Source: Coptis chinensis (taxonomy: Eukaryota > Streptophyta > Magnoliopsida > Ranunculales > Ranunculaceae). Taken from it: 64,000 nt of DNA. Both the position numbers and the translations under genes were made by a program. The notes under the pieces were generated by a model. It saw only the letters and a program-made list of their open reading frames with translations, was not told the origin of the DNA and did not search any database. Location: assembly GCA_015680905.1 (NCBI GenBank), contig CM027384.1:77719501-77783500 (forward strand), in the 5' to 3' direction. Positions 1 to 64,000 of the stretch are shown here, in pieces; position 1 is the first letter of the stretch; every line of letters begins with the position of its first letter.

Positions 1-94
1 GGGGAAGATCTAGTCAATCACTTGATCCGTACATTTTATCGTTTTAAAATTTTCGAGTGGTAAAAGAAATAGAAGCTTAAAGAAAAGGAGTCAC

Positions 95-1796
95 CTGAGC
101 ATATGCATACTTTTTAAAAAACCGAACAAGTGTCTCAACAAGATGAAAGAAAAAATCAACACGGCAGAGCAATCCCTCATTGTTGCCGATCTTGGACTGC
201 AAACCCCTGATCCGGAACATACAAAGCATATAGATCAAACAATATTATAATACAATAGAATAATCAAAGTCTTCACGGGGAATTCATTTGATTGTGAATT
301 CCAGGACTAGTCAACCAAAGATCAGGACCTATGTTTGTACTTTCCACCGCATTGTCCGGATAGCAGCTGTAAAGAGTGCTCCATAGCAGATGCTTCCAAA
401 AGATGTAGTCACAGCATGCCTTAGAGACTTCGCCAAGGGTTTAGGTGGCATGGATGCTGCTTGTCGACCACTGTGGATAAGAACAAGAAACACCATACCG
501 GATACAATTACATGTACTGTATTACATAAGACAGCACCTGTCCAAAATAAACTCACTGACAGCACCTGCATAAATAAATGAAAGCATATATTTTTATTTT
601 ATTGCCTGAGCAAAAATCTGATGCCCCCTGCCTGTATTCTCATGACAATAAACAGAATAAGAGCAAAACTTGCCAGCTCACCACAAGTAGTCACCAACTT
701 CCACCATCACCCAGGCTCATAGCAACAACACCAGCTGCTCCAAATGACCATATCACCATCCATAAAAGCATGACCAACATGAATACATAGGATACTCTCA
801 TGACTTCAGGAAGGCTCCAGACCAGCTTGACAGCTTCTTGTAACACGAGCATGGTAAATGGAAGTCTGTGAGAGGATGCATCAGTGGTTACTAACAAGCA
901 TTTTATAGCAGAGCTCATAATGCTTCCTTGGATAACAAAACACTCAAAGTACATTGATTTATAGACTATGCTTAACATGTGACCAAAAAAAGCATTGGTA
1001 AAACAAAGCCAATCTCCAACATAAATTGAACAGTACAAGTCAATGTGAACTTGCAATCTTACCTTTCTACGATGGATATAACATACAAAAGTACACAGAT
1101 GCTCCAATGGCAAATACAACATCCCAGAAAATCTCATGACCCCAAAAACACAAAATGCTGATAACAGCAAGATAAGTAGTCAAAACAAAATACTGAAAGT
1201 TTTATCATCTGTTTTGCTTTAGAACCAGGCAAAGACAACCATAGCCACCCAAGTAATGATCCAACACCACCAAGAACAGCGTAATACCTCCAATATGTTT
1301 CCGATAAATTTGCTTTAGTCTTAATCCATTTGTCTGTGAATTTATCAATAATTAGCCTACCTGCTCTCTGAAATCTATTAATCATTTAATCCCAAACACA
1401 CCAGGAAATACACCTAACAAAATCAAATGCACTACAAAAACACCCAACCAGAAAACATCTCTCCAGTGTCTGGAATGTTCAGATGCCATTCCAGGAGATG
1501 GTGTTCTACTACCGATGTCGCCGCTTCTTCGAATTCTCCCACCATCCTGTAAAAATTTACACAAGCCCACTTCACATTTATGTATAAATTGAACATTCCA
1601 AACACCCCTTTTCATATTTTTCAAAAATTTACAGTTTTAAATAAAATTAGATAAAAAACAACCAAAAGCCCGTCTCATATTTTACAAAATTTAGAAACTT
1701 TAACATGAAATTGAGAATTGGGCATGAGAATACCTGTTCTGTGGTGGGAACTGAAGTAAAATCTGTGTCGGAAGAAGGGGTAGGAGAGTCACTCAT
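95..1796 (-). pseudogene. Choline-transporter-like (CTL/SLC44, PNS1-type) gene, decayed, runs off the left edge
   Basis: Five minus-strand exons match the plant CTL family of multi-pass plasma-membrane proteins. Exon 1 (1734-1796) starts at the ATG 1796-1794, encodes 21 Ser/Thr-rich residues and ends at a clean GT donor. Exon 2 runs from 1546 to about 1066 and includes YWRYYAVLGGVGSLLGW. Exon 3 (682-865) encodes LPFTMLVLQEAVKLVW and WSFGAAGVVAMSLGDGG. Exon 4 (about 334-565) encodes TGAVLCNTVHVIVSGMVF and AVTTSFGSICYGALFTAAIR. A further exon (95 to about 217) encodes SKIGNNEGLLC and HLVETLVRFFKKYAYAQ and ends at a GT donor, so the C-terminal exons lie outside the window. Lesions: an 8-bp near-duplication around 1378-1392, a one-base shift near 1180, another near 1070, and a TGG to TGA nonsense change at 691-693. 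I infer a pseudogene. The family assignment comes from recalled conserved blocks. Confidence 0.8.
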
Positions 1797-1805
1797 TGTG
1801 TGTTT

Positions 1806-2772
1806 CATTCATCCACGACTTGGCATTTCCAACACTAAGTCTTTGTGCATGAACTCCCAACAGATGTGAATTTGAATCTCTGACACAACACCAGCCCCTC
1901 CATTTCCTGGATTCCCTAGCGCAGCACCGTCTGTGTTTGCTTTAACAATCCTTATGTCAGGAGGGATCCATGAAACTGTTCTAATTCTCTGTGCAGGTCT
2001 TGGTCTTCCCTTGAGCTTCAACTGTGAAAGAAGGTTCAGGTCATCCACATTGTTAAGCACTGTTCCAGAAGCCAACATTCCAGTTGCACTTATTCCTTTC
2101 AAGACTTTCTTTCTTATAAAAGATAGGTCCAACTTGTAGTCTTTGAAGAATATTTTATTTCTGGTCTTCCACACTTGCACCATGAGATATAATGATGCTG
2201 CATTCCATAGTTGTTTCCTAATTGGACTGAGAGACTTGCATGCCCTCATGACTGTATTGAGATCAATGATTGTTAGGTGAGCTTTGAACATGTCAAAAAG
2301 CCAATACCATAGTTGCACTGTAGTGTCACATTCTCATAGCAGGTGGTGAGCACTCTCTTCTGCATTCTCACACATTCTACATCTTGATACTAAGTGGATA
2401 CCCTTCTTTCTGATTCTATCATCAGTTGGGACTGCTCTTTGAAGTAGCTTCCATGTCAGACCTGCAATTCTAGGGTGAATATGTTTTACCCACACCCATC
2501 GATGCCAGTTAACCTTATTCTCCTTCTTCCTGATCACCTCAAAAGCGCTTATAACTGTAAGAGATCTATCCTGGGATGGTTTCCATATTCTTATGTCTTT
2601 CTCCTCACCTGAAGGAAGGTGCAGAGCATGTACATCTATGCCCGATCTTGTAAGAACTTCAGAAACACTTGCTGGAATGTTCCAATTATTGTTAACAATT
2701 ATGTCGGAGACCTTAGCCCTGAATTCCCTCCAATTAACTCCTTGTACCTTGTCCACTACAGATACTCCTAAA
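1806..2772 (-). mobile_element. LINE (non-LTR) retrotransposon remnant: zinc-binding RT C-terminus plus RNase H start
   Basis: One minus-strand reading frame, interrupted by a single TGA (near 2331-2333), encodes the C-terminal part of a plant LINE polyprotein. The zf-RVT region is at about 2330-2560 (IAGLTWKLLQRAVPTDDRI, then CRMCENAEESAHHLL, with the Cys-Cys-His pattern). The beginning of an RNase H-like domain is at about 1860-1960 (KANTDGAALGNPGNGGAG). Both ends are truncated and no poly(A) tail or target duplication was seen. It stops about 10 bp upstream of the start codon of the CTL pseudogene, in the same orientation, so it has replaced or invaded that gene's 5' flank. Confidence 0.8.
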
Positions 2773-2779
2773 TCCTAAT

Positions 2780-3443
2780 AAAAATCCTCAGATAATATAA
2801 CTCCATAATTGTGGAGAGTGAAATCACACATCGGAAAAATTACCTGCACCAAATAATCCAAGATCTACATCCCTGTGTAATTTCGAAGACTGCACCTTCA
2901 GAGGATTATTTTATTGAATCTTGCAACTTCGAAATTGGAGATTTGCTACATATATTTCGTAGAGAATATAATATTCACAAAGGGTAAACATTTCAACACC
3001 ATAAAGGGAGGATTTTAGCTGTTTAACATCGAAACAATTTATTCTCAATTATTTCTATGACGTAAGTCAAAGAGTCACAAACGCATGAAAGCCAAAGGGT
3101 CACAAACAGGAATCCAAGAAGGCATTGATAAATAGAGCTTCAATGAGCATTAACAGAAATTTAACGAGCCAAAGTTTTGATCTGGGCCAAAATCAGTAAA
3201 ATAACTTAATGAAAACTGATCAAAAGCATACAAGGCAGGTTAAGATGCAATGAATAAGTTGCATCACACAAATCTAGCGCAAAGTAAAACACTAGTTCAA
3301 AACAGCAGAATCGAAGAAGAGCACCTTGAACTTACACCAGAACTTGCAAAGTTGCACCAGAAACATAACAATTCTTCAAAGTCAACTACCAGCCAAAACA
3401 ATGTTCTTCATTTTTTCCAACATCCTCAGAACATCTTGGAAAC
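2780..3443. other. Gene-free spacer downstream of the first STIPL1-like gene
   Basis: I see no coding region, RNA gene or repeat here. The right part probably contains the 3' UTR of the adjoining minus-strand gene. Confidence 0.5.
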
Positions 3444-6020
3444 TCAGTGTTTCTTTGGTTTAGATTTATAATGCATCTCCTTCAATCGTTCAAGGGTCAC
3501 TACTGACCAACCATCCAGACTTTGAGCAAAGATTTTATTATTCAAAGTGTCGATGTATATGCTTATGTTACCAAAGCCATATATCTGTTGACCATTATGT
3601 GTTCTCCCAGGCTTAGGCTTGAAAAACAACTCATTCTCCTGTGCAAATGCTTCGATGACTTCTTTCAGACTCATAACTGGCATAGCAAACAATTCATCAA
3701 TGTTAACAGCACCGCTAGCGCTAGCTTGTTGTTGAGCATAGGCAGCTGCCTTTTGCTGTGCTTCAAACTGCCTTTTCTCTGTCACCCTCAGGTAGCTAAT
3801 ATTTTCCCTCGCCCCAGGTTGTACTACTTCCATACCGTCAACAGCCTGGTTCATCATCTCAAGCCCCACATCTAGATGATATCGGACGCGTTCATTAGCA
3901 AGCAGTTCCTGCGGTAATAGTCCTTTCCAACCCAAGTACCACTGCGTTACCTCCCCAAAATTAGGGTTTGCACACAGCCAATGATACAAAACTTGTTGCC
4001 ACTTGGGGAAAAAACTCACCTCCAACATCGTGACCATGTGGTGAATTGGAATAGCTGACACCCAGGACATTACCCAAGAAAACTGATCTAGCTTTTGATT
4101 TGAAGGGTTAACCTCGAAATTTTGCAGTTCACTTGCCAACTTTGGAACTATATATTGAACAATGAGACGTTCCCAACTGGCTGTATCAAACACAGTCTTC
4201 CATGGAGATAATATAGTATAAGCAGAGCCATCGCTAGGGTGCCAATTAAGAAGAGCCTTTCCCAGTTTAATCTGAATCGTTCTGTAGAATGTTTCCAACT
4301 TTTGACCTAACAATGGTAACCATGGATGGACCCATACATGAATTGCAATATTCTCCCTGAGTGGATCCCAGGTATCCACAGCTTGTGACAGCTTTAGCAA
4401 GACCACATTGTCCAAAATGTTCTGAAGCACTGAAGCAGGTAGAAGCTCCTCCCATAATTCCAAAAATTTGAGCATTGGTTCAGGGTCCCTGGGATTCCAT
4501 GAATTGGTTCCAGATATCCACACAGCAGGCAAAACAACCTCCATTGCCAATTGGGAAAAAGGTGATGAGACATCTTCAAAGGGACTATCATCCTCTAACA
4601 AGTTCTTCCACAATGCCATGAGTTTTAACCCATGTGAAGGATGCTGTAGAGGGTCCCAACTCTGAAATACTTTAATAAACAGAGGCAAACCAAGAGAACA
4701 TGCAACACAAGGCAAGTTGCAGAGCTTGAACTCATCCATGTACCTCCTCTGCAAGTCACCAAATGACTGAAGTAGTGAGTCTATTGTCAGCGTACCTAAC
4801 GTGTTCTCCTGCTCTATCCGTTCGAGCACTTGAGCTATGTCTTGCATATTATGCAACTGCTTCTTCTGCCTATCAGCATCCTTTTGAAGCTTCTCCCTTT
4901 CTTTCTGCAAACTCACCGCATTCTCTCTCTCATACCTTAAATCTCTATCCAACTTCTGGATATCAAGTTCTGCTAATTCTACAATCAACTTGATATTGTG
5001 TTGAAGCTCAGGCAAGTAAGCATCATTCTCCCTCAAATTCTCTTCCGCATTTAGGTTCTCTAAATTAGTCAAAACCCGAACCTGTGGTCCTCTCATATCA
5101 AGAACAGTCTGAACAAATTCAACACTATTCTCTTCCTTACTAGCCAGTAGCTCTTCAGCCGTAACATATTTTTCTTTCTTCTTCCTTCGGTTCTGCTTCG
5201 ACCACAGTTTCTCTTTCGGCTGACTCACATTAAGCAAAACTTTGGGCTTCTCCTCTTCCACAGGCTCTTGCAACACAGGCATAGTCTTCGCCTCTTTATA
5301 ATCCTTAAAACCCATTCCCATATTCTTCGGTCGTAACTTAACTTCAATCGGAGCTACAATACCTTGCTGATTCTTCCCCAATCCACCTCCTTTATACCCC
5401 ATCTTCTCCATCATTCTACTAGCAATCCCCTTTGTATGTTTCTCAAACTCCCCAACATTAGCATCAACATTATTTTCTCTCTTCCCCACCGCCACTTTCT
5501 TCCCCACCTTCGATTTCTCCCTTTCCCTATCTCTCTCTCGGCGCATCGCCCCTTCCTTTATCTTCCTCCCAAAAGCAGTAGGCAGAAAACTCTCCTCCTC
5601 CTCCTCACCATCCCCTTCCACCAAAACATCATTCCGAAACGATTTAGATCCAAACCCTAAACCCAATCCAGAATTTAAGCCCAGCCCATTAAAGGCATGA
5701 ACCTCAGCATCCCCATCCTCGTTTTGACTAGTTTGAATATTTCTATCAATTTCTTGATTAGGCATAACAGTACCAGTAGAAACAAAATTAACAGGTTTAG
5801 TAAGATCATACTTTTTCGAAGACATATCCTTTTTCCTTCTTTTTCTACTGCTGTTGTCGTCGTCGTCATCTGAAGAATCAGTGACGTCAGCGAAGACACC
5901 AAAGAGAACGTCGTCTTTAGTTTGGTGGCGTTTTTTGTCCTTGCGTTGTTTTTTGTAATAGTATTCACCACCTATCCATTGCCCTTCTTCGTAATCATTC
6001 TCCATTCCGAAATTCTCCAT
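3444..6020 (-). CDS. STIPL1: STIPL1/NTR1-like G-patch spliceosome disassembly factor (TFIP11/tuftelin-interacting protein family), copy 1
   Basis: An uninterrupted 858-residue ORF, close to the length I recall for Arabidopsis STIPL1 (about 850). The family acts in the nucleus with the Prp43-type helicase to release introns and dismantle spliceosomes. Visible features: the N-terminal tuftelin-interacting motif (residues about 9-25, YEEGQWIGGEYYY); an acidic and basic stretch (50-66, DDDDD then RKRRKKD) that could be a nuclear signal; Gly-Leu repeats (111-124); the G-patch (about 194-240, GIASRMMEKMGYKGGGLGKN); a coiled-coil-rich segment (about 355-410); a long GCFC-type domain (about 400-690) and a conserved C-terminus (IYGFGNISIYIDTLNNKIF). 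There is no intron. The start is fixed by the conserved N-terminus; a second Met at residue 6 also exists. It is paired with a paralogue at 22616-25060. Nested transposons begin 111 bp upstream. Confidence 0.93.
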   Translation of the reverse strand: MENFGMENDYEEGQWIGGEYYYKKQRKDKKRHQTKDDVLFGVFADVTDSSDDDDDNSSRKRRKKDMSSKKYDLTKPVNFVSTGTVMPNQEIDRNIQTSQNEDGDAEVHAFNGLGLNSGLGLGFGSKSFRNDVLVEGDGEEEEESFLPTAFGRKIKEGAMRRERDREREKSKVGKKVAVGKRENNVDANVGEFEKHTKGIASRMMEKMGYKGGGLGKNQQGIVAPIEVKLRPKNMGMGFKDYKEAKTMPVLQEPVEEEKPKVLLNVSQPKEKLWSKQNRRKKKEKYVTAEELLASKEENSVEFVQTVLDMRGPQVRVLTNLENLNAEENLRENDAYLPELQHNIKLIVELAELDIQKLDRDLRYERENAVSLQKEREKLQKDADRQKKQLHNMQDIAQVLERIEQENTLGTLTIDSLLQSFGDLQRRYMDEFKLCNLPCVACSLGLPLFIKVFQSWDPLQHPSHGLKLMALWKNLLEDDSPFEDVSSPFSQLAMEVVLPAVWISGTNSWNPRDPEPMLKFLELWEELLPASVLQNILDNVVLLKLSQAVDTWDPLRENIAIHVWVHPWLPLLGQKLETFYRTIQIKLGKALLNWHPSDGSAYTILSPWKTVFDTASWERLIVQYIVPKLASELQNFEVNPSNQKLDQFSWVMSWVSAIPIHHMVTMLEVSFFPKWQQVLYHWLCANPNFGEVTQWYLGWKGLLPQELLANERVRYHLDVGLEMMNQAVDGMEVVQPGARENISYLRVTEKRQFEAQQKAAAYAQQQASASGAVNIDELFAMPVMSLKEVIEAFAQENELFFKPKPGRTHNGQQIYGFGNISIYIDTLNNKIFAQSLDGWSVVTLERLKEMHYKSKPKKH

Positions 6021-6130
6021 TTTTTTACTTGCTCTCTTTCTCTCTCGTTCGTTTTCGGCTCAACTTCTTCGGATCACTTGGGCCTCATGGACTTTAAATA
6101 TTCTGGGCCTCAAAGTTGTCCGACATTTGA
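6021..6130 (-). promoter_or_regulatory. Residual proximal promoter / 5' UTR of STIPL1-like copy 1
   Basis: Only about 110 bp separates the start codon from the poly(A) tail of an inserted LINE. The stretch contains two TGGGCC site-II-type boxes (6079-6084 and 6104-6109, plus strand), which are common in housekeeping plant promoters, and a TATTTAAA-like TATA candidate on the minus strand (6093-6100). A CT-rich run (6029-6046) would fall in the 5' leader. Promoter activity is inferred from these motifs only. Confidence 0.45.
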
Positions 6131-6164
6131 TTTTTTTTTTTTTTTTTGGTAAACACACGAGATA

Positions 6165-6173
6165 TATATAGAC
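6165..6173. repeat. Left 9-bp target-site duplication of the MULE
   Basis: TATATAGAC directly outside the left terminal inverted repeat, identical to 14434-14442. Nine-base duplications are the hallmark of the Mutator superfamily. Confidence 0.92.
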
Positions 6174-6395
6174 GAGAATGAATTTGTGGACAGACATCAA
6201 ATTTCTGTCCACAGGACACCATCATCTAATTGGACCAAGTCTCCTATTTCACCAACTGGACTAAACAAACTTATCAAGTTAGTTTTATCGTTTTTCATTT
6301 TTTCTTCTCTTTTTTCTTTTGTTCTTATAACAAAACAAAAACTAAATAAAATAAAATAAAACTAGATAAGTAAAAATAAAGCACGACTCAAAAGA
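6174..6395 (+). repeat. Left terminal inverted repeat of the MULE
   Basis: About 220 bp matching the reverse complement of 14238-14433, with small indels in A/T runs. The best conserved parts are the outer 110 bp and an internal block, AAAATAAAGCACGA. Confidence 0.88.
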
Positions 6396-8311
6396 AGTAA
6401 ATAGTCTTCGTCTTTCATTTTCTCTATAGCTTACTAGCTGCTCCTCCAAAAGATGAGCAGATGAAGAACAAATGACCGCCTCTCTCTTTGGTAACAAGAA
6501 TATTTTTCAGCAAATCCTCGTATCCCTTATCTTTGTAATATTTTCCAGTTTCAAATTTGTTTTGAAGCATTGATTTACGGGGTTGAAATATTTAGATTTG
6601 TAGAGTTCTTCCACAGCCCCAAATTTGTTTGACAAAATGTCTCACTAGCCTTGTTTTTTTTCGTACTTATGTCTCACTGGTTCATTTTAAGAAAATTATT
6701 TCTTGTTTTTTCAATTTATATTTAATGTTCGTATTAGATGGATGAAAGAGAATTTGCTATTGAACATAATTCAGTTGGTTCAGAAGAAGTTGTCCACGAG
6801 GAGTTGATTCCAAAACTGGGAATGTTCTTTGACAGTGTGAAAGAGGCGTATGACTGCTATAATGAATATGCAAGATTGGTTGGGTTTAGCATTAAGATAA
6901 AAAGGACAAACAAACATCGTGGAGATCATACTAAAATAGTGCTTCAAACTCTTTGTTGTTCTTGTGAAAGCGCGTACACAAAGGTCAAGACTCCTACAAA
7001 AAAGAGAGAAGAGAGACGATTCGGTTGTATGGCCAAATTTCAGACTACGCTTAACAAAGAAGGAAAATATGTGTTGTCCAAGCTCATAGTGGAACACACT
7101 CATGGCCTTGTCCCGCCATCAAATTCCTATTTGCTTAGGTCTCATAGAGGTGTCAAAGATTCTCAAGCTGGAATTATGAAAAAAATGCTAGATTCTGGAC
7201 TCAAACCAGCAGATATCCATTATTACTTTTGTTCAGAAGCTGGAGGAGCTGAGAACTTGAACTTCATCAAATCTGATTGTAACAATTTACTGCAAAGGGT
7301 GCGTGAAGAGATACGAAAAAAGGGTGATGCAGTTTGTCTTCTTGATTTTTTCAAGCAAAAGAAACAAGAAAACAAACATTTCTTTTACTCTTTTTTGACT
7401 AACAAAGAATGTGAGCTTCGTTGTGTCTTCTTTTGTGATGCATTATCTAGGCGAGATTATGGGTTGTTTGGTGACATGATTTGCTTTGATACAACTTTTC
7501 GAACAAATAACTATAATTTGGTTTGTGCACCGATAGTTGGCATTAACAACCATGGGCAAACTGTAATATTTGGGTGTGGCTTCTTAGAAGGTGAAACAAG
7601 TGATGCTGTTATTTGGATGTTTAGAACGTTTTTAGAAGTTATGGGAGGAAAGCAACCAAAGACTATATTTACTAATCAGTCCCAGGCTATTGCAAAAGCC
7701 ATCAATGTAGTATTTCCAGAAGCACGTTATGCTTGTGGCATATCTTAAATAATGGAGCAAAGCATTTGGGGAAACTAATTGGTGAATTTCCATGTTTTCC
7801 ACAGCGATTTAAGGACTGCATATACAATCCAGAGACAAAGGAAGAATTTGAAGAGAGTTGGAAAATGTTGCTTAAGGATTATGGTTTGGAAAGGAATGAC
7901 TGGTTGATTGCATTGTATAAATTGCGCCACAAGTGGGCACAAGTGCATGCCCGTGATTTTTTTTGTGCGGGTATAACTACAACGCAAAGGAGTGAAAGCA
8001 TTAATAGGTTTTTGAAGAATTATTTTACAAGTAGTACCATTCTTCGAGAGTTTGTGGACCAATACAACAAAGCAATGGCCAGTCGACGTCAAAGAGGAAA
8101 GGAGGCTAATAATAAGACACAACAAACCATACCGAACTTGTGGTCCAAGTGGTTGGTAGAATCTGAAGCATCAAAGGTTTATACAAGAACTATGTTTCAT
8201 TTTTTTCAAGATGAGTACAAAAAAACTCTTGATCTTCATTTGACATTGGAGAAGGAAGAGGATACCATTCATACTTATGTAGTTACAGAAATGGGAAGGA
8301 AAAGGAGTTGT

Positions 8312-8316
8312 ACAGT
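8312..8316. repeat. Left 5-bp target duplication of the solo LTR
   Basis: ACAGT immediately before the TG of the LTR. The matching copy is at 11408-11412. Confidence 0.85.
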
Positions 8317-11300
8317 TGTAAAGACTCAAATTCTTGTTAAGGGTATTTTAGTAAATTACATAGCAAACCTAGGGACATTTATATAATTGGTCGGTCGGGG
8401 TTACATTTCAAACTTATGTAACTTAATGAAACTTAACTCAGACTCCTAAGCCACGTTAGATAAGCAAATCATATGAGAAAAATTTGACAAAATGTCGGTT
8501 AGCGGCTTTTCTGCGTCGAAGCTGGCACGAGTTAACAACTTATACGCATGAGTGGGTTATTGTTATAGCCTGCGGTGGGATAGAATGTAGGAAATTAATT
8601 AAGTTGGTTGGGCCGGAAAAATAATTAAGACGCTAAGTCGAATTAGTGGGTGGTTAGAAGTTAATTAGGACTTTAAGCCTAATTTGGGCATATTGGGCTT
8701 GGGCCTAATTAGCTAAACATGTGAAAAAAAAAAAAAAAAAAAAAAAAAAAACTATTGCACCCAAGTTCTTCTTCTTCTTCATTTTGCCCACTACTGAAAA
8801 CCTAGGAGAGAGAAAACCAATTCGCCCAATTTCAAGCGATTAAAACCTTCAGTTTTCGCACCCGTCTCTTGTAACACTAAAGTCAAGTGTGAAGTTTAGA
8901 AATTGTGGACGTGCCGGAGTGGCTATCGAGTTTTCTTCTCGCGACAACGCGAGATTCGAATTTCCCCGAATTTCCGTCATACCAAAGTGAAAGGTGAGTT
9001 AGTTTTATTCTCAATTAGATAGTTTAAACTCGATTTAGATGGAATTGGATATATTGATGAAAACTAATTGAATTGGGGGTTTTAAATTCGACAGTAGCTG
9101 TTAGAGGAGAGACAGCTTAGCGAAATTGGTGGAGCTGATAGCTAATGGGCTAATCTTACTGACTTGGTAAGAATCATATATACATTAACTCCATTTTTGA
9201 GAAGTCAGGATGGTTCTATACCTTGTTTAAGATTATGTTGATTATGGGTTGAATGAGAATGAACACACACCTATTTTATTACTAGATTTAATGTGAATGG
9301 AAGGGTGTGGAATTTGGTTGTAGTTGGAGTTGTGGGGAAAAAAAAACCTTAATAGTTAGTGGAAGTGATATGATTAGTGTGGGCATAAAGGCCTGCAGAG
9401 ACCTATCAGAGTAACAGTGCTAGAAATGGCCTGTAGCTCTGTTAACTGTAGTTAGAGGAAGAATTTCCTAAAACCAAATTCGTAGCGTCGAGATTCTTCT
9501 CGACTTACGTTAGATAAGAATTTTGCGATCGTTCGATAAATTCTAATAACCTACGTGTATATGCTGTTATAGGAGTTAAATAAGAGTGGATTCGGTTAAG
9601 TGGACTTGAGGAGAACGGAGTTTGCTAAGGTAGGAACCTACATACCAATATATACTCCGCTTATTTTCATACATGATTTGAGTTGTTTAAAATGATAAGA
9701 GATAGTTTGCGTATCAACCATGCATGTATATGTGATATTCATGTTTTACATTAGATTTCCTCGATATAAACTAAATATATGAATAGGTTTCGTGTGAAAT
9801 GGTTTTGCGAAATTGGGTAACGGGGTTTTATTTTCTTTGTTAAAAGAGCAAAATTGGTTTTGGGAAGGGTTCTCGTCTCTTGTCTCAGTAAAGAGACAGA
9901 GAGATGGATTTTTTTAATGCGGGTAAGGATTACCCGGTTGTTTGTAATTATGTGTGAGGTTTTGGATTGTTCCACGGATGGTTCGTTGTTATTTACGATG
10001 ATTCGCCGTTTGGGAATCATCGGTTGTCATTTACTATGACTAGCCCGTTTGGGAGTCATAAGATTGCATTACTCGATGGTTGGAAATCCAGGAACTCACA
10101 TATACAGAACCAACGGTTTTAAAAGAAAAACTAAATATGTAACTATAGTATTTGGAAATAATCGGTAATACAAGTATATATATTACTATGCTTATCACGA
10201 GGGGTTTGGAAAAAAATTGGTGAATTCCTATAAAGAAGGAACTGTTGTCGCATTTCCAGAGACGACAGTTCGCTCTAGGATTACAACTGTGGTGTACACC
10301 TTTCGAGGTGGTGGGCCACCTTTAAAGGGATGCATCACAAGATGTAGTCCGGGAATTCCCTTTTTACTTTTCTAGATAACCATGTTTGTACGTGTCATGC
10401 TATATGGTGCTTAGTTTGTGTGAGGTTATATGTTACCTCGATGAGGTTTAGACGCGAGGAGTGAGAGTTTAGTCCACTCCTAGATGTGTCGATCCCGATC
10501 CCGAAAGCGGTCGGTCGTCGAACGGTTGACCACCGTAAGTTAGGTGACAACCCGTATGGGGGTCGTGATCACAGGGCCCACCTGAGCCCTAAAAGCTTTG
10601 GGGATTTTGTGTGTAAGAACACAACAACATTTCAACTCCCTGCCGGTAAAATCGGAAAACAATGGTGCATGGTTCACACAGAAAAAAGTACTAAACCGAG
10701 ATATGCTGCGGATCGAGCCGAGTACCAGTCGTACCCTCACCATTCTAATAGGATGCAGCGGCCACAATAGTTGTATGATGATTGTGAAAACTATATTTTG
10801 AATATTAACGAAGCATGTCGAAATGATTCTACTAGTTAGTGATGTATTACATAGTCACGATATTTGGATATTATTATGGAAACCCTGCATGTTTTAAATG
10901 TTTTCTATAAGTAGACTATTTATTGGTTATGTGCGTTTCTACTGGGCATAGTTGTTTGCTTATCCTACATTAACATTTCAGCCAAGCCAATTATGGAAGA
11001 GGCTTTTCCTACCACTAGTGAGGAAGGTTATGGGGATTTGGGCAGATTTCCTTATGCTTGACGAGGGACAGGGTCAAGTTATTTTGTGGTATAGGGTGAA
11101 ATTAACTCCTTTTGGTTGTATAGAGAGAGCTTCGCTCATTTTGATGTAATACTTGATGTAATTGATTAGCTGTTACACTTAAACATTTGGTGGATGTATA
11201 TACTGTTGTGTATAAGGTTAGTTCTATATATATGGTTGTTGGAAGGATGAATTATGCGATGTCCAGGTATTATGACAGGTTTTTGGTATACGAAACGTCG

Positions 11301-11407
11301 ATTAAACAAAGGAAACTCTGCCGAAATTTTGTTAGAATTGGGATGGTGTCGGCCTCGAAGATTCACTCCTTGTCCTCGGGATGTGTGTTGGGTCTCGGGG
11401 CGTGACA
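8317..11407 (+). mobile_element. Solo LTR (about 3.1 kb), probably Ty3/gypsy of the Tekay/Del type, inserted in the MULE transposase gene
   Basis: It begins TGTAAAGACTC and ends GGTCTCGGGGCGTGACA, flanked on both sides by ACAGT. Excising it with one target copy restores an open frame from the FAR1 core into the SWIM finger, which fixes both borders to the base. No gag, pol or internal LTR pair is visible, so I call it a solo LTR. A non-coding large-retrotransposon derivative cannot be excluded. Inside are an A-tract (8725-8751), a CTT-rich leader-like stretch (8767-8781) and a perfect hairpin CTCGCGACAACGCGAG (8938-8953). The lineage is inferred from LTR length and the 3' end only. Orientation is taken as TG at left. 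Confidence 0.82.
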
Positions 11408-11412
11408 ACAGT
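11408..11412. repeat. Right 5-bp target duplication of the solo LTR
   Basis: ACAGT directly after the terminal CA of the LTR, identical to 8312-8316. Confidence 0.85.
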
Positions 11413-11821
11413 TACTTTTAATGTAACCAATAAGTCAGTGCAATGTACTTGTAGAAAGTTTGAGTTTCATGGGGTTCTTTGCTGTCATGCTTTAAAACTT
11501 TTTCGTGACTTAGATTTTTCAAGTTTACCATCTCAATACTATTTGAAGAGATGAACTAAGAATGTAACAAATGAGGTTGTCTATGACTCCTATGGATATG
11601 CAATTCCATGTGACATTGATCCAGAATTCACTGCTCGTTACAGTGAGCTTTCACATATTTCACAAAGAGTTGTTGCTAAAGGTGCGAAATCTGAAACTTT
11701 GCATATGATTATGAAATCAAAGATGTTACAAATAGAGGCCGAGGTGGATGCAATTGAGAACTGCGAGGAAGAAACTAGAACAAGCTCAAATAAAAGAAAA
11801 GGTGTCTCTCAAGGAGGTCGG

Positions 11822-12702
11822 AAAAAAAAACAATTCGAAAGAAATGGGTAAATGTATACTCTGAGTTTTGTTTAACTTATTTGCATCTTAGTTTATTTTG
11901 TTCGGAAATAAATTTATAACGTGGTTTGTTGTTGCAGATGACAAAGGAGAAGAAAATGTGGCTATGCAGAATCTTCAAGGAGGGTCATCAACCTTGAATC
12001 ATCCCACCGAGGTCATAGTTCACTTCACCCAAGTTCAATGTTCTTATGTTTCCATGTACTCTAATATCTAAGTGTATGTTATTTTATTATATAGGGGGAC
12101 ATGTCTAATTTTGTTGATGGTACTAGAAAAGAAAATATGACCACATCACACATACAGGGAAATACATTAGCCTCGAACAAATCTAGTCAGGAAGGACATC
12201 ATAACAGTTCAATGCCAAATGTTATGGAAGATGGACAAGTTAAAAACCCACTAACAAGAAGAGGTCCAGGCCGACCTAAAGGAGGAGGTCGAATAAAGGG
12301 TTGTTTGGAGAAAAGACCACGAAAGAAGAAAGGCAGTTCAAAAGAAATGGGTAAATACATGTTCTTAGTTTTCACGAATTTATGTGCATCTTAGTTGAGT
12401 TTGTTCACAAAAAAATTTACAATGCGGTTTGTTTTCACAGATGGCAAAGGAGAAAAAAATGAGGCCATGCAGATTGCACAAGGAGGGTCGTTAACCTTTA
12501 ATCAGCCCATGGAGGTCATACTTCATTTCATAGAAATTCTATTTTTTTACACTTACATGTGCTTCGACATCTAACAATCTAAGTTGCATGTTATTTTATC
12601 ATACAGGGGAACATGTCTAATTTTGTTGGTGGTACTAGAGAATATAATAGAACCACATCACATATACAGGGAGAAACCTTAGCCTCAAACCAACCTAGTC
12701 AG
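11822..12702 (+). repeat. Tandem duplication of an exon-intron block inside the transposase gene
   Basis: The block intron, short exon, intron, exon at 11848 to about 12200 is repeated at 12351 to about 12702. The short exons both encode a Gly-Glu-rich peptide (DDKGEENVAMQ versus DGKGEKNEAMQ). The following exons begin GDMSNFVDGTR and GNMSNFVGGTR. Intron ends and flanking sequence are also shared, so the duplication happened at the DNA level. It lies between the SWIM finger and the C-terminus. Confidence 0.78.
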
Positions 12703-13530
12703 GTTATTTTTTAAGTACTTCCCATATGCAATCTCTAAATATTTTTGATTTTCTAATTAATTAGAAGTATAATCTTATTGCATGTATTGGCACTTACTAA
12801 GCTTGAACTTTTTGTAGGCATCTATTACAAATATCCAAGAGTATCGAGCACCTGTGCGAAGATTAGATTTTCCGTATTGATCAAAATAATACGGTTTGGG
12901 ATGATGGACAAATATTTTGTAAATTTTTGTTAGTATTTTTATTTAGTGGTATGTTTTTGGTAGATTTAACTGGATGCCCTTTTGTGAATTGAAGTGGATC
13001 CATTTCTTTTTGTAAATTGCCTATTGCACCTGCATCCATGTTTAGAGAAGCTCAAGTGCACATTTGACTACACATGACGCAATTGTTGAATGCTTGGAGG
13101 TGCAGATCAAGTTGCGGCATGCTACAAACTTGGAAAACTATGAGCAAATATTTAAGTGTTTTAAGTGGGAAGACCTCTTAGAATTCTTGTTGTAAAAAAC
13201 TATTTTCATATCAATATATTGAGCCAATATATTTGCTCAGCAAGTTTAGAATTCTTATTGTAGGTCGATTTATACATATATATGTATGTGCGTGCTCACG
13301 TTTGTGTTTCTGCTACTCAGATAGTATGTCTTGCTAGTACGTTTATTGTTGGAGAAACTAACTGCAAGCTATTCTTAAGAAAGCCTTTCTTGCACTGGGA
13401 GACCAGCTGACATGGCTCATCATAAGTAAATTTGGAAAGATAGTTTGGAAATTCAAAATTCACGAATCGGTAGATTTACAACGCAACGCGATTGAATCCA
13501 AAACATTGTTGTTATGTTACAAGAGTTACA

Positions 13531-13665
13531 ATACAAATGAAAGCCTTGTAACTGAAACACAATACAGGGACACTAAACACAAATGGAAGCCTTGTAACTG
13601 AAACACAATACAGGGACACTGAACACAAATGAAAGCCTTGTAACTGAAACACAATACAGGACACC
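13531..13665. repeat. 46-bp tandem repeat, about three copies
   Basis: The unit contains GCCTTGTAACTGAAACACAA followed by TACAGGGACACT and is repeated nearly perfectly three times inside the MULE. Confidence 0.85.
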
Positions 13666-14011
13666 AACATAAAGATTCATCTCATAAAAATAAAATGACA
13701 CTTTCGCTACATACACGCCAAGCATTTCCATATCATTACTACTACATTCTTCTTGAAAGCAATCAAATTGTTGTTCATGCTGACCAGAGAACTTTGAGAT
13801 AGTAGAGGTTTAAAAGACATGCAAGAAAAGGCTACTAAAACATTTTGTCAAACAATTGTGAGGAATTGTGTCGAATACACAAATTCATAGATTTCTTTCC
13901 CCTAATTGCTTTCAAAACGAATCTGAATTGTAGCCCATCCAACCGTATGAAATTAAAGCAATTTGCACCATTGATTTGAACTTGTCTATTCTCTTCCGCC
14001 ATCCACACCAT

Positions 14012-14152
14012 CTTCTTGTATATCATTATATCATTGTTCACTATTTAAACCCATCTGAAATTGAAGCCAGAGAATAGTCTATCTTCCTGTATATCATTAT
14101 ATCATTGTTCACTATTTAAACCCATCTGAAATTGAAGCTAGAGAATAGTCTT
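14012..14152. repeat. Tandem duplication of about 68 bp near the right end of the MULE
   Basis: Two head-to-tail copies of a block containing TATATCATTATATCATTGTT and GAAATTGAAGC, adjacent to the right inverted repeat. Confidence 0.8.
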
Positions 14153-14237
14153 GCTAAAACCTCGAAAAAACTAAAGGATAAGATGGAGGACACGTAACAT
14201 AGAGAGGGGCTAAGAGGAGAGAATAAAGACCAAAGAA

Positions 14238-14433
14238 CTCGTGCTTTATTTTTAATTATCTATTTAGTTTTCTTTTTATTTTGTTTTGCTATAAAAAAGA
14301 GAAAAAAAAATGAAAAAAGAAAATTGACGTGCCAAGTTTGTTTAGTCCAGTTGGTGAAATAGGAGACGTGGTCCAATTAGGTGATGGGGTCCTGTGGACA
14401 GAAATTTGATGTCATGTCCACAAATTCGTTCTC
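14238..14433 (-). repeat. Right terminal inverted repeat of the MULE
   Basis: Reverse complement of 6174-6395 with small indels. It ends at CTC 14431-14433. Confidence 0.88.
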
Positions 14434-14442
14434 TATATAGAC
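14434..14442. repeat. Right 9-bp target-site duplication of the MULE
   Basis: TATATAGAC, identical to 6165-6173. Confidence 0.92.
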
Positions 14443-14537
14443 ATGCATCTATTGCCTTCTATGGTGCTGCAACCACCTCATAATTACATTGACTTAGATT
14501 ATCCTCCACAAGCCTTTGTAACCAAATGGGTGCTTCC

Positions 14538-15157
14538 TGTTGGAGTTATCCCTCACATGAGAAAGAGGAGAGAAATCAACAATGTTCGCCTAAAGAGGTC
14601 TGAGCGCGCCCTCTCCCAAGTTGCTAGTGCATCGAACAGGTTGTTGAGGGCGCACGCGCTCAAATTTGGCCTTACCAAGAGCGTGCCCACGCCCATGTCT
14701 ATTTTCGTAGTTTTCTATTTTGCTACAGTAACTGCAAAATTGTGGGTTACTATAAAAACCAGAAGTAAGGTTTTGGAAAACCTAAGTCTGAAAGAAACCC
14801 AATTTTGAGAGCAATCAAGATTGAAAAAAACCCTTGCATCCAAAAAAGCTTGTAAGGAGAGAGGAGTGATCTAGTAAGGTGGAGAGACTTGAGAGAAGTG
14901 ATTGTAATCTTCCTTCCCACGTTATAAAAAGTTAGCTCTTGTGGAAGTAGGCACCATTGGCCGAACCACGATACATCTTTGTGTTGTGGTATGCTTGTTC
15001 TTCTCTTTACATTATTATTTGTTGTTGATAGTTGTTTAGATAGTTGGGCATATTAGGTTGGTTGTAGTGAATGTTTAGAATTTGTCTAGAGTTGTAGTGT
15101 TTCATATTACAAGTTATATGTATAGTGGGGATCGATTGGTATTGGTTAACCCCAACA
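14538..15157 (+). repeat. 5' LTR of the Copia element
   Basis: 620 bp, TGTTGG to CCAACA. Compared with the 3' LTR it lacks roughly 30 bp in the GC-rich CGCGC segment and has scattered substitutions, so the insertion is not recent. CTATAAAAAC at 14751-14760 is a TATA candidate. Confidence 0.9.
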
Positions 15158-15159
15158 AG

Positions 15160-15171
15160 TGGTATCAGAGC
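15160..15171 (+). other. Primer binding site (initiator tRNA-Met type)
   Basis: TGGTATCAGAGC two bases after the 5' LTR, the standard site complementary to the 3' end of tRNA-iMet in plant Copia elements. Confidence 0.9.
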
Positions 15172-15266
15172 CAGGTTAGATTAACTTAGGTTGTTATCTA
15201 AATCTTGCTCGGAAGGTGTTTGACGAAATTCCTGAGAGAAAATTTGAGTTAAAATAACTTGTAGAG

Positions 15267-16040
15267 ATGGACCATTCCGTGAACACTTGCATGATTAGTT
15301 TGAATAGAGCTAACTACACCATTTGGAAAGTCAAGATGGAAGACTTGCTATATTGCAAGGACTTGGCACAACCCATTGAAAATGGAGGAGAAAACTGGAA
15401 GTGATTCCTTTGGCAGAGTGGAGCAAGCTTGACAGAAAAGTCATTGGGTACATTCGACAATGGATTGACGACAGTGTCTTCCACCATGTATCCCAAGAGA
15501 CTACAGTTTTTGGCTTGTGGAAGAAACTCAAAGACCTCTATGAGAGGAAGTCGGCCGGAAACAAAGTGCTACTCATTAAGAATTTTGCCAACACGAAGTA
15601 CAAAGAAAGTTCTTCAATGTCTGAGCATCTTAATGAAGTATAGAATACCATCAATCAGCTGCATTTTATGAAGATTGATATGGGAGACGAAGTTGAGGCT
15701 TTGTTCCTATTAAACTCTCTACCCGACAATTGGGAGCCGTTAGCAGTTTCTCTCAACGGAGCCGCTAAGGATGGAGTTATTTCCATAGAGATGGCTACCG
15801 GGGCATTATTGAATGAGGAGACAAGAAGGGGTTCAAGAAGCAGCTCCTCTCACTAAGAGATACTTGTCACAGAGAAGCGGGGGAGAGGTAAAAGCAGAAA
15901 ACCATCTCATTCTAGAGGTGATGATAGAAGCAAATCTAGGGGTGAAACTAGAACTCCTAAGACAGAGAGACAATGTTACTATTGTGCCACCAAGGGTCAC
16001 TTTAGGTATGAGTGTAGAACACTGAGAAGGATGAGAAGAA
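15267..16040 (+). pseudogene. Copia gag region, frameshifted
   Basis: The ATG at 15267 opens a gag frame (NYTIWKVKMEDLLYCKDL) that shifts near 15395. It continues as VIPLAEWSKLDRKVIGYIRQ and ALFLLNSLPDNWEPL (UBN2-type gag). A further shift leads to a CCHC zinc knuckle (CYYCATKGHFRYEC, about 15973-16014). It encodes the capsid and nucleic-acid-binding part of the element. Confidence 0.82.
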
Positions 16041-16179
16041 TAATTGTGTACATGAAGACATGGTACAGAGGAACGGAAACAAAGGCAGATATACTACCGC
16101 ACTAGTCGACGATCTAGTGGAAATTGTGTCAAAATGTGATGTGTGCTGTCATAGTACCTCATGCCAGGATACAGAGAGG

Positions 16180-17667
16180 GTGATAGATACATGAGCATCT
16201 TATCACATCACACCGCACATGGGATTCTTCACTACCTACAACTATAGTGAATATGGTGAAGTGAAGATAGGCAACAGTGGAGTTTCGAAGATTGCAGGCA
16301 TTGGGGATGTTCATATAGAAACCAATGTCGGATACACCTTGACACTCAAGGATGTAAGACATGTGCCTGACATTCGGCTAAGCATGATTTCCGCTGGAAA
16401 GTTAGATGATGATGGCTTTGTAAACTCGTTTGGCAACGGGGTATGGAAACTGAGCAGAGGTTCCATTGTAGCATCCAAAGGGAAGAAAACTTGCTCTTTT
16501 TACAAGACACAGGCTAGTTTGTGTAAAGAAGAAGTAAATGCGGCAGAAGAAGAAGCTTTCTCCAAACTATGGCACAAGAGACTGTGTCATATGGGCGAAA
16601 AAGGCATGGAAGTTCTTGCCAAGCAAAAGGCCTTGCCAGACATTAAAGGTAAGCATTTAAATAAATGTACTCATTGTTTGGTAGGAAAGCAACACAAGGT
16701 GTCTTTCCAAAGATTCCCGTCTCACAGAAAGGACAATGTCCTTGAGCTAGTTCACACTGACCTATGTGATCATATGAAAGTAAAGTCCCACGGGGGAGCT
16801 TTGTACTTCTTGACTCTCATTGATGATGCGTCAAGAAAGATATGGGCATATAGTCTGAAGACCAAGGATGAAGTACTTGGTGTGTTCAAAACTTTCCATA
16901 GCATGGTGGAAAGAGAGACAGAGAAGCCTTTGAAGTGTATTCACTCAGATAATGAGGGTGAGTACATAGGGCCATTTGAAGAGTATTGCAAGAGTCATGG
17001 GATTCGTCATGAGGAGACCGCTCCCAAGACACCACAACATAATGGAATAGCTGACAGAATGAATCGGACCATTGTAAAGAGGATGAGATGCATGTTGTCT
17101 CACTCTAAGTTACCTAGAAGTTACTGGGTAGAAGCAATGTGTATAGCCATGCATGTGATCAACATATCGCTGTCAAAGCCTCTGAATAGTGATTATCCAG
17201 AGAGATTATGGTCAGGCAGAGATGTAGATTATGGATACTTAAGAGTATTTGGGTGCAGGGCATTTGTTCATATTCCCAAGGATGAGAGATCCAAGCTTGA
17301 TGACAAAGCCAAGCAGTGCATTTTTCTGGGTTATGGGGATGAGAAGTTTGGCTACAAACTCTATGATCCTATTAACAAGAAAGTAATCCGAAGTCGAGAT
17401 ATTGTGTTCTTGGAAGACCAAACCATAGCAGACTTTGAGGAGGGTGAGAAGCTACAAGCTTTCACTAATGATCTTGTTGATTCAGGACCAGAAGTTCATA
17501 CTGTAGAACGTGCAGAAGGCATTGAGAATGCAGAGAACCATGGGTTTGAAGCTCATGATGATGATCCTATTGCTCATGATGGGATAAAACCTATTGATAT
17601 AGAAGATGGAGATGAAGTGCATGAACCACCACCTGAGCAAGCAGAAGTGCATCTACCTGAGCCATAA
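16180..17667 (+). pseudogene. Copia protease remnant, GAG-pre-integrase and integrase
   Basis: The protease active site is broken at about 16182-16200 (a TGA falls in the Asp-Thr-Gly region). The open frame from 16219 (482 codons) includes the GAG-pre-integrase (WHKRLCHMGEKG), His-Cys motifs, and the integrase core with the expected acidic residues in VHTDLCDHM and HSDNEGEYIG. The distal Copia block is VFGCRAFVHIPKDERSKLDD. An acidic linker follows up to TAA 17665-17667. It would insert the cDNA; the neighbouring frames show it is no longer functional. Confidence 0.85.
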
Positions 17668-17708
17668 GTAGATGGGATAAGGAGGTCAGACAGAGAGAGA
17701 CAAGCTTC

Positions 17709-19227
17709 ATGAGGTATCCACCACATACGTATGCTTTACTATCTGATGGTGGAGAACCTATGTACTATCAAGAGGCTCTTGAAGGTACAAACAAAGAGAA
17801 GTGGTTGAAGACCATGCATGATGAGATGGATTCTTTGCATAAGAATCACACTTATGAGTTAGTTGAGAAATCGAAAGGAAGAAAAATTCTCAAGAATGAG
17901 TGGATCTACAAAGTCAAACATGAGGAAAATAATCCACACCCAAGGCACAAAGCTCGCCTTGTTATGAAGGGATTCAGTCAAAGGAAAGAGATTTACTTTG
18001 ATGAAATTTTCTCTCCTGTAGTGAAGATGACTTCTATCCGGGTGGTATTGGGTCTAACCACAAGTACTAGATGTTAAGACAACTTTTCTTCATGGAGGCC
18101 TTGAAGAAGATGTCTACATGGACCAGCCAGAGGGGTTTGAAGTCAAAGGCAAAGAGCACCTAGTATGCAAGCTGATAAAAAGCTTGTTTGGATTAAAGCA
18201 AGCATCGAGACAGTGGTACATAAAGTTTGATTCCTTTATGGTGAAGCAAGGATACAAGAAGTCTGCTTCCGATCATTGTGTGTTTGTTCAGAAATTTTCA
18301 GATGGGGATTTCATAGTGCTCTTGTTGTATGTGGATGATATGTTCATAGTTGGCCCAAACATCAACAAGATATCCAAGCTGAAGAAAGACTTGAGTAAGT
18401 CTTTTGAGATGAATGATTTGGGTCAAGCAAAGCATATACTTGGGATGTGGATCACTCATGATAGAAAGAGTGGAAAGTTATGGCTTTCTCAAGAAAGCTA
18501 CATTGAGAAGGTATTGAAGATATTTAACATGGATCAAGCGAAGCCAGCCAGTTGTTCACTTGGTAGCCAGTTCCGCATGACCAAAGAGATATGTCCAAAG
18601 GGGTGAGCATGAGCAGAGTCAGATGGAAAAGATTTCTTATGCATCCGCAGTGGGCAGCTTGATGTATGTAATGGTGTGTACAAGACCGGATATTGCTTTC
18701 GCCGTTGGTGTTGTAAGCCAATTTCTGTCAAATCCGGGTAAAAAGTATTAGCAAGGTGTTAAGTGGATATTGAGATATCTCAAAGGCACTTCCAAATTGT
18801 GTTTGTGTTTTGGTGGAAGTAAACCCTTACTTGAAGGCTACACTAATGCAGACATGGCAGGTGATGTTAACTCGATGAAGTCCACCTCCGGTTATCTAGT
18901 TACTTTTGCAGGGGGAGCAGTTTCTTGACAATCTAAGTTACAAAAGTGTGTTGCCCTCTCCACTACAGAAGCTGAGTATATTGCAACCATTGAGTGTTGC
19001 AAAAAGATATTATGGATGAAGAGGTTCTTCGATGAACTAGGGCTAAAGCAAAAATAGTTTGTAGTTCTATGTGACAGTCAGAGCGCCATTCATTTGAGCA
19101 AGAATTCGAGTTTTCATTCTAGATCCAAGCACATACATGTGCGTCATCATTGGATTAGAGAAGTACTCGAAGACAAGCATTTGTGTATTGAGAAGATCCA
19201 TACCGACAAGAATAGGTGGATATGATG
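17709..19227 (+). pseudogene. Copia reverse transcriptase and RNase H, interrupted
   Basis: RT is split into two frames: 17709-18077 (WLKTMHDEMDSLHKNHTYEL, then KARLVMKGFSQR) and 18118-18606 (MDQPEGFEV, LLYVDDMFIVG, with the catalytic YVDD). The RNase H part follows at about 18600-19227 (YASAVGSLMYVMVCTRPDIA; ALSTTEAEYIA) with several stop codons. The order and spacing are typical of Copia. Confidence 0.85.
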
Positions 19228-19339
19228 ACCAAAGTCTTATCGAAAGATAAGTTTGATGTTTATTGTGCTATCATCGGAATGGTAACAAACTCCTCCTGTT
19301 GATTTGGGAATGCATGGAGGTATCCCCCCTTACTATTCG

Positions 19340-19350
19340 GGAGGGGGAGA
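19340..19350 (+). other. Polypurine tract of the Copia element
   Basis: A purine run GGGAGGGGGAGA just before the 3' LTR, which would prime plus-strand DNA synthesis. Confidence 0.8.
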
Positions 19351-19351
19351 T

Positions 19352-20004
19352 TGTTGGAGTTATCCCCACATGAGGAAGAGGAGAGAAATCAGCCATGTTC
19401 GCGTGAAGAGGTTTGAGCACGCGCGCGCTCAAATTGGTCTAGCCCGAGGCGCTCCCGCGCCCAAGTTATTGGTGCATCGAACAGGTTGTTGAGGGCGCGC
19501 GCGCTCGGATTTGGCCTTACTGAGAGCGCTCTCGCGCCCATGTCTATTTTCGTAGTTTTCTATTTTGCTACAGTAACCACAAAATTGTGGGTTACTATAA
19601 AAACCATAAGTAAGGTTTTGGAAAACCTAAGTCTGAAAGAAACCCAATTTTGAGAGCAATCAAGATTGAGAGAAAACCCTTGTATCCAGAAAAGCTTGTA
19701 AAGAGAGAGGAGTGATCTAGTAAGGTGGAAAGACTTGAGAGGAGTGATTGTAATCTTCTTTTCCACTTTATAAAAGGATTAGCTTTTGTGGAAGTAGGTA
19801 CCATTGGCCCAACCACGGTACATCTTTGTGTTGTGGTATGCTTGTTCTTCTCTTTATATTATTATTTGTTGTTGATAGTTGTTTAGAGAGTTGGGCATGT
19901 TAGGTTGGTTGTAGTGAATATTTAGAATTTGTCTGGAGTTGTAGTGTTTCATATTACAAGTTATCTCTGTAGTGGGGATCGATTGGTATCGGTTAACCCT
20001 AAAA
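19352..20004 (+). repeat. 3' LTR of the Copia element
   Basis: 653 bp, homologous to the 5' LTR, with a mutated terminus (CCTAAAA where the 5' LTR has CCAACA). It is followed by the target duplication CTTCC (20005-20009). Confidence 0.9.
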
Positions 20005-21575
20005 CTTCCAACTCCCAGAAACAGTCCTGGAGATGAATAGGCTTGGTTGCTAACAGGTGTGCAACTTTATTACAAGATCTATCTATATGGGTTACAAGTA
20101 AAGATCGGAGTCAAAAGAGGATGTAAATTCTTGTGCATCTATGATAACAGTACTGACTGTCCTCTCGTTGTTAGCAGCTAGTCTATTTCAAAAATCATCT
20201 ACTTTCTTGTAATCAATTTATAGTATTATTCTTTGGTAGCCTAGGACGTATGCCCATTGGATGGTGCATTTGAGCCCCCTGCCCTCTCTCTCCTCGGTGT
20301 CTCATCCACTTGTTTTGGTTGTGTCTACTGCTAAGAAATAGCCACTGTCATCACGCATAACATAACCAATACCAATAGGTTTACATTCCGAAAAGAAAGC
20401 AATATCCACATTAAGTTTGACATAGGATGAAGGTGGAGCAAACCAACTATTGTTTCGAGGTAGAAGGGTGGATGGTTGTAGTGGATTTTTAAATTGTTTC
20501 ATGAGGTGTAGAGATTTGAGTTGGGCAGTTGTGTTGGCAATATTAGTTGGTAAGGCACCTATTTTTTTCGAGAAAATAAGGACACATCTTTCTTTCCAAA
20601 TGGACCAATATATGTATAGGCATGTCAACTTCCATTCCTCTAACTCTACAGGCCAATCAGGTGGTGGTTTAAACCAAAGGCCAACAAAAATTTTAACTGT
20701 TAAAGATTTGAAGAAGTCGATGCGTATATGCCACGGAGTAGCAAACCAAACCGCCCTAGTGAAGGGGCAAGCAAGGAGCAGATGGTGTAAAGTTTCAATC
20801 GGTGCTTTACAAAAAACACACCTTTAATCTTTGATAGCAAATATACGATTGATTCTCTCTCTAGTTGGGACAATGTCATGAATGCATTTCCAAGCAAAAA
20901 TCTCGGTCCTTGGGTTCCCAAAAGATTTCCAAATATTAAGAAAAAAGCATGGAACATCCACAATGGGTTTTTTAATATTAGCGACACTCAGGTACTCATA
21001 GAAGGATTTGATGCTGAAGGACCCATTTTTTGTACCACCCCAAAACAAATATTCTTCTCGCGAAATAAGCTGTCACATAAATGTTCAAAATATTCCCCAA
21101 GATAAAACTTGAGAAGAGAGATTCAAGCAGGTTGATGTTCCAAGATTTTGTGTTTGAGTAGAAGAAGATTTTGTGTTTGGGTAGAAGAGTTCAGAAACTC
21201 TTTCAGGTGCCAATCTAGGCCTAGGCCCGTAAATGCATACTGCCCCACCATCTTTAGGAACCCAAGATTCGGTCCAGATGTTGATGTTAGCACCATCACC
21301 AATTTCCCAAATAGCATTATTCATGATAGAGGAGATACTAGCATGGCAAGTTTTCCAAAACCACAATGAATCATTTTTTATGGGAGGAGGAAGATAACCC
21401 TTTGTGTGAGGGCCGGATTATTTAGAAGCTGCCAAGCAATCTTACCAGAGCAAGTGGCCGTACCGAAATCTCTAATTCCTAGTCCTCCCATTCAATCTTG
21501 GGTCTTTATTTGATATGACTATATGAAGGTGCATATTTATTGCTATTTTTGTCTAGCTTAAAAGTAACTCACTTA

Positions 21576-22241
21576 GAGCAAGTCCAATGGGGGGCTATAT
21601 GGGCTGCTAAAGGCAAATATAACACCCCAATTACAAAAATGTCATTCCAATGGGACTACTAAAAGTGGTCTTAAATTTTGAAGAAGTCAAAAACTCAACC
21701 AAAGTTAAGACCTTCGCTAGTAGCTGCTATAATAAGTTCAGGAGACGGACATCATAGTTTCTGCCGTTCATGTGTTAAATTTCAATGAACGTTTGTGTGT
21801 TAAACTCATAGTTCGGGATTTCAAAATTCTTGAAATTCCGACAAATCCAAAAACCGAAATTTATTAAATTTCGACCCCTATCATATTCGGAATTTCGATT
21901 GATTTCGGAATAATCAATATTTCGACTCTATATTCGGAATTCCAGTTTTTTGAAAAACCGAAATATTGGGCGGAATTTTGAGGTTTCGTTCGGAATCACG
22001 AACACGGTTAAACTTTGTCGTCCGTCCAAAAACTATGTCGTCCGTATCATTTCAACTTGAGTTACAAAATAATGGACGGACAGCAAAAACTATGCCGTCC
22101 GTATCATTTAGCACTTCAAAACAGAAAACGCGATTGGATTGGTTTTTTGATTTTGGGGTGCCAAATTTGACTAGGCAAGCTAAAAGGCCTATGTGACACA
22201 TTTTAGCAGCCCAATTTAGCAGCTGTCCATTGGAGTTGCTC
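21576..22241. mobile_element. PIF/Harbinger-type MITE, 666 bp
   Basis: Terminal inverted repeats of about 37 bp: left begins GAGCAAGTCCAATGG, right (inward) GAGCAACTCCAATGG, and both contain GGGCTGCTAAA. They are flanked by TTA on both sides (21573-21575 and 22242-22244), the target size and sequence of PIF/Harbinger. No transposase ORF is present. Inside is a short repeated motif around GCCGTCCGTATCATTT. Confidence 0.85.
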
Positions 22242-22615
22242 TTAGAGGATGGACAGTAAGACAGATATCAAAGCTAATCCTACCCTGAACCAAGTACGAT
22301 TGAAAAATGAAATAGTTAACAAGTCTAGAAAAAAGCTCAAGAGAAGATCATTCATTCTTTTTATTTTTTCTTCATCAGTTAGATCATTCATCAAACAAAA
22401 AGACAAAAGCTGGGAAACCAAGAATCCGTTTATAAATAGAGCTTCAGGGAACACGACTTGAGAAATTTAACAAGTCCAACTGTCTATGCACAAAACAACC
22501 CATCAAATTCGATAAAGTAGTAATCCATATGCCACAGGCCTTCCCCATTCCATGTAACTTGGTTTCTCAGCAGCAATGGAGCATACCTATTTGGGAGCTA
22601 TCAAACCAAGATAGT

Positions 22616-25060
22616 TTAGTGTTGCAATGGACCGGAACAATAATGCATCTCCTTCAATAGTTCAAGAGTTACTGCTGACCAACATTCCTTAGCTTGTGCA
22701 AAAATTTTATAATTTAAAGTGTCTATGTATACGCTTATGTTACCAAAGCCATATATCTGAAAACCATTATGTGTTCTGCCGGGCTTCGGCATAAAGAGCA
22801 ACTCATTCTTCTGTGCAAAATCCTCAATGGCTTCTTTCAAACTCATAACAGGCATATCACCCGTACCATCCATGTTAACTTCTCCGCCCATGTTATCTTC
22901 TTGTTGAGCATAGTCTGCTGCCTTATTGTGAGTGTCAAACTTCCTTTTCTCAGTCACCTTAGGGTAGCCAATATTTTCCACGGCACCAGGATGTACCACC
23001 TCCTTATCCTCAACAGCCTGTTCTATCATATCAAGCCCTACATTTATATGATACCCAACACGAGCATTAGCCAGTAGTTCCTCCGCCAGAAGTCCTTTCC
23101 AGCCCAAAAACCACTGGCTGACCTCTCCAAATTTAGGCTTCGAACTTAACCACTGGAACAAAACTTGTTGCCACTTGGGGAAAAAATTGACCTCCAGCAT
23201 TGCAACCATGTGGTTAACTGGAACCACAGACGCCCAGGACATTACCCAAGAAAACGGAGCTACCTCTTGAATTGAGGGCATAACCTGAAACTCTTGCAGT
23301 GTGCTTGCCAATTTCTGAACTACATATCGCTCAATGAGATGTTCCCAACTGGCTGGACCAAACACAGTTTTCCATGGAGAAATTTTAGCATACGACAATC
23401 TAGCGTAAGCAAACACGTCAGTTGGCTTCAAGTAAGCAGACACAACACTTTCGCTGGGATTCTTCAGCCCACGAATAGCCGTTCCCAGTTTAAACAGAAC
23501 GGTTCTGTACAAACTCTCCAGCTTTTTACCTAATAACGGTATCCATGGATGAACCCACAGATGAATTGAGACATCCTCTTTGAGTGGATCACACGTCTCC
23601 ACAGCACACAATAACTTCGGCATGACCACATTATCTACAATGGTCTCAAGCACTGTAACAGGCAGTAGCATCTCCCATGATTCCAAAAGTTTGAGCATTG
23701 GTTCAGGGTCCCTAGGATTCCATGTATTAGTCCCAGATATTCTAATTGCAGGGAGAAAGACCTTCATTACCAATTGAGTAAAAGGTGATGGTGCGTCAAA
23801 ATGACTATCTTCCTCTAACAAGTTCTTCCAGGATGACATGACTTTCACCCCATGTAAAGGATGCTGTAGAGGATCCCATCCTTGAAACACTCCAATAAGC
23901 AAAGGCAATCCCAAAGCACTTGCAACACAAGCCAAATTGCAGAGCTTGTACTCATCCACGTGTCTCCTCCGCAAGTCACCAAATGACTCAAGTAGTGAGT
24001 CTATTGTTAGCATACCTAACGAGTTCTCCTGCTCTATCCGTTCAACCACCTGAGCTATGTCTAGCAAACGATCCAGCTGCTTCCTCTGCATATCCGAATT
24101 CCTTTGAAGCTTCTCCTTTTCTTTTTGTAAATACACCACATGGGCTCTCTCATTCCTTGAATCTCTATCCAACTTCTGGATATCAAATTCAGCTAGATCG
24201 ACAATCAACTTGATATTGTGCTGAAGCTCAGGCAGGTAGGTATCACTATCCTTCAACTTCTCCCCAGTGTGCAAGTTCTCCAAATTTGTCAGAACCCGAA
24301 CCTGTGGTCCTCTCATATCAATAACTGTCTGAACAATGTCAACACTTTTCTCTTCCTTACTAGCCAGTAGCACTTCAGACATGACGTACATCTCCTTCTT
24401 CTTCCGGCGGTTTTGCTTCGACCAGAGTTTTTCTTTTGACTGACTCACATCAAGCAAAACCTTGGGCATCTCCTCGACATACTCTTTCGATGCAGGCATT
24501 GATTTCATCTCTTTATAATCCTTAAAACCCATTCCCATATTCTTCGGTCGCAACTTCACTTCAATCGGAGCTACAATACCTTGCTGATTCTTCCCCAATC
24601 CACCTCCTTTATACCCCATCTTATATAATATTTTACTCCCAATCCCCTTTGTATGCTTCTCAAACACCCCCACATCACCTGCATCAACATTCTCCCTCTT
24701 CCCCACCTTCGATTTCTCTGGCCTCACTGCCCCTTCCTTAATCTTCCTCCCAAAGTCTATAGGAAGAAAACTGGCATCTTCGTCCTTGGACGAATTTGAG
24801 CCTAACCCTAATCCACAATTTAAACCAAGCCCATTACATTCACCAATCTTAACCTCTTTTCTACTATCATCTGCATTATTACAATCAGTTTCATGATTAG
24901 GCATAACAGTAGTAGAAGAAACAAAATTAACAGGTTTAGTAAAATCATACTTATTTGTAGACACATCCTTTTTTCTTCTTTTCCTGCTGCTGCTTTCATC
25001 AGTACCGTCTGCGAAAACACCAAAGTTGTAATTTTTCTGCATGTGCTGGAATTTAGTCAT
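22616..25060 (-). CDS. STIPL1/NTR1-like G-patch protein, divergent copy 2
   Basis: An intact 814-codon intronless ORF paralogous to 3444-6020 and in the same orientation. It retains the basic patch (RKRRKKDV, residues about 26-33), the Gly-Leu repeat, the G-patch (about 135-180, MGYKGGGLGKNQQGIVAP), the coiled-coil segment, the GCFC-type domain and the C-terminus (IYGFGNISVYIDTLNYKIF). Two changes stand out. The first roughly 35 residues of copy 1, with the YEEGQWIGGEYYY tuftelin-interacting motif, are absent, so the protein opens MTKFQHMQKNYNFGVFADG. And copy 1's DGSAYTILSPWKTVF corresponds here to a longer stretch containing VFAYARLSYAKISPWKTVF. The start is the first in-frame Met. The long intact frame argues for at least recent constraint, but function with the helicase partner may be altered. 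Confidence 0.88.
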   Translation of the reverse strand: MTKFQHMQKNYNFGVFADGTDESSSRKRRKKDVSTNKYDFTKPVNFVSSTTVMPNHETDCNNADDSRKEVKIGECNGLGLNCGLGLGSNSSKDEDASFLPIDFGRKIKEGAVRPEKSKVGKRENVDAGDVGVFEKHTKGIGSKILYKMGYKGGGLGKNQQGIVAPIEVKLRPKNMGMGFKDYKEMKSMPASKEYVEEMPKVLLDVSQSKEKLWSKQNRRKKKEMYVMSEVLLASKEEKSVDIVQTVIDMRGPQVRVLTNLENLHTGEKLKDSDTYLPELQHNIKLIVDLAEFDIQKLDRDSRNERAHVVYLQKEKEKLQRNSDMQRKQLDRLLDIAQVVERIEQENSLGMLTIDSLLESFGDLRRRHVDEYKLCNLACVASALGLPLLIGVFQGWDPLQHPLHGVKVMSSWKNLLEEDSHFDAPSPFTQLVMKVFLPAIRISGTNTWNPRDPEPMLKLLESWEMLLPVTVLETIVDNVVMPKLLCAVETCDPLKEDVSIHLWVHPWIPLLGKKLESLYRTVLFKLGTAIRGLKNPSESVVSAYLKPTDVFAYARLSYAKISPWKTVFGPASWEHLIERYVVQKLASTLQEFQVMPSIQEVAPFSWVMSWASVVPVNHMVAMLEVNFFPKWQQVLFQWLSSKPKFGEVSQWFLGWKGLLAEELLANARVGYHINVGLDMIEQAVEDKEVVHPGAVENIGYPKVTEKRKFDTHNKAADYAQQEDNMGGEVNMDGTGDMPVMSLKEAIEDFAQKNELLFMPKPGRTHNGFQIYGFGNISVYIDTLNYKIFAQAKECWSAVTLELLKEMHYCSGPLQH

Positions 25061-25322
25061 GGTTTTTGAGAACCTCTATTTCCCTTTGGTTTTCCTGCAA
25101 AAATATTTTGTGTGGGAAACCTTTTTATAGGTTCACGTTCACCTTTCCTATTTCAGTTGGTTTTCTAATTTGGAAATAAAAAACGCACGTTTGTTCGGCT
25201 ACGAGGAAAGATAGAATTGTCCTTAATTTTATTCCAAAGGGAGACAAATAAAACGCTTGCGCTCAGAATATATATAAAAACTAGATTTTTGGACCGGTCA
25301 ACGAAAATGGACCGTTTTTATA

Positions 25323-25359
<37 letters not shown>

Positions 25360-26537
25360 TATGTATCAAAAATCTTACTTCCAAACCATATTGAAATTCA
25401 GAAAGTAAATTAATTGATCAAAATTTCCATCGCCCAATAATTTGTTAGACTAAATGATTTTTTTTTTTTTTTTTTTTTTTTATCAATGGGCCTTATAGTG
25501 TATTACATATCCAAATTTTGGGCTGTCTTTTAATTATCATTTTTTTAATGGGTTTTATGATAAATGTTGGCTTAATTCTTAGCCCATTAATTAGTATACT
25601 TAACACATGGTCTCATTTTCACCACTTGTATCTCTAATTTCCACACGTGTATTCTCACTCTCACTTTTTTAAGAAAGTAAATGGGTTAACCTATTTATCG
25701 AATATCTATCTTCAGTTGACTTTAGCGAATAAGTAAATTCAGTCACTCTTAAAGATGCTTTTATTTTCTCAATATCCCTTGAACTTGCTCTTGTTTTTTA
25801 TAGTTTCCTAATTTTCTATCGTTTGTTCATTTCCAAGTTCATGATAAGCGTACTGATGTACATGTAATGTGTAAAGTAAGGTTTTTCATCATCATGGAAA
25901 AAGAAATCCAATGCTGAAATTTATAGGTTGTTGGTGGGTAAATTTATAGGTTTTTCATCTCTTGATTGATTTCTAAAGCATTTCTTGTTGGGAATGGTTA
26001 CTGTTGAAGAGTTAAATCTGTCAAAGTATTGACGTATTCGAAAGTGGTTTATGGCTGGTTTATCTGGCGATGTCCTTGAGTGGTTGTTTATTTTTTTTTA
26101 CTATTCATTAATGATGTGTTCTCATATTTGGGCCGGTGCCGTTAAATGAATATATATTTTTGTTAAAAGACTTGCAACTATTTGTAATTAAATGAATAAC
26201 ATTAGTTCTTTGTAGATGTCCGAAAATTGTTGTGTCAATTCTTTATGTGTGTTCCAAGTGATGTGTTATCTGGTCAAATTGTAGCAGCTCTAAGAACGAT
26301 CTTTTTCTTCTATTTATGGCTTGGATAGCTCTCTAAGAGTCTGAATATATATTCATTGCTAAGACAAATCTTCACCCCTTCTAGATTCCAAGTATTTCTA
26401 CCATATCCCTGAAAGCAAGATAACCGATGTTGCATTATGTAACAAATTTCACGATACAAAAGAAGCCTCAGCTCCTATCCAAAAAACTGTCGATTCACAA
26501 TTCAAAATAAGTGCACGTCTTAAGCTTTTTATTTCTC

Positions 26538-26586
<49 letters not shown>

Positions 26587-26874
26587 AGATAGTTATCACT
26601 ATATATATAAGTTTCAATGAAATACGCATGTGATAAAGGACTACTTGATATCTTGGTTGGCCCACTTAGCATAAAGAAGGAAAAAAAATTAGATCAAGAT
26701 AAAATTATACAAACTTATAGTTCACGACTTCAAGTATCCACAGTTAACCTCTTTTAACAAAATCAATATCATTACAGTTGCCTTTGATATAATATAATGG
26801 ACTACAATATATACTATGCTACTATAATATTTAATTTTACAGTTACAGAAACTTGAAGCTAGGATTTTACAGTT
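25061..26874. other. AT-rich spacer with homopolymer and (AT)n tracts
   Basis: No gene is recognisable. T-runs lie at 25327-25357 and 25459-25481, and an (AT)n microsatellite at 26543-26584. The first 100 bp are probably the promoter of the divergent STIPL1-like copy. Confidence 0.6.
26543..26584. repeat. (AT)n microsatellite
   Basis: About 21 uninterrupted AT dinucleotides. Confidence 0.95.
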
Positions 26875-27075
26875 GATTTCGCTCTGGCTACTTTATATTA
26901 TGCCGAATACAACAATTCCGGCCCAGGATCAAATCCTTCAAATAGAGTTACATGGCCTGGTTACCATATCATAGATGCCACTGATGCGGTCAAGTTCACT
27001 GTCTCATAACTTATAGTTGGGGACACATGGTTACCTTAGAGTGGTGTGCCTTATACTAATGGCCTTGTAATTTGA
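26875..27075 (+). pseudogene. Pectinesterase C-terminal exon fragment
   Basis: One frame reads [33 protein letters not shown] and GVPYTNGL, the conserved C-terminal block of plant pectin methylesterases, which de-esterify cell-wall pectin. Two in-frame stops (TAA just after the FTVS motif, TAG in the position before SGVPYT) disable it. No catalytic domain lies upstream; the preceding TTTTACAG looks like a retained splice acceptor. It is an isolated remnant. Confidence 0.85.
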
Positions 27076-28310
27076 ACTTCTAGAGGCCAATTAGACGTTT
27101 ACTCGATTGTTTTAGGTGCATTCTCACTTATTGCTTACGATATATATAAATGTTGTCTTACGCTTAAAACAAATAATAACAAACGCTTTCACATTAACAG
27201 AAGCCTTTATCTCTAGAGAATTTGATATCTAATTCATTACCTTTATATTATTGCCCATCAATGTCACCTATGTCTAGAAGTTTCTCTTGTGCTCATTATG
27301 TAATTCGAATGTCCTTTCATCTCAAGTTTTGTTACTACCCTTTTTAATGATTATTGTCGCTAAGTTCACTTCAATTGTTTATACTCTTCTCTTTTTCTCA
27401 TGCTTTCTTTTGCTTTCCAAATTCTATGGGTATTCTTAATTTTCTTAATGCAACAAAAATTCTTAAAACTGCTATGTTTTGTGCAACCATTTCCTTCTTG
27501 TTCTTCTTTCCCTTAAAATGCATCAAAATTTGCTTGTGACTTCTTCACGCCTTTGACACAAACATATCAATAATTGCATGCCATGTAAACAATTCCAATT
27601 TTGTTTTTGAGATCATATATATACATGTAGCATTTAGAGCATTCCATAATTATCAGGAAAAAAAAATAGTGCACTCCGCATCTAGAAAACGCACTAAGAT
27701 CTGTCAAGATACCATTGGCAAGTATATAGAATTCACAAAAATAAGTTCCAGATAGTTATCACTTAAGAGGTCTCTAATACGATAGAAGCCTTGTTGATAA
27801 TTTACAATACAGTATAAGTACCAGCCCACTATTACCAACACTAAACAGATTGAAGTGTATCGGAATACTATTAAGAATAGATTCACAACTCCAACTGCCT
27901 TCAAAAGTCTTGCTATTGGTCGCATTTATAAGCAATTTATAGTATCCTCTCACATGCGTGGGTTGACAGCACAACAACTATCACTAACTTTGCATCTTCA
28001 TGGGCATAAAATCAGCTAGTTGCCAATCGTATCTGCAACAGTAGTTCCTTTGCTCCTACATCAAGTAATTGATAATAATAGAGTTAGCTTCAAGCTACAC
28101 CTCAACTATTACAATGCATCGTGGAAGTCTATGTTGAGTCTTTCAATCTCCTTTTATGCAAAATTCCTTAGAATAATATCCTAAAAGAATGTTGCAAGCT
28201 AAAAAAACAGAGGACTCAAAGGAGTCTAAAGGAATTCAAACCCTCAGTCAATGGAGTATACATACAAATAAACACATTCATATCCATATGTAGAGATATA
28301 ACATGCCCAA
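27076..28310. other. Spacer with one copy of a local duplication
   Basis: No gene is recognised. A block at about 27790-28130 is a diverged copy of 28805-28985, with about 125 bp extra in its middle (after GAATAGATTCACA). Both share ACACTAAACAGATTGAAGTG and end near ATGCATCGTGGAAGTCTAT. Confidence 0.6.
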
Positions 28311-28315
28311 CTTAC

Positions 28316-28615
28316 CAACTTTTGTGTCTAACGCTAAAGATTGAAACACCGTAGCATCATGTACTTGAGAAGCAAAGCTGACCAACTCATAAGACTTCCC
28401 TGCCATTATTCTCAAGTTAAAACCCACAAATTCAAGCAAAAAAAAAAAAAAAAAAAAAAACAAAAAAAAAAAAAACAAAACAACAACGATATAATCTTAC
28501 CTGATAAAGTCTCAAAGCTAGCAAAATTTTCATTCCTTTGCAACTTAAATGTTATCTCTTGCCCATCAAGATCAGTAGTCTGAAAAAACCGTACCAAAGC
28601 TCCTTATTCGCATTA

Positions 28616-28656
<41 letters not shown>

Positions 28657-28799
28657 ATTAATAAATGGGAAGACATAATTACTTGATTAACTGGCCATTG
28701 AATAAGCCAAAGCTCCTTACTATTAGTCATTGAAGATATATCTAAAAGTGGGTCCTTATCATCCTCTTCAAATTGTGGTGCATTCGGTTTTTTTGCCAT
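28316..28799 (-). pseudogene. Mediator-associated protein 2-like gene, first three exons only
   Basis: Three minus-strand exons with correct GT/AG borders: 28683-28799 (FEEDDKDPLLDIS, KELWLIQWP), 28501-28579 (DLDGQEITFKLQRNENF) and 28316-28399 (KSYELVSFASQVHDATVF). They match the small plant protein annotated as Mediator-associated protein 2. The first two introns are extended by long A/T runs (28621-28654; 28438-28475). I could not find the following exons, so this is probably a truncated copy, although no stop interrupts the visible exons. Family recognition is from memory of the conserved blocks. Confidence 0.6.
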
Positions 28800-28804
28800 T
28801 TGAT

Positions 28805-28985
28805 CTACTTCGGACTGATAATTTACAATACAATATAAGTACCAGCCACTATTACCAACACTAAACAGATTGAAGTGTAGCGCAATACTATTAAGAATAG
28901 ATTCACAGCTAGTTGTCAATTGTATCTGCAATAGCAGTTCCTTTGCTCCCGTATCATAATAATAATAATGCATCGTGGAAGTCTA
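28805..28985. repeat. Second copy of the local duplication
   Basis: Homologous to about 27790-28130, in the same orientation, lying just upstream of the Mediator-associated-like start codon. Confidence 0.7.
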
Positions 28986-31900
28986 TTTCAAGATGAGCAC
29001 CAAGGTCATACAAAGTCTCAAGATGGGTCATTACAGTAAGCATATAGTTTATTGGCATACTTATCACATTGTGGAAGACCTTGAAAGAATGAAACACTCT
29101 AGACATTTCTATTTCATGACTCATGTACATTTTTTATTTATGCTCAGAAAACTGAATCAATGAACCAACAGCCTAAAAGTCATACATGAAAATCAATACT
29201 GACTACAATAAAGTTACAAATGCATTCTTGTGCACCTATAATGTTGAACATGAGCTAGTTTCTGAAGGGTGAAAATACATGATGTATACTTACCAATGCA
29301 TACTTGTATAAGTGCTACTATGCTTGGTGCGTGTAAACCCACTCATCATGCAATGAAACACCCAAATATAAATAATTAATGCCATGAAACTACAATATTT
29401 TTTACCTCAAAATACAACTGTATGGAGACGTTCAAACTCATCTAATAGATTAAGACGTGTCTATTGAACAATCATCATGACCATAAAGTATTCAATATCG
29501 AATTTACAAAACTGTCAAACCCATTTCACATGAAAACTCTAAACCCATTTCATTGCATCATGAGGAGTTGCACAAACATGATTCTATGGAATATGGACCC
29601 AATTTTTTGAGAATCAACTAATTATATACATTTACAATAATAGAAATGAAATAAAAACCTTGTAATCTTCTAGGCTATAGCATTAGCAACTTGAAATAAA
29701 AAATATAACGTAGAAAAACTATATAGATAATCACTAATGAAATACAATCTATGAGCATAATTACCATACCAGCGGGATGATTGGTCACTCCAACTATTCT
29801 TCAATTTTGAATCCCTGGGGTGTTATGGTTCGCCTTCTTGGCTTTTGCCACCACAGCCTTCATAACTTTCATATGGGGTTACTCAGTTCAACTTTCCCAT
29901 TGCCAGGTGCATTGTTGTATTTCCTTAGGTTATCTCTAATGAGTTTTAAGAAATATATGTAATAAAAAAATAAAAAAATAATTGACATAAGAAACCACTA
30001 ATGCCTAGCATGCATAGAATGACTAAGACTAAGCAACGTCAAATACATATAAAAGCGAGGACAAAAATGCTTTGGTACAGTACGATGCACAACTGCAAGC
30101 AAGTATTAAGTTTTAATATCCAAGTGTCTACTTAAAATTCAAAAATCTAAATACCCAATATAATATGGCCGGGCTTGTTAAATTTATTTGGAAACTTTAT
30201 CTTCATAGCCTGGACATCATTATGTTACCGACAACAGGATCTCTTTTTTGCATGTTTCCAAATGTGTTGACTTAAGGAAAAAAAATATAAAAGTAAAAGA
30301 CTATGCATTCTGCATGCATATAACTATGTTAGAAATTTACAAATGACCACGAAACTATTATTGTGTAGCATTGTTAAGCACAAACAATATCTTGCACAAC
30401 ACGCACTATCAACATAAATAGTAGACCAATGAATTGCGCATGATAATAATTAATAAGTTTGTCAAATCTCCACTGTGTCATTCAATGTACACCCTAAATC
30501 TGACATGTTTACACCTTAGTATGTCTTAGATTATATATCTAAGAGACCTATTCATATATACGTCAGCCACATAACAATTATATGAAAGACACCAATAACA
30601 ACAAAACATAACTATATGATTTTATAACCTACAATATAGATGTGCTCTAACATCTTGCATAGCCATTCATATCTATCCCGTTGATTATTCCAACTAGATC
30701 TAGATCCATTTAAAGTTCAATGATCTTGAAGAACTCGTCAAACAAAAATAATAAATACAATTTTCCACTCATCAAACAAATTCAAAGGAAGATGGATGTA
30801 CAGGTTTTAATGCACTTACAATGAAAAGATGAGCTGTGATATAGATTTTTGTCGGGGAAATATTTAAAACAAAGAACCAAGGGCTATATGGATTGCATAT
30901 GCATTACTCCTAACTTATTCCCATTCTTTAAGTATGAAACTCCGTTTGCTTTAGTTTTGGGATGTGGTTAAAAAATATGTTTATGTGAAATATAATATAA
31001 AAGCAAATCAGCAGACTCATTTACAGATCTTGTATTATAAAAAGCATCACGTGATAAAAAACCAAATAAAATCTATATGAAAACTAAAGAAAGTATATAT
31101 TAAACGTGTACTACATATCAACGTAGACGTAATCAAATCAAAACCGAGTCTACAAATCGACTTTTAAGCTACACAAAAGTAAAACTCATAGATGGCATGA
31201 TTAATGAATTTAAGTGAGGGTGCACTTTTTATCTGAGTATTTTGCCATGAAATCTGTTACAACTTGCATTGCAAGAATAGTATAGGTTCATATATGTATG
31301 TTTGGTTGAGTAATCTTGCCTTGGATAAAGATCTTATAGTGTTCAATTTAGTGAAAATCCTCTCTTGGCAAAATAACCTCTCAATACTCGAGCTTTAGCA
31401 CCCGGTTTGTGGCACAAACAATTTAACTTTGAGCTTTCACTACCATGTTCCACTCCATCATTATTGAAATTGCTCCTCTTCTATCTAGACTTGACCATTC
31501 ATTATTGAGATCAATCATATATTGGGCTTTATGTGAAAATTAAGAATTAAATTCATGTGGTCTTAATAAAGAGAAAAGAAAAGTCTCCTACACACAAACG
31601 CAAAATTTAAGTAGGATATATCATTCCCACGTCGACACAAAAAAGGAAAAATATAATAAGAAGAAGAATATTATTACAAAACAAATAAGGCATGGCATGA
31701 GAGTTTCGACTCTCAAAATGAGATCCACACAATCTATATGATGTCGAAGCTCAACAATGAAACATTCTATCTTCAAAGCTATGATGAGTACAAAATTAGC
31801 TAGTTACCTAAAATTATTTGAATAGATTCATATGGAGATTATATAGGGCAAACTCCGTTTAAATAAATACCTTTTGATCTTATCCCTTACATAGTCAAAA

Positions 31901-32374
31901 TAAATATGCATGTCAATAACAACATAGAACACACGTGGAAACACAAAAGGTAGAACCTAACCTCATTTAGCTTATCTATTTACAACTTTAAGAAACAACC
32001 AATTAACGTGACGGAAGTGTGGATGGCATAATCTCATAACAGTATTTCTAATTGGTTGAAAGGGACAATAGAAGTTGATAAGCCATGGTGAACTGATGAA
32101 GCTTATAAGTGGAGTATCATATATTTATTTGATTCCATGGTCTTTTAAGCTTAAGACCCTCCTCAACTTCATTATCCGAACATTTTTATTGATTATTAGT
32201 GCTATTTTCAAGTCAATAAAAGTCTAAAACAACCAGCAAAACAAAAGTCAATACCAATTTGAACAATACATGCTAGTTCAACATTGAAATTGTAAAAGTA
32301 ACCGAATCAACTCAAAAATAAGAGACTTACATAACCGATTCAAATGGTGCTATAATCCACCAATGACAATTGGT

Positions 32375-32490
32375 ACTCTGCCAAGTATACTGACAAATTA
32401 ACCCGGTATAGAGAAGAAGGATGAGAAATAGAGCCATGTATACTGACAAACTAACTCGGTATAGAGAAGAAGGATGAGAAATAGAGCCAC
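32375..32490. repeat. Tandem duplication, unit about 66 bp
   Basis: Two head-to-tail copies containing GTATAGAGAAGAAGGATGAG followed by AAATAGAGCCA, differing by single bases. Confidence 0.85.
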
Positions 32491-32589
32491 CTGCAATAAC
32501 ACAAGAAAAATTCATCAAAATGGTGGTCATGAACTTAAGTATATCCATAGGAAAGTGAAATACATAAAGCGTATAATTGTATCCTTTAA

Positions 32590-32690
32590 CATAATGTCCA
32601 ATGGCCTACTGGTAAAGTAATCAAAGTCGGGTCAAGTATCTCGCATTCGAAAGTCAAAGAGCAAGAATTCTCACAAAAATGATTTCAAAT
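32590..32690 (+). mobile_element. Possible tRNA-derived SINE head
   Basis: TGGCCTACTGGTAAAG (32602-32617) resembles a pol III A box, and CATTCGAAAGTC about 35 bp later resembles a B box, the usual layout of plant SINEs. No poly(A)/T tail or target duplication was found. Confidence 0.35.
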
Positions 32691-33520
32691 GGGGTTATAC
32701 ATGGAATACCTAGCAAAAACACCTATATGCCAACTAAAATTTGATATAATCAAGAACCTCGACATATCCTATAACATATTAGTTCTTGAAGAATGACAAA
32801 AACACCTTAACCAAAATGGCAAAGTCCAATTACAGTAACAAAAATTGAAATAACTAAGGGATTCAGAGACCTCACTTTCTCAGCTCATGTACAACTTCAG
32901 TTCAATAACATAGCTCAACAGAAAACTCAAAGGGAACTCATAATGAGAAGGATATACATCATTATGAGTATATATCCTAGGCGAGATCCTAAAATGGGGC
33001 CTATGTGGTAAAACAAATGAAAAAAATAATGGCTTTTACTATATCAAAGAATCAGCTTAATGACATTCATGACGGTTAGACGTACTTCTAATGTCAAATG
33101 CATTGAGTACACAAAACAATCTATAAGCAAAAGAGATGCAGCCAATTCCAAGCCTCTCAAGACCTCTGACAATATGAAAATCCTCTTCCCATTCCAATTA
33201 TTACAATTTTACAATCAAACTTCTCAAAACTTTTTCCAACTCATTTCAAAGTAGTGGCTGGAAAATCAGAGCCCCTTTAATCAAATCAAATATTGCCAAT
33301 TTCTCTTTTTTTTTTCTTTATTTTGATAATACCCATTTTCCAACTTCAAAACAACCCGTCTCAATGGTTGTATACAAATAGTAGAGATAAGATAAATTAA
33401 AGTTCAAGTTTCATTATGATTATAAATTAGTATTTATTTCATACAAAAGAAGAAGGAGTTACAATTAAGAATATGGTTACGAATGAAGTTACGAAAATAT
33501 AATTATTTATAGAATACCCA

Positions 33521-34222
33521 TTAATTATAATGATATAACAATATCTCACCTACTGGTTGAAATTCTTGGTCTTGTGGAGGAGGTTGTACATTATCCCTCT
33601 GGTTGTTCGAGTTAGGTGTTGGAAGTGGCGCGTCTCTACCCGAGAAATTATGGTTCTGACTGGGATGCTGCATTGGTGCACTCTGGTGATTCCAAGTCTG
33701 ATTTGGAGGTGGAACATTTCCATTATGATATCCTTGCCTCTCAATTGGTTGCTGCATGTCCCGATTTTGAAATTCTCGAGTCTGAGAATGTGATTGCGGA
33801 TAACTATTTTGGAAAGTCTGATTCTGAATTGGAGGTGGGATATCTCTGCTCTGATAACTTTGATTCTGTAATGATGATTGTGGCATACCAGTGTTCTGAA
33901 AGTTCTGATTCTGGAATCGGGGTGCTAGCATGTCTCTATTTGGAGTTGGCGATGGTTCTGATTAGTTTTGGACACGACCATTTGCATTCTAGTTCATAGC
34001 ATTCTTGCTCTGATTATTAGAGTTTTCTAATGGCCGATAAGGTGTGGGTGGTTGTGAGGGAGGAGGCATGTTATCCCTCCACCTAATTGGTCTGTCCCAT
34101 GGCGCGGCTTTCTGTCTCATCTATTCTGCGATTGGTGATAGTTCTTAACCCATTCCTCATGATATATAGGATCATAGGGTACAGCCTACCCATTAATGAA
34201 TGGTTCCCCTGAGCAGGTTTAA
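33521..34222 (-). pseudogene. MORF8/RIP1-like (organellar RNA-editing factor) C-terminal fragment
   Basis: After a splice acceptor near 34222 the minus strand reads FING then AVPYDPIYHEEWVKNYH, resembling the conserved block after the MORF domain of MORF8-type proteins (C-to-U editing in plastids and mitochondria). It continues with a Pro/Gln/Asn-rich tail with a repeated Q-N-(Q/R)-x-F/Y-Q motif (QNQNFQN, QNQSYQSRD, QNQTFQN), typical of these C-termini. In-frame stops interrupt the first part; the tail is open for 136 codons (33521-33931). The N-terminal targeting peptide and MORF domain are missing. Another low-complexity Pro/Gln protein is possible. Confidence 0.55.
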
Positions 34223-34864
34223 GTAAAACAGAAGAAAGAAACATCATTGTGCAGTACAAGGCAAACTAAAAAGTAAACACTCTCCACTCAAAACAAATGG
34301 ATTCTCAAAGATATTTGTAACACAAATACCAACACAAAAAGAAAATGACCAGCAAACAATTGACTTCTCAGAAAACAGGAGCATCAAATACCAACTGCAA
34401 CTACACAACAAAAAAAGGTACAACATAAAACAAATGACATTCGAGAAAAACTAATCATACGATATTATTTAGAACCAAACCGAGTCAGCACAAAAAGAAC
34501 TTGCAGTTACAATTTCTAGCAAAAACCAGATTCAAACATTCGTCGGAGTGATGGATACGAATAGATATTTACCTTTTAGTAAACAAAAAGTTGGAGAGCG
34601 GAGAAGGAGTAAACACGTCGATCAAATCAAATCAAAACTACTATGTAGGTTAATAGGGTTTCGGTAGAATGTGTATAAGGTTTATTTAATTTGTTATTTT
34701 TTTTAATTTGAGGAGGTCATAATAATATAAAAATAGATTAGGGAGATTTAAACAAATTTAGGGAGATGTCACTAATTATTATTACATCCAATTTTGTAGG
34801 AGCCAATCATATTGCTTAGAGTGCAAAATGGAGCTATATGGTGAGGAGAGAGAATGTGCGCGAG

Positions 34865-34909
<45 letters not shown>

Positions 34910-34912
34910 TAT

Positions 34913-34946
<34 letters not shown>

Positions 34947-35068
34947 AATCGAACTTTTTTTATTTTCAAGCCCGACAGTGAAGACTGTTTGAAGCAATTG
35001 TTATTTTTTATTTTTTTAATGCAAACCCATGTATATGCTTCGCTAAGAAGAGTGATGAGAATTACTAT
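34223..35068. other. Spacer with (TA)n microsatellite
   Basis: No gene is seen. It contains the (TA)n tract at 34869-34943 and ends at the TTA target of the Harbinger element. Confidence 0.6.
34869..34943. repeat. (TA)n microsatellite
   Basis: About 75 bp of TA repeats with two phase slips. Open frames across it are artefacts. Confidence 0.95.
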
Positions 35069-35197
35069 TTAGAGCATTTGAAATGCAGGTGAAAGTCCCT
35101 TATTCACCGCGACCTCATCACTTATTCACCCCCTTTTCACCAAAACGGTGAAAAACAAGGTGAAGCTGTGCAATGCAAAGGTGAATAATATATCTCG

Positions 35198-35258
35198 GAC
35201 GGGATGTTAGATTCCGTCTTGAGGTTTTTGATATGAGACGGAATGTAACATCCCGTCT
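35198..35258. repeat. Left subterminal hairpin of the Harbinger element
   Basis: A 22-23-bp inverted repeat (arms 35198-35219 and 35236-35258, GACGGGATGTTAGATTCCGT and its complement) around a 16-bp loop, 126 bp from the left end. Confidence 0.9.
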
Positions 35259-35369
35259 GATGACTCAATATGAACAGACGCGAACAGGCTCCATTTTCAC
35301 TTCCTTTCCAGCCAAAATTGCGATTTTCAGCCTCCATTAACAACCTTTTGACACAAACTTCTATTCATA

Positions 35370-37800
35370 ATGACTTCTCCACCCCCCAATGCATCCCCAC
35401 CAACCTCACCACATGAAGAGCATTCCCGATGGTTTGGAAATGTTAAAATTTCCAAAAAAAATGGGCAAAAAGGATCGTCGTAGAGAACGCGTAATGTGGG
35501 CGAGGAGGACGAAATTGAACTTGGGTTCAAGTTCAATTTTCTACCGCGTTATGAAATCGAGGAACACTCACCATTAGCGTCAACATCGGTCCGACACGTA
35601 GCAAATCAAGTGGCGGAGTCTCAAGTAAGTTTTTGATTTTTTTTTTATGTTAATTATTATTATTTATGTTAGTTTATATCAAGTTTGTTGTTGTGTAATT
35701 AGTTTGAATTTGTCGCATTGTTTTAGAAAAAAAATAGTTGTAATTATATCATATTGCGTGTTGGTTGAATGTAGGAAGTACACCTATGGAAAGTGCGTTG
35801 TGCACTTTCAAATGTTGTGTCGTGGTGGCGTTGTATGAAATAAAAAATGGATCCTAATTTTGTCACGGTTACCGATATTATATCCGCCACACCATTTGGG
35901 AACTTTTTGAATTCTAATTTGGGACAAAATGATTAGGCGTTGTTGTTTGGGATAGTTGAGCGGTGGTGGCAAACTACCCACACATTCCATTTCCCATGGG
36001 GTGAGCTTAAGATTACCCCTCTTGATTTCACAATGCTCAAGGGTATCCCAATTGGTTATGGAGATGCCGTTCTTTTTTATGAAACTTTAGAGGTTTTTAC
36101 TACGGCGATGAGTTTCTTTGAAGGTTTTGATTTGGTTAAAGATGATGAGCAAGATGGGTTTTTGAGATTATCAGCTGAGCAGTTTAAGGGAGGAGCTATA
36201 AATATGAGTTGGTTTACTTCGAGATATTTGAATAGACTCAATGAGAAGCCGAAAGACTATCATATTGGTGAGGAGTCGATCCACGAGTATGTACGTGCCT
36301 TCCTCTTCTACTTTGTTGGTGTGGTATTATTTGAATATACTGATAGTTATTTACGTATCGGATGGATGGCCGCTGTCTCGGATGTAGAGAGGATGTGGGA
36401 TTATGATAGGGGTCAATCCATCTTGGCATACCTTTACACCGGCTAGACCTTTGATTAAGGCGAAAGCCGCTAAAAGGCAATTTGTGCGACTTTGTTTGGA
36501 TTATACCGGTAAGTATTATTTATTAAGTTATTGTTTTATTTCATTTATTTATCTAATTATTAATGTTGACATGTTTATATATATATATATTGATATTGTA
36601 TTTTATCTATTGATGACAGTATTGGTGGTACGAACATTTTTGTGTGATGCATCCTGTGTTGAAGAGGTTGGAAGAGGATGAGACTCATGACTTGATTCCA
36701 CATATTCAAGCATGGGGGCTTCATCATAGGCAGAGGGGGTATGGGAACCTATCACATAATATTCATAACACTCGTCAGCAGATTGAGCTTTTAAGAGCTA
36801 CCCAAATTGAGTGGCAACCCTGGGCCGAGTCCTTCATCTTTCAAACCCCTTATGCGGATATTCCAGATGTTCCAGAGAACACTGAGTAATGTAGACTATC
36901 ATATATGTGTCATAGAGCAAGGTTTCTTTCTCAGCGGCGAATGATACTTATAGGGTCAGTCACTGCATGGTACCTTGGGGACAGATGTTGGCGGCAAGTA
37001 TCTGGAGAGATTGTTATACCTTACCCACCACCCATAGATATGACGTGACCCTCGATATTCTTCCCCGCTGTTCTTTCACACTATAGAGCAAACCCAAATG
37101 AGTGGCCAGACGCATCAGCTTTCATTTTAACGGGCGACTATAACTTATATTGGAAGAGGGTTGGTCGAGGTCTCTTGCTAGGTGCATTATACCGGGGCAC
37201 CAATTTTGAAGGGGTTACTTCTGGAGCATTGAGGCCCGACATTCATTTCCCAGGAGGAGTGGAGTTGCCACAGTCACAGCTCAGGGTGTTTCATGATATT
37301 CAGATGTCGCAAAGAACTCCACAAATATTTGATGATGATGACCTTTGGCACTGGAGCATGATTACTTCTCAGGGGCAAGATATGAGAATACCTATTCCAC
37401 CAGTAGATGCCGCAGTGGTAGCAATTTGTCAGTACAGTTTGAGCATTTATCCGAGGTTAGTATGATTTGAATTTATTCATGATTTGTTATTATTAGTATT
37501 CACTATAACCCCTAACATGCATTTGTTTTGTTAAACAGGATGAAGTAAGGTCGGAGCTCCTTAACTACAACTCTCTCAGTTATGCCATGCGTGAGTCCTT
37601 CATAGAGTCCTCTCGTCGCAGTTTTGAGTACTTACAAGAAGAGCGAAATTGAACTTTGCAGCTTCAGAGACATGTGCAAGAGTTGGAGAATGGTGGAAGT
37701 GGAGTACCTCAAGCTCAACCTCAACTAGAGAGGCGACAACGACGTGGGGGGGAGAGCTCTTCGACCGAGCCTTCTCGTAGGGGGAGGAGATCTCAGTAGA
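35370..37800 (+). pseudogene. Plant mobile domain (PMD, MAIN/MAIL1-like) gene carried inside the Harbinger element
   Basis: Exon 1 starts at ATG 35370, shifts in an A-run near 35453-35460, and ends at a GTAAG donor after EEDEIELGFKFNFLPRYEIE (about 35623). The main exon (35776 to about 36510) carries the PMD core: LFGIVERWWQTTHTFHFPWG, then FTMLKGIPIGY, and a late DYDRGQSILAYLY. The next exons encode WWYEHFCVMHPVLKRLEEDE (from about 36619), NPNEWPDASAFILTGDYNLYW (in part, near 37090-37150) and a basic C-terminus ending at TAG 37798-37800. At least four in-frame stops and one or two shifts make it a pseudogene. PMD proteins include MAIN and MAIL1, which act in silencing and genome stability, and many PMD genes ride on transposons. 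Here the host is a Harbinger element. Confidence 0.8.
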
Positions 37801-38275
37801 TATTTTTTTATAGTTTGTAATAATTGTGCGCCATTACTTGTCTTATGGCGTTTGGGATTGTTGTTTGTAATAAATTTTTGATTAGCAGGTTTTTCTTTGA
37901 TGAGTTTTGGATATGAATATGTCATTAAACAAAGGAGGTTATGTCCAATTTTTTTTAGAAATTATAAGTTAGTTTTTTTATCGAGTTTCTGTGTTAGACT
38001 TGGGTGTTGTTCATGATTGTTGTTTGTCTTATTTATTATTTTCAAAGTATATTAGCAGGTTTTGGATATGAATATGTCAATAAAACAAATGAGGTTATGG
38101 CAAAAAAAAAAATTAAAAATTTATAAGTTCGTGACGTTCCAAAATTTCACATTTCCAAAAATTTCACATTCGTTTCACTCATTTCCTGTCTTTGTTGAAA
38201 CATAAAATTTTGATGGAATATCACTCATTTTTGCAGGTGGTTTGGTTTTGACAGGAATAGTGTATAGGGATACCT

Positions 38276-38298
38276 AGATGGAATGTAACATCCCGTCT
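38276..38298. repeat. Internal direct copy of a subterminal hairpin arm
   Basis: 22 of 23 bases match the right arm of the left hairpin (35236-35258). It sits between the PMD cargo and the transposase gene, 283 bp upstream of the transposase start codon. Confidence 0.9.
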
Positions 38299-38580
38299 AG
38301 TTTTTTAGTCCTTCTCCCTGCACCTTTTACTATTCCAAACATTGGAATTATGGATGAGGATGGTGGCCCATTGGAATTATTGAGGATACATTTGGATACA
38401 ATGTGTTGTCACTTGGAGAGTGAACAAAAATCTGATAAAATGTGTTTTCAATTGGTAAGTGGACCAAAATCGAAGTATCACATGTGACCTTACCTTTCAT
38501 ATTTCGTTTTACTCTTCTTTCTTTTAGATCACAAACAAACAGCCATCTTCTTCCCCACAACCAAGCTAAAAATAGAAAAA

Positions 38581-40036
38581 ATGTCTAGAGAAGAAAGAAT
38601 TGTATATAACCAAAGGTTATGGGGAGGATCTAGTAGTAATAGTTCGTCTTCTGGTTTCACAGGGTCGTTTTCTGGTACTTCTGCTGAAAATGACTACATG
38701 GAAAGAGTAAGAGATGAGCATAATGATATGATGAGGCGAAGGAGGAGGAGGAGGAGGAGGTTGCAGTTATTATCCACTGCTGGGGCATTAATGACTCAAG
38801 CAGCCATTAAAATTGAAGATGTGGATACAAACAAACGCGGTGGATCTGTGAAGGGTAGAGAGTACACGTTTAGAGATGGTGGTGATTTCAGTAAACAAAA
38901 GATAATGAGGGATTACTTCACAACACCTTGTAGGTAGCCTCCTCATAAGTTTAGACGAAGGTACATGATGACAAGAGAGCTTTTTATGTATATGCTGCAT
39001 ACTGTTGCATCATTCGACGATTACTTTAAAGACAAGGTGGATGGATTGGGTCGGCAAGCAATTTCTGGGTTACAGAAGGGACTAGCTGCAGTTGCACAAT
39101 TAGCAACTGGTTGTTCTTCTGATTCAACGGATGAGTATTTACAAATTGGAGATTCCACAACAAATGTATCTATGAAGCATTGGTGCAAGGCAATTATCAC
39201 GGCGTTTGAGGAAGAGTACTTGAGACGACCAACTGAGGCAGACACTGCTAGGATATTAGCTGAAAATGCGGCAAGGGGTTTTCCAGGAATGCTTGGATCA
39301 ATCGACTGTATGCACTGGGTGTGGAAGAATTGTCCAAGTGGATGGGCTAGAACACATGTAGGGTACAAGAAAGAACCAACTTTGATACTTGAAGCCGTTG
39401 CAGACAAACATTGTTGGATCTGGCATTGCTTCTTCGGCTTACCAGGTTCGCATAATGACATTAACGTGCTTCATCATTCTCATGTTTTTGAATCATTAGA
39501 GCAAGGTGAGGCTCCTGCTGTTGCATTTAATGTGAATGGTAATGACTATGATATGGGATATTATCTTGCTAATGGTATTTACCCAAAATGGACACATTTG
39601 TTCAAGCCACTAATTATCCAAGAAATAAGCATGAAAAGATCTTTATTCAACGTCAAGAAGCTGCAAGAAAGGATGTTGAAAGGACGTTTGGAGTTTTGCA
39701 GGCACGATGGCAGTTCTTGGAGACATAATGAAGGCATACATTATAATGCATAATATGATTGTTGAGAATGAATGTGAAAGTGGAGTTTGGAATTGGAAAG
39801 GTCAGAGGAAAGAAACAATACATGCGCTCTTTCAGGAAGATGATGGTTTTCATTTTGTCAATCAGATGATTGAAGCAAGGAATAAGATAAAAAATGAAGT
39901 TACACATACTAATCTTCAAAAGGACTTAGTTGAACATGTTTTTAATTGGACTGGCATTGAAGAAACAGCAGATCCGGTACCAATTTATGATCCAAATTGG
40001 TCGGATCCAGATGAGGGAGAAGGAGACAAAAATTAA
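38581..40036 (+). pseudogene. PIF/Harbinger DDE transposase, inactivated
   Basis: Start at 38581 (MSREERIVYNQRLWG), a Ser-rich and poly-Arg N-terminus, an in-frame TAG at 38936-38938, then the body from 38941 (FRRRYMMTRELFMYMLHTVA). Catalytic Asp residues are present in GMLGSIDCMHWVWKNCP and LPGSHNDINVL. A frameshift near 39612 throws the C-terminal third out of frame, but the expected block with the catalytic Glu (KDVERTFGVLQARW) is legible in another frame at about 39670-39715. About 50 codons usually found after this block are missing. The end (MKAYIIMHNMIVENECESG to TAA at 40034-40036) fits the family. Confidence 0.88.
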
Positions 40037-40419
40037 AATGGAAATAAAAGTGTATTTCCTATGTATTTCCTAACGGGAACTATTAAGTTCCAACGTATTT
40101 CCTATGTATTTCCTATGTAATTCCTATAAGTTCTTATGTGTTTAATGAGTTGTGTTTTAATGAACTATATTACAATGTATTTTAATTTTATTGGTAATTG
40201 TATTTCTATGAAAATAATTATATTGGACAGAACATACATAGTGCATTAATTAAAAAAAAACAGTTAGATAAAAATACATAGTTCATTAATTAAAAATACA
40301 ATAAAATTAAAATACATAGTGCATTAATTAAAAAGACAGTGAAATTAAAATACATAATGCATTAATTAAAATACATAGTGCTTTAATTAAAATAAAATAC
40401 TAGATATTACATAAGCTTA
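40037..40419. other. AT-rich gap between the convergent Harbinger genes
   Basis: Contains a short repeated motif based on AAAATACATAGTGCATTAATT (40250-40395, about five imperfect copies) and TATTTCCTATG repeats (40055-40125). It probably holds the 3' UTRs. Confidence 0.65.
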
Positions 40420-41557
40420 GTTAGAGCTAGAACCACCTCTAACCCTTGCCCATTCAAAGACGTATTTTTAGCTTATTGTTGCTTTCGATTATAAAAGCGA
40501 TATCGGGATGGAGGACACTTGTATTGGTCGCTAAAATCTTAGCTTCATATTGCATCTTTTGAAGCCGATTTTTTCCAATTGAACCTGATTTTTTCTGCTT
40601 GAATCCGATTTTTTCTTCTCTTGCCATCATAGTTCTTTGACCATATGCAAGTTCCCTTTCCCTAAGTTCTAAGCATTTTTGTGTTTCATTTGCATCCTGT
40701 GAAAATGTATCCTCTAAACGTGTAAAGTAACCCTCCAACATACCAACTGATTTTTCTTGGTTCCTTTTGGACTTGGCTTTCTTCGATCCAAGAGGACGCT
40801 CCATTTCTTTTGGTCGCTCTATTTCTTGAAAACCCTCCAATTCAACTCCACCAACACTTGGTGAATTAGAAGTTGAATCTTCACCATCATTTTTGCGACC
40901 TTTTCCCTTTGTGGGGCGGCTTGACCTTGCCTCAAAAACGTTACTTCACTTTGGATTATCCTTGAGTATAACGTAACAATGATCAAGTGAAAAAACCGAT
41001 TTTTCTTGTAGTTGGTACGTCATCCTTGCCTCGGACAACTAAAAAATAAAATGGTGGTAATTAGACTAAAATAATCACTAGGACTAAGATAATTAAACTA
41101 AAATAATAATTAGACTAAGATAATAATTAGACTAAGACTAAAATGGAAATAATAAATACACTAAGATAATTAGACTAAGACGGAAATAAGATAAGACTAA
41201 GATAATCAATAAATTCCAAATTGACAACGTTGTAATTACCCGGCTTTGTATTGTTGTACCACTTGCATGTCGAGCCTCCACCACATTCACAATTGCAACA
41301 AACTTGTTCATCATTTTTGAAATATATTTTCACCTACCGCTAATTGAATCAGAAGACCTATCCGACCCACGTGCTTGATTGAACTCGTTTGTTACACGAT
41401 TCCAAAATCCTTTTGCATTTTGGAAAGCACCAACAATGGAGTCTTCACTAATTTTTATCCAAGCAAGACATAGAGCTTGATCATCGGACATGCTAAAGTG
41501 AGTTTTCGCTTTTGCTTGAGTGCTACCACTTGCTTGAGATGCTTGAGTTGATGCCAT
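40420..41557 (-). pseudogene. Harbinger ORF1: Myb/SANT-like DNA-binding protein with NAM-type C-terminus
   Basis: Start ATG at 41557-41555. The Myb/SANT-like domain (FSMSDDQALCLAWIKISEDS, then FWNRVTNEFNQ) is followed after a TGA by KYISKMMNKFVAIVNVVEAR. An intron follows (donor near 41240, acceptor near 41040). Exon 2 carries VFSLDHCYVILKDNPK, a stop, then the NAM-associated block RPLGSKKAKSKRNQE and a Lys/Glu-rich coiled-coil. In PIF elements this protein binds the ends and helps import the transposase. Both stops fall where a Trp is expected. Confidence 0.82.
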
Positions 41558-41733
41558 TTGATATTTGGTTTTTTTTAAGAACTGATTTTAAAGAAGAAGA
41601 AATATGATATCTGATTGTTGGAAGTGTGAGTTGAAATGAAACAAATGTTATATATATACCAAAGTTTTTTATTTTGACCGTTTTTTACCGTTCTGACTTT
41701 TTGGCCGTTGGTAAACTAGTCGTTAGGACTCCG

Positions 41734-41795
41734 GACGAGATGTTGGATTCCGTCTAGTGAGTTTTGTAATCCAGACGGAATCCAACATCCCGTCC
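41734..41795. repeat. Right subterminal hairpin of the Harbinger element
   Basis: Arms at 41734-41755 and 41773-41795 (GACGAGATGTTGGATTCCGT and complement), 162 bp from the right end, mirroring the left hairpin. Confidence 0.9.
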
Positions 41796-41960
41796 GAAGT
41801 TAACAAGTCAGTGACTATCTCGGTGGAAGGTTTCACCTTGTTTTGAACTGGGGAAAATAGTCACTAAGTTTTTCACCCTGCATTGCACAGCGCTTTTGGA
41901 CCCAACTAGGTGAAAAAAGTCACAAACCCCTCTTATTTCCCTGCATTGCAAATGCTCTTA

Positions 41961-42904
41961 GTAGGTTATAGCCAATTGCGAAAGAGAAGCAAATTCAGCT
42001 TGTGAGGGGTTTAACTCACAATTCAACTCAAGTTAGTGATAGCATTACAGTCAGTGAACACGGTAGACCATTAATGCCAGCATCACTCTAACTTTCCTTG
42101 TTATATGCAATAAAGTGTCATCGTTAGTAATCTTGTTTCGAAAATGTCCACCACCAAAAACGGCCTTCCAGATGTGGCTAAGTAACAATCTGGTCGTGGT
42201 GGTCAATGGGAAATACTTCACCCTCTGTGTTTGCCAACTCAAAATCATATCTTACGATAGATAATCATATATCATTGATTTCAAAAGATGGTAAATACCT
42301 CTGTTAAAACCTTCACAACAAACACCAATGAAGATGGATTGTTTCCAACTACTGGGTGAAGCTGAGAAAAGTTAAGGGATCAGTAATCACCAATTTTTCC
42401 TCGCTTCAAATCCAATAAATGATACCATGGTGACGGGATACGGAAAAATATTAGAAATGAACCATTGATTTCGAACGCAATAATTTTTAGCAGCATTTTG
42501 TTACCGGCATGTTAGATTTTAGCAGGCAGATATACTGAACTGAAATAGCGTAGTCATTCATTATCAGGTATATGCTTGAGTAGAGAAATGGGAAGCATTT
42601 TATGTGGCCCATATACTAATATGTCTGCACTACTTTTAACTTGACAGATGCAAAATATACACTCCTCTAAGCAAATCTAATCCGTAGGAGTTCGTCTGTG
42701 GAAACAGGTATGTCTTGTTCCTGTCTCTGCTTGTATCATAGAATGCAACATCTATAACTACAAATACGACATACTCCTAAACAGTTAATTACTTTTTAGA
42801 AATTCTTACAAATGGTAGAGCTAATGTCCTTGAAGATAAGAACGCCTTGAAAAATTGGTAGACGGCTAGACGCATTTGACACTTGGTTCAGATTGTTAAT
42901 GCAC
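41961..42904. other. Spacer downstream of the first LRR-RLK copy
   Basis: No gene is seen. The stretch about 42190-42660 is homologous to about 47680-48200, the corresponding flank of the second RLK copy. Confidence 0.6.
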
Positions 42905-43489
42905 CTTTCAGTTAGCTTGTGGTTGCTATTTCTCCACGAATCCCTGTATACCAAGATAAATAGCTGTCTTTGATCAAGTGCAATTCTCTTGTGACATCCC
43001 TCATATCCATTCTTTCTACTGGTGATTCTACTGAACATGCAACCCCAATTCTCATTACTGCAGCCACACACTGTAGCAGTTTATTTCTTTTGTAGTTCAG
43101 ATTCCTGATTCTGTCAGAGTTTCCTGTATTTGTTTCATCTTCTTCAAATAATAGTGTTGGATCTGCAATCTGTATAACTTGTTCTGAATAAGCTTTGCTA
43201 GCATAGTTATGAAGATTCATGTCATCTTTAAACAATTCATCAGTTGGTCTCCTTCCTGTGAACATCTCCAACAAGAGAATCCCATAGCTATACACATCAC
43301 CATCTCTTCATGCCTCGCCACCCATACCATATTCTGCAAGGTATCCATCTGCCAATGTTACACTTTTGTGTTTACGTGCTATAATTGGTTAGATAAATGA
43401 ATATGTGTATTATCTGGTGAGTATTTGGTCATTACGTCTTGTCCTATTTCTTCCTGCTAATCTTTAAAAAGAAAAAGAAATTGTAAAAG

Positions 43490-43690
43490 TTTCTTTTGGG
43501 GATGATACAACCTCAACATCCCCTTAGAAATAAGCTGGAACAAACATGGGTGGGTACACAACGTGCAAGTAAAGCTGGATTGGTCACAATAAATTCCAGT
43601 ACCCTTTTCTCAATGAAAATCCATTGGAGAGACTCGAACCTGAGCCTCTTATTAGCCCAATCTCTGATACCTTGTTAACATTCTGATTAC
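43490..43690 (-). mobile_element. Possible tRNA-derived SINE in the RLK intron
   Basis: The minus strand reads GGTATCAGAGATTGGGCTAA, then 10-20 bp later GGTTCGAGTCTC, which is a good B box. The remaining 130 bp are non-coding. The GGTATCAGAG start and B box are common in plant tRNA-related short elements. No target duplication was found. Confidence 0.4.
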
Positions 43691-44401
43691 TCTAAAAGTC
43701 AACACGGTTTAATCCCCAAACATTACTTTATACAATTGGTTAATTTAATTTTTATATACCTGAACGTGACTACATGTTTAAGAATGCGTTCACTACCAAA
43801 CTAGTTACTATTCATCTAATCGTGAGTATATATGTAGTTTCCAAAATATTGGCGTAACAATTACTTTAGAATGAATAGATCATAGACATTTAATAGTTGT
43901 ATAGTACCCATCACAACTAAAGTAAATAAGAGAACTAGAATAGTTGTTGAAGTACATCTGAATCCTTACCTGGAGCAGCATAACCAATAGATCCCTTAAC
44001 CCCTGTTGAGGCACTCTGGTTCTGATAAATATATTCCTCCAATCCAAGAAGAAGTTTTGCTAAACCAAAATCACTAACATGAGCTACCATATCATTGTCA
44101 AGAAGAATATTACTTGTTCAGATCACGATGAATGATTGCATCATGGCATTCGTGGTGAAGATAACTCAGTGCGGAAGCAACATCAATTACTATATTGAGT
44201 CTTTGAAGTAAGTTTAAATTCCATGGTTGATTTTGTCCTTCTAAATCTTGATGCAACCACTTCTCTAAACTTCCGTTTGGCATGAACTCGAAAACTAGAG
44301 CTTTGAAATCGTTACCTTCAGAATCTGTGCTGGAGCAGGAAGTCAGAATCTTGATGAGGTTTCGGTGACGAATGTTACGCAATGAATCACATTCACCTAT
44401 G

Positions 44402-44595
44402 AAACTCTTGGTAGCTCCTTTCTTTCGAAGGTTGAATACCTTAACTGCAACAGTTGTTTCATCCTGCTTCAGTTTTCAGCTAAACACGGCCAAAACTCTT
44501 GGTAGCTATCCCTTCTTTCGAACATCCGAGTTGAATACCTTAACTGCAACAGTTGTTTCATCCTGCTTCAGTTTTCCTTTATAAACACGGCCAAA
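44402..44595. repeat. Tandem duplication of about 90-105 bp within the RLK kinase exon
   Basis: Two copies of AACTCTTGGTAGCT followed by the segment GTTGAATACCTTAACTGCAA and the flanking TTCATCCTGCTTCAG. This corresponds to the VAVKVFN/ETTVAVK part of the kinase N-lobe, present twice. Confidence 0.88.
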
Positions 44596-46500
44596 ACTAC
44601 CCGAACCAATAAAGTTGGTTGGAGAAAATCCATCAGTCGCTTGAAAAAGATCTCGGTAAGAAACCATAATACGTCGATCCCTCTTTGATGTTGAAGAGCT
44701 TTCAAGTTTTGGCTTTCTTTTCCAGTAAGCAATGAGAAAAGAAAATGCCAGAAGGAAACAGAAAGCCAAACTGATTGATATTGCTAGTTTGAGAGCAAGA
44801 GACATTCCGCGTTTTGTGGAATCATTGACTTGGCATGCAGGCAATCTCAGTTCCTGGATACCCCCACAGAGCTTGGTATTTCCTGCTACAGAAAAAGCAC
44901 TTGCATTTCCGAAGATCCCTTCGGTTGGCACCTCACCTTCTAGTTCATTGAATGATAAATTTAATTTTTCCATTGATGAAAACGTTTGTAAAAATTTAGG
45001 AATTGGGCCTGATAATTTGTTGCTCGATAGATCCAAGTATTGAATACCTTTTAAAGAGCTCAAAGACAGTGGAATTGATTCTTCGAAGAAGTTATTGTGC
45101 AGATCAAGGTGTTCCAAACTCAAACAGTTACTAAGAGTACTTGGTAACTTACCAGTTAACTTATTGCTCGAAATATCCATGTACTCAAGATTATGCAGGT
45201 TCCCTACATCTGAAGGCAGGGAACCAGCAAAGGAGTTCTGAGAGAGGTCGAGGACCATTGATAAAGAGGACATGCCAATAACTTCCTTGGGTATGGCACC
45301 ATTTAAATTATTTTGAGAAAGGTTCAGAAGTTGCAAATTTCTGTAACTACCAATACTTGGAGGAATGCTTCCATTCAATCTGTTAGCTCCAAGATAAAAA
45401 TCTGTCAACTCAGTGATGTTTGCTAGGGAAGATGGGATCAGTCCAGTCAATTTATTTTCATTAAGATACAGCACCTGCAACTGTTGAAGTTTGCCGATTG
45501 ACAAGGGAATGCTACCTGTTAGAAGATTATATTCCAGTCCCAATGCTCTCAAATTGACAAGGTTCCCAAACCCTTCCGGAATAGCTCTAGATATTCGATT
45601 TCTTCCAAGACACAATCTGATGAGCTGGGTTGAGAGGTTGGCAATAGAGTTGGGAAAAGCACCTCCAAAATTATTTTTATCTACACATAGTATCTGCAGA
45701 TTACTACAGTTGGTCAAAGAAGTAAGAAAATCTAAATCACCATCCCTTTCATTTCCAAGATTGTTGACACCCATGTTTACCCAATTCAGACTTTGTAGAC
45801 CTCCAAAAGTATTTGGGACTTGTCCCTCAAAACTGTTAAAAGATATATCAAAGAGTTGAAGTTTAGAAGCATTGGCTAATGAAACTGGAATGAGTCCTGA
45901 AAATTGATTTCCAGGGACTCCGAATTTTTCGACATTAGGAAGAGTGATGAATATGTCTGGTGGAAGATTACCATACAGTTGGTTATAGCCAATTGAGAAA
46001 AGGTTGATAGATGAGCTGTTGTATAGTGCTAAAGGGACCTTAGACAGTAAATTAACAGCAAACAAAAAGAATGCTATGTCGGGAGGTTGAGCAAGAGTCT
46101 CTGGAATACTTCCCTCTAATTTGTTGTCTCCTATGGAGATCATTTGAAGAGAAGAAAGGTTCCCCAGAGAAGGTGGGATTTCTCCTGTTAGATTATTCAA
46201 GTCGAGAACTAATGTCACCAGCTTTGATTAGGAACCAAGAGCTGACGGAATTCTCCCTGTGAGCTTATTTCTAGCAAAACGTATGATCCTTAGATCAGAG
46301 CAACGGGTCAGGTTGACTGGAATCTCACCTCCAAAACTGTTGTTACTCATATTTAGATGTTGGAGACGAAACAACTGACCGATTTCCTGTGGGATTTCAC
46401 CGTATAATCTGTTGTTGATAAGGTTGATGAACGTAAGAAAGGTAAGGTTACCAATATGAGGCGATATTGATCCAAGCAAACTCTGTCCAGGAAGGTTCAA

Positions 46501-49500
46501 GGCGATGACCCTTTAAAAACGCTTTTTTTTTTTTTTTTAATAATATTCAAAAAAAAGCTGCATGTTACGCCTTCCCACTGGCAAAAATAAAAAAAATTAA
46601 CGTGATTCATTCCAACACTTTTGGAGGTTAAACCTCTCACCAGTTCCTCAATAACTTTGATGTATATTTATTGGTATGTTTTCTAAACCTCTTATTTTTT
46701 AGTTTTTGTTAATGAATTTTATTAATTATAATTCAATTTTGTATGTAATGAATTCGATCTATCTCTCATTTCAAGTCCATTACAATTTTAATTTGTTGCA
46801 TAAATTTTTTTGGGGGTGTCCGTAGAACTCCCAGTTTGAAACAATTGCTTCAGTGTACTCAAGAGAAGAATCCAGTGAAGGATAATTACAAGAAGTGACT
46901 TCGATACCATATTATAAGAAAAAATGAAACATGAATATTCTTTAGGCAGTTTTTCCTAATATATATTTTCCTTACAATAAACCTATTATTTTTTTTTCAT
47001 TTGTGGAGGAGATATGTAAGAAGCATATATTTGTAGCATTAGCCCAGTATACCTAATTTTCCAAAGCTAAATGATCTTATTTACATAAACTGGAAAAGAA
47101 TTTGGCTCCATGGTTGGTGGCCATTGCATTCCAGGGGCTGCAACAATTCATTTTTATGCTACCTCTACAGTTCATTTTTCCAATTAAGCCAACCTTGATC
47201 AATAAGAGAGAGAAGATCAGTCTCATTTCCTGAGGTGGGGGTGGTGTCCGTAGAACTCCCAGTTTGAAACAATTGTCCAATTATAAGAAAGGAGAATGAG
47301 TAGGCAGTAATATATATGCAATATACCTATACTTAGGAGAATGAGTTTTTCATAGTCATATGCAATCCTATGTGGCGGGATTTATACATAAACTGGAAAA
47401 GAATTTGATTTAGTCCATTAATTCCAGGGGCTGCAACATTTCATTTTTATGCTTTTTTCATTTTTGACCTCAAAATGACAGGTTTTTCCAATTTATAATA
47501 AAATACTCTTTCAATTTTTTTAGTTATGTGGCGGATTGCGGAAGACCAAATGACAGCCATATAATGTTATTTGTTCGTAATCTTTGTTCGTCTCGTCCGA
47601 CAATGTCCATCGGTCCATAACAGAAAATGGACTTTCACATCACTAACAAACAAGTAAAAGAGGGCAGAAAAACAAATTGGTGGTCATGGAAAATACTTCA
47701 CCTTCACCAGTTGTGTGCTTGTGCTCCTCTCAACAGTCCTAAGTCCAAAACCAATCTCATCGCATCATAACGCACGCTACTATTTTACAGATTCTCTATT
47801 TGGTGGCTTGACGCACACACAAGAAAATAAAAATTAATAAATGACAATAATAAACTAAAATATCAGTGCTTTGTGATTCTTAGAGTCTTAGTCACTGATC
47901 ATTGACTGATTATTATTAATGTTGGTAAATGCCTCTGTTAAAACAAATAATCAATGAGATGGACTATTTCTGACACTTGGGGTCAGATTATGAAAAGTTG
48001 AGTGATCAGTAATCCACTAGTAATCATCAGCTATAGCTCACCTTAAATTCTTCCACACTGTGAATCTGTGATGAACCTACCTACATATTATTATTTCTTT
48101 TACATGTTAGAATTTAGCAGGCAGATATAAAGAAATGAAATGAAATGATGTAGTCAAATAAGGCAATTGCTTGAGTAGGAAGATGGGGCTTTGTTACCAC
48201 TCGATTTAATCAACAGATGTAAAATTAGCATTTGTCTGAGGAAACTTTACCCCATGAGAGTTTCTTTTATGAAACATGCACATCTTGAATACAATTCAAC
48301 TTTGAAGTCTCCATGTTCGCCTAAAGTTGCAATGCACAGACTACTTTTAAGAATGCAACTTTGCACTAAGCGATCTTCTTTGCATTTGCAGATCCGGATG
48401 AAAGACATTGGCACGTCGCTTGGTTAACCCCGTATGCGCTTTACGGGTAAGGCATGTCTCGACGTATGCTTTCGCGTGATTGCTTATTTTTCCATCGCTT
48501 CTCAAGAGCTGTTTAGTCAATGTTGGGAGAAACTACATAACCATCCCCAAAGTTCTTAGGGCGCTAGAAGGTTTCTTCAACTTTTGAATCAGAAAGCAGA
48601 GCCGTACTGTTTTATTTGATAAACTGTTCCAAGGTACTTTTCTCTGAACATCTTTGGTTACCTATCATTGGTTCTGCAGTTAAAAAGAATTTATATTTGC
48701 TGCTTTTGGTTTTTGGTATTTCCAATGCTCACACTCCACTTCATCAAAGTTCTTAATAAATTCTTATATATGCTTCTAATTCGACTTAATGTTACATGTT
48801 GTATGTTTGTCTATGATGTATAAAATCATAATTTTAAGTACCTATTGTATTTTGGTTGTCTGTATTCTTGTTAGCAATTCGCGAATCGAATTTTTGAAAG
48901 GCAATACGTATAATACTTCCAAATGTTTCAAAGATTCGGAATAATTTGCGATTTTTTGCTTTGAAACGAATAATTTGGTTTTTGGCGAATTTTTCAAAAA
49001 TTCGGCTTAAAAAAAAAAAAAAAAAAAAAATTCAGCTTTTGTTATTTTTTATGTATTTTATATCCTCACTCTTATTTTAAGTGCCCCACTCTTATATTCT
49101 TAGTAATAAATTAATCCAAAAGTTTTGTTTTTATACTTTTTGGACAATATTTAAATTGTCATGTCATGGTGTGTGTATTTTGAGGTGTAAACTGTAATTT
49201 CAATCCAAGAACAAATAAATGAAGGTACTTATACAGACCGTTCAATTGGTTTTAATGTTTTTGTAGCTAAATTGTTTGGATATGTTTGTTATGTTGTAAA
49301 GAATGACAACTATTATTAATATTTATTAACATAATATCACCAATTTTTTACTTTTGAATTTTCACAACAAAACGTTTAAAACACATATTAATTAAACACC
49401 ACATAATTGCCATATTACGAATTTTTGACCAAATATTTGACCATACTATTTTTTTGAGTCACTAAATAATACTTGAACTAGCCACTCAAAATAGTAATGT

Positions 49501-49734
49501 CTCGTTGACGGAAAATCTGCCTGTAAATATGAATTGGCCGCTACATCTGTCATAAAGTTTTTTGAACATTGTTTTATACCTTATAAGTACAAATAAAAAT
49601 ATTTTGGAGTGAAAGAGTGATTTCTCCTCCCTATCACTTTCTTATTTGTTTATTTGAAAAAGATTGAACTTCTAATCAGATCATAGTTGGAGTTAACTAA
49701 TTTATCTGAGTCCGGCTAGTACCAAGAAAAGACT
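46501..49734. other. Spacer between RLK copies, with internal duplication
   Basis: No intact gene. A T-run (46524-46539) marks the truncated RLK 5' end. A roughly 400-bp block (46810-47150) is repeated in degenerate form at 47240-47460 (shared GTCCGTAGAACTCCCAGTTT and TAAACTGGAAAAGAATTTG). The part 47680-48200 matches the 3' flank of RLK copy 1. An A-run (49010-49030) follows. Confidence 0.6.
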
Positions 49735-50105
49735 CTTCGATTGCGTGCAATTTCCTACTGACGTCTCTCATATCCGTTCTCTCTGCCAGTGAATTCACAG
49801 AACATGCAACCCCAATTCTGATAAGCGCTATATATGCACTGTAGCAGTTATGTTCTATCATTTCCATTTCTGATGATATTAGTATTTCCTAGTGTTTTAT
49901 CTTCTTAAGATAAAAGTATTGGATCTACAATCTTTATAAGTTGATCTTACAAAGAGTTGTTTGCATAATTTTGAAGGCTCAGACCGTCTTTAAACATTTC
50001 ATCAGTACGTCTCCTTCCTATGAACATTTCTAACACCAGGATGATGTAACTGTAGACATCACCTTGAATAGATGCCTCACCACCCATGCCATATCCTACA
50101 ATGTA
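49735..50105 (-). pseudogene. LRR-RLK kinase C-terminal fragment, copy 2
   Basis: The minus strand reads GYGMGGEASIQGDVYSY, then LEMFIGRRRTDEMFKDGL and a degraded tail matching RIGVACS and RMDMRDV of copy 1 in shifted frames. It corresponds to the last exon of copy 1 and is more decayed. The rest of the receptor is absent. Confidence 0.8.
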
Positions 50106-50829
50106 CATCCACCACTAGTTTCCATTAAAGCATTTACTAGCTAAGTACATTGAATCAAAAACTATTTAGCGTACCCAAAAAGAATAATAAAATAATAACA
50201 CAACACTTTCCATCTGTTATTTATGACCACTCACACAAGCAGTAGCCAAGTATTAAAACAGTCCTTAGGGTTTAGAAGAAAAACAAAATCAGGGACGGAA
50301 AAAAAAATTAGATTGATCAAAGTTGGTAGTTTTTGGCGGACACCAACAACATTTATTTGAACACAGTTAATTGTCCCTTCTAAGGTGTTGCAGAATGCAC
50401 ATGTAATACATTTGCATTTCACAAATATATGGCTATATAGTAAGATACTAGCTTTCCAACCCGTCCTACGAATGGGTGCCCTTATATTAAATTATTGTAA
50501 AAAATATTAGCAACTATACATAGCTATGATATATGAAAATTATATTAGTTAGTCATTTAAATTTCTTGTACCACTCTCTATAAAAATAAGCATCAAACCT
50601 TGATAAAACTCATCGACTTCTTTTTGTTGTTAGGTTTAATAATGGAAGTTTGATTGAAGTTTTATGAGAATGTCCAATGTGACGAAAATAATATTGAAGC
50701 TACTTGAATAGCATGACATTCTTAATCATAATAAAAAATTTATGATAAACACTACTTCAAATGCAAAACTATATTTGTCGAGACATTTATTCCTACGGGC
50801 CCCTACATATAATACAAACATGTGTTAGG

Positions 50830-52260
50830 GTTATTAGTTCAATGCATTTGCATCAAGTTTCTGATTTTCCATTAATTATTCTTTGATGTTAGTTCAATGT
50901 AGTACATTGCATTCAGTTTTCAATTTCTCATTAATTATTCTTTGATGTTAGTTCAATCCAGTTGCATCAAGTTTTCGATTTCCCGTTAATTATTATTTGA
51001 GGTTAGTTCAGTGCAATTGCATCCACTTTATAATTTCCCGTTAGTTATTCATTATAGTTAATTCATTACAGTTGCATCCAATTTTCGATGTTCGTTAATT
51101 AGTCTATGAGATTAGTTTAATGTATTTGCATCCAGGTTCCAATCTCCCGTTAATTACTCTTTGAGATTAGTTCAATACATCTGTATCCAGATTTTGATTT
51201 TCCGTTATTTATATTTTAAGGTTTGTTGAATGCAGTTGCATCCAATTTTTATTTTAAGTTATTTATTTTTGAGGTTAGTTCAATGCAATTTGCATCCAAT
51301 TTTGCATCCAGGTTTTCGATTTCTTCAATTAATTATTATTAACGGTTAGTTCAATACATTTGCATCCAATTTTCAATTTCATATTACATTTGCATCCAAT
51401 TTTCAATTTCATGTTAATTGTTCTTTGAGGTCAGTTCAATGCATTTGCATCCAGTTTTTGATTTCTCGTTTATTATTTGATAAGATTACATTTGCATCTA
51501 GTACCTGATTTTCAGTTAATTATTGTTTGAGGTTAGTTCAATGAATTTACATCTAGTTTTCGATTTCCCGTTAATTATTTCTTGAGGTTAGTTCAATGCA
51601 TTTGCATCCAATTTATTATTTATGCTTTGAGGTTGGTTCGATGCAATTACATTCGATTTCTGATTTCCCGTTAACTATTCTTTGAGGTTATTTCAATGTA
51701 TATTTGTATTTAGTTTATGATTTCCCACCAATTATTCTATGAGGTTAGTTCAATGCAGTTGCATTCGATCGATTTTTGATTTTCTGTTAATTATTTTGTG
51801 AGTTTAGTTCAATGTATTTGTATCCAGTTTCTGGTTTCCCATTAATTATTATTTGAGGTTTTATGTATTTGCATACCGTTTACAATTTCCCATTAAATAT
51901 TTTTCAAGGATTTGCATCCAATTTCTAATTTTCCGTTAGTTATTCTCTGACGTTAGTTTAATGCAATTGCATCCAGTTTCCGATTTCTAGTTAATTACTT
52001 TTTGAGTTTAGTTTATTGTATTTGCATAAAGTTTTTGATTTCCCGTTAATTACTCTTTGAGCTTAATTATGTATTTGAATCCAGTTTTTGATTTCCTTTT
52101 AATTATCTAATGTGGTGTATAATACCAACTTCTAATTTTCTCCATCTCAGAGTGTCCTTGCAAACATGACATAAAAAATAAATTATGTTTGATTTACCAT
52201 GTTCGATCATCAAAGATTATCCAGTTTCCGATTTCCCATTAATTATTCTTTAAATTATGC
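50830..52260. repeat. 55-bp minisatellite, block 1
   Basis: The consensus opens TTAGTTCAATGCATTTGCAT, continues CCAGTTTCTGATTTCCCG and closes TTAATTATTCTTTGAGG. The length corresponds to roughly 25 units, many diverged or shortened. Confidence 0.93.
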
Positions 52261-52625
52261 ATGACTCACTATGTGGAATCTGTAAAGTTTATCTACGAAC
52301 GGGTGTTGTTATATTAATTATTTAAAAAAATATTAACAAATATGCAGAACTATTATATATTAATATTATATTGATCATTCATCCAAATTTCTTATAAAGT
52401 GAAAACTTCACTCTCCATTAAAAAAAATTCACATTTGATAAAACTCTTCAACTTCATTTTGTTATTTAATAATAGAAGCTTGATTAAAGTTTTGTGAGAT
52501 TGCCTAATAAGGCGAAGTTCATATATATTGAAGCTACTTGAATAGCAAGGAGTTACCAAACATACGGAAAGAGATAAGATAAACACAATTTTAAATGCAA
52601 AATTATACTTATCGAGACATTCTCA

Positions 52626-53340
52626 CAATGAGGTTAGTTCAATGCATTTGTATCCAATTTCTGATTTCCCGTTAATTATTCTGTGGTATTAGTTTAAAGC
52701 ATTTGCATCCAATTTCTGATTTCTCGTTTATTATTTGATAAGATTGCATTTGCATCTAGTTTCCAATTTCCTGTTAATTATTGTTTGATGTTAGTTCAAT
52801 GAATTTGCATCCAGCTTTCGATTTCTCGTTAAATATTTCTTGAGGTTAGTTCAATGTATTTGCATCCAGTTTATTTTTTGAGATTAGTACAGTGCAGTTG
52901 CATCCGATTTTCGATTTTCTATTAATTATTCTTTAGATTAGTACCACGCATTTGTATCATGTTTCCAATTTATAATTAATTTTTCTTTGAGGTTTGTTCA
53001 ATGCAGTTGCATCCAGTTTCTGATTTTCCGTTAATTTAATCTTTGAGGGTTAGTTCAATGCATTTGCATCCAATTTCTGATTTCCCGACAATTATTTTTT
53101 TATGTTAGTTTGATGTATTTGCATCCAAGTTTTGATTTCTAATTAATTATTTTTTGAGATTAGTTTAATGTAGTTGTATCCATATTTCGATTTTCTATTA
53201 ATTACGTTTTATGATTAGTTTAATGTTTGCATTTGCATCCAGTTTCTGATTTTCTGTTAAATTTTATTTGAGGTTAGTTCAATGCATGTGCATCCAATTT
53301 TCGGTTCCCCATTAATTGTTTTTTGACGTTAGTTTCATTC
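52626..53340. repeat. 55-bp minisatellite, block 2
   Basis: Same unit as block 1, about 13 units by length, following the second core copy. Confidence 0.92.
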
Positions 53341-53544
53341 AGTATTATATATATTTTAAAATATTTGTCATTATTGCTTTGTCGTTATTTTAGTTTATTT
53401 TTCATAATCAACTTGCCTATGAATGGTGCCGTTATATTAAATTATTATGAAAAATATTTGTAACTATATAGAGCTATGAGATACGAATATTATATTGATC
53501 ACTCATCTAAATTTTATCCAACGTGAAATCCCCACTCTCCATAA

Positions 53545-53610
53545 AAAAAAAAAAAAAAAAACAAAACAAAACAAAAAAACAAAACAAAACAAAAAAAACA
53601 AAACAAAAAC
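53545..53610. repeat. A-rich (AAAAC)n-like tract
   Basis: An A-run and imperfect AAAAC units inside the third core copy, replacing a shorter A-run in the other two. Confidence 0.85.
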
Positions 53611-53825
53611 CCTTAATTTGATAAATCTCTTGGACTTATTTTTGTTGTTTAATAATAGAATTTTAGTTGAAGTTATGTGAAAATGTTCAATGAAGCGAAG
53701 ATGATATTGAAGCTACTTGAAAATCAATAAATTCCCAAATATAAGAAAAGAAATATGATAAACATCATTTTCAATGCAAAACTATACTTGTCGAGACATC
53801 CCCACTACGTATAATACAACTATGT

Positions 53826-54185
53826 TATTTTTGAGATTAGTTCAATGCATTTATATCAAGTTTCCGATTTCTCATTAATTATTCTTTGAGTTAAGTTAAG
53901 TATATTTAGTTGCATCCAGTTTAATTATTTTTTTAGGTTAGTTCAATACATTTGATCCAGTTTCCAATTTTTCGTTAATTATTTTTCGAGGTTAGTTCAG
54001 TGCAGTTGCATCCAATTTTAGAATTCCCGTTAACTATTCATTGAGGTTAATTCAATGTATTTGTATACAGTTTCTGATTTCCAGTTAAATATTTTTGATA
54101 TATCATTATTCTTCGAGGTTGGTTCAACACAGTTGCATCTAGTATATGATTTCCTGTTAGTTATTCTGAGATTAGTTCAGGGTTT
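53826..54185. repeat. 55-bp minisatellite, block 3
   Basis: About six or seven diverged units following the third core copy. The array ends near GAGATTAGTTCAGGG. Confidence 0.9.
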
Positions 54186-57100
54186 AGGGTAGCGTATGTT
54201 AAGTTTTTGTGGGTCATTCTAGCTCAGAATGGGCTAGGTCATGGTCTTGCAGAATGGGTTCGTTTAAATATGTCGTAACATTGTTTGAACAAAGTGTAAG
54301 AGTTGTTTGGATGTACGAACAACATATCCAGCAAAAAAAATGTATGAACAACGTGAAGCCCAAACTGTTCTAATAATGTATGTATTGTACGAAAGGCCAC
54401 ACTTTGGCCCATATAGTCCATGAATTCGTTGGACTTTTATGATGGCGTAATCGTCTAGACATCGAGTTATCCATAAAGTCATTTGGGCCTCACTGTTTAT
54501 TTTTAAAAAAAAGACCAACATGTACTCTTGTCTGTTGAGTGTTGACACAATGACACATGTTATGAAGTAGATAAAGTTCAGCTGACTTAAGGAAATGTTA
54601 TCTTTTCTTTTCTTTTCTTTTCTTTGTACCTCTTTGGTCCTCTCTATCACATGTACCTACTACGTCCATTTTATCCAGTTTTTTGTCCAGGACTCATGTG
54701 AAAACCAATACTCCAGAGCACCAAACAATTGCAATTGCTTGCAGAAAGTAAAATTTTTCACCGCAAGTCGTTTAGGTGCTTATCCCCTATCTTAGTCATT
54801 AGTTACTAAACAATAAACAGGCACAAACAATTTATAATTGACAACTTTTGTCCCTACTTTTTGTGGATTGTAAAGTTAATAACTGATGATACATGATGGT
54901 ACATATTGGCTGATAGGCACACATAACTGTGTCTATTACATAACCATTTGTTCTTGCAAAATTTCAGTATAATATTCGACCATTATTTCAAATATGAATG
55001 TGCTTACAAACTAATCATCACTAACCATATAACAACTGTAGATGCCATGTCATTCTTCACATCAAGCCAAGCTATCTGAGAAGTGGCATTACTTTTTTGA
55101 CCAACTTCTCTGCCTTCTCCGTCAATCCTTCCCCACCAACAATACATATTTGTCTTGTAAGTGCAAGTCATGTGTGATTGTATTGACTCTGATGTTTGTT
55201 TTCCAATCTTCATTGCAGCTGCATGAGAACATAATGGTAGGTAAAATGGACAAATGAATCAGTGCTTTTTATCGATGAACTGTACATATGCATATATGAT
55301 ATGCTTTAGTTGAAAGAAATAAAGGGGGATGTATATGTATAGCTTTCTTACCATTCTTGTAAAAATAAACCATTTTACATTCAAACTAAATAGCTATAAC
55401 TGGAGATATGCAAATATGCAATTACACAAAAATAACGAAAATAGCACCTTAGTTCAAATGATATAAACAGGAAGTGCCATATATCAGCTCAACCAATATG
55501 GTGGCTTGAGGGGTAATTTTGCGTAAGCAGGAAAATTACTTTAAAAAAAGGTGCTTCATAACCATAATAGTAGAATGCAAGGAAATGAAACGAATGAACA
55601 CCTAAGATATCTTGATCAGGCAAAATGAATGTCTAGTACGTGCAAAAACAACACCGATACTCTAAAAGCACCAAGCGTATTATTAGATAGGCAGATAGCA
55701 ATGATAGAAAAACCCTAATATAGTAAGCAATAAGATAGTTATTGCGGCATACTTAAACTTTTAGTTTGAGAAATAACAACTTTTTTGAAAAACCCATGAA
55801 AATGTGGGGCTTTTACAAATGAGTTATGATTGACTTCAAGTTTCATAAGAGAACTTTTGGACTGCACATTTCTAAGTTCTAATTATGACAAAAGTAGAAA
55901 CTCCATTCAAAATGCCTAAGACACCCCCACCCCTCTCTAAAGTTAATTCTCAAGTCTAAGTACTATTAGTCCATAGTTCAGCTCTAGCCCCTGCTCACAT
56001 CCCAAGGAACTAATGCATCTGCTCATATAGAAATGGAATCCAACACAACTTATGTAATTAAAGATTTTTAATCTATCAAACAAAAAAAAAATCTGCCAAA
56101 CCACTCGTGTCTATATTGTTGTCACTAAATGCCCACTAAAACATTGGCTTGCAGCAAACCAACTTTCGATTTACTAATTAATCTTTACAAACTTGCAGAC
56201 TTTTAACACAATAGCTACAAAAGCTTGGCAGAGTAGCAAGATAAAGCACATCAGCAGTTAAGGTGCAAGCAGAGATGAACAACCACATCCAACACATAAA
56301 CTTCATTTGTAGCTCTTTAATATGGGTCCTTACTCCCTGTCTCTATCAACCACTCTAAACTGCATGTTTCTTAAATTAGGTCTACTCAAATGAAATAAAC
56401 AAATATATATCAAAAATCAAAAAATAAAAAGTATAACATGCATCTAACTATCTAACTATCAATCAATGGAGTTCATAGTCCTGGATACGCACCGACTTGT
56501 AGTAAAAATACCCTTTGAATTCTGATTGGTCTATTAACACTTGCAACTTTAACCCAAATTATCATTTCAAATCGTCTCAACAACAGGGAACTACTATAAT
56601 AAATACAATGCAAGAAGAAATTACATAGTGGTCCGAGAGAGTACAATAAGACTCAAAATATTCGTTATGTGAAAGAGGACAATGCAATAGACAGGGAGAT
56701 CGAACACACAACAATAAGACTCAAGTATTCGTTATGTGAAAGAGGACAATAGGCAGCGAGATCGAACACAACAACAAAAAGAGAACCTTCAAGTAAGGTA
56801 TGCCTTATAGAATTGCATAAACTTCGAAAGCATTTATAAACAATTTATTTAGTTAAAATTACACTTTGCAAAGGTCATACCATCATATATCCAATCACAT
56901 TGCAGAAACTTTAAATAAGTAGTATGTAGAGCTGAAGTATGCCCTACATATAAGCTTATAAGGAGAATAATTATTTTCCCTATTTTTACCCCGTCATTGC
57001 ACTTCGGACAATCGTCCATATCATCATAAGGAGCACCTCCCTTTCGAGGTACCAAAATGGTCAGTTGTTAATTAATCCTTAATGCAACACAAAATAACAA

Positions 57101-57466
57101 TCCAGACCAAATTGAAACAATTATGGGCACCCACTATTTCATTGTGAACTATAGAATACTCAATTAGAAGACCATAACCATTTCTATTCTCACATCATTG
57201 TGAATCAAGAGCAATAAAAATCTCAATCTCAATTCCACAAATCTTCAAACACCTACATTTTCAATATCAAACAAATCAAGGGAGACAACATAAAGATGAA
57301 CACTCAATTGAAAGACCTTGTTCGAAACTAACAAAAAAGTATCTATTTTTAGCGTATTACATTGTAGATGAAGAACAAAACAAACTCCACAAATGATCAA
57401 AATCCTAAATCGATCTAACAAAAAATAAGTAAATAGAAACAACAAAAATAAAAAAAAAAAAAATGC
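54186..57466. other. Gene-free AT-rich spacer
   Basis: Only short ORFs without recognisable domains. It contains a (CTTTT)n tract at 54601-54625. I looked for downstream exons of the aminotransferase fragment on the minus strand and found none. Confidence 0.55.
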
Positions 57467-57681
57467 TTATAGGTTTCTGATAGTAATGAAACAAAGAAGG
57501 CCCAAGAAACTTTTTCCCCTTCTCAAAAACTTGATCAACTGATGGGCCATTGTACTTCTTCGGCTCGTAAGCAAAACGTGGAATTTTTGGAGTAGAAACC
57601 GATGAGAATCTACAAAGAGACAGTTGCTAAACTTATTATTTGATTCCAATGTTTTCTTCAATAGACTCCTTTGGAACACCA
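57467..57681 (-). pseudogene. Alanine-glyoxylate aminotransferase 2-like gene, N-terminal exon only
   Basis: The start ATG (57681-57679) opens [19 protein letters not shown], a presequence-like mitochondrial targeting start. After a frameshift near 57620 the homologous frame continues [10 protein letters not shown], then [20 protein letters not shown] and [14 protein letters not shown]. This matches the N-terminus of plant AGT2-type class III aminotransferases. The exon runs into a T-rich stretch without a GT donor, and no PLP-binding exons follow, so it is a fragment. Confidence 0.6.
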
Positions 57682-58063
57682 TGATCGCAAACGATTCAAA
57701 ATATTAAAACTTGGTAGAGAGAGAATAAGAAGAGAGAGAGAATGGGGAAGTGAGAAGTGAAGTGAAGTTGGTGCCAATTTTATACGAGAAAATAGCAAAT
57801 CATCGTCAAGGTGGGGAAGTTATCAAGGGTTTTGGGGTTTTGAATGAGTGGCGAGAGAGAAAAAGAGGGTGCAGGGTTAATTTAGATGCGACTCTTTTTA
57901 GTTTTCGCAGTTTTTTTCTCCTACTTTATCGTAATTAGTCTGGACACGTGGACACTCTAGCAACGCTTTCTCAATTGAGAGGGGAGAGCTATAATATATA
58001 TATATATAGATAAATGAAATATTAAATCTTAGATTATTAATATGATAAACACAAGGAGTACCA
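57682..58063. other. Short spacer upstream of the aminotransferase fragment
   Basis: GA-rich leader (57716-57745), then AT-rich DNA. A 62-codon plus-strand ORF (57750-57938) has no recognisable family. Confidence 0.5.
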
Positions 58064-58791
58064 TGTGTGAGGGACTAATATACACAACCAATGTATATTA
58101 TACACGTGTCCAGCATAAACAGAAATATCCTACCGACCTCATGTCCTCGTCCTCCGAGCTCGCTTCATTAGCAACTCGCCTCATTGTGTGAGGGACTAAT
58201 ATATACAACCAATGTATATTATACATGTGTCAATATTCTACCGACCTCATGTCCTCGTCCTCCGAGCTCGCTTCATTAGCAACTTGCCTCATGTAGATTG
58301 TCCATTTCAGCTCGTACTACAAGCAACGACATCATCACCCGATCTAAGATCTTCGCCCTACCAGCTCACTCCAGAAGAGCGCAGGTTGCACAGACGATCT
58401 CATGCAGAACGCTTTATCTCATGACATCATCCATCTTTTAGATGCAATCATTACTGAAGACTTACGTACACAAGCCATTACCGCAAATCACGAACCACTG
58501 TAACCACTCCCCATCATTACAAAATTCCTACCAACACCAGCCCGACACGCATCCTTGATCTCCACCACACATCTGTACTCGTCAGTACACGTGTCGCGCA
58601 AATCCACATGCTCAACAACTATAAATACCACCTGTATGAACTATGTCAGACCTGATTCTACTCTCCCCCAGGGGTGAGAGATATATACGTAGGCAGTTCG
58701 CTCAGAACGAACTCGGTCTTATCAATCTAATATCCACATCTCCTCCATTTAATCACAAGTTGTAAAGCCCTGACCAAACGACACCTTTACA
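58064..58791 (+). repeat. LTR of a Tat-like Ty3/gypsy element (older copy)
   Basis: Starts TGTGAGGGACTAATATAC and ends CACCTTTACA, directly followed by the primer-binding-site-type TTGGCGCCGTCT. It contains a tandem duplication (58064-58184 and 58185-58292) and a TATA candidate (CTATAAATA, about 58619). About 260 bp of internal sequence follow before the second element begins. Confidence 0.78.
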
Positions 58792-59696
58792 TTGGCGCCG
58801 TCTGTCCAATAATTAATCCTCATTCTCCTCCTAATCTTGTATGTAGAGGAAGACTAAAACACACCTTTACACCATGTCTATTGTGTATTTGTATGCGTAC
58901 AAGTTCCTAATAGAATCCCATAACTCTACATATTGCCTTGAGGCATGGATGTCTGAGTCAGTGTCTGACGACCACCCAACCCATACCATACTTTTTTTAA
59001 AATATATATTAAAACAATTAGATGTATATGAAATTCACTAGATATATTTTTGTGAGGGAGTAATATACACTTCTAGTAATATTAAGCACGTGTCCAGCAC
59101 ACCAAGACGGTAACACTCATCTATGCATCCAGGTCGCTCAAGATCAGTTCCTGCAGGTCATGCGACCTCATCAGCACCCAGAACGCTACCCCTCAGAACG
59201 TCCGCATCCAAAACGGCAAGCGTCCAGAACGCTCATATTGTCCATCACTTCAACGGCTAGTAACGTATGCATAGTTGTCACCTTAAAGACCGGAGTTGCA
59301 GATGCGCTCGCCATTACTCCATCGCAGGACGCCTTTATGGCTCTTTAAGTACCATCAAGTTTAGAACTTCACTGGACACGGGAAAGGGGGAGGCGCAAGC
59401 ACCCTCACCTATATAAAGAAAAGGAGGAGCTACGTCTGACCTGATTCAAGTTCCCCAATAGAGAACTTGATACGTAGGCATTTCGTCCATACGAACTCGG
59501 TCAATTCAATCTAATCATCCCAATCCTTTGATCAAGCCTACATTTGTAAGGATCACCAAAAATATCATTTACATTGGCGCCGTCTATGGATCGAATTACT
59601 TGAAAATTCATCTACTCAAAATTTCCATTTCTTCCAACCATCTTCATAGAATCATCAATTTTCAAGCCCACGAAGCATGAAAGCCTCTAGGTTCAA

Positions 59697-60625
59697 ATGA
59701 ATAACATGGCCACCCATATGGGAACCATGAACGACAGCATCAACTTCTTACGACAGGAAAACGCCACACTCAAAAGTCAGGTGGTAGCCCATAACCCCAA
59801 CGGAGTCACCGCTGAGGACGGTATTAATGAAGTGAACCAGCAAATCAACGAGCTGTGTCCCAGCGAATTGACCAGAGTACTATGAAGAAAGACGCCACTT
59901 AGATTGTCTAGAAGATGCTGAAAACTTACCAAGCATCCCAATTCACACCGGAGGTAATCAGTAAACCATCCCCGCATGATTTCATTCAGCCACGCTTTGC
60001 GATGTATGTTGTAGTATGTGTCTCGGTCAACACGTAGCTCGCTACATCCAAAGCCTCGCACTCTAAAGCGATGCCGCTTTTTTCCTGCAAGTCTGAAAGA
60101 AGGAGCCCTCGACTGGTTCTACGCACTAGAGCCAAACTCCATCGATAGCTTCGAGAAGCTAACCGACCAATTCGCTAATCAGTATGTCCACAACAAACAT
60201 AAGAGTCAATCCGCTCCTTCTTAGGGTGATTCAAGACAGACTTGCAGTCTATAGAAAGTGACCTCCAAGAGTCCTTTGCAACCTTGGCATTCAACAAGGC
60301 AATCCAGAAAAACACCTGGCCATACAAGTCGCTCATGAAAGAGCGTCCTGAAAAACTGGAAGACATGTACGCTCGCGTGTACAAATATATAAAGCTACAG
60401 GAAGCTTTAGATCACGACGGTGAACAGGAGGAAGTTGCAGCAATCTTAGTCGCTGCCCCGTCCTCAAACAAGCGACCCAGACCACAAGGACCGAAGTCTA
60501 GTACCAGGACGCACACGGAACGCGAGTTCGCTGTCCTGACAAGATCTCCAAGCTACATACTGGAGAAAATAAGAACAGCGGCATATTACCAACCTGAGGT
60601 CAAACGGCCAGAAGACACACCATGA
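59697..60625 (+). pseudogene. Gypsy gag remnant
   Basis: Frames alternate but read as a plant Ty3/gypsy gag: a short coiled segment (59697-59885), then FPASLKEGALDWFYALEPNS and FEKLTDQFANQYV (60080-60185), then LQESFATLAFNKAIQKNTWP and EDMYARVYKYIKLQEALDHD (60260-60420). Confidence 0.8.
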
Positions 60626-61029
60626 AAGCCGTACTGGACTTTCCATAAAGCAAAGTGCCATGAGACTAACAAGTGTCGGGGGCTCAAGCACTACTGGCCT
60701 ACATGACCTCGTCAAAGCAAGGGCATATCAAATATTACAATGATATTGTTGATGGCGACCTGCGCCATAAACTCACACGCTAGAGGACGCTCTAACGAGC
60801 ATTCTTGCCATGAACGCCGCCAACACTCTTTTGACAAGGAGAATCACATAACAATAAACATGATCACATTCCAAGACGACTTTGTTGCGTCCTTTAGGGA
60901 GAAAATGAGACGAGTAGGCGCTCTGCATGAGGTCTACCAATTCTCCTCCCAAGCGGCTCCTGTTCCACGAACAGCCAGCCGCAGCTCAGGCGACATAACC
61001 TTCACCGAGGCGGACCTTAACAAGGTGTG

Positions 61030-61310
61030 TCTCCCTCACAACGACGCTCTGGTTGTCCATGTCAAAATTTTCGACTAGACGGTCAAACTTGTCCTCTTGA
61101 CTCGGGCAGTTCATGCGACATTCTCTTCTATCGAACCATCAAGGAGATGAACTTGCCTAAATCGGTCATGATCAATCCAATAGCCCCTCTCTACGGCTTC
61201 AATGGATCTCGTGCTGACCCCATCAGAGACATCATTCTACTCGTCTTAGTGGGATCAAACGAAGACAAGATCAGCATCAACACACGCGCTTCAAGGTTCT
61301 AGATGTCAAC
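61030..61310 (+). pseudogene. Gypsy aspartic protease remnant
   Basis: LDSGSSCDILFYRTIKEM (about 61096-61150) carries the Asp-Ser-Gly active site of gypsy proteases, followed by PLYGFNGS. The upstream part is in another frame. Confidence 0.8.
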
Positions 61311-61889
61311 TCTTCTTATACTGCTATTTTAGGACGACGTTGGATCCACAAGATGCAAGCAGTTCCATTAACACTCCATCAAGTTTTACGGTTCCCTGGC
61401 CCCATAGGCATGATGGAGCTCAGAAGCAAACAGCTCGATGCCCACAATTGCAACCAGATCCTCTCAGTCAACAAGCCTACTGGGGCTTCACTCAAAAACA
61501 AGGGAGAGATCGCTAAAGCTAAGCTGGCAGAAGACTTCATCGATCTCTGAGGTCAAGACCCTGACCAAGGCCCCCCGAAGCAAGTTGACAAAGGAGAACA
61601 CCGGGGCTCGGTCAAAATACCCTCCGAAGCTTCGGACCCGGAGAGGTAAAACTTAACCCACCGGAGGCGGCTGCTTAGACCGAGCTGAAGGAAAAGGTCA
61701 ACCTAGGAACTGAGGATGACCCCAAGTTCGTTTATGTAGGAGCAAACCTTGATCCTACTCTCAAGGCACAACTTGTAGGTTTTTTTATCATTAAATAAAT
61801 ATGTTTTTGCTTGGTCATACATCGATGTGCCTGGAATTGACCAATTTATAAGTTAAATGTTAACCCAAATGCTAAACCAATTTGCCAAC

Positions 61890-62358
61890 GAACTAGAAAA
61901 CTATCTCTTAGTTTCAAAAAAGTAATAAACGATGAGATCGACAATCTCAAAAAAGTAGGCTTCATTAGAAAAGTGGAATACCCCGAGTGGATTGATAACA
62001 TTGTAGCAATCCCAAAAAAGGACGGCATAGTTCGCCTATGTGTCGACTTCACCAATGTCAACCAAGAAACCCCTAAAGATGGCTTCCCCTTACCAAGAAT
62101 CGACCAACTCGTGGACCGAACCACTAGCCATGAACTCCTATCATTCATGGACACCTACAGTGGCACAACCATATCCCACTAGTAGAAGAAGACCAAGAAA
62201 AAACCTCATTCGTAATAGAGCAATGCATCTACTGTTACAACGTCCTCCCGTTCGGACTAAAGAACACTGGAGTGACCTACCAACGATTGGTCACTGATAT
62301 GTTCTAAGACATGTTAGGAGATATCATGAAGGTCTACCTAGACGACATGGTGGTAATT
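61890..62358 (+). pseudogene. Gypsy reverse transcriptase, N-terminal half
   Basis: GFIRKVEYPEWIDNIVAIPK, RLCVDFTNVN, FPLPRIDQLVD and FMDTYSG (61955-62170) are followed after a TAG by FVIEQCIYCYNVLPFGLKN and the YLDDMVV catalytic motif. It breaks off there because of the next insertion. Confidence 0.85.
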
Positions 62359-62379
62359 AAAATAGTTTTTTAGATTTCC

Positions 62380-62460
62380 ACCCCCACCAACTTTGCCAAT
62401 TAGATTTCCACCCCCAGTTCTTTGATTATTAGACTTCCACCCCCAATTTCACAGCAGGAC
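62380..62460. repeat. Short direct repeat at the left end of the long-TIR element
   Basis: Three imperfect copies of TTAGATTTCCACCCCCA (spaced about 25-35 bp), consistent with subterminal binding sites. Confidence 0.8.
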
Positions 62461-63120
62461 CAAGTCAACCCTCTTTGACTGGATGTCATCCGGTTAGTGC
62501 ATGTGCAATGTCAAATTTACCCCTCACCATGTAAAATGACCAAAATACCCATTGACTCTCCCAAAACCAAAATGGATTAAATTTACATGTGTCACCATCC
62601 TATGCATTTAATCCAATGCCCACAAATATTTTCCTTAAATGACTTTTACTACCCCTGTGCATGTAAAATTACCAAACTACCCTTAGTATTGTATACATGT
62701 GGTGACACGTGTCATCATCCTAACTATGAAATCAACCGTTGACAACATCTAAAAACTGAAATTTTGACTGAAATTTCAAAAACAATTCAACGCGGAAAAA
62801 TTATCCATTTGTCCATCTGTGCTGCGCGACTGAGAATTTGAGTAGTGGCAAAACCAAATAACCATGTACACTCACTCTGCTTTTGAGTTGTTCACCAATA
62901 GATTCACCTCTGCTTGGAGGATCGAACGCAATTGCTCCAAAACAACAAAGATCACTGCATCCACCATAGTAATAACTGATAAGTGATCAAGTAATGACTA
63001 TCATAATGAGAAGAAAAACAACAGAAAGAGAAGACGCTCAATTTGCAAATGGAGTCCACACACTTTCTGAGTAAACTATATCCCACGCCCTACCCAACCT
63101 TTGTCTCAAACACCAATAAT

Positions 63121-63336
63121 TCACATAGGTGGGTCAAGAGACGTTTCTCGAAAAAGACTTTTTGTATAGAATAGCTGTTCAGTGACATTTGTTTTGCGTG
63201 GTAAAGAAATGTCAGTCAGTTGGTTTGGAGCATCAAGTTGTTGGATTTGTGAACTGAGATTTCGGGTTTTCCACTTGTCCAATACATCGTCAGCATCATA
63301 TGAGATGCTTGTGAAGTTGTGAATTGTTTTAATCAA
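63121..63336 (-). pseudogene. NLR coiled-coil (Rx-N-like) gene fragment inside the long-TIR element
   Basis: A 71-codon minus-strand ORF begins MIKTIHNFTSISYDADDVLDKWKTR. SYDADDVLDKW corresponds to the conserved EDVID-like helix of CC-NBS-LRR (RGA-type) resistance proteins. No P-loop or other NBS motif follows, and the next minus-strand frame (63341-63643) is unrelated. Short and partial, so only moderately supported. Confidence 0.5.
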
Positions 63337-64000
63337 ACCTTCACTGCTTCGTTCTTGACTTGCTTTTCCTCGGCACCCTCAAGTACTCCTCGGATAAGAA
63401 TGAGTGTATCTTAGAGGAATTGAATATTTGGGTTATGAAGTTGTTGATTTTAAGGATGGGTATGTGATTATATTGGTGTTGGAGTTTTGGGATTTGGGTT
63501 GTTTTGTTTACAGGTGAATTTGGTTTTAGCATATGTGATTGTAGTGGTGGAATCAAGTTGGGGATTGAGGGGGGTAGTGTTTTGTATGTTGGTGTGTTAC
63601 GATGGAAGTGGGTGGTTACTTGTTTAGGGAAGTTGGGAATCATTTTTTGGTGAGGGTGTTTTGAGGGGATTCATGTTTTGAGGGAATGGCGAACATGAGG
63701 TTCAAAACCCTTTATGGATCTGTTTCGCTCATAGTTCTCATATGAGGAAGATGCAAGATGACATCATCATTAATTAGTTGGGCTTAAACTCTTTTATTTT
63801 TTTTTTCCCCCACATAATTGATATTTATCTAATTAATTGAGTGTTATCGACCGTTGATTTTGTGTATTAGGATGATGACACGTAGCAGAAGAGGTAAAAA
63901 TGAATATGGGTAGTTTAATAATTTTAAGTGGGCAGGGGTAGTTGACGTCATTTAAGAGAAAAATTTATGTTTGTTGGATTAAATGGATGTGATGATGACA

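What the first reader, a model, noticed from the sequence alone, without database searches (positions are those of the whole stretch)
35072..41957. A PIF/Harbinger transposon carrying a plant-mobile-domain (MAIN-like) gene
The element is bounded by matched inverted repeats and TTA duplications and holds both canonical Harbinger genes. Its left half is occupied by a multi-exon PMD gene in the same orientation as the transposase. PMD genes are known to ride on transposons and to have domesticated relatives involved in silencing, but I do not know of an established PIF/Harbinger family with PMD cargo. If several copies exist, this is a cargo-carrying Harbinger lineage rather than one accidental insertion.
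Basis: partly seen in the sequence, partly recalled or inferred. Interest (0 to 1): 0.85.

Follow-up and report, generated by a model that had tools for sequence, protein, structure and literature searches.

The report
Harbinger transposon carrying plant-mobile-domain gene
A plant jumping gene of the PIF/Harbinger type, present in many copies in one genome, regularly carries a third gene whose relatives help control the silencing of jumping genes, and this gene looks like a built-in part rather than an accidental passenger.

Summary
Confirmed and extended. Window 35072-41957 is a whole but decayed PIF/Harbinger transposon (TTA duplication, 18-bp inverted repeats, DDE transposase, NAM-associated second gene) with a four-exon plant-mobile-domain (PMD) gene in its left half. 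The genome is very probably Coptis chinensis.

It is a family: 12 of 20 fetched relatives hold left end, PMD, transposase, second gene and right end; 11 of the 12 loci with both inverted repeats have matching 3-bp duplications. A PMD marker occurs 325 times and a transposase marker 242 times genome-wide. Of 53 transposase markers that could be compared, 38 have PMD evidence upstream. Two PMD-poor copies that were read are deletion or truncation derivatives.

Two further findings. A second, divergent Harbinger family keeps PMD left and second gene right, without a recognised transposase; both PMDs fall in one well-supported clade. And one 21-bp palindrome, otherwise absent from the window, lies before all three genes. 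Shared (older) PMD variants in the domain-core exons are depleted of amino-acid changes.

Best reading: a three-gene Harbinger lineage. Anti-silencing is the likeliest PMD role but is inferred. "MAIN-like" is untested.

The parts
35069..35071 (.). target-site duplication TTA, left
41958..41960 (.). target-site duplication TTA, right
35072..35089 (+). left terminal inverted repeat
41940..41957 (-). right terminal inverted repeat
35198..35257 (.). palindrome pair (35198, 35237) before the PMD gene
35370..35624 (+). PMD gene, exon 1 (borders by eye and by reading frame)
35775..36508 (+). PMD gene, exon 2, domain core; frameshift near 36444
36620..37459 (+). PMD gene, exon 3, domain core
37539..37799 (+). 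PMD gene, exon 4
38277..38297 (.). central palindrome before the transposase gene
38581..40036 (+). DDE transposase gene, broken (stop at 38935, frame breaks near 39610 and 39722)
40454..41557 (-). second gene, NAM-associated/Myb-like type, two exons (about 41557-41217 and 41037-40454), broken
41734..41794 (.). palindrome pair (41734, 41774) before the second gene

Best explanation
The element is one dead copy of a three-gene PIF/Harbinger lineage: PMD (left, forward), DDE transposase (middle, forward) and a NAM-associated/Myb-like protein (right, reverse). SHOWN: the whole unit occurs at many places with its own 3-bp duplications; a second, divergent family has PMD and the second gene in the same places; the same palindrome lies before each of the three genes of family 1; PMD variants shared among copies are poorer in amino-acid changes than private ones. 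INFERRED: the palindrome is bound by the element's own Myb-like protein, which places the transposase at the ends and also tunes the three promoters; PMD is made together with the transposition proteins and acts as a chromatin factor that relieves host silencing of the element, perhaps by mimicking host PMD proteins. I put the three-gene lineage at about 0.95 and the anti-silencing role at about 0.45.
For: Copies: 20 of 20 fetched keep PMD exon 1 at least in part, 16 exon 2, 14 transposase, 12 all parts; 11 of 12 loci with both inverted repeats have matching duplications. Markers with up to 2 mismatches: 325 PMD and 242 transposase places, reversed-pattern controls 0. Of 53 compared exact transposase markers, 32 have an exact PMD marker upstream on the same strand within 25 kb (26 of them at 2.6-2.95 kb), 6 more have other PMD or fetched-copy evidence; controls 0 (opposite strand) and 1 (downstream). 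PMD-poor copies are derivatives: L039, L040. Second family: L036 has its own inverted repeats with TAA on both sides, PMD 44, 43 and 28% identical in three pieces and second gene 39 and 30% in two; PMD plus second gene in 3 of 4 loci; NAM-associated domain E 5.4e-23 in L037. Tree: families 1 and 2 with two Thalictrum sequences and one of unnamed source form a clade, 100/99. Palindrome: 5 places in the window, all in the element; before PMD in 21 of 21 copies, central site in 15 of 15 copies that hold the region. Variants: private 381 amino-acid + 40 stop: 120 silent, shared 177 + 20: 116, odds ratio 2.07, p 3.8e-6, carried by exons 2 and 3.
Against: No expression, binding or silencing data. 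Transposase and second gene show no private/shared difference (p 0.83 and 0.63), nor do PMD exons 1 and 4. PMD introns are less diverged than, or level with, PMD exons (0.023-0.064 against 0.063-0.085), which plain selection on exons would not give; base make-up and deamination may explain it, untested. The variant test takes private changes as neutral. Family 2 has no recognised transposase in the 4 loci read and its palindrome is another one, so the three-gene motif is shown for family 1 only. 15 of 53 compared transposase markers had no PMD evidence. The fetched copies are the best matches to this copy's left end, a biased sample. One search allowed 4 mismatches and had no chance control of its own.
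Confidence: 0.85

Rival explanations
1. PMD is needed for transposition itself (for example DNA binding, complex assembly or target choice), not for counter-silencing.
For: It shares a palindrome with the transposase and second gene and stays beside the second gene in a second family.
Against: Other Harbingers need only two proteins (PMC2836001, passages). No PMD structure match hints at a DNA role (the model was poor).
Confidence: 0.25
2. PMD is a passively hitch-hiking captured gene without function for the element.
For: Host genes are often captured by plant DNA transposons (Pack-TYPE, passage); this copy is dead; pooled dN/dS 0.58 is near those of the other genes (0.66, 0.66).
Against: Kept in two divergent families and depleted of shared amino-acid changes in its core exons.
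Confidence: 0.2
3. An independent element with PMD was nested by chance in one Harbinger.
For: PMD also rides on Gypsy and MULE elements (PMC5418596, passages).
Against: 12 of 20 relatives share the arrangement; markers genome-wide agree; a second family has it too.
Confidence: 0.01

Closest known systems
PIF/Harbinger superfamily (Ping/Pong, Harbinger3_DR)
   Same: 3-bp TTA/TAA duplication, short inverted repeats, DDE transposase (PF04827), separate second gene
   Different: A third, four-exon PMD gene at the left end, and a palindrome before all three genes
PMD-carrying MULE and Ty3/Gypsy elements (PMC5418596, passages)
   Same: Mobile elements with a PMD; the authors speculate on anti-silencing for MULEs
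   Different: There PMD is fused to MULE transposase or rides in a retroelement; here it is a separate gene in another superfamily
HarbingerS with a SET histone methyltransferase (oomycetes) and TET-bearing Harbinger families (PHISTA, rust fungi), as told in PMC12730594 (passages)
   Same: Harbinger-type elements with an extra gene of chromatin type
   Different: Other cargo, other hosts; PHISTA makes TA duplications and its third protein has no Myb/SANT domain
MAIN / MAIL1 (Arabidopsis PMD-C proteins; PMC5418596, PMC7156037, passages)
   Same: Share the PMD domain
   Different: Host genes that act in silencing; close kinship to the cargo PMD was not tested
VANDAL elements with an anti-silencing protein (mentioned in PMC8616336 and PMC12730594, passages)
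   Same: Proposed parallel in function
   Different: Another element type and protein

Membership tests
PIF/Harbinger | 3-bp TTA/TAA target duplication | tested here: met
   TTA in the window; 11 of 12 fetched loci with both inverted repeats match (10 TTA or TAA, 1 TCA); L016 does not
PIF/Harbinger | short terminal inverted repeats | tested here: met
   18 bp, 17 identical; an exact 22-base left-end pattern occurs 40 times in the genome, reversed control 0
PIF/Harbinger | superfamily DDE transposase | tested here: met
   PF04827 E 2.5e-55, over cut-off; DDE_Tnp_4 E 2.8e-4, below its cut-off
PIF/Harbinger | second gene with Myb/SANT DNA-binding domain | tested here: inconclusive
   NAM-associated domain over cut-off in both families; Myb_DNA-bind_5 only E 0.011, below cut-off, in family 2 and not seen in family 1
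PIF/Harbinger | transposition needs transposase and second protein | not testable with these tools
   bench assay needed
PMD protein family (PF10536) | match over the Pfam cut-off | tested here: met
   57.2 bits against 34.9 for the exon-2 frame
MAIN/MAIL (PMD-C) clade | groups with MAIN and MAIL1-3 in a PMD tree | not tested
   no MAIN/MAIL sequence was retrieved; in the tree made, the cargo PMD lies among Ranunculales sequences, apart from 8 other Coptis PMD loci
Pack-TYPE element | non-autonomous carrier of captured gene pieces, without transposase | tested here: not met
   12 of 20 fetched copies hold transposase and PMD exons 1-4

The most novel reading that the evidence does not exclude
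A plant Harbinger lineage has made PMD a permanent third gene, under one cis-element shared with transposase and Myb-like protein, so that mobilisation and counter-silencing are switched on together; the same domain would then have been taken up by three kinds of mobile element on one side and by the host's own MAIN/MAIL silencing system on the other.
Probability: 0.35. Interest if true: 0.85.

Novelty: new variant of a known kind. Interest (0 to 1): 0.7.

Why it matters
Plant PMD proteins take part in transposon silencing by an unknown route, and PMDs on mobile elements have been guessed to be counter-silencing tools without a test. A multi-copy Harbinger family in which PMD is a separate gene, with the element's own motif before it, gives a clean object for that test. 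Beside Harbinger-type elements with SET or TET genes in other kingdoms, it suggests that this superfamily repeatedly takes up chromatin-type genes.

Tried and rejected
Rejected: accidental nesting. No PMD-transposase fusion protein: a chimeric query gave 12 hits, 11 with transposase domain and no PMD, one PMD protein (P0003) without transposase. Not supported: MAIN-like origin. Led nowhere: a fold prediction for a PMD relative (P0004 with 17 others) had mean pLDDT 46.3 and no PDB fold at E 0.001 or better; no PDB sequence match. dN/dS within family 2 (pooled 0.68 and 0.53, single pairs 0.16 to 1.74) mixes sound and broken copies and decides nothing. My first private/shared table had PMD exon 3 partly out of frame; for PMD it is replaced. 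The pooled PMD dN/dS has the same fault in exon 3.

Literature: ('PIF Harbinger' with 'plant mobile domain') 0 papers; two papers, of which I read passages of PMC8616336 (no PMD on Harbinger in them) and did not open PMC4583175; others (11 listed; 13 listed; 15 listed of 84; 10 listed; 10 listed of 95) showed no such report in titles or abstract starts; one search gave 0. Subscription papers and Repbase could not be searched, so earlier notice there is possible.
Full report
WHAT IS THERE. The claimed element is real and its coordinates are exact. Inverted repeats of 18 bp (17 identical) lie at 35072-35089 and 41940-41957, the only matches in 64 kb with up to 3 mismatches, with TTA on both outer sides. 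Inside are a PMD gene (PF10536), a DDE transposase (PF04827, E 2.5e-55) and, on the other strand, a second gene whose read-through has a NAM-associated domain over the Pfam cut-off. All three genes are broken in this copy.

WHICH GENOME. The window lies in a 936-Mb assembly of 116 contigs. Contig C2 has 114376183 bases, the contig length given for P0002, which its source names Coptis chinensis; P0002 matches C2 at 99% over its residues 76-226. I take the genome to be C. chinensis.

IS IT A FAMILY? A left-end search scored 40 places, the window's own among them, of 1210 first-look candidates; a right-end search 40 of 1201. I fetched the 20 best left-end relatives. All 20 keep PMD exon 1 (L025 only 90 of its 255 bases), 16 keep exon 2, 14 transposase sequence (L018 in part), and 12 hold left end, PMD exons 1-4, transposase, second gene and right end: L009, L011, L012, L013, L015, L016, L020, L021, L022, L023, L026, L028. 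Terminal repeats were sought separately: both were found in 12 loci, of which 11 have matching 3-bp duplications (ten TTA or TAA, one TCA) and L016 does not; L010, L018 and L023 had only doubtful right ends (3 mismatches), L014, L017 and L019 none, and L021 and L027 no left repeat. Nine of the 12 full copies are among the 11. L024 and L025 are internal-deletion forms with matching duplications; L010, L014, L017 and L027 are cut short or interrupted.

GENOME-WIDE. A 28-base PMD marker (up to 2 mismatches) occurs 325 times and a transposase marker 242 times, reversed patterns 0. Only 100 places of each are listed, all exact. The PMD list ends at C4:99.5 Mb, so I compared the 53 listed transposase places before that and dropped the other 47. 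Of the 53, 32 have an exact PMD marker upstream on the same strand within 25 kb, 26 of them at 2.6-2.95 kb; three more have a PMD match and three are fetched copies with PMD; 15 have neither. Controls: 0 on the opposite strand, 1 downstream. One of the 15 (C4:70253464) was read: it keeps the end of PMD exon 3 and exon 4 and is cut off upstream (L040). A copy with its transposase only 1.5 kb from the left end (C7:93157607) has lost element positions 633-3238 but keeps PMD exon 1 (L039). Crossing the separate result lists gave 1 to 8 pairs per comparison, mostly at the expected spacing, and none on the opposite strand in the three comparisons so controlled; for this I took 41 of the 150 transposase rows, picked by hand mainly by match length. 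No ancestral PMD-less form was found; one is not excluded.

A SECOND FAMILY. P0002 belongs to a smaller family: 16 places at 67-99% identity over residues about 75-226. L036 is bounded by GGGCATCTCCAATGGGGGG and CCCCCCATTGGAGATGCTC with TAA on both sides, 7.9 kb, with PMD at the left on the forward strand (44, 43 and 28% identical in three pieces, E 7.6e-82) and the second gene at the right on the reverse strand (39 and 30%). This order is seen in 3 of 4 loci, L036, L037 and L038; L035 has PMD only, followed by retroelement-like frames (by eye). The stretches of L037 and L038 begin inside the element, so their left ends and duplications were not seen. No transposase was recognised in any of the four, so this family may be non-autonomous or its transposase unrecognised. 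Two PMD exon borders agree in both families by eye, and the inverted repeats of the families resemble each other by eye.

PMD KINSHIP. In a tree of 35 rows, family 1, family 2, two Thalictrum sequences and one of unnamed source form a clade (100/99). Ranunculus is next (93/88), then Kingdonia (85/62), Papaver and Vaccinium; the eight other Coptis PMD loci lie apart (100/99). The program warns of long branches, so the deeper order is unsure. No MAIN or MAIL sequence was available.

A MOTIF BEFORE EACH GENE. The palindrome GACGGNATGTNAVATNCCGTC occurs at five places in the window, all in the element (up to 3 mismatches; chance mean 0.03). In the window copy they lie 172 and 133 bp before the PMD start, 304 bp before the transposase start, and 177 and 217 bp beyond the start of the second gene. 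Over 21 copies (20 fetched and the window) the PMD pair is always there, 114-204 bp before the start. A central site is present in 15 of 15 copies that hold the region, 267-371 bp before the transposase in 13 of them; in L019 and L028 insertions lie between. Right-hand sites lie 154-265 bp from the second gene's start in 14 copies; in L020 they are farther away and in L017 the gene start is missing; L010, L014, L018, L019 and L027 show none in the stretch (up to 4 mismatches, no separate chance control). In Harbinger3_DR the Myb-like protein binds a 9-bp motif near the ends (PMC9710019, passages), and ORF1 protein is thought to place the transposase there (PMC2836001, passages). That this palindrome is such a site, and a promoter element, is my inference; gene starts are predicted, not mapped.

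SELECTION. Majority frames are open for the transposase (496 codons) and second gene (113 + 194 codons), and for PMD except for one majority stop each in exons 2 and 3. In PMD, changes private to one copy are 381 amino-acid, 40 stop, 120 silent; changes shared by two or more copies are 177, 20 and 116 (odds ratio 2.07, p 3.8e-6; 20 copies for exon 1, 16 for the others). The signal is in exons 2 (p 9.2e-5) and 3 (p 4.6e-4), not in exons 1 (p 0.7) and 4 (p 1). Transposase (p 0.83) and second gene (p 0.63) show no difference. Mean pairwise difference is 7.4% for PMD and 6.3% for transposase plus second gene; PMD introns (2.3-6.4%) are less diverged than or level with PMD exons (6.3-8.5%), which speaks against a simple picture of constraint. 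Pooled dN/dS is 0.58, 0.66 and 0.66.

HOW IT MAY WORK. A sound copy would make transposase and Myb-like protein, as other Harbingers do, plus PMD. Since host PMD proteins act in silencing (PMC5418596, PMC7156037, passages), and PMDs on MULEs were proposed as anti-silencing tools (PMC5418596, passages), the likeliest role is counter-silencing, co-expressed through the shared motif. A direct role in transposition is the main rival. Neither is shown.

NOVELTY. PMD on MULE and Gypsy elements is known (PMC5418596, PMC9289625, passages), and Harbinger-type elements with SET or TET genes are known (PMC12730594, passages). A Harbinger with PMD was not found. I rate it a new variant of a known kind.

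Noticed in passing
window 3447-6059 (-) and 22619-25075 (-): Two genes with TIP_N, G-patch and GCFC domains about 17 kb apart, probably a local duplication.
   Followed up: no
window 6738-7745 (+): FAR1/MULE-transposase-type reading frame next to the first of these genes.
   Followed up: no
window 16195-18603 (+): Copia-type pol pieces (integrase, reverse transcriptase) between the two G-patch genes.
   Followed up: no
window 44509-46227 (-): Leucine-rich-repeat reading frame with the start of a kinase domain, about 2.5 kb right of the element.
   Followed up: no
L001-L008 and the own genome: PMD sequences are very numerous here (3774 first-look candidates for PF10536, 117 scored); the eight best are unlike the Harbinger cargo and their carriers were not determined.
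   Followed up: partly
L036, L037, L038: A second Harbinger family keeps PMD and the NAM-associated gene but no recognised transposase; it has its own palindrome GTGTAAACTTTACAC near the right end.
   Followed up: partly
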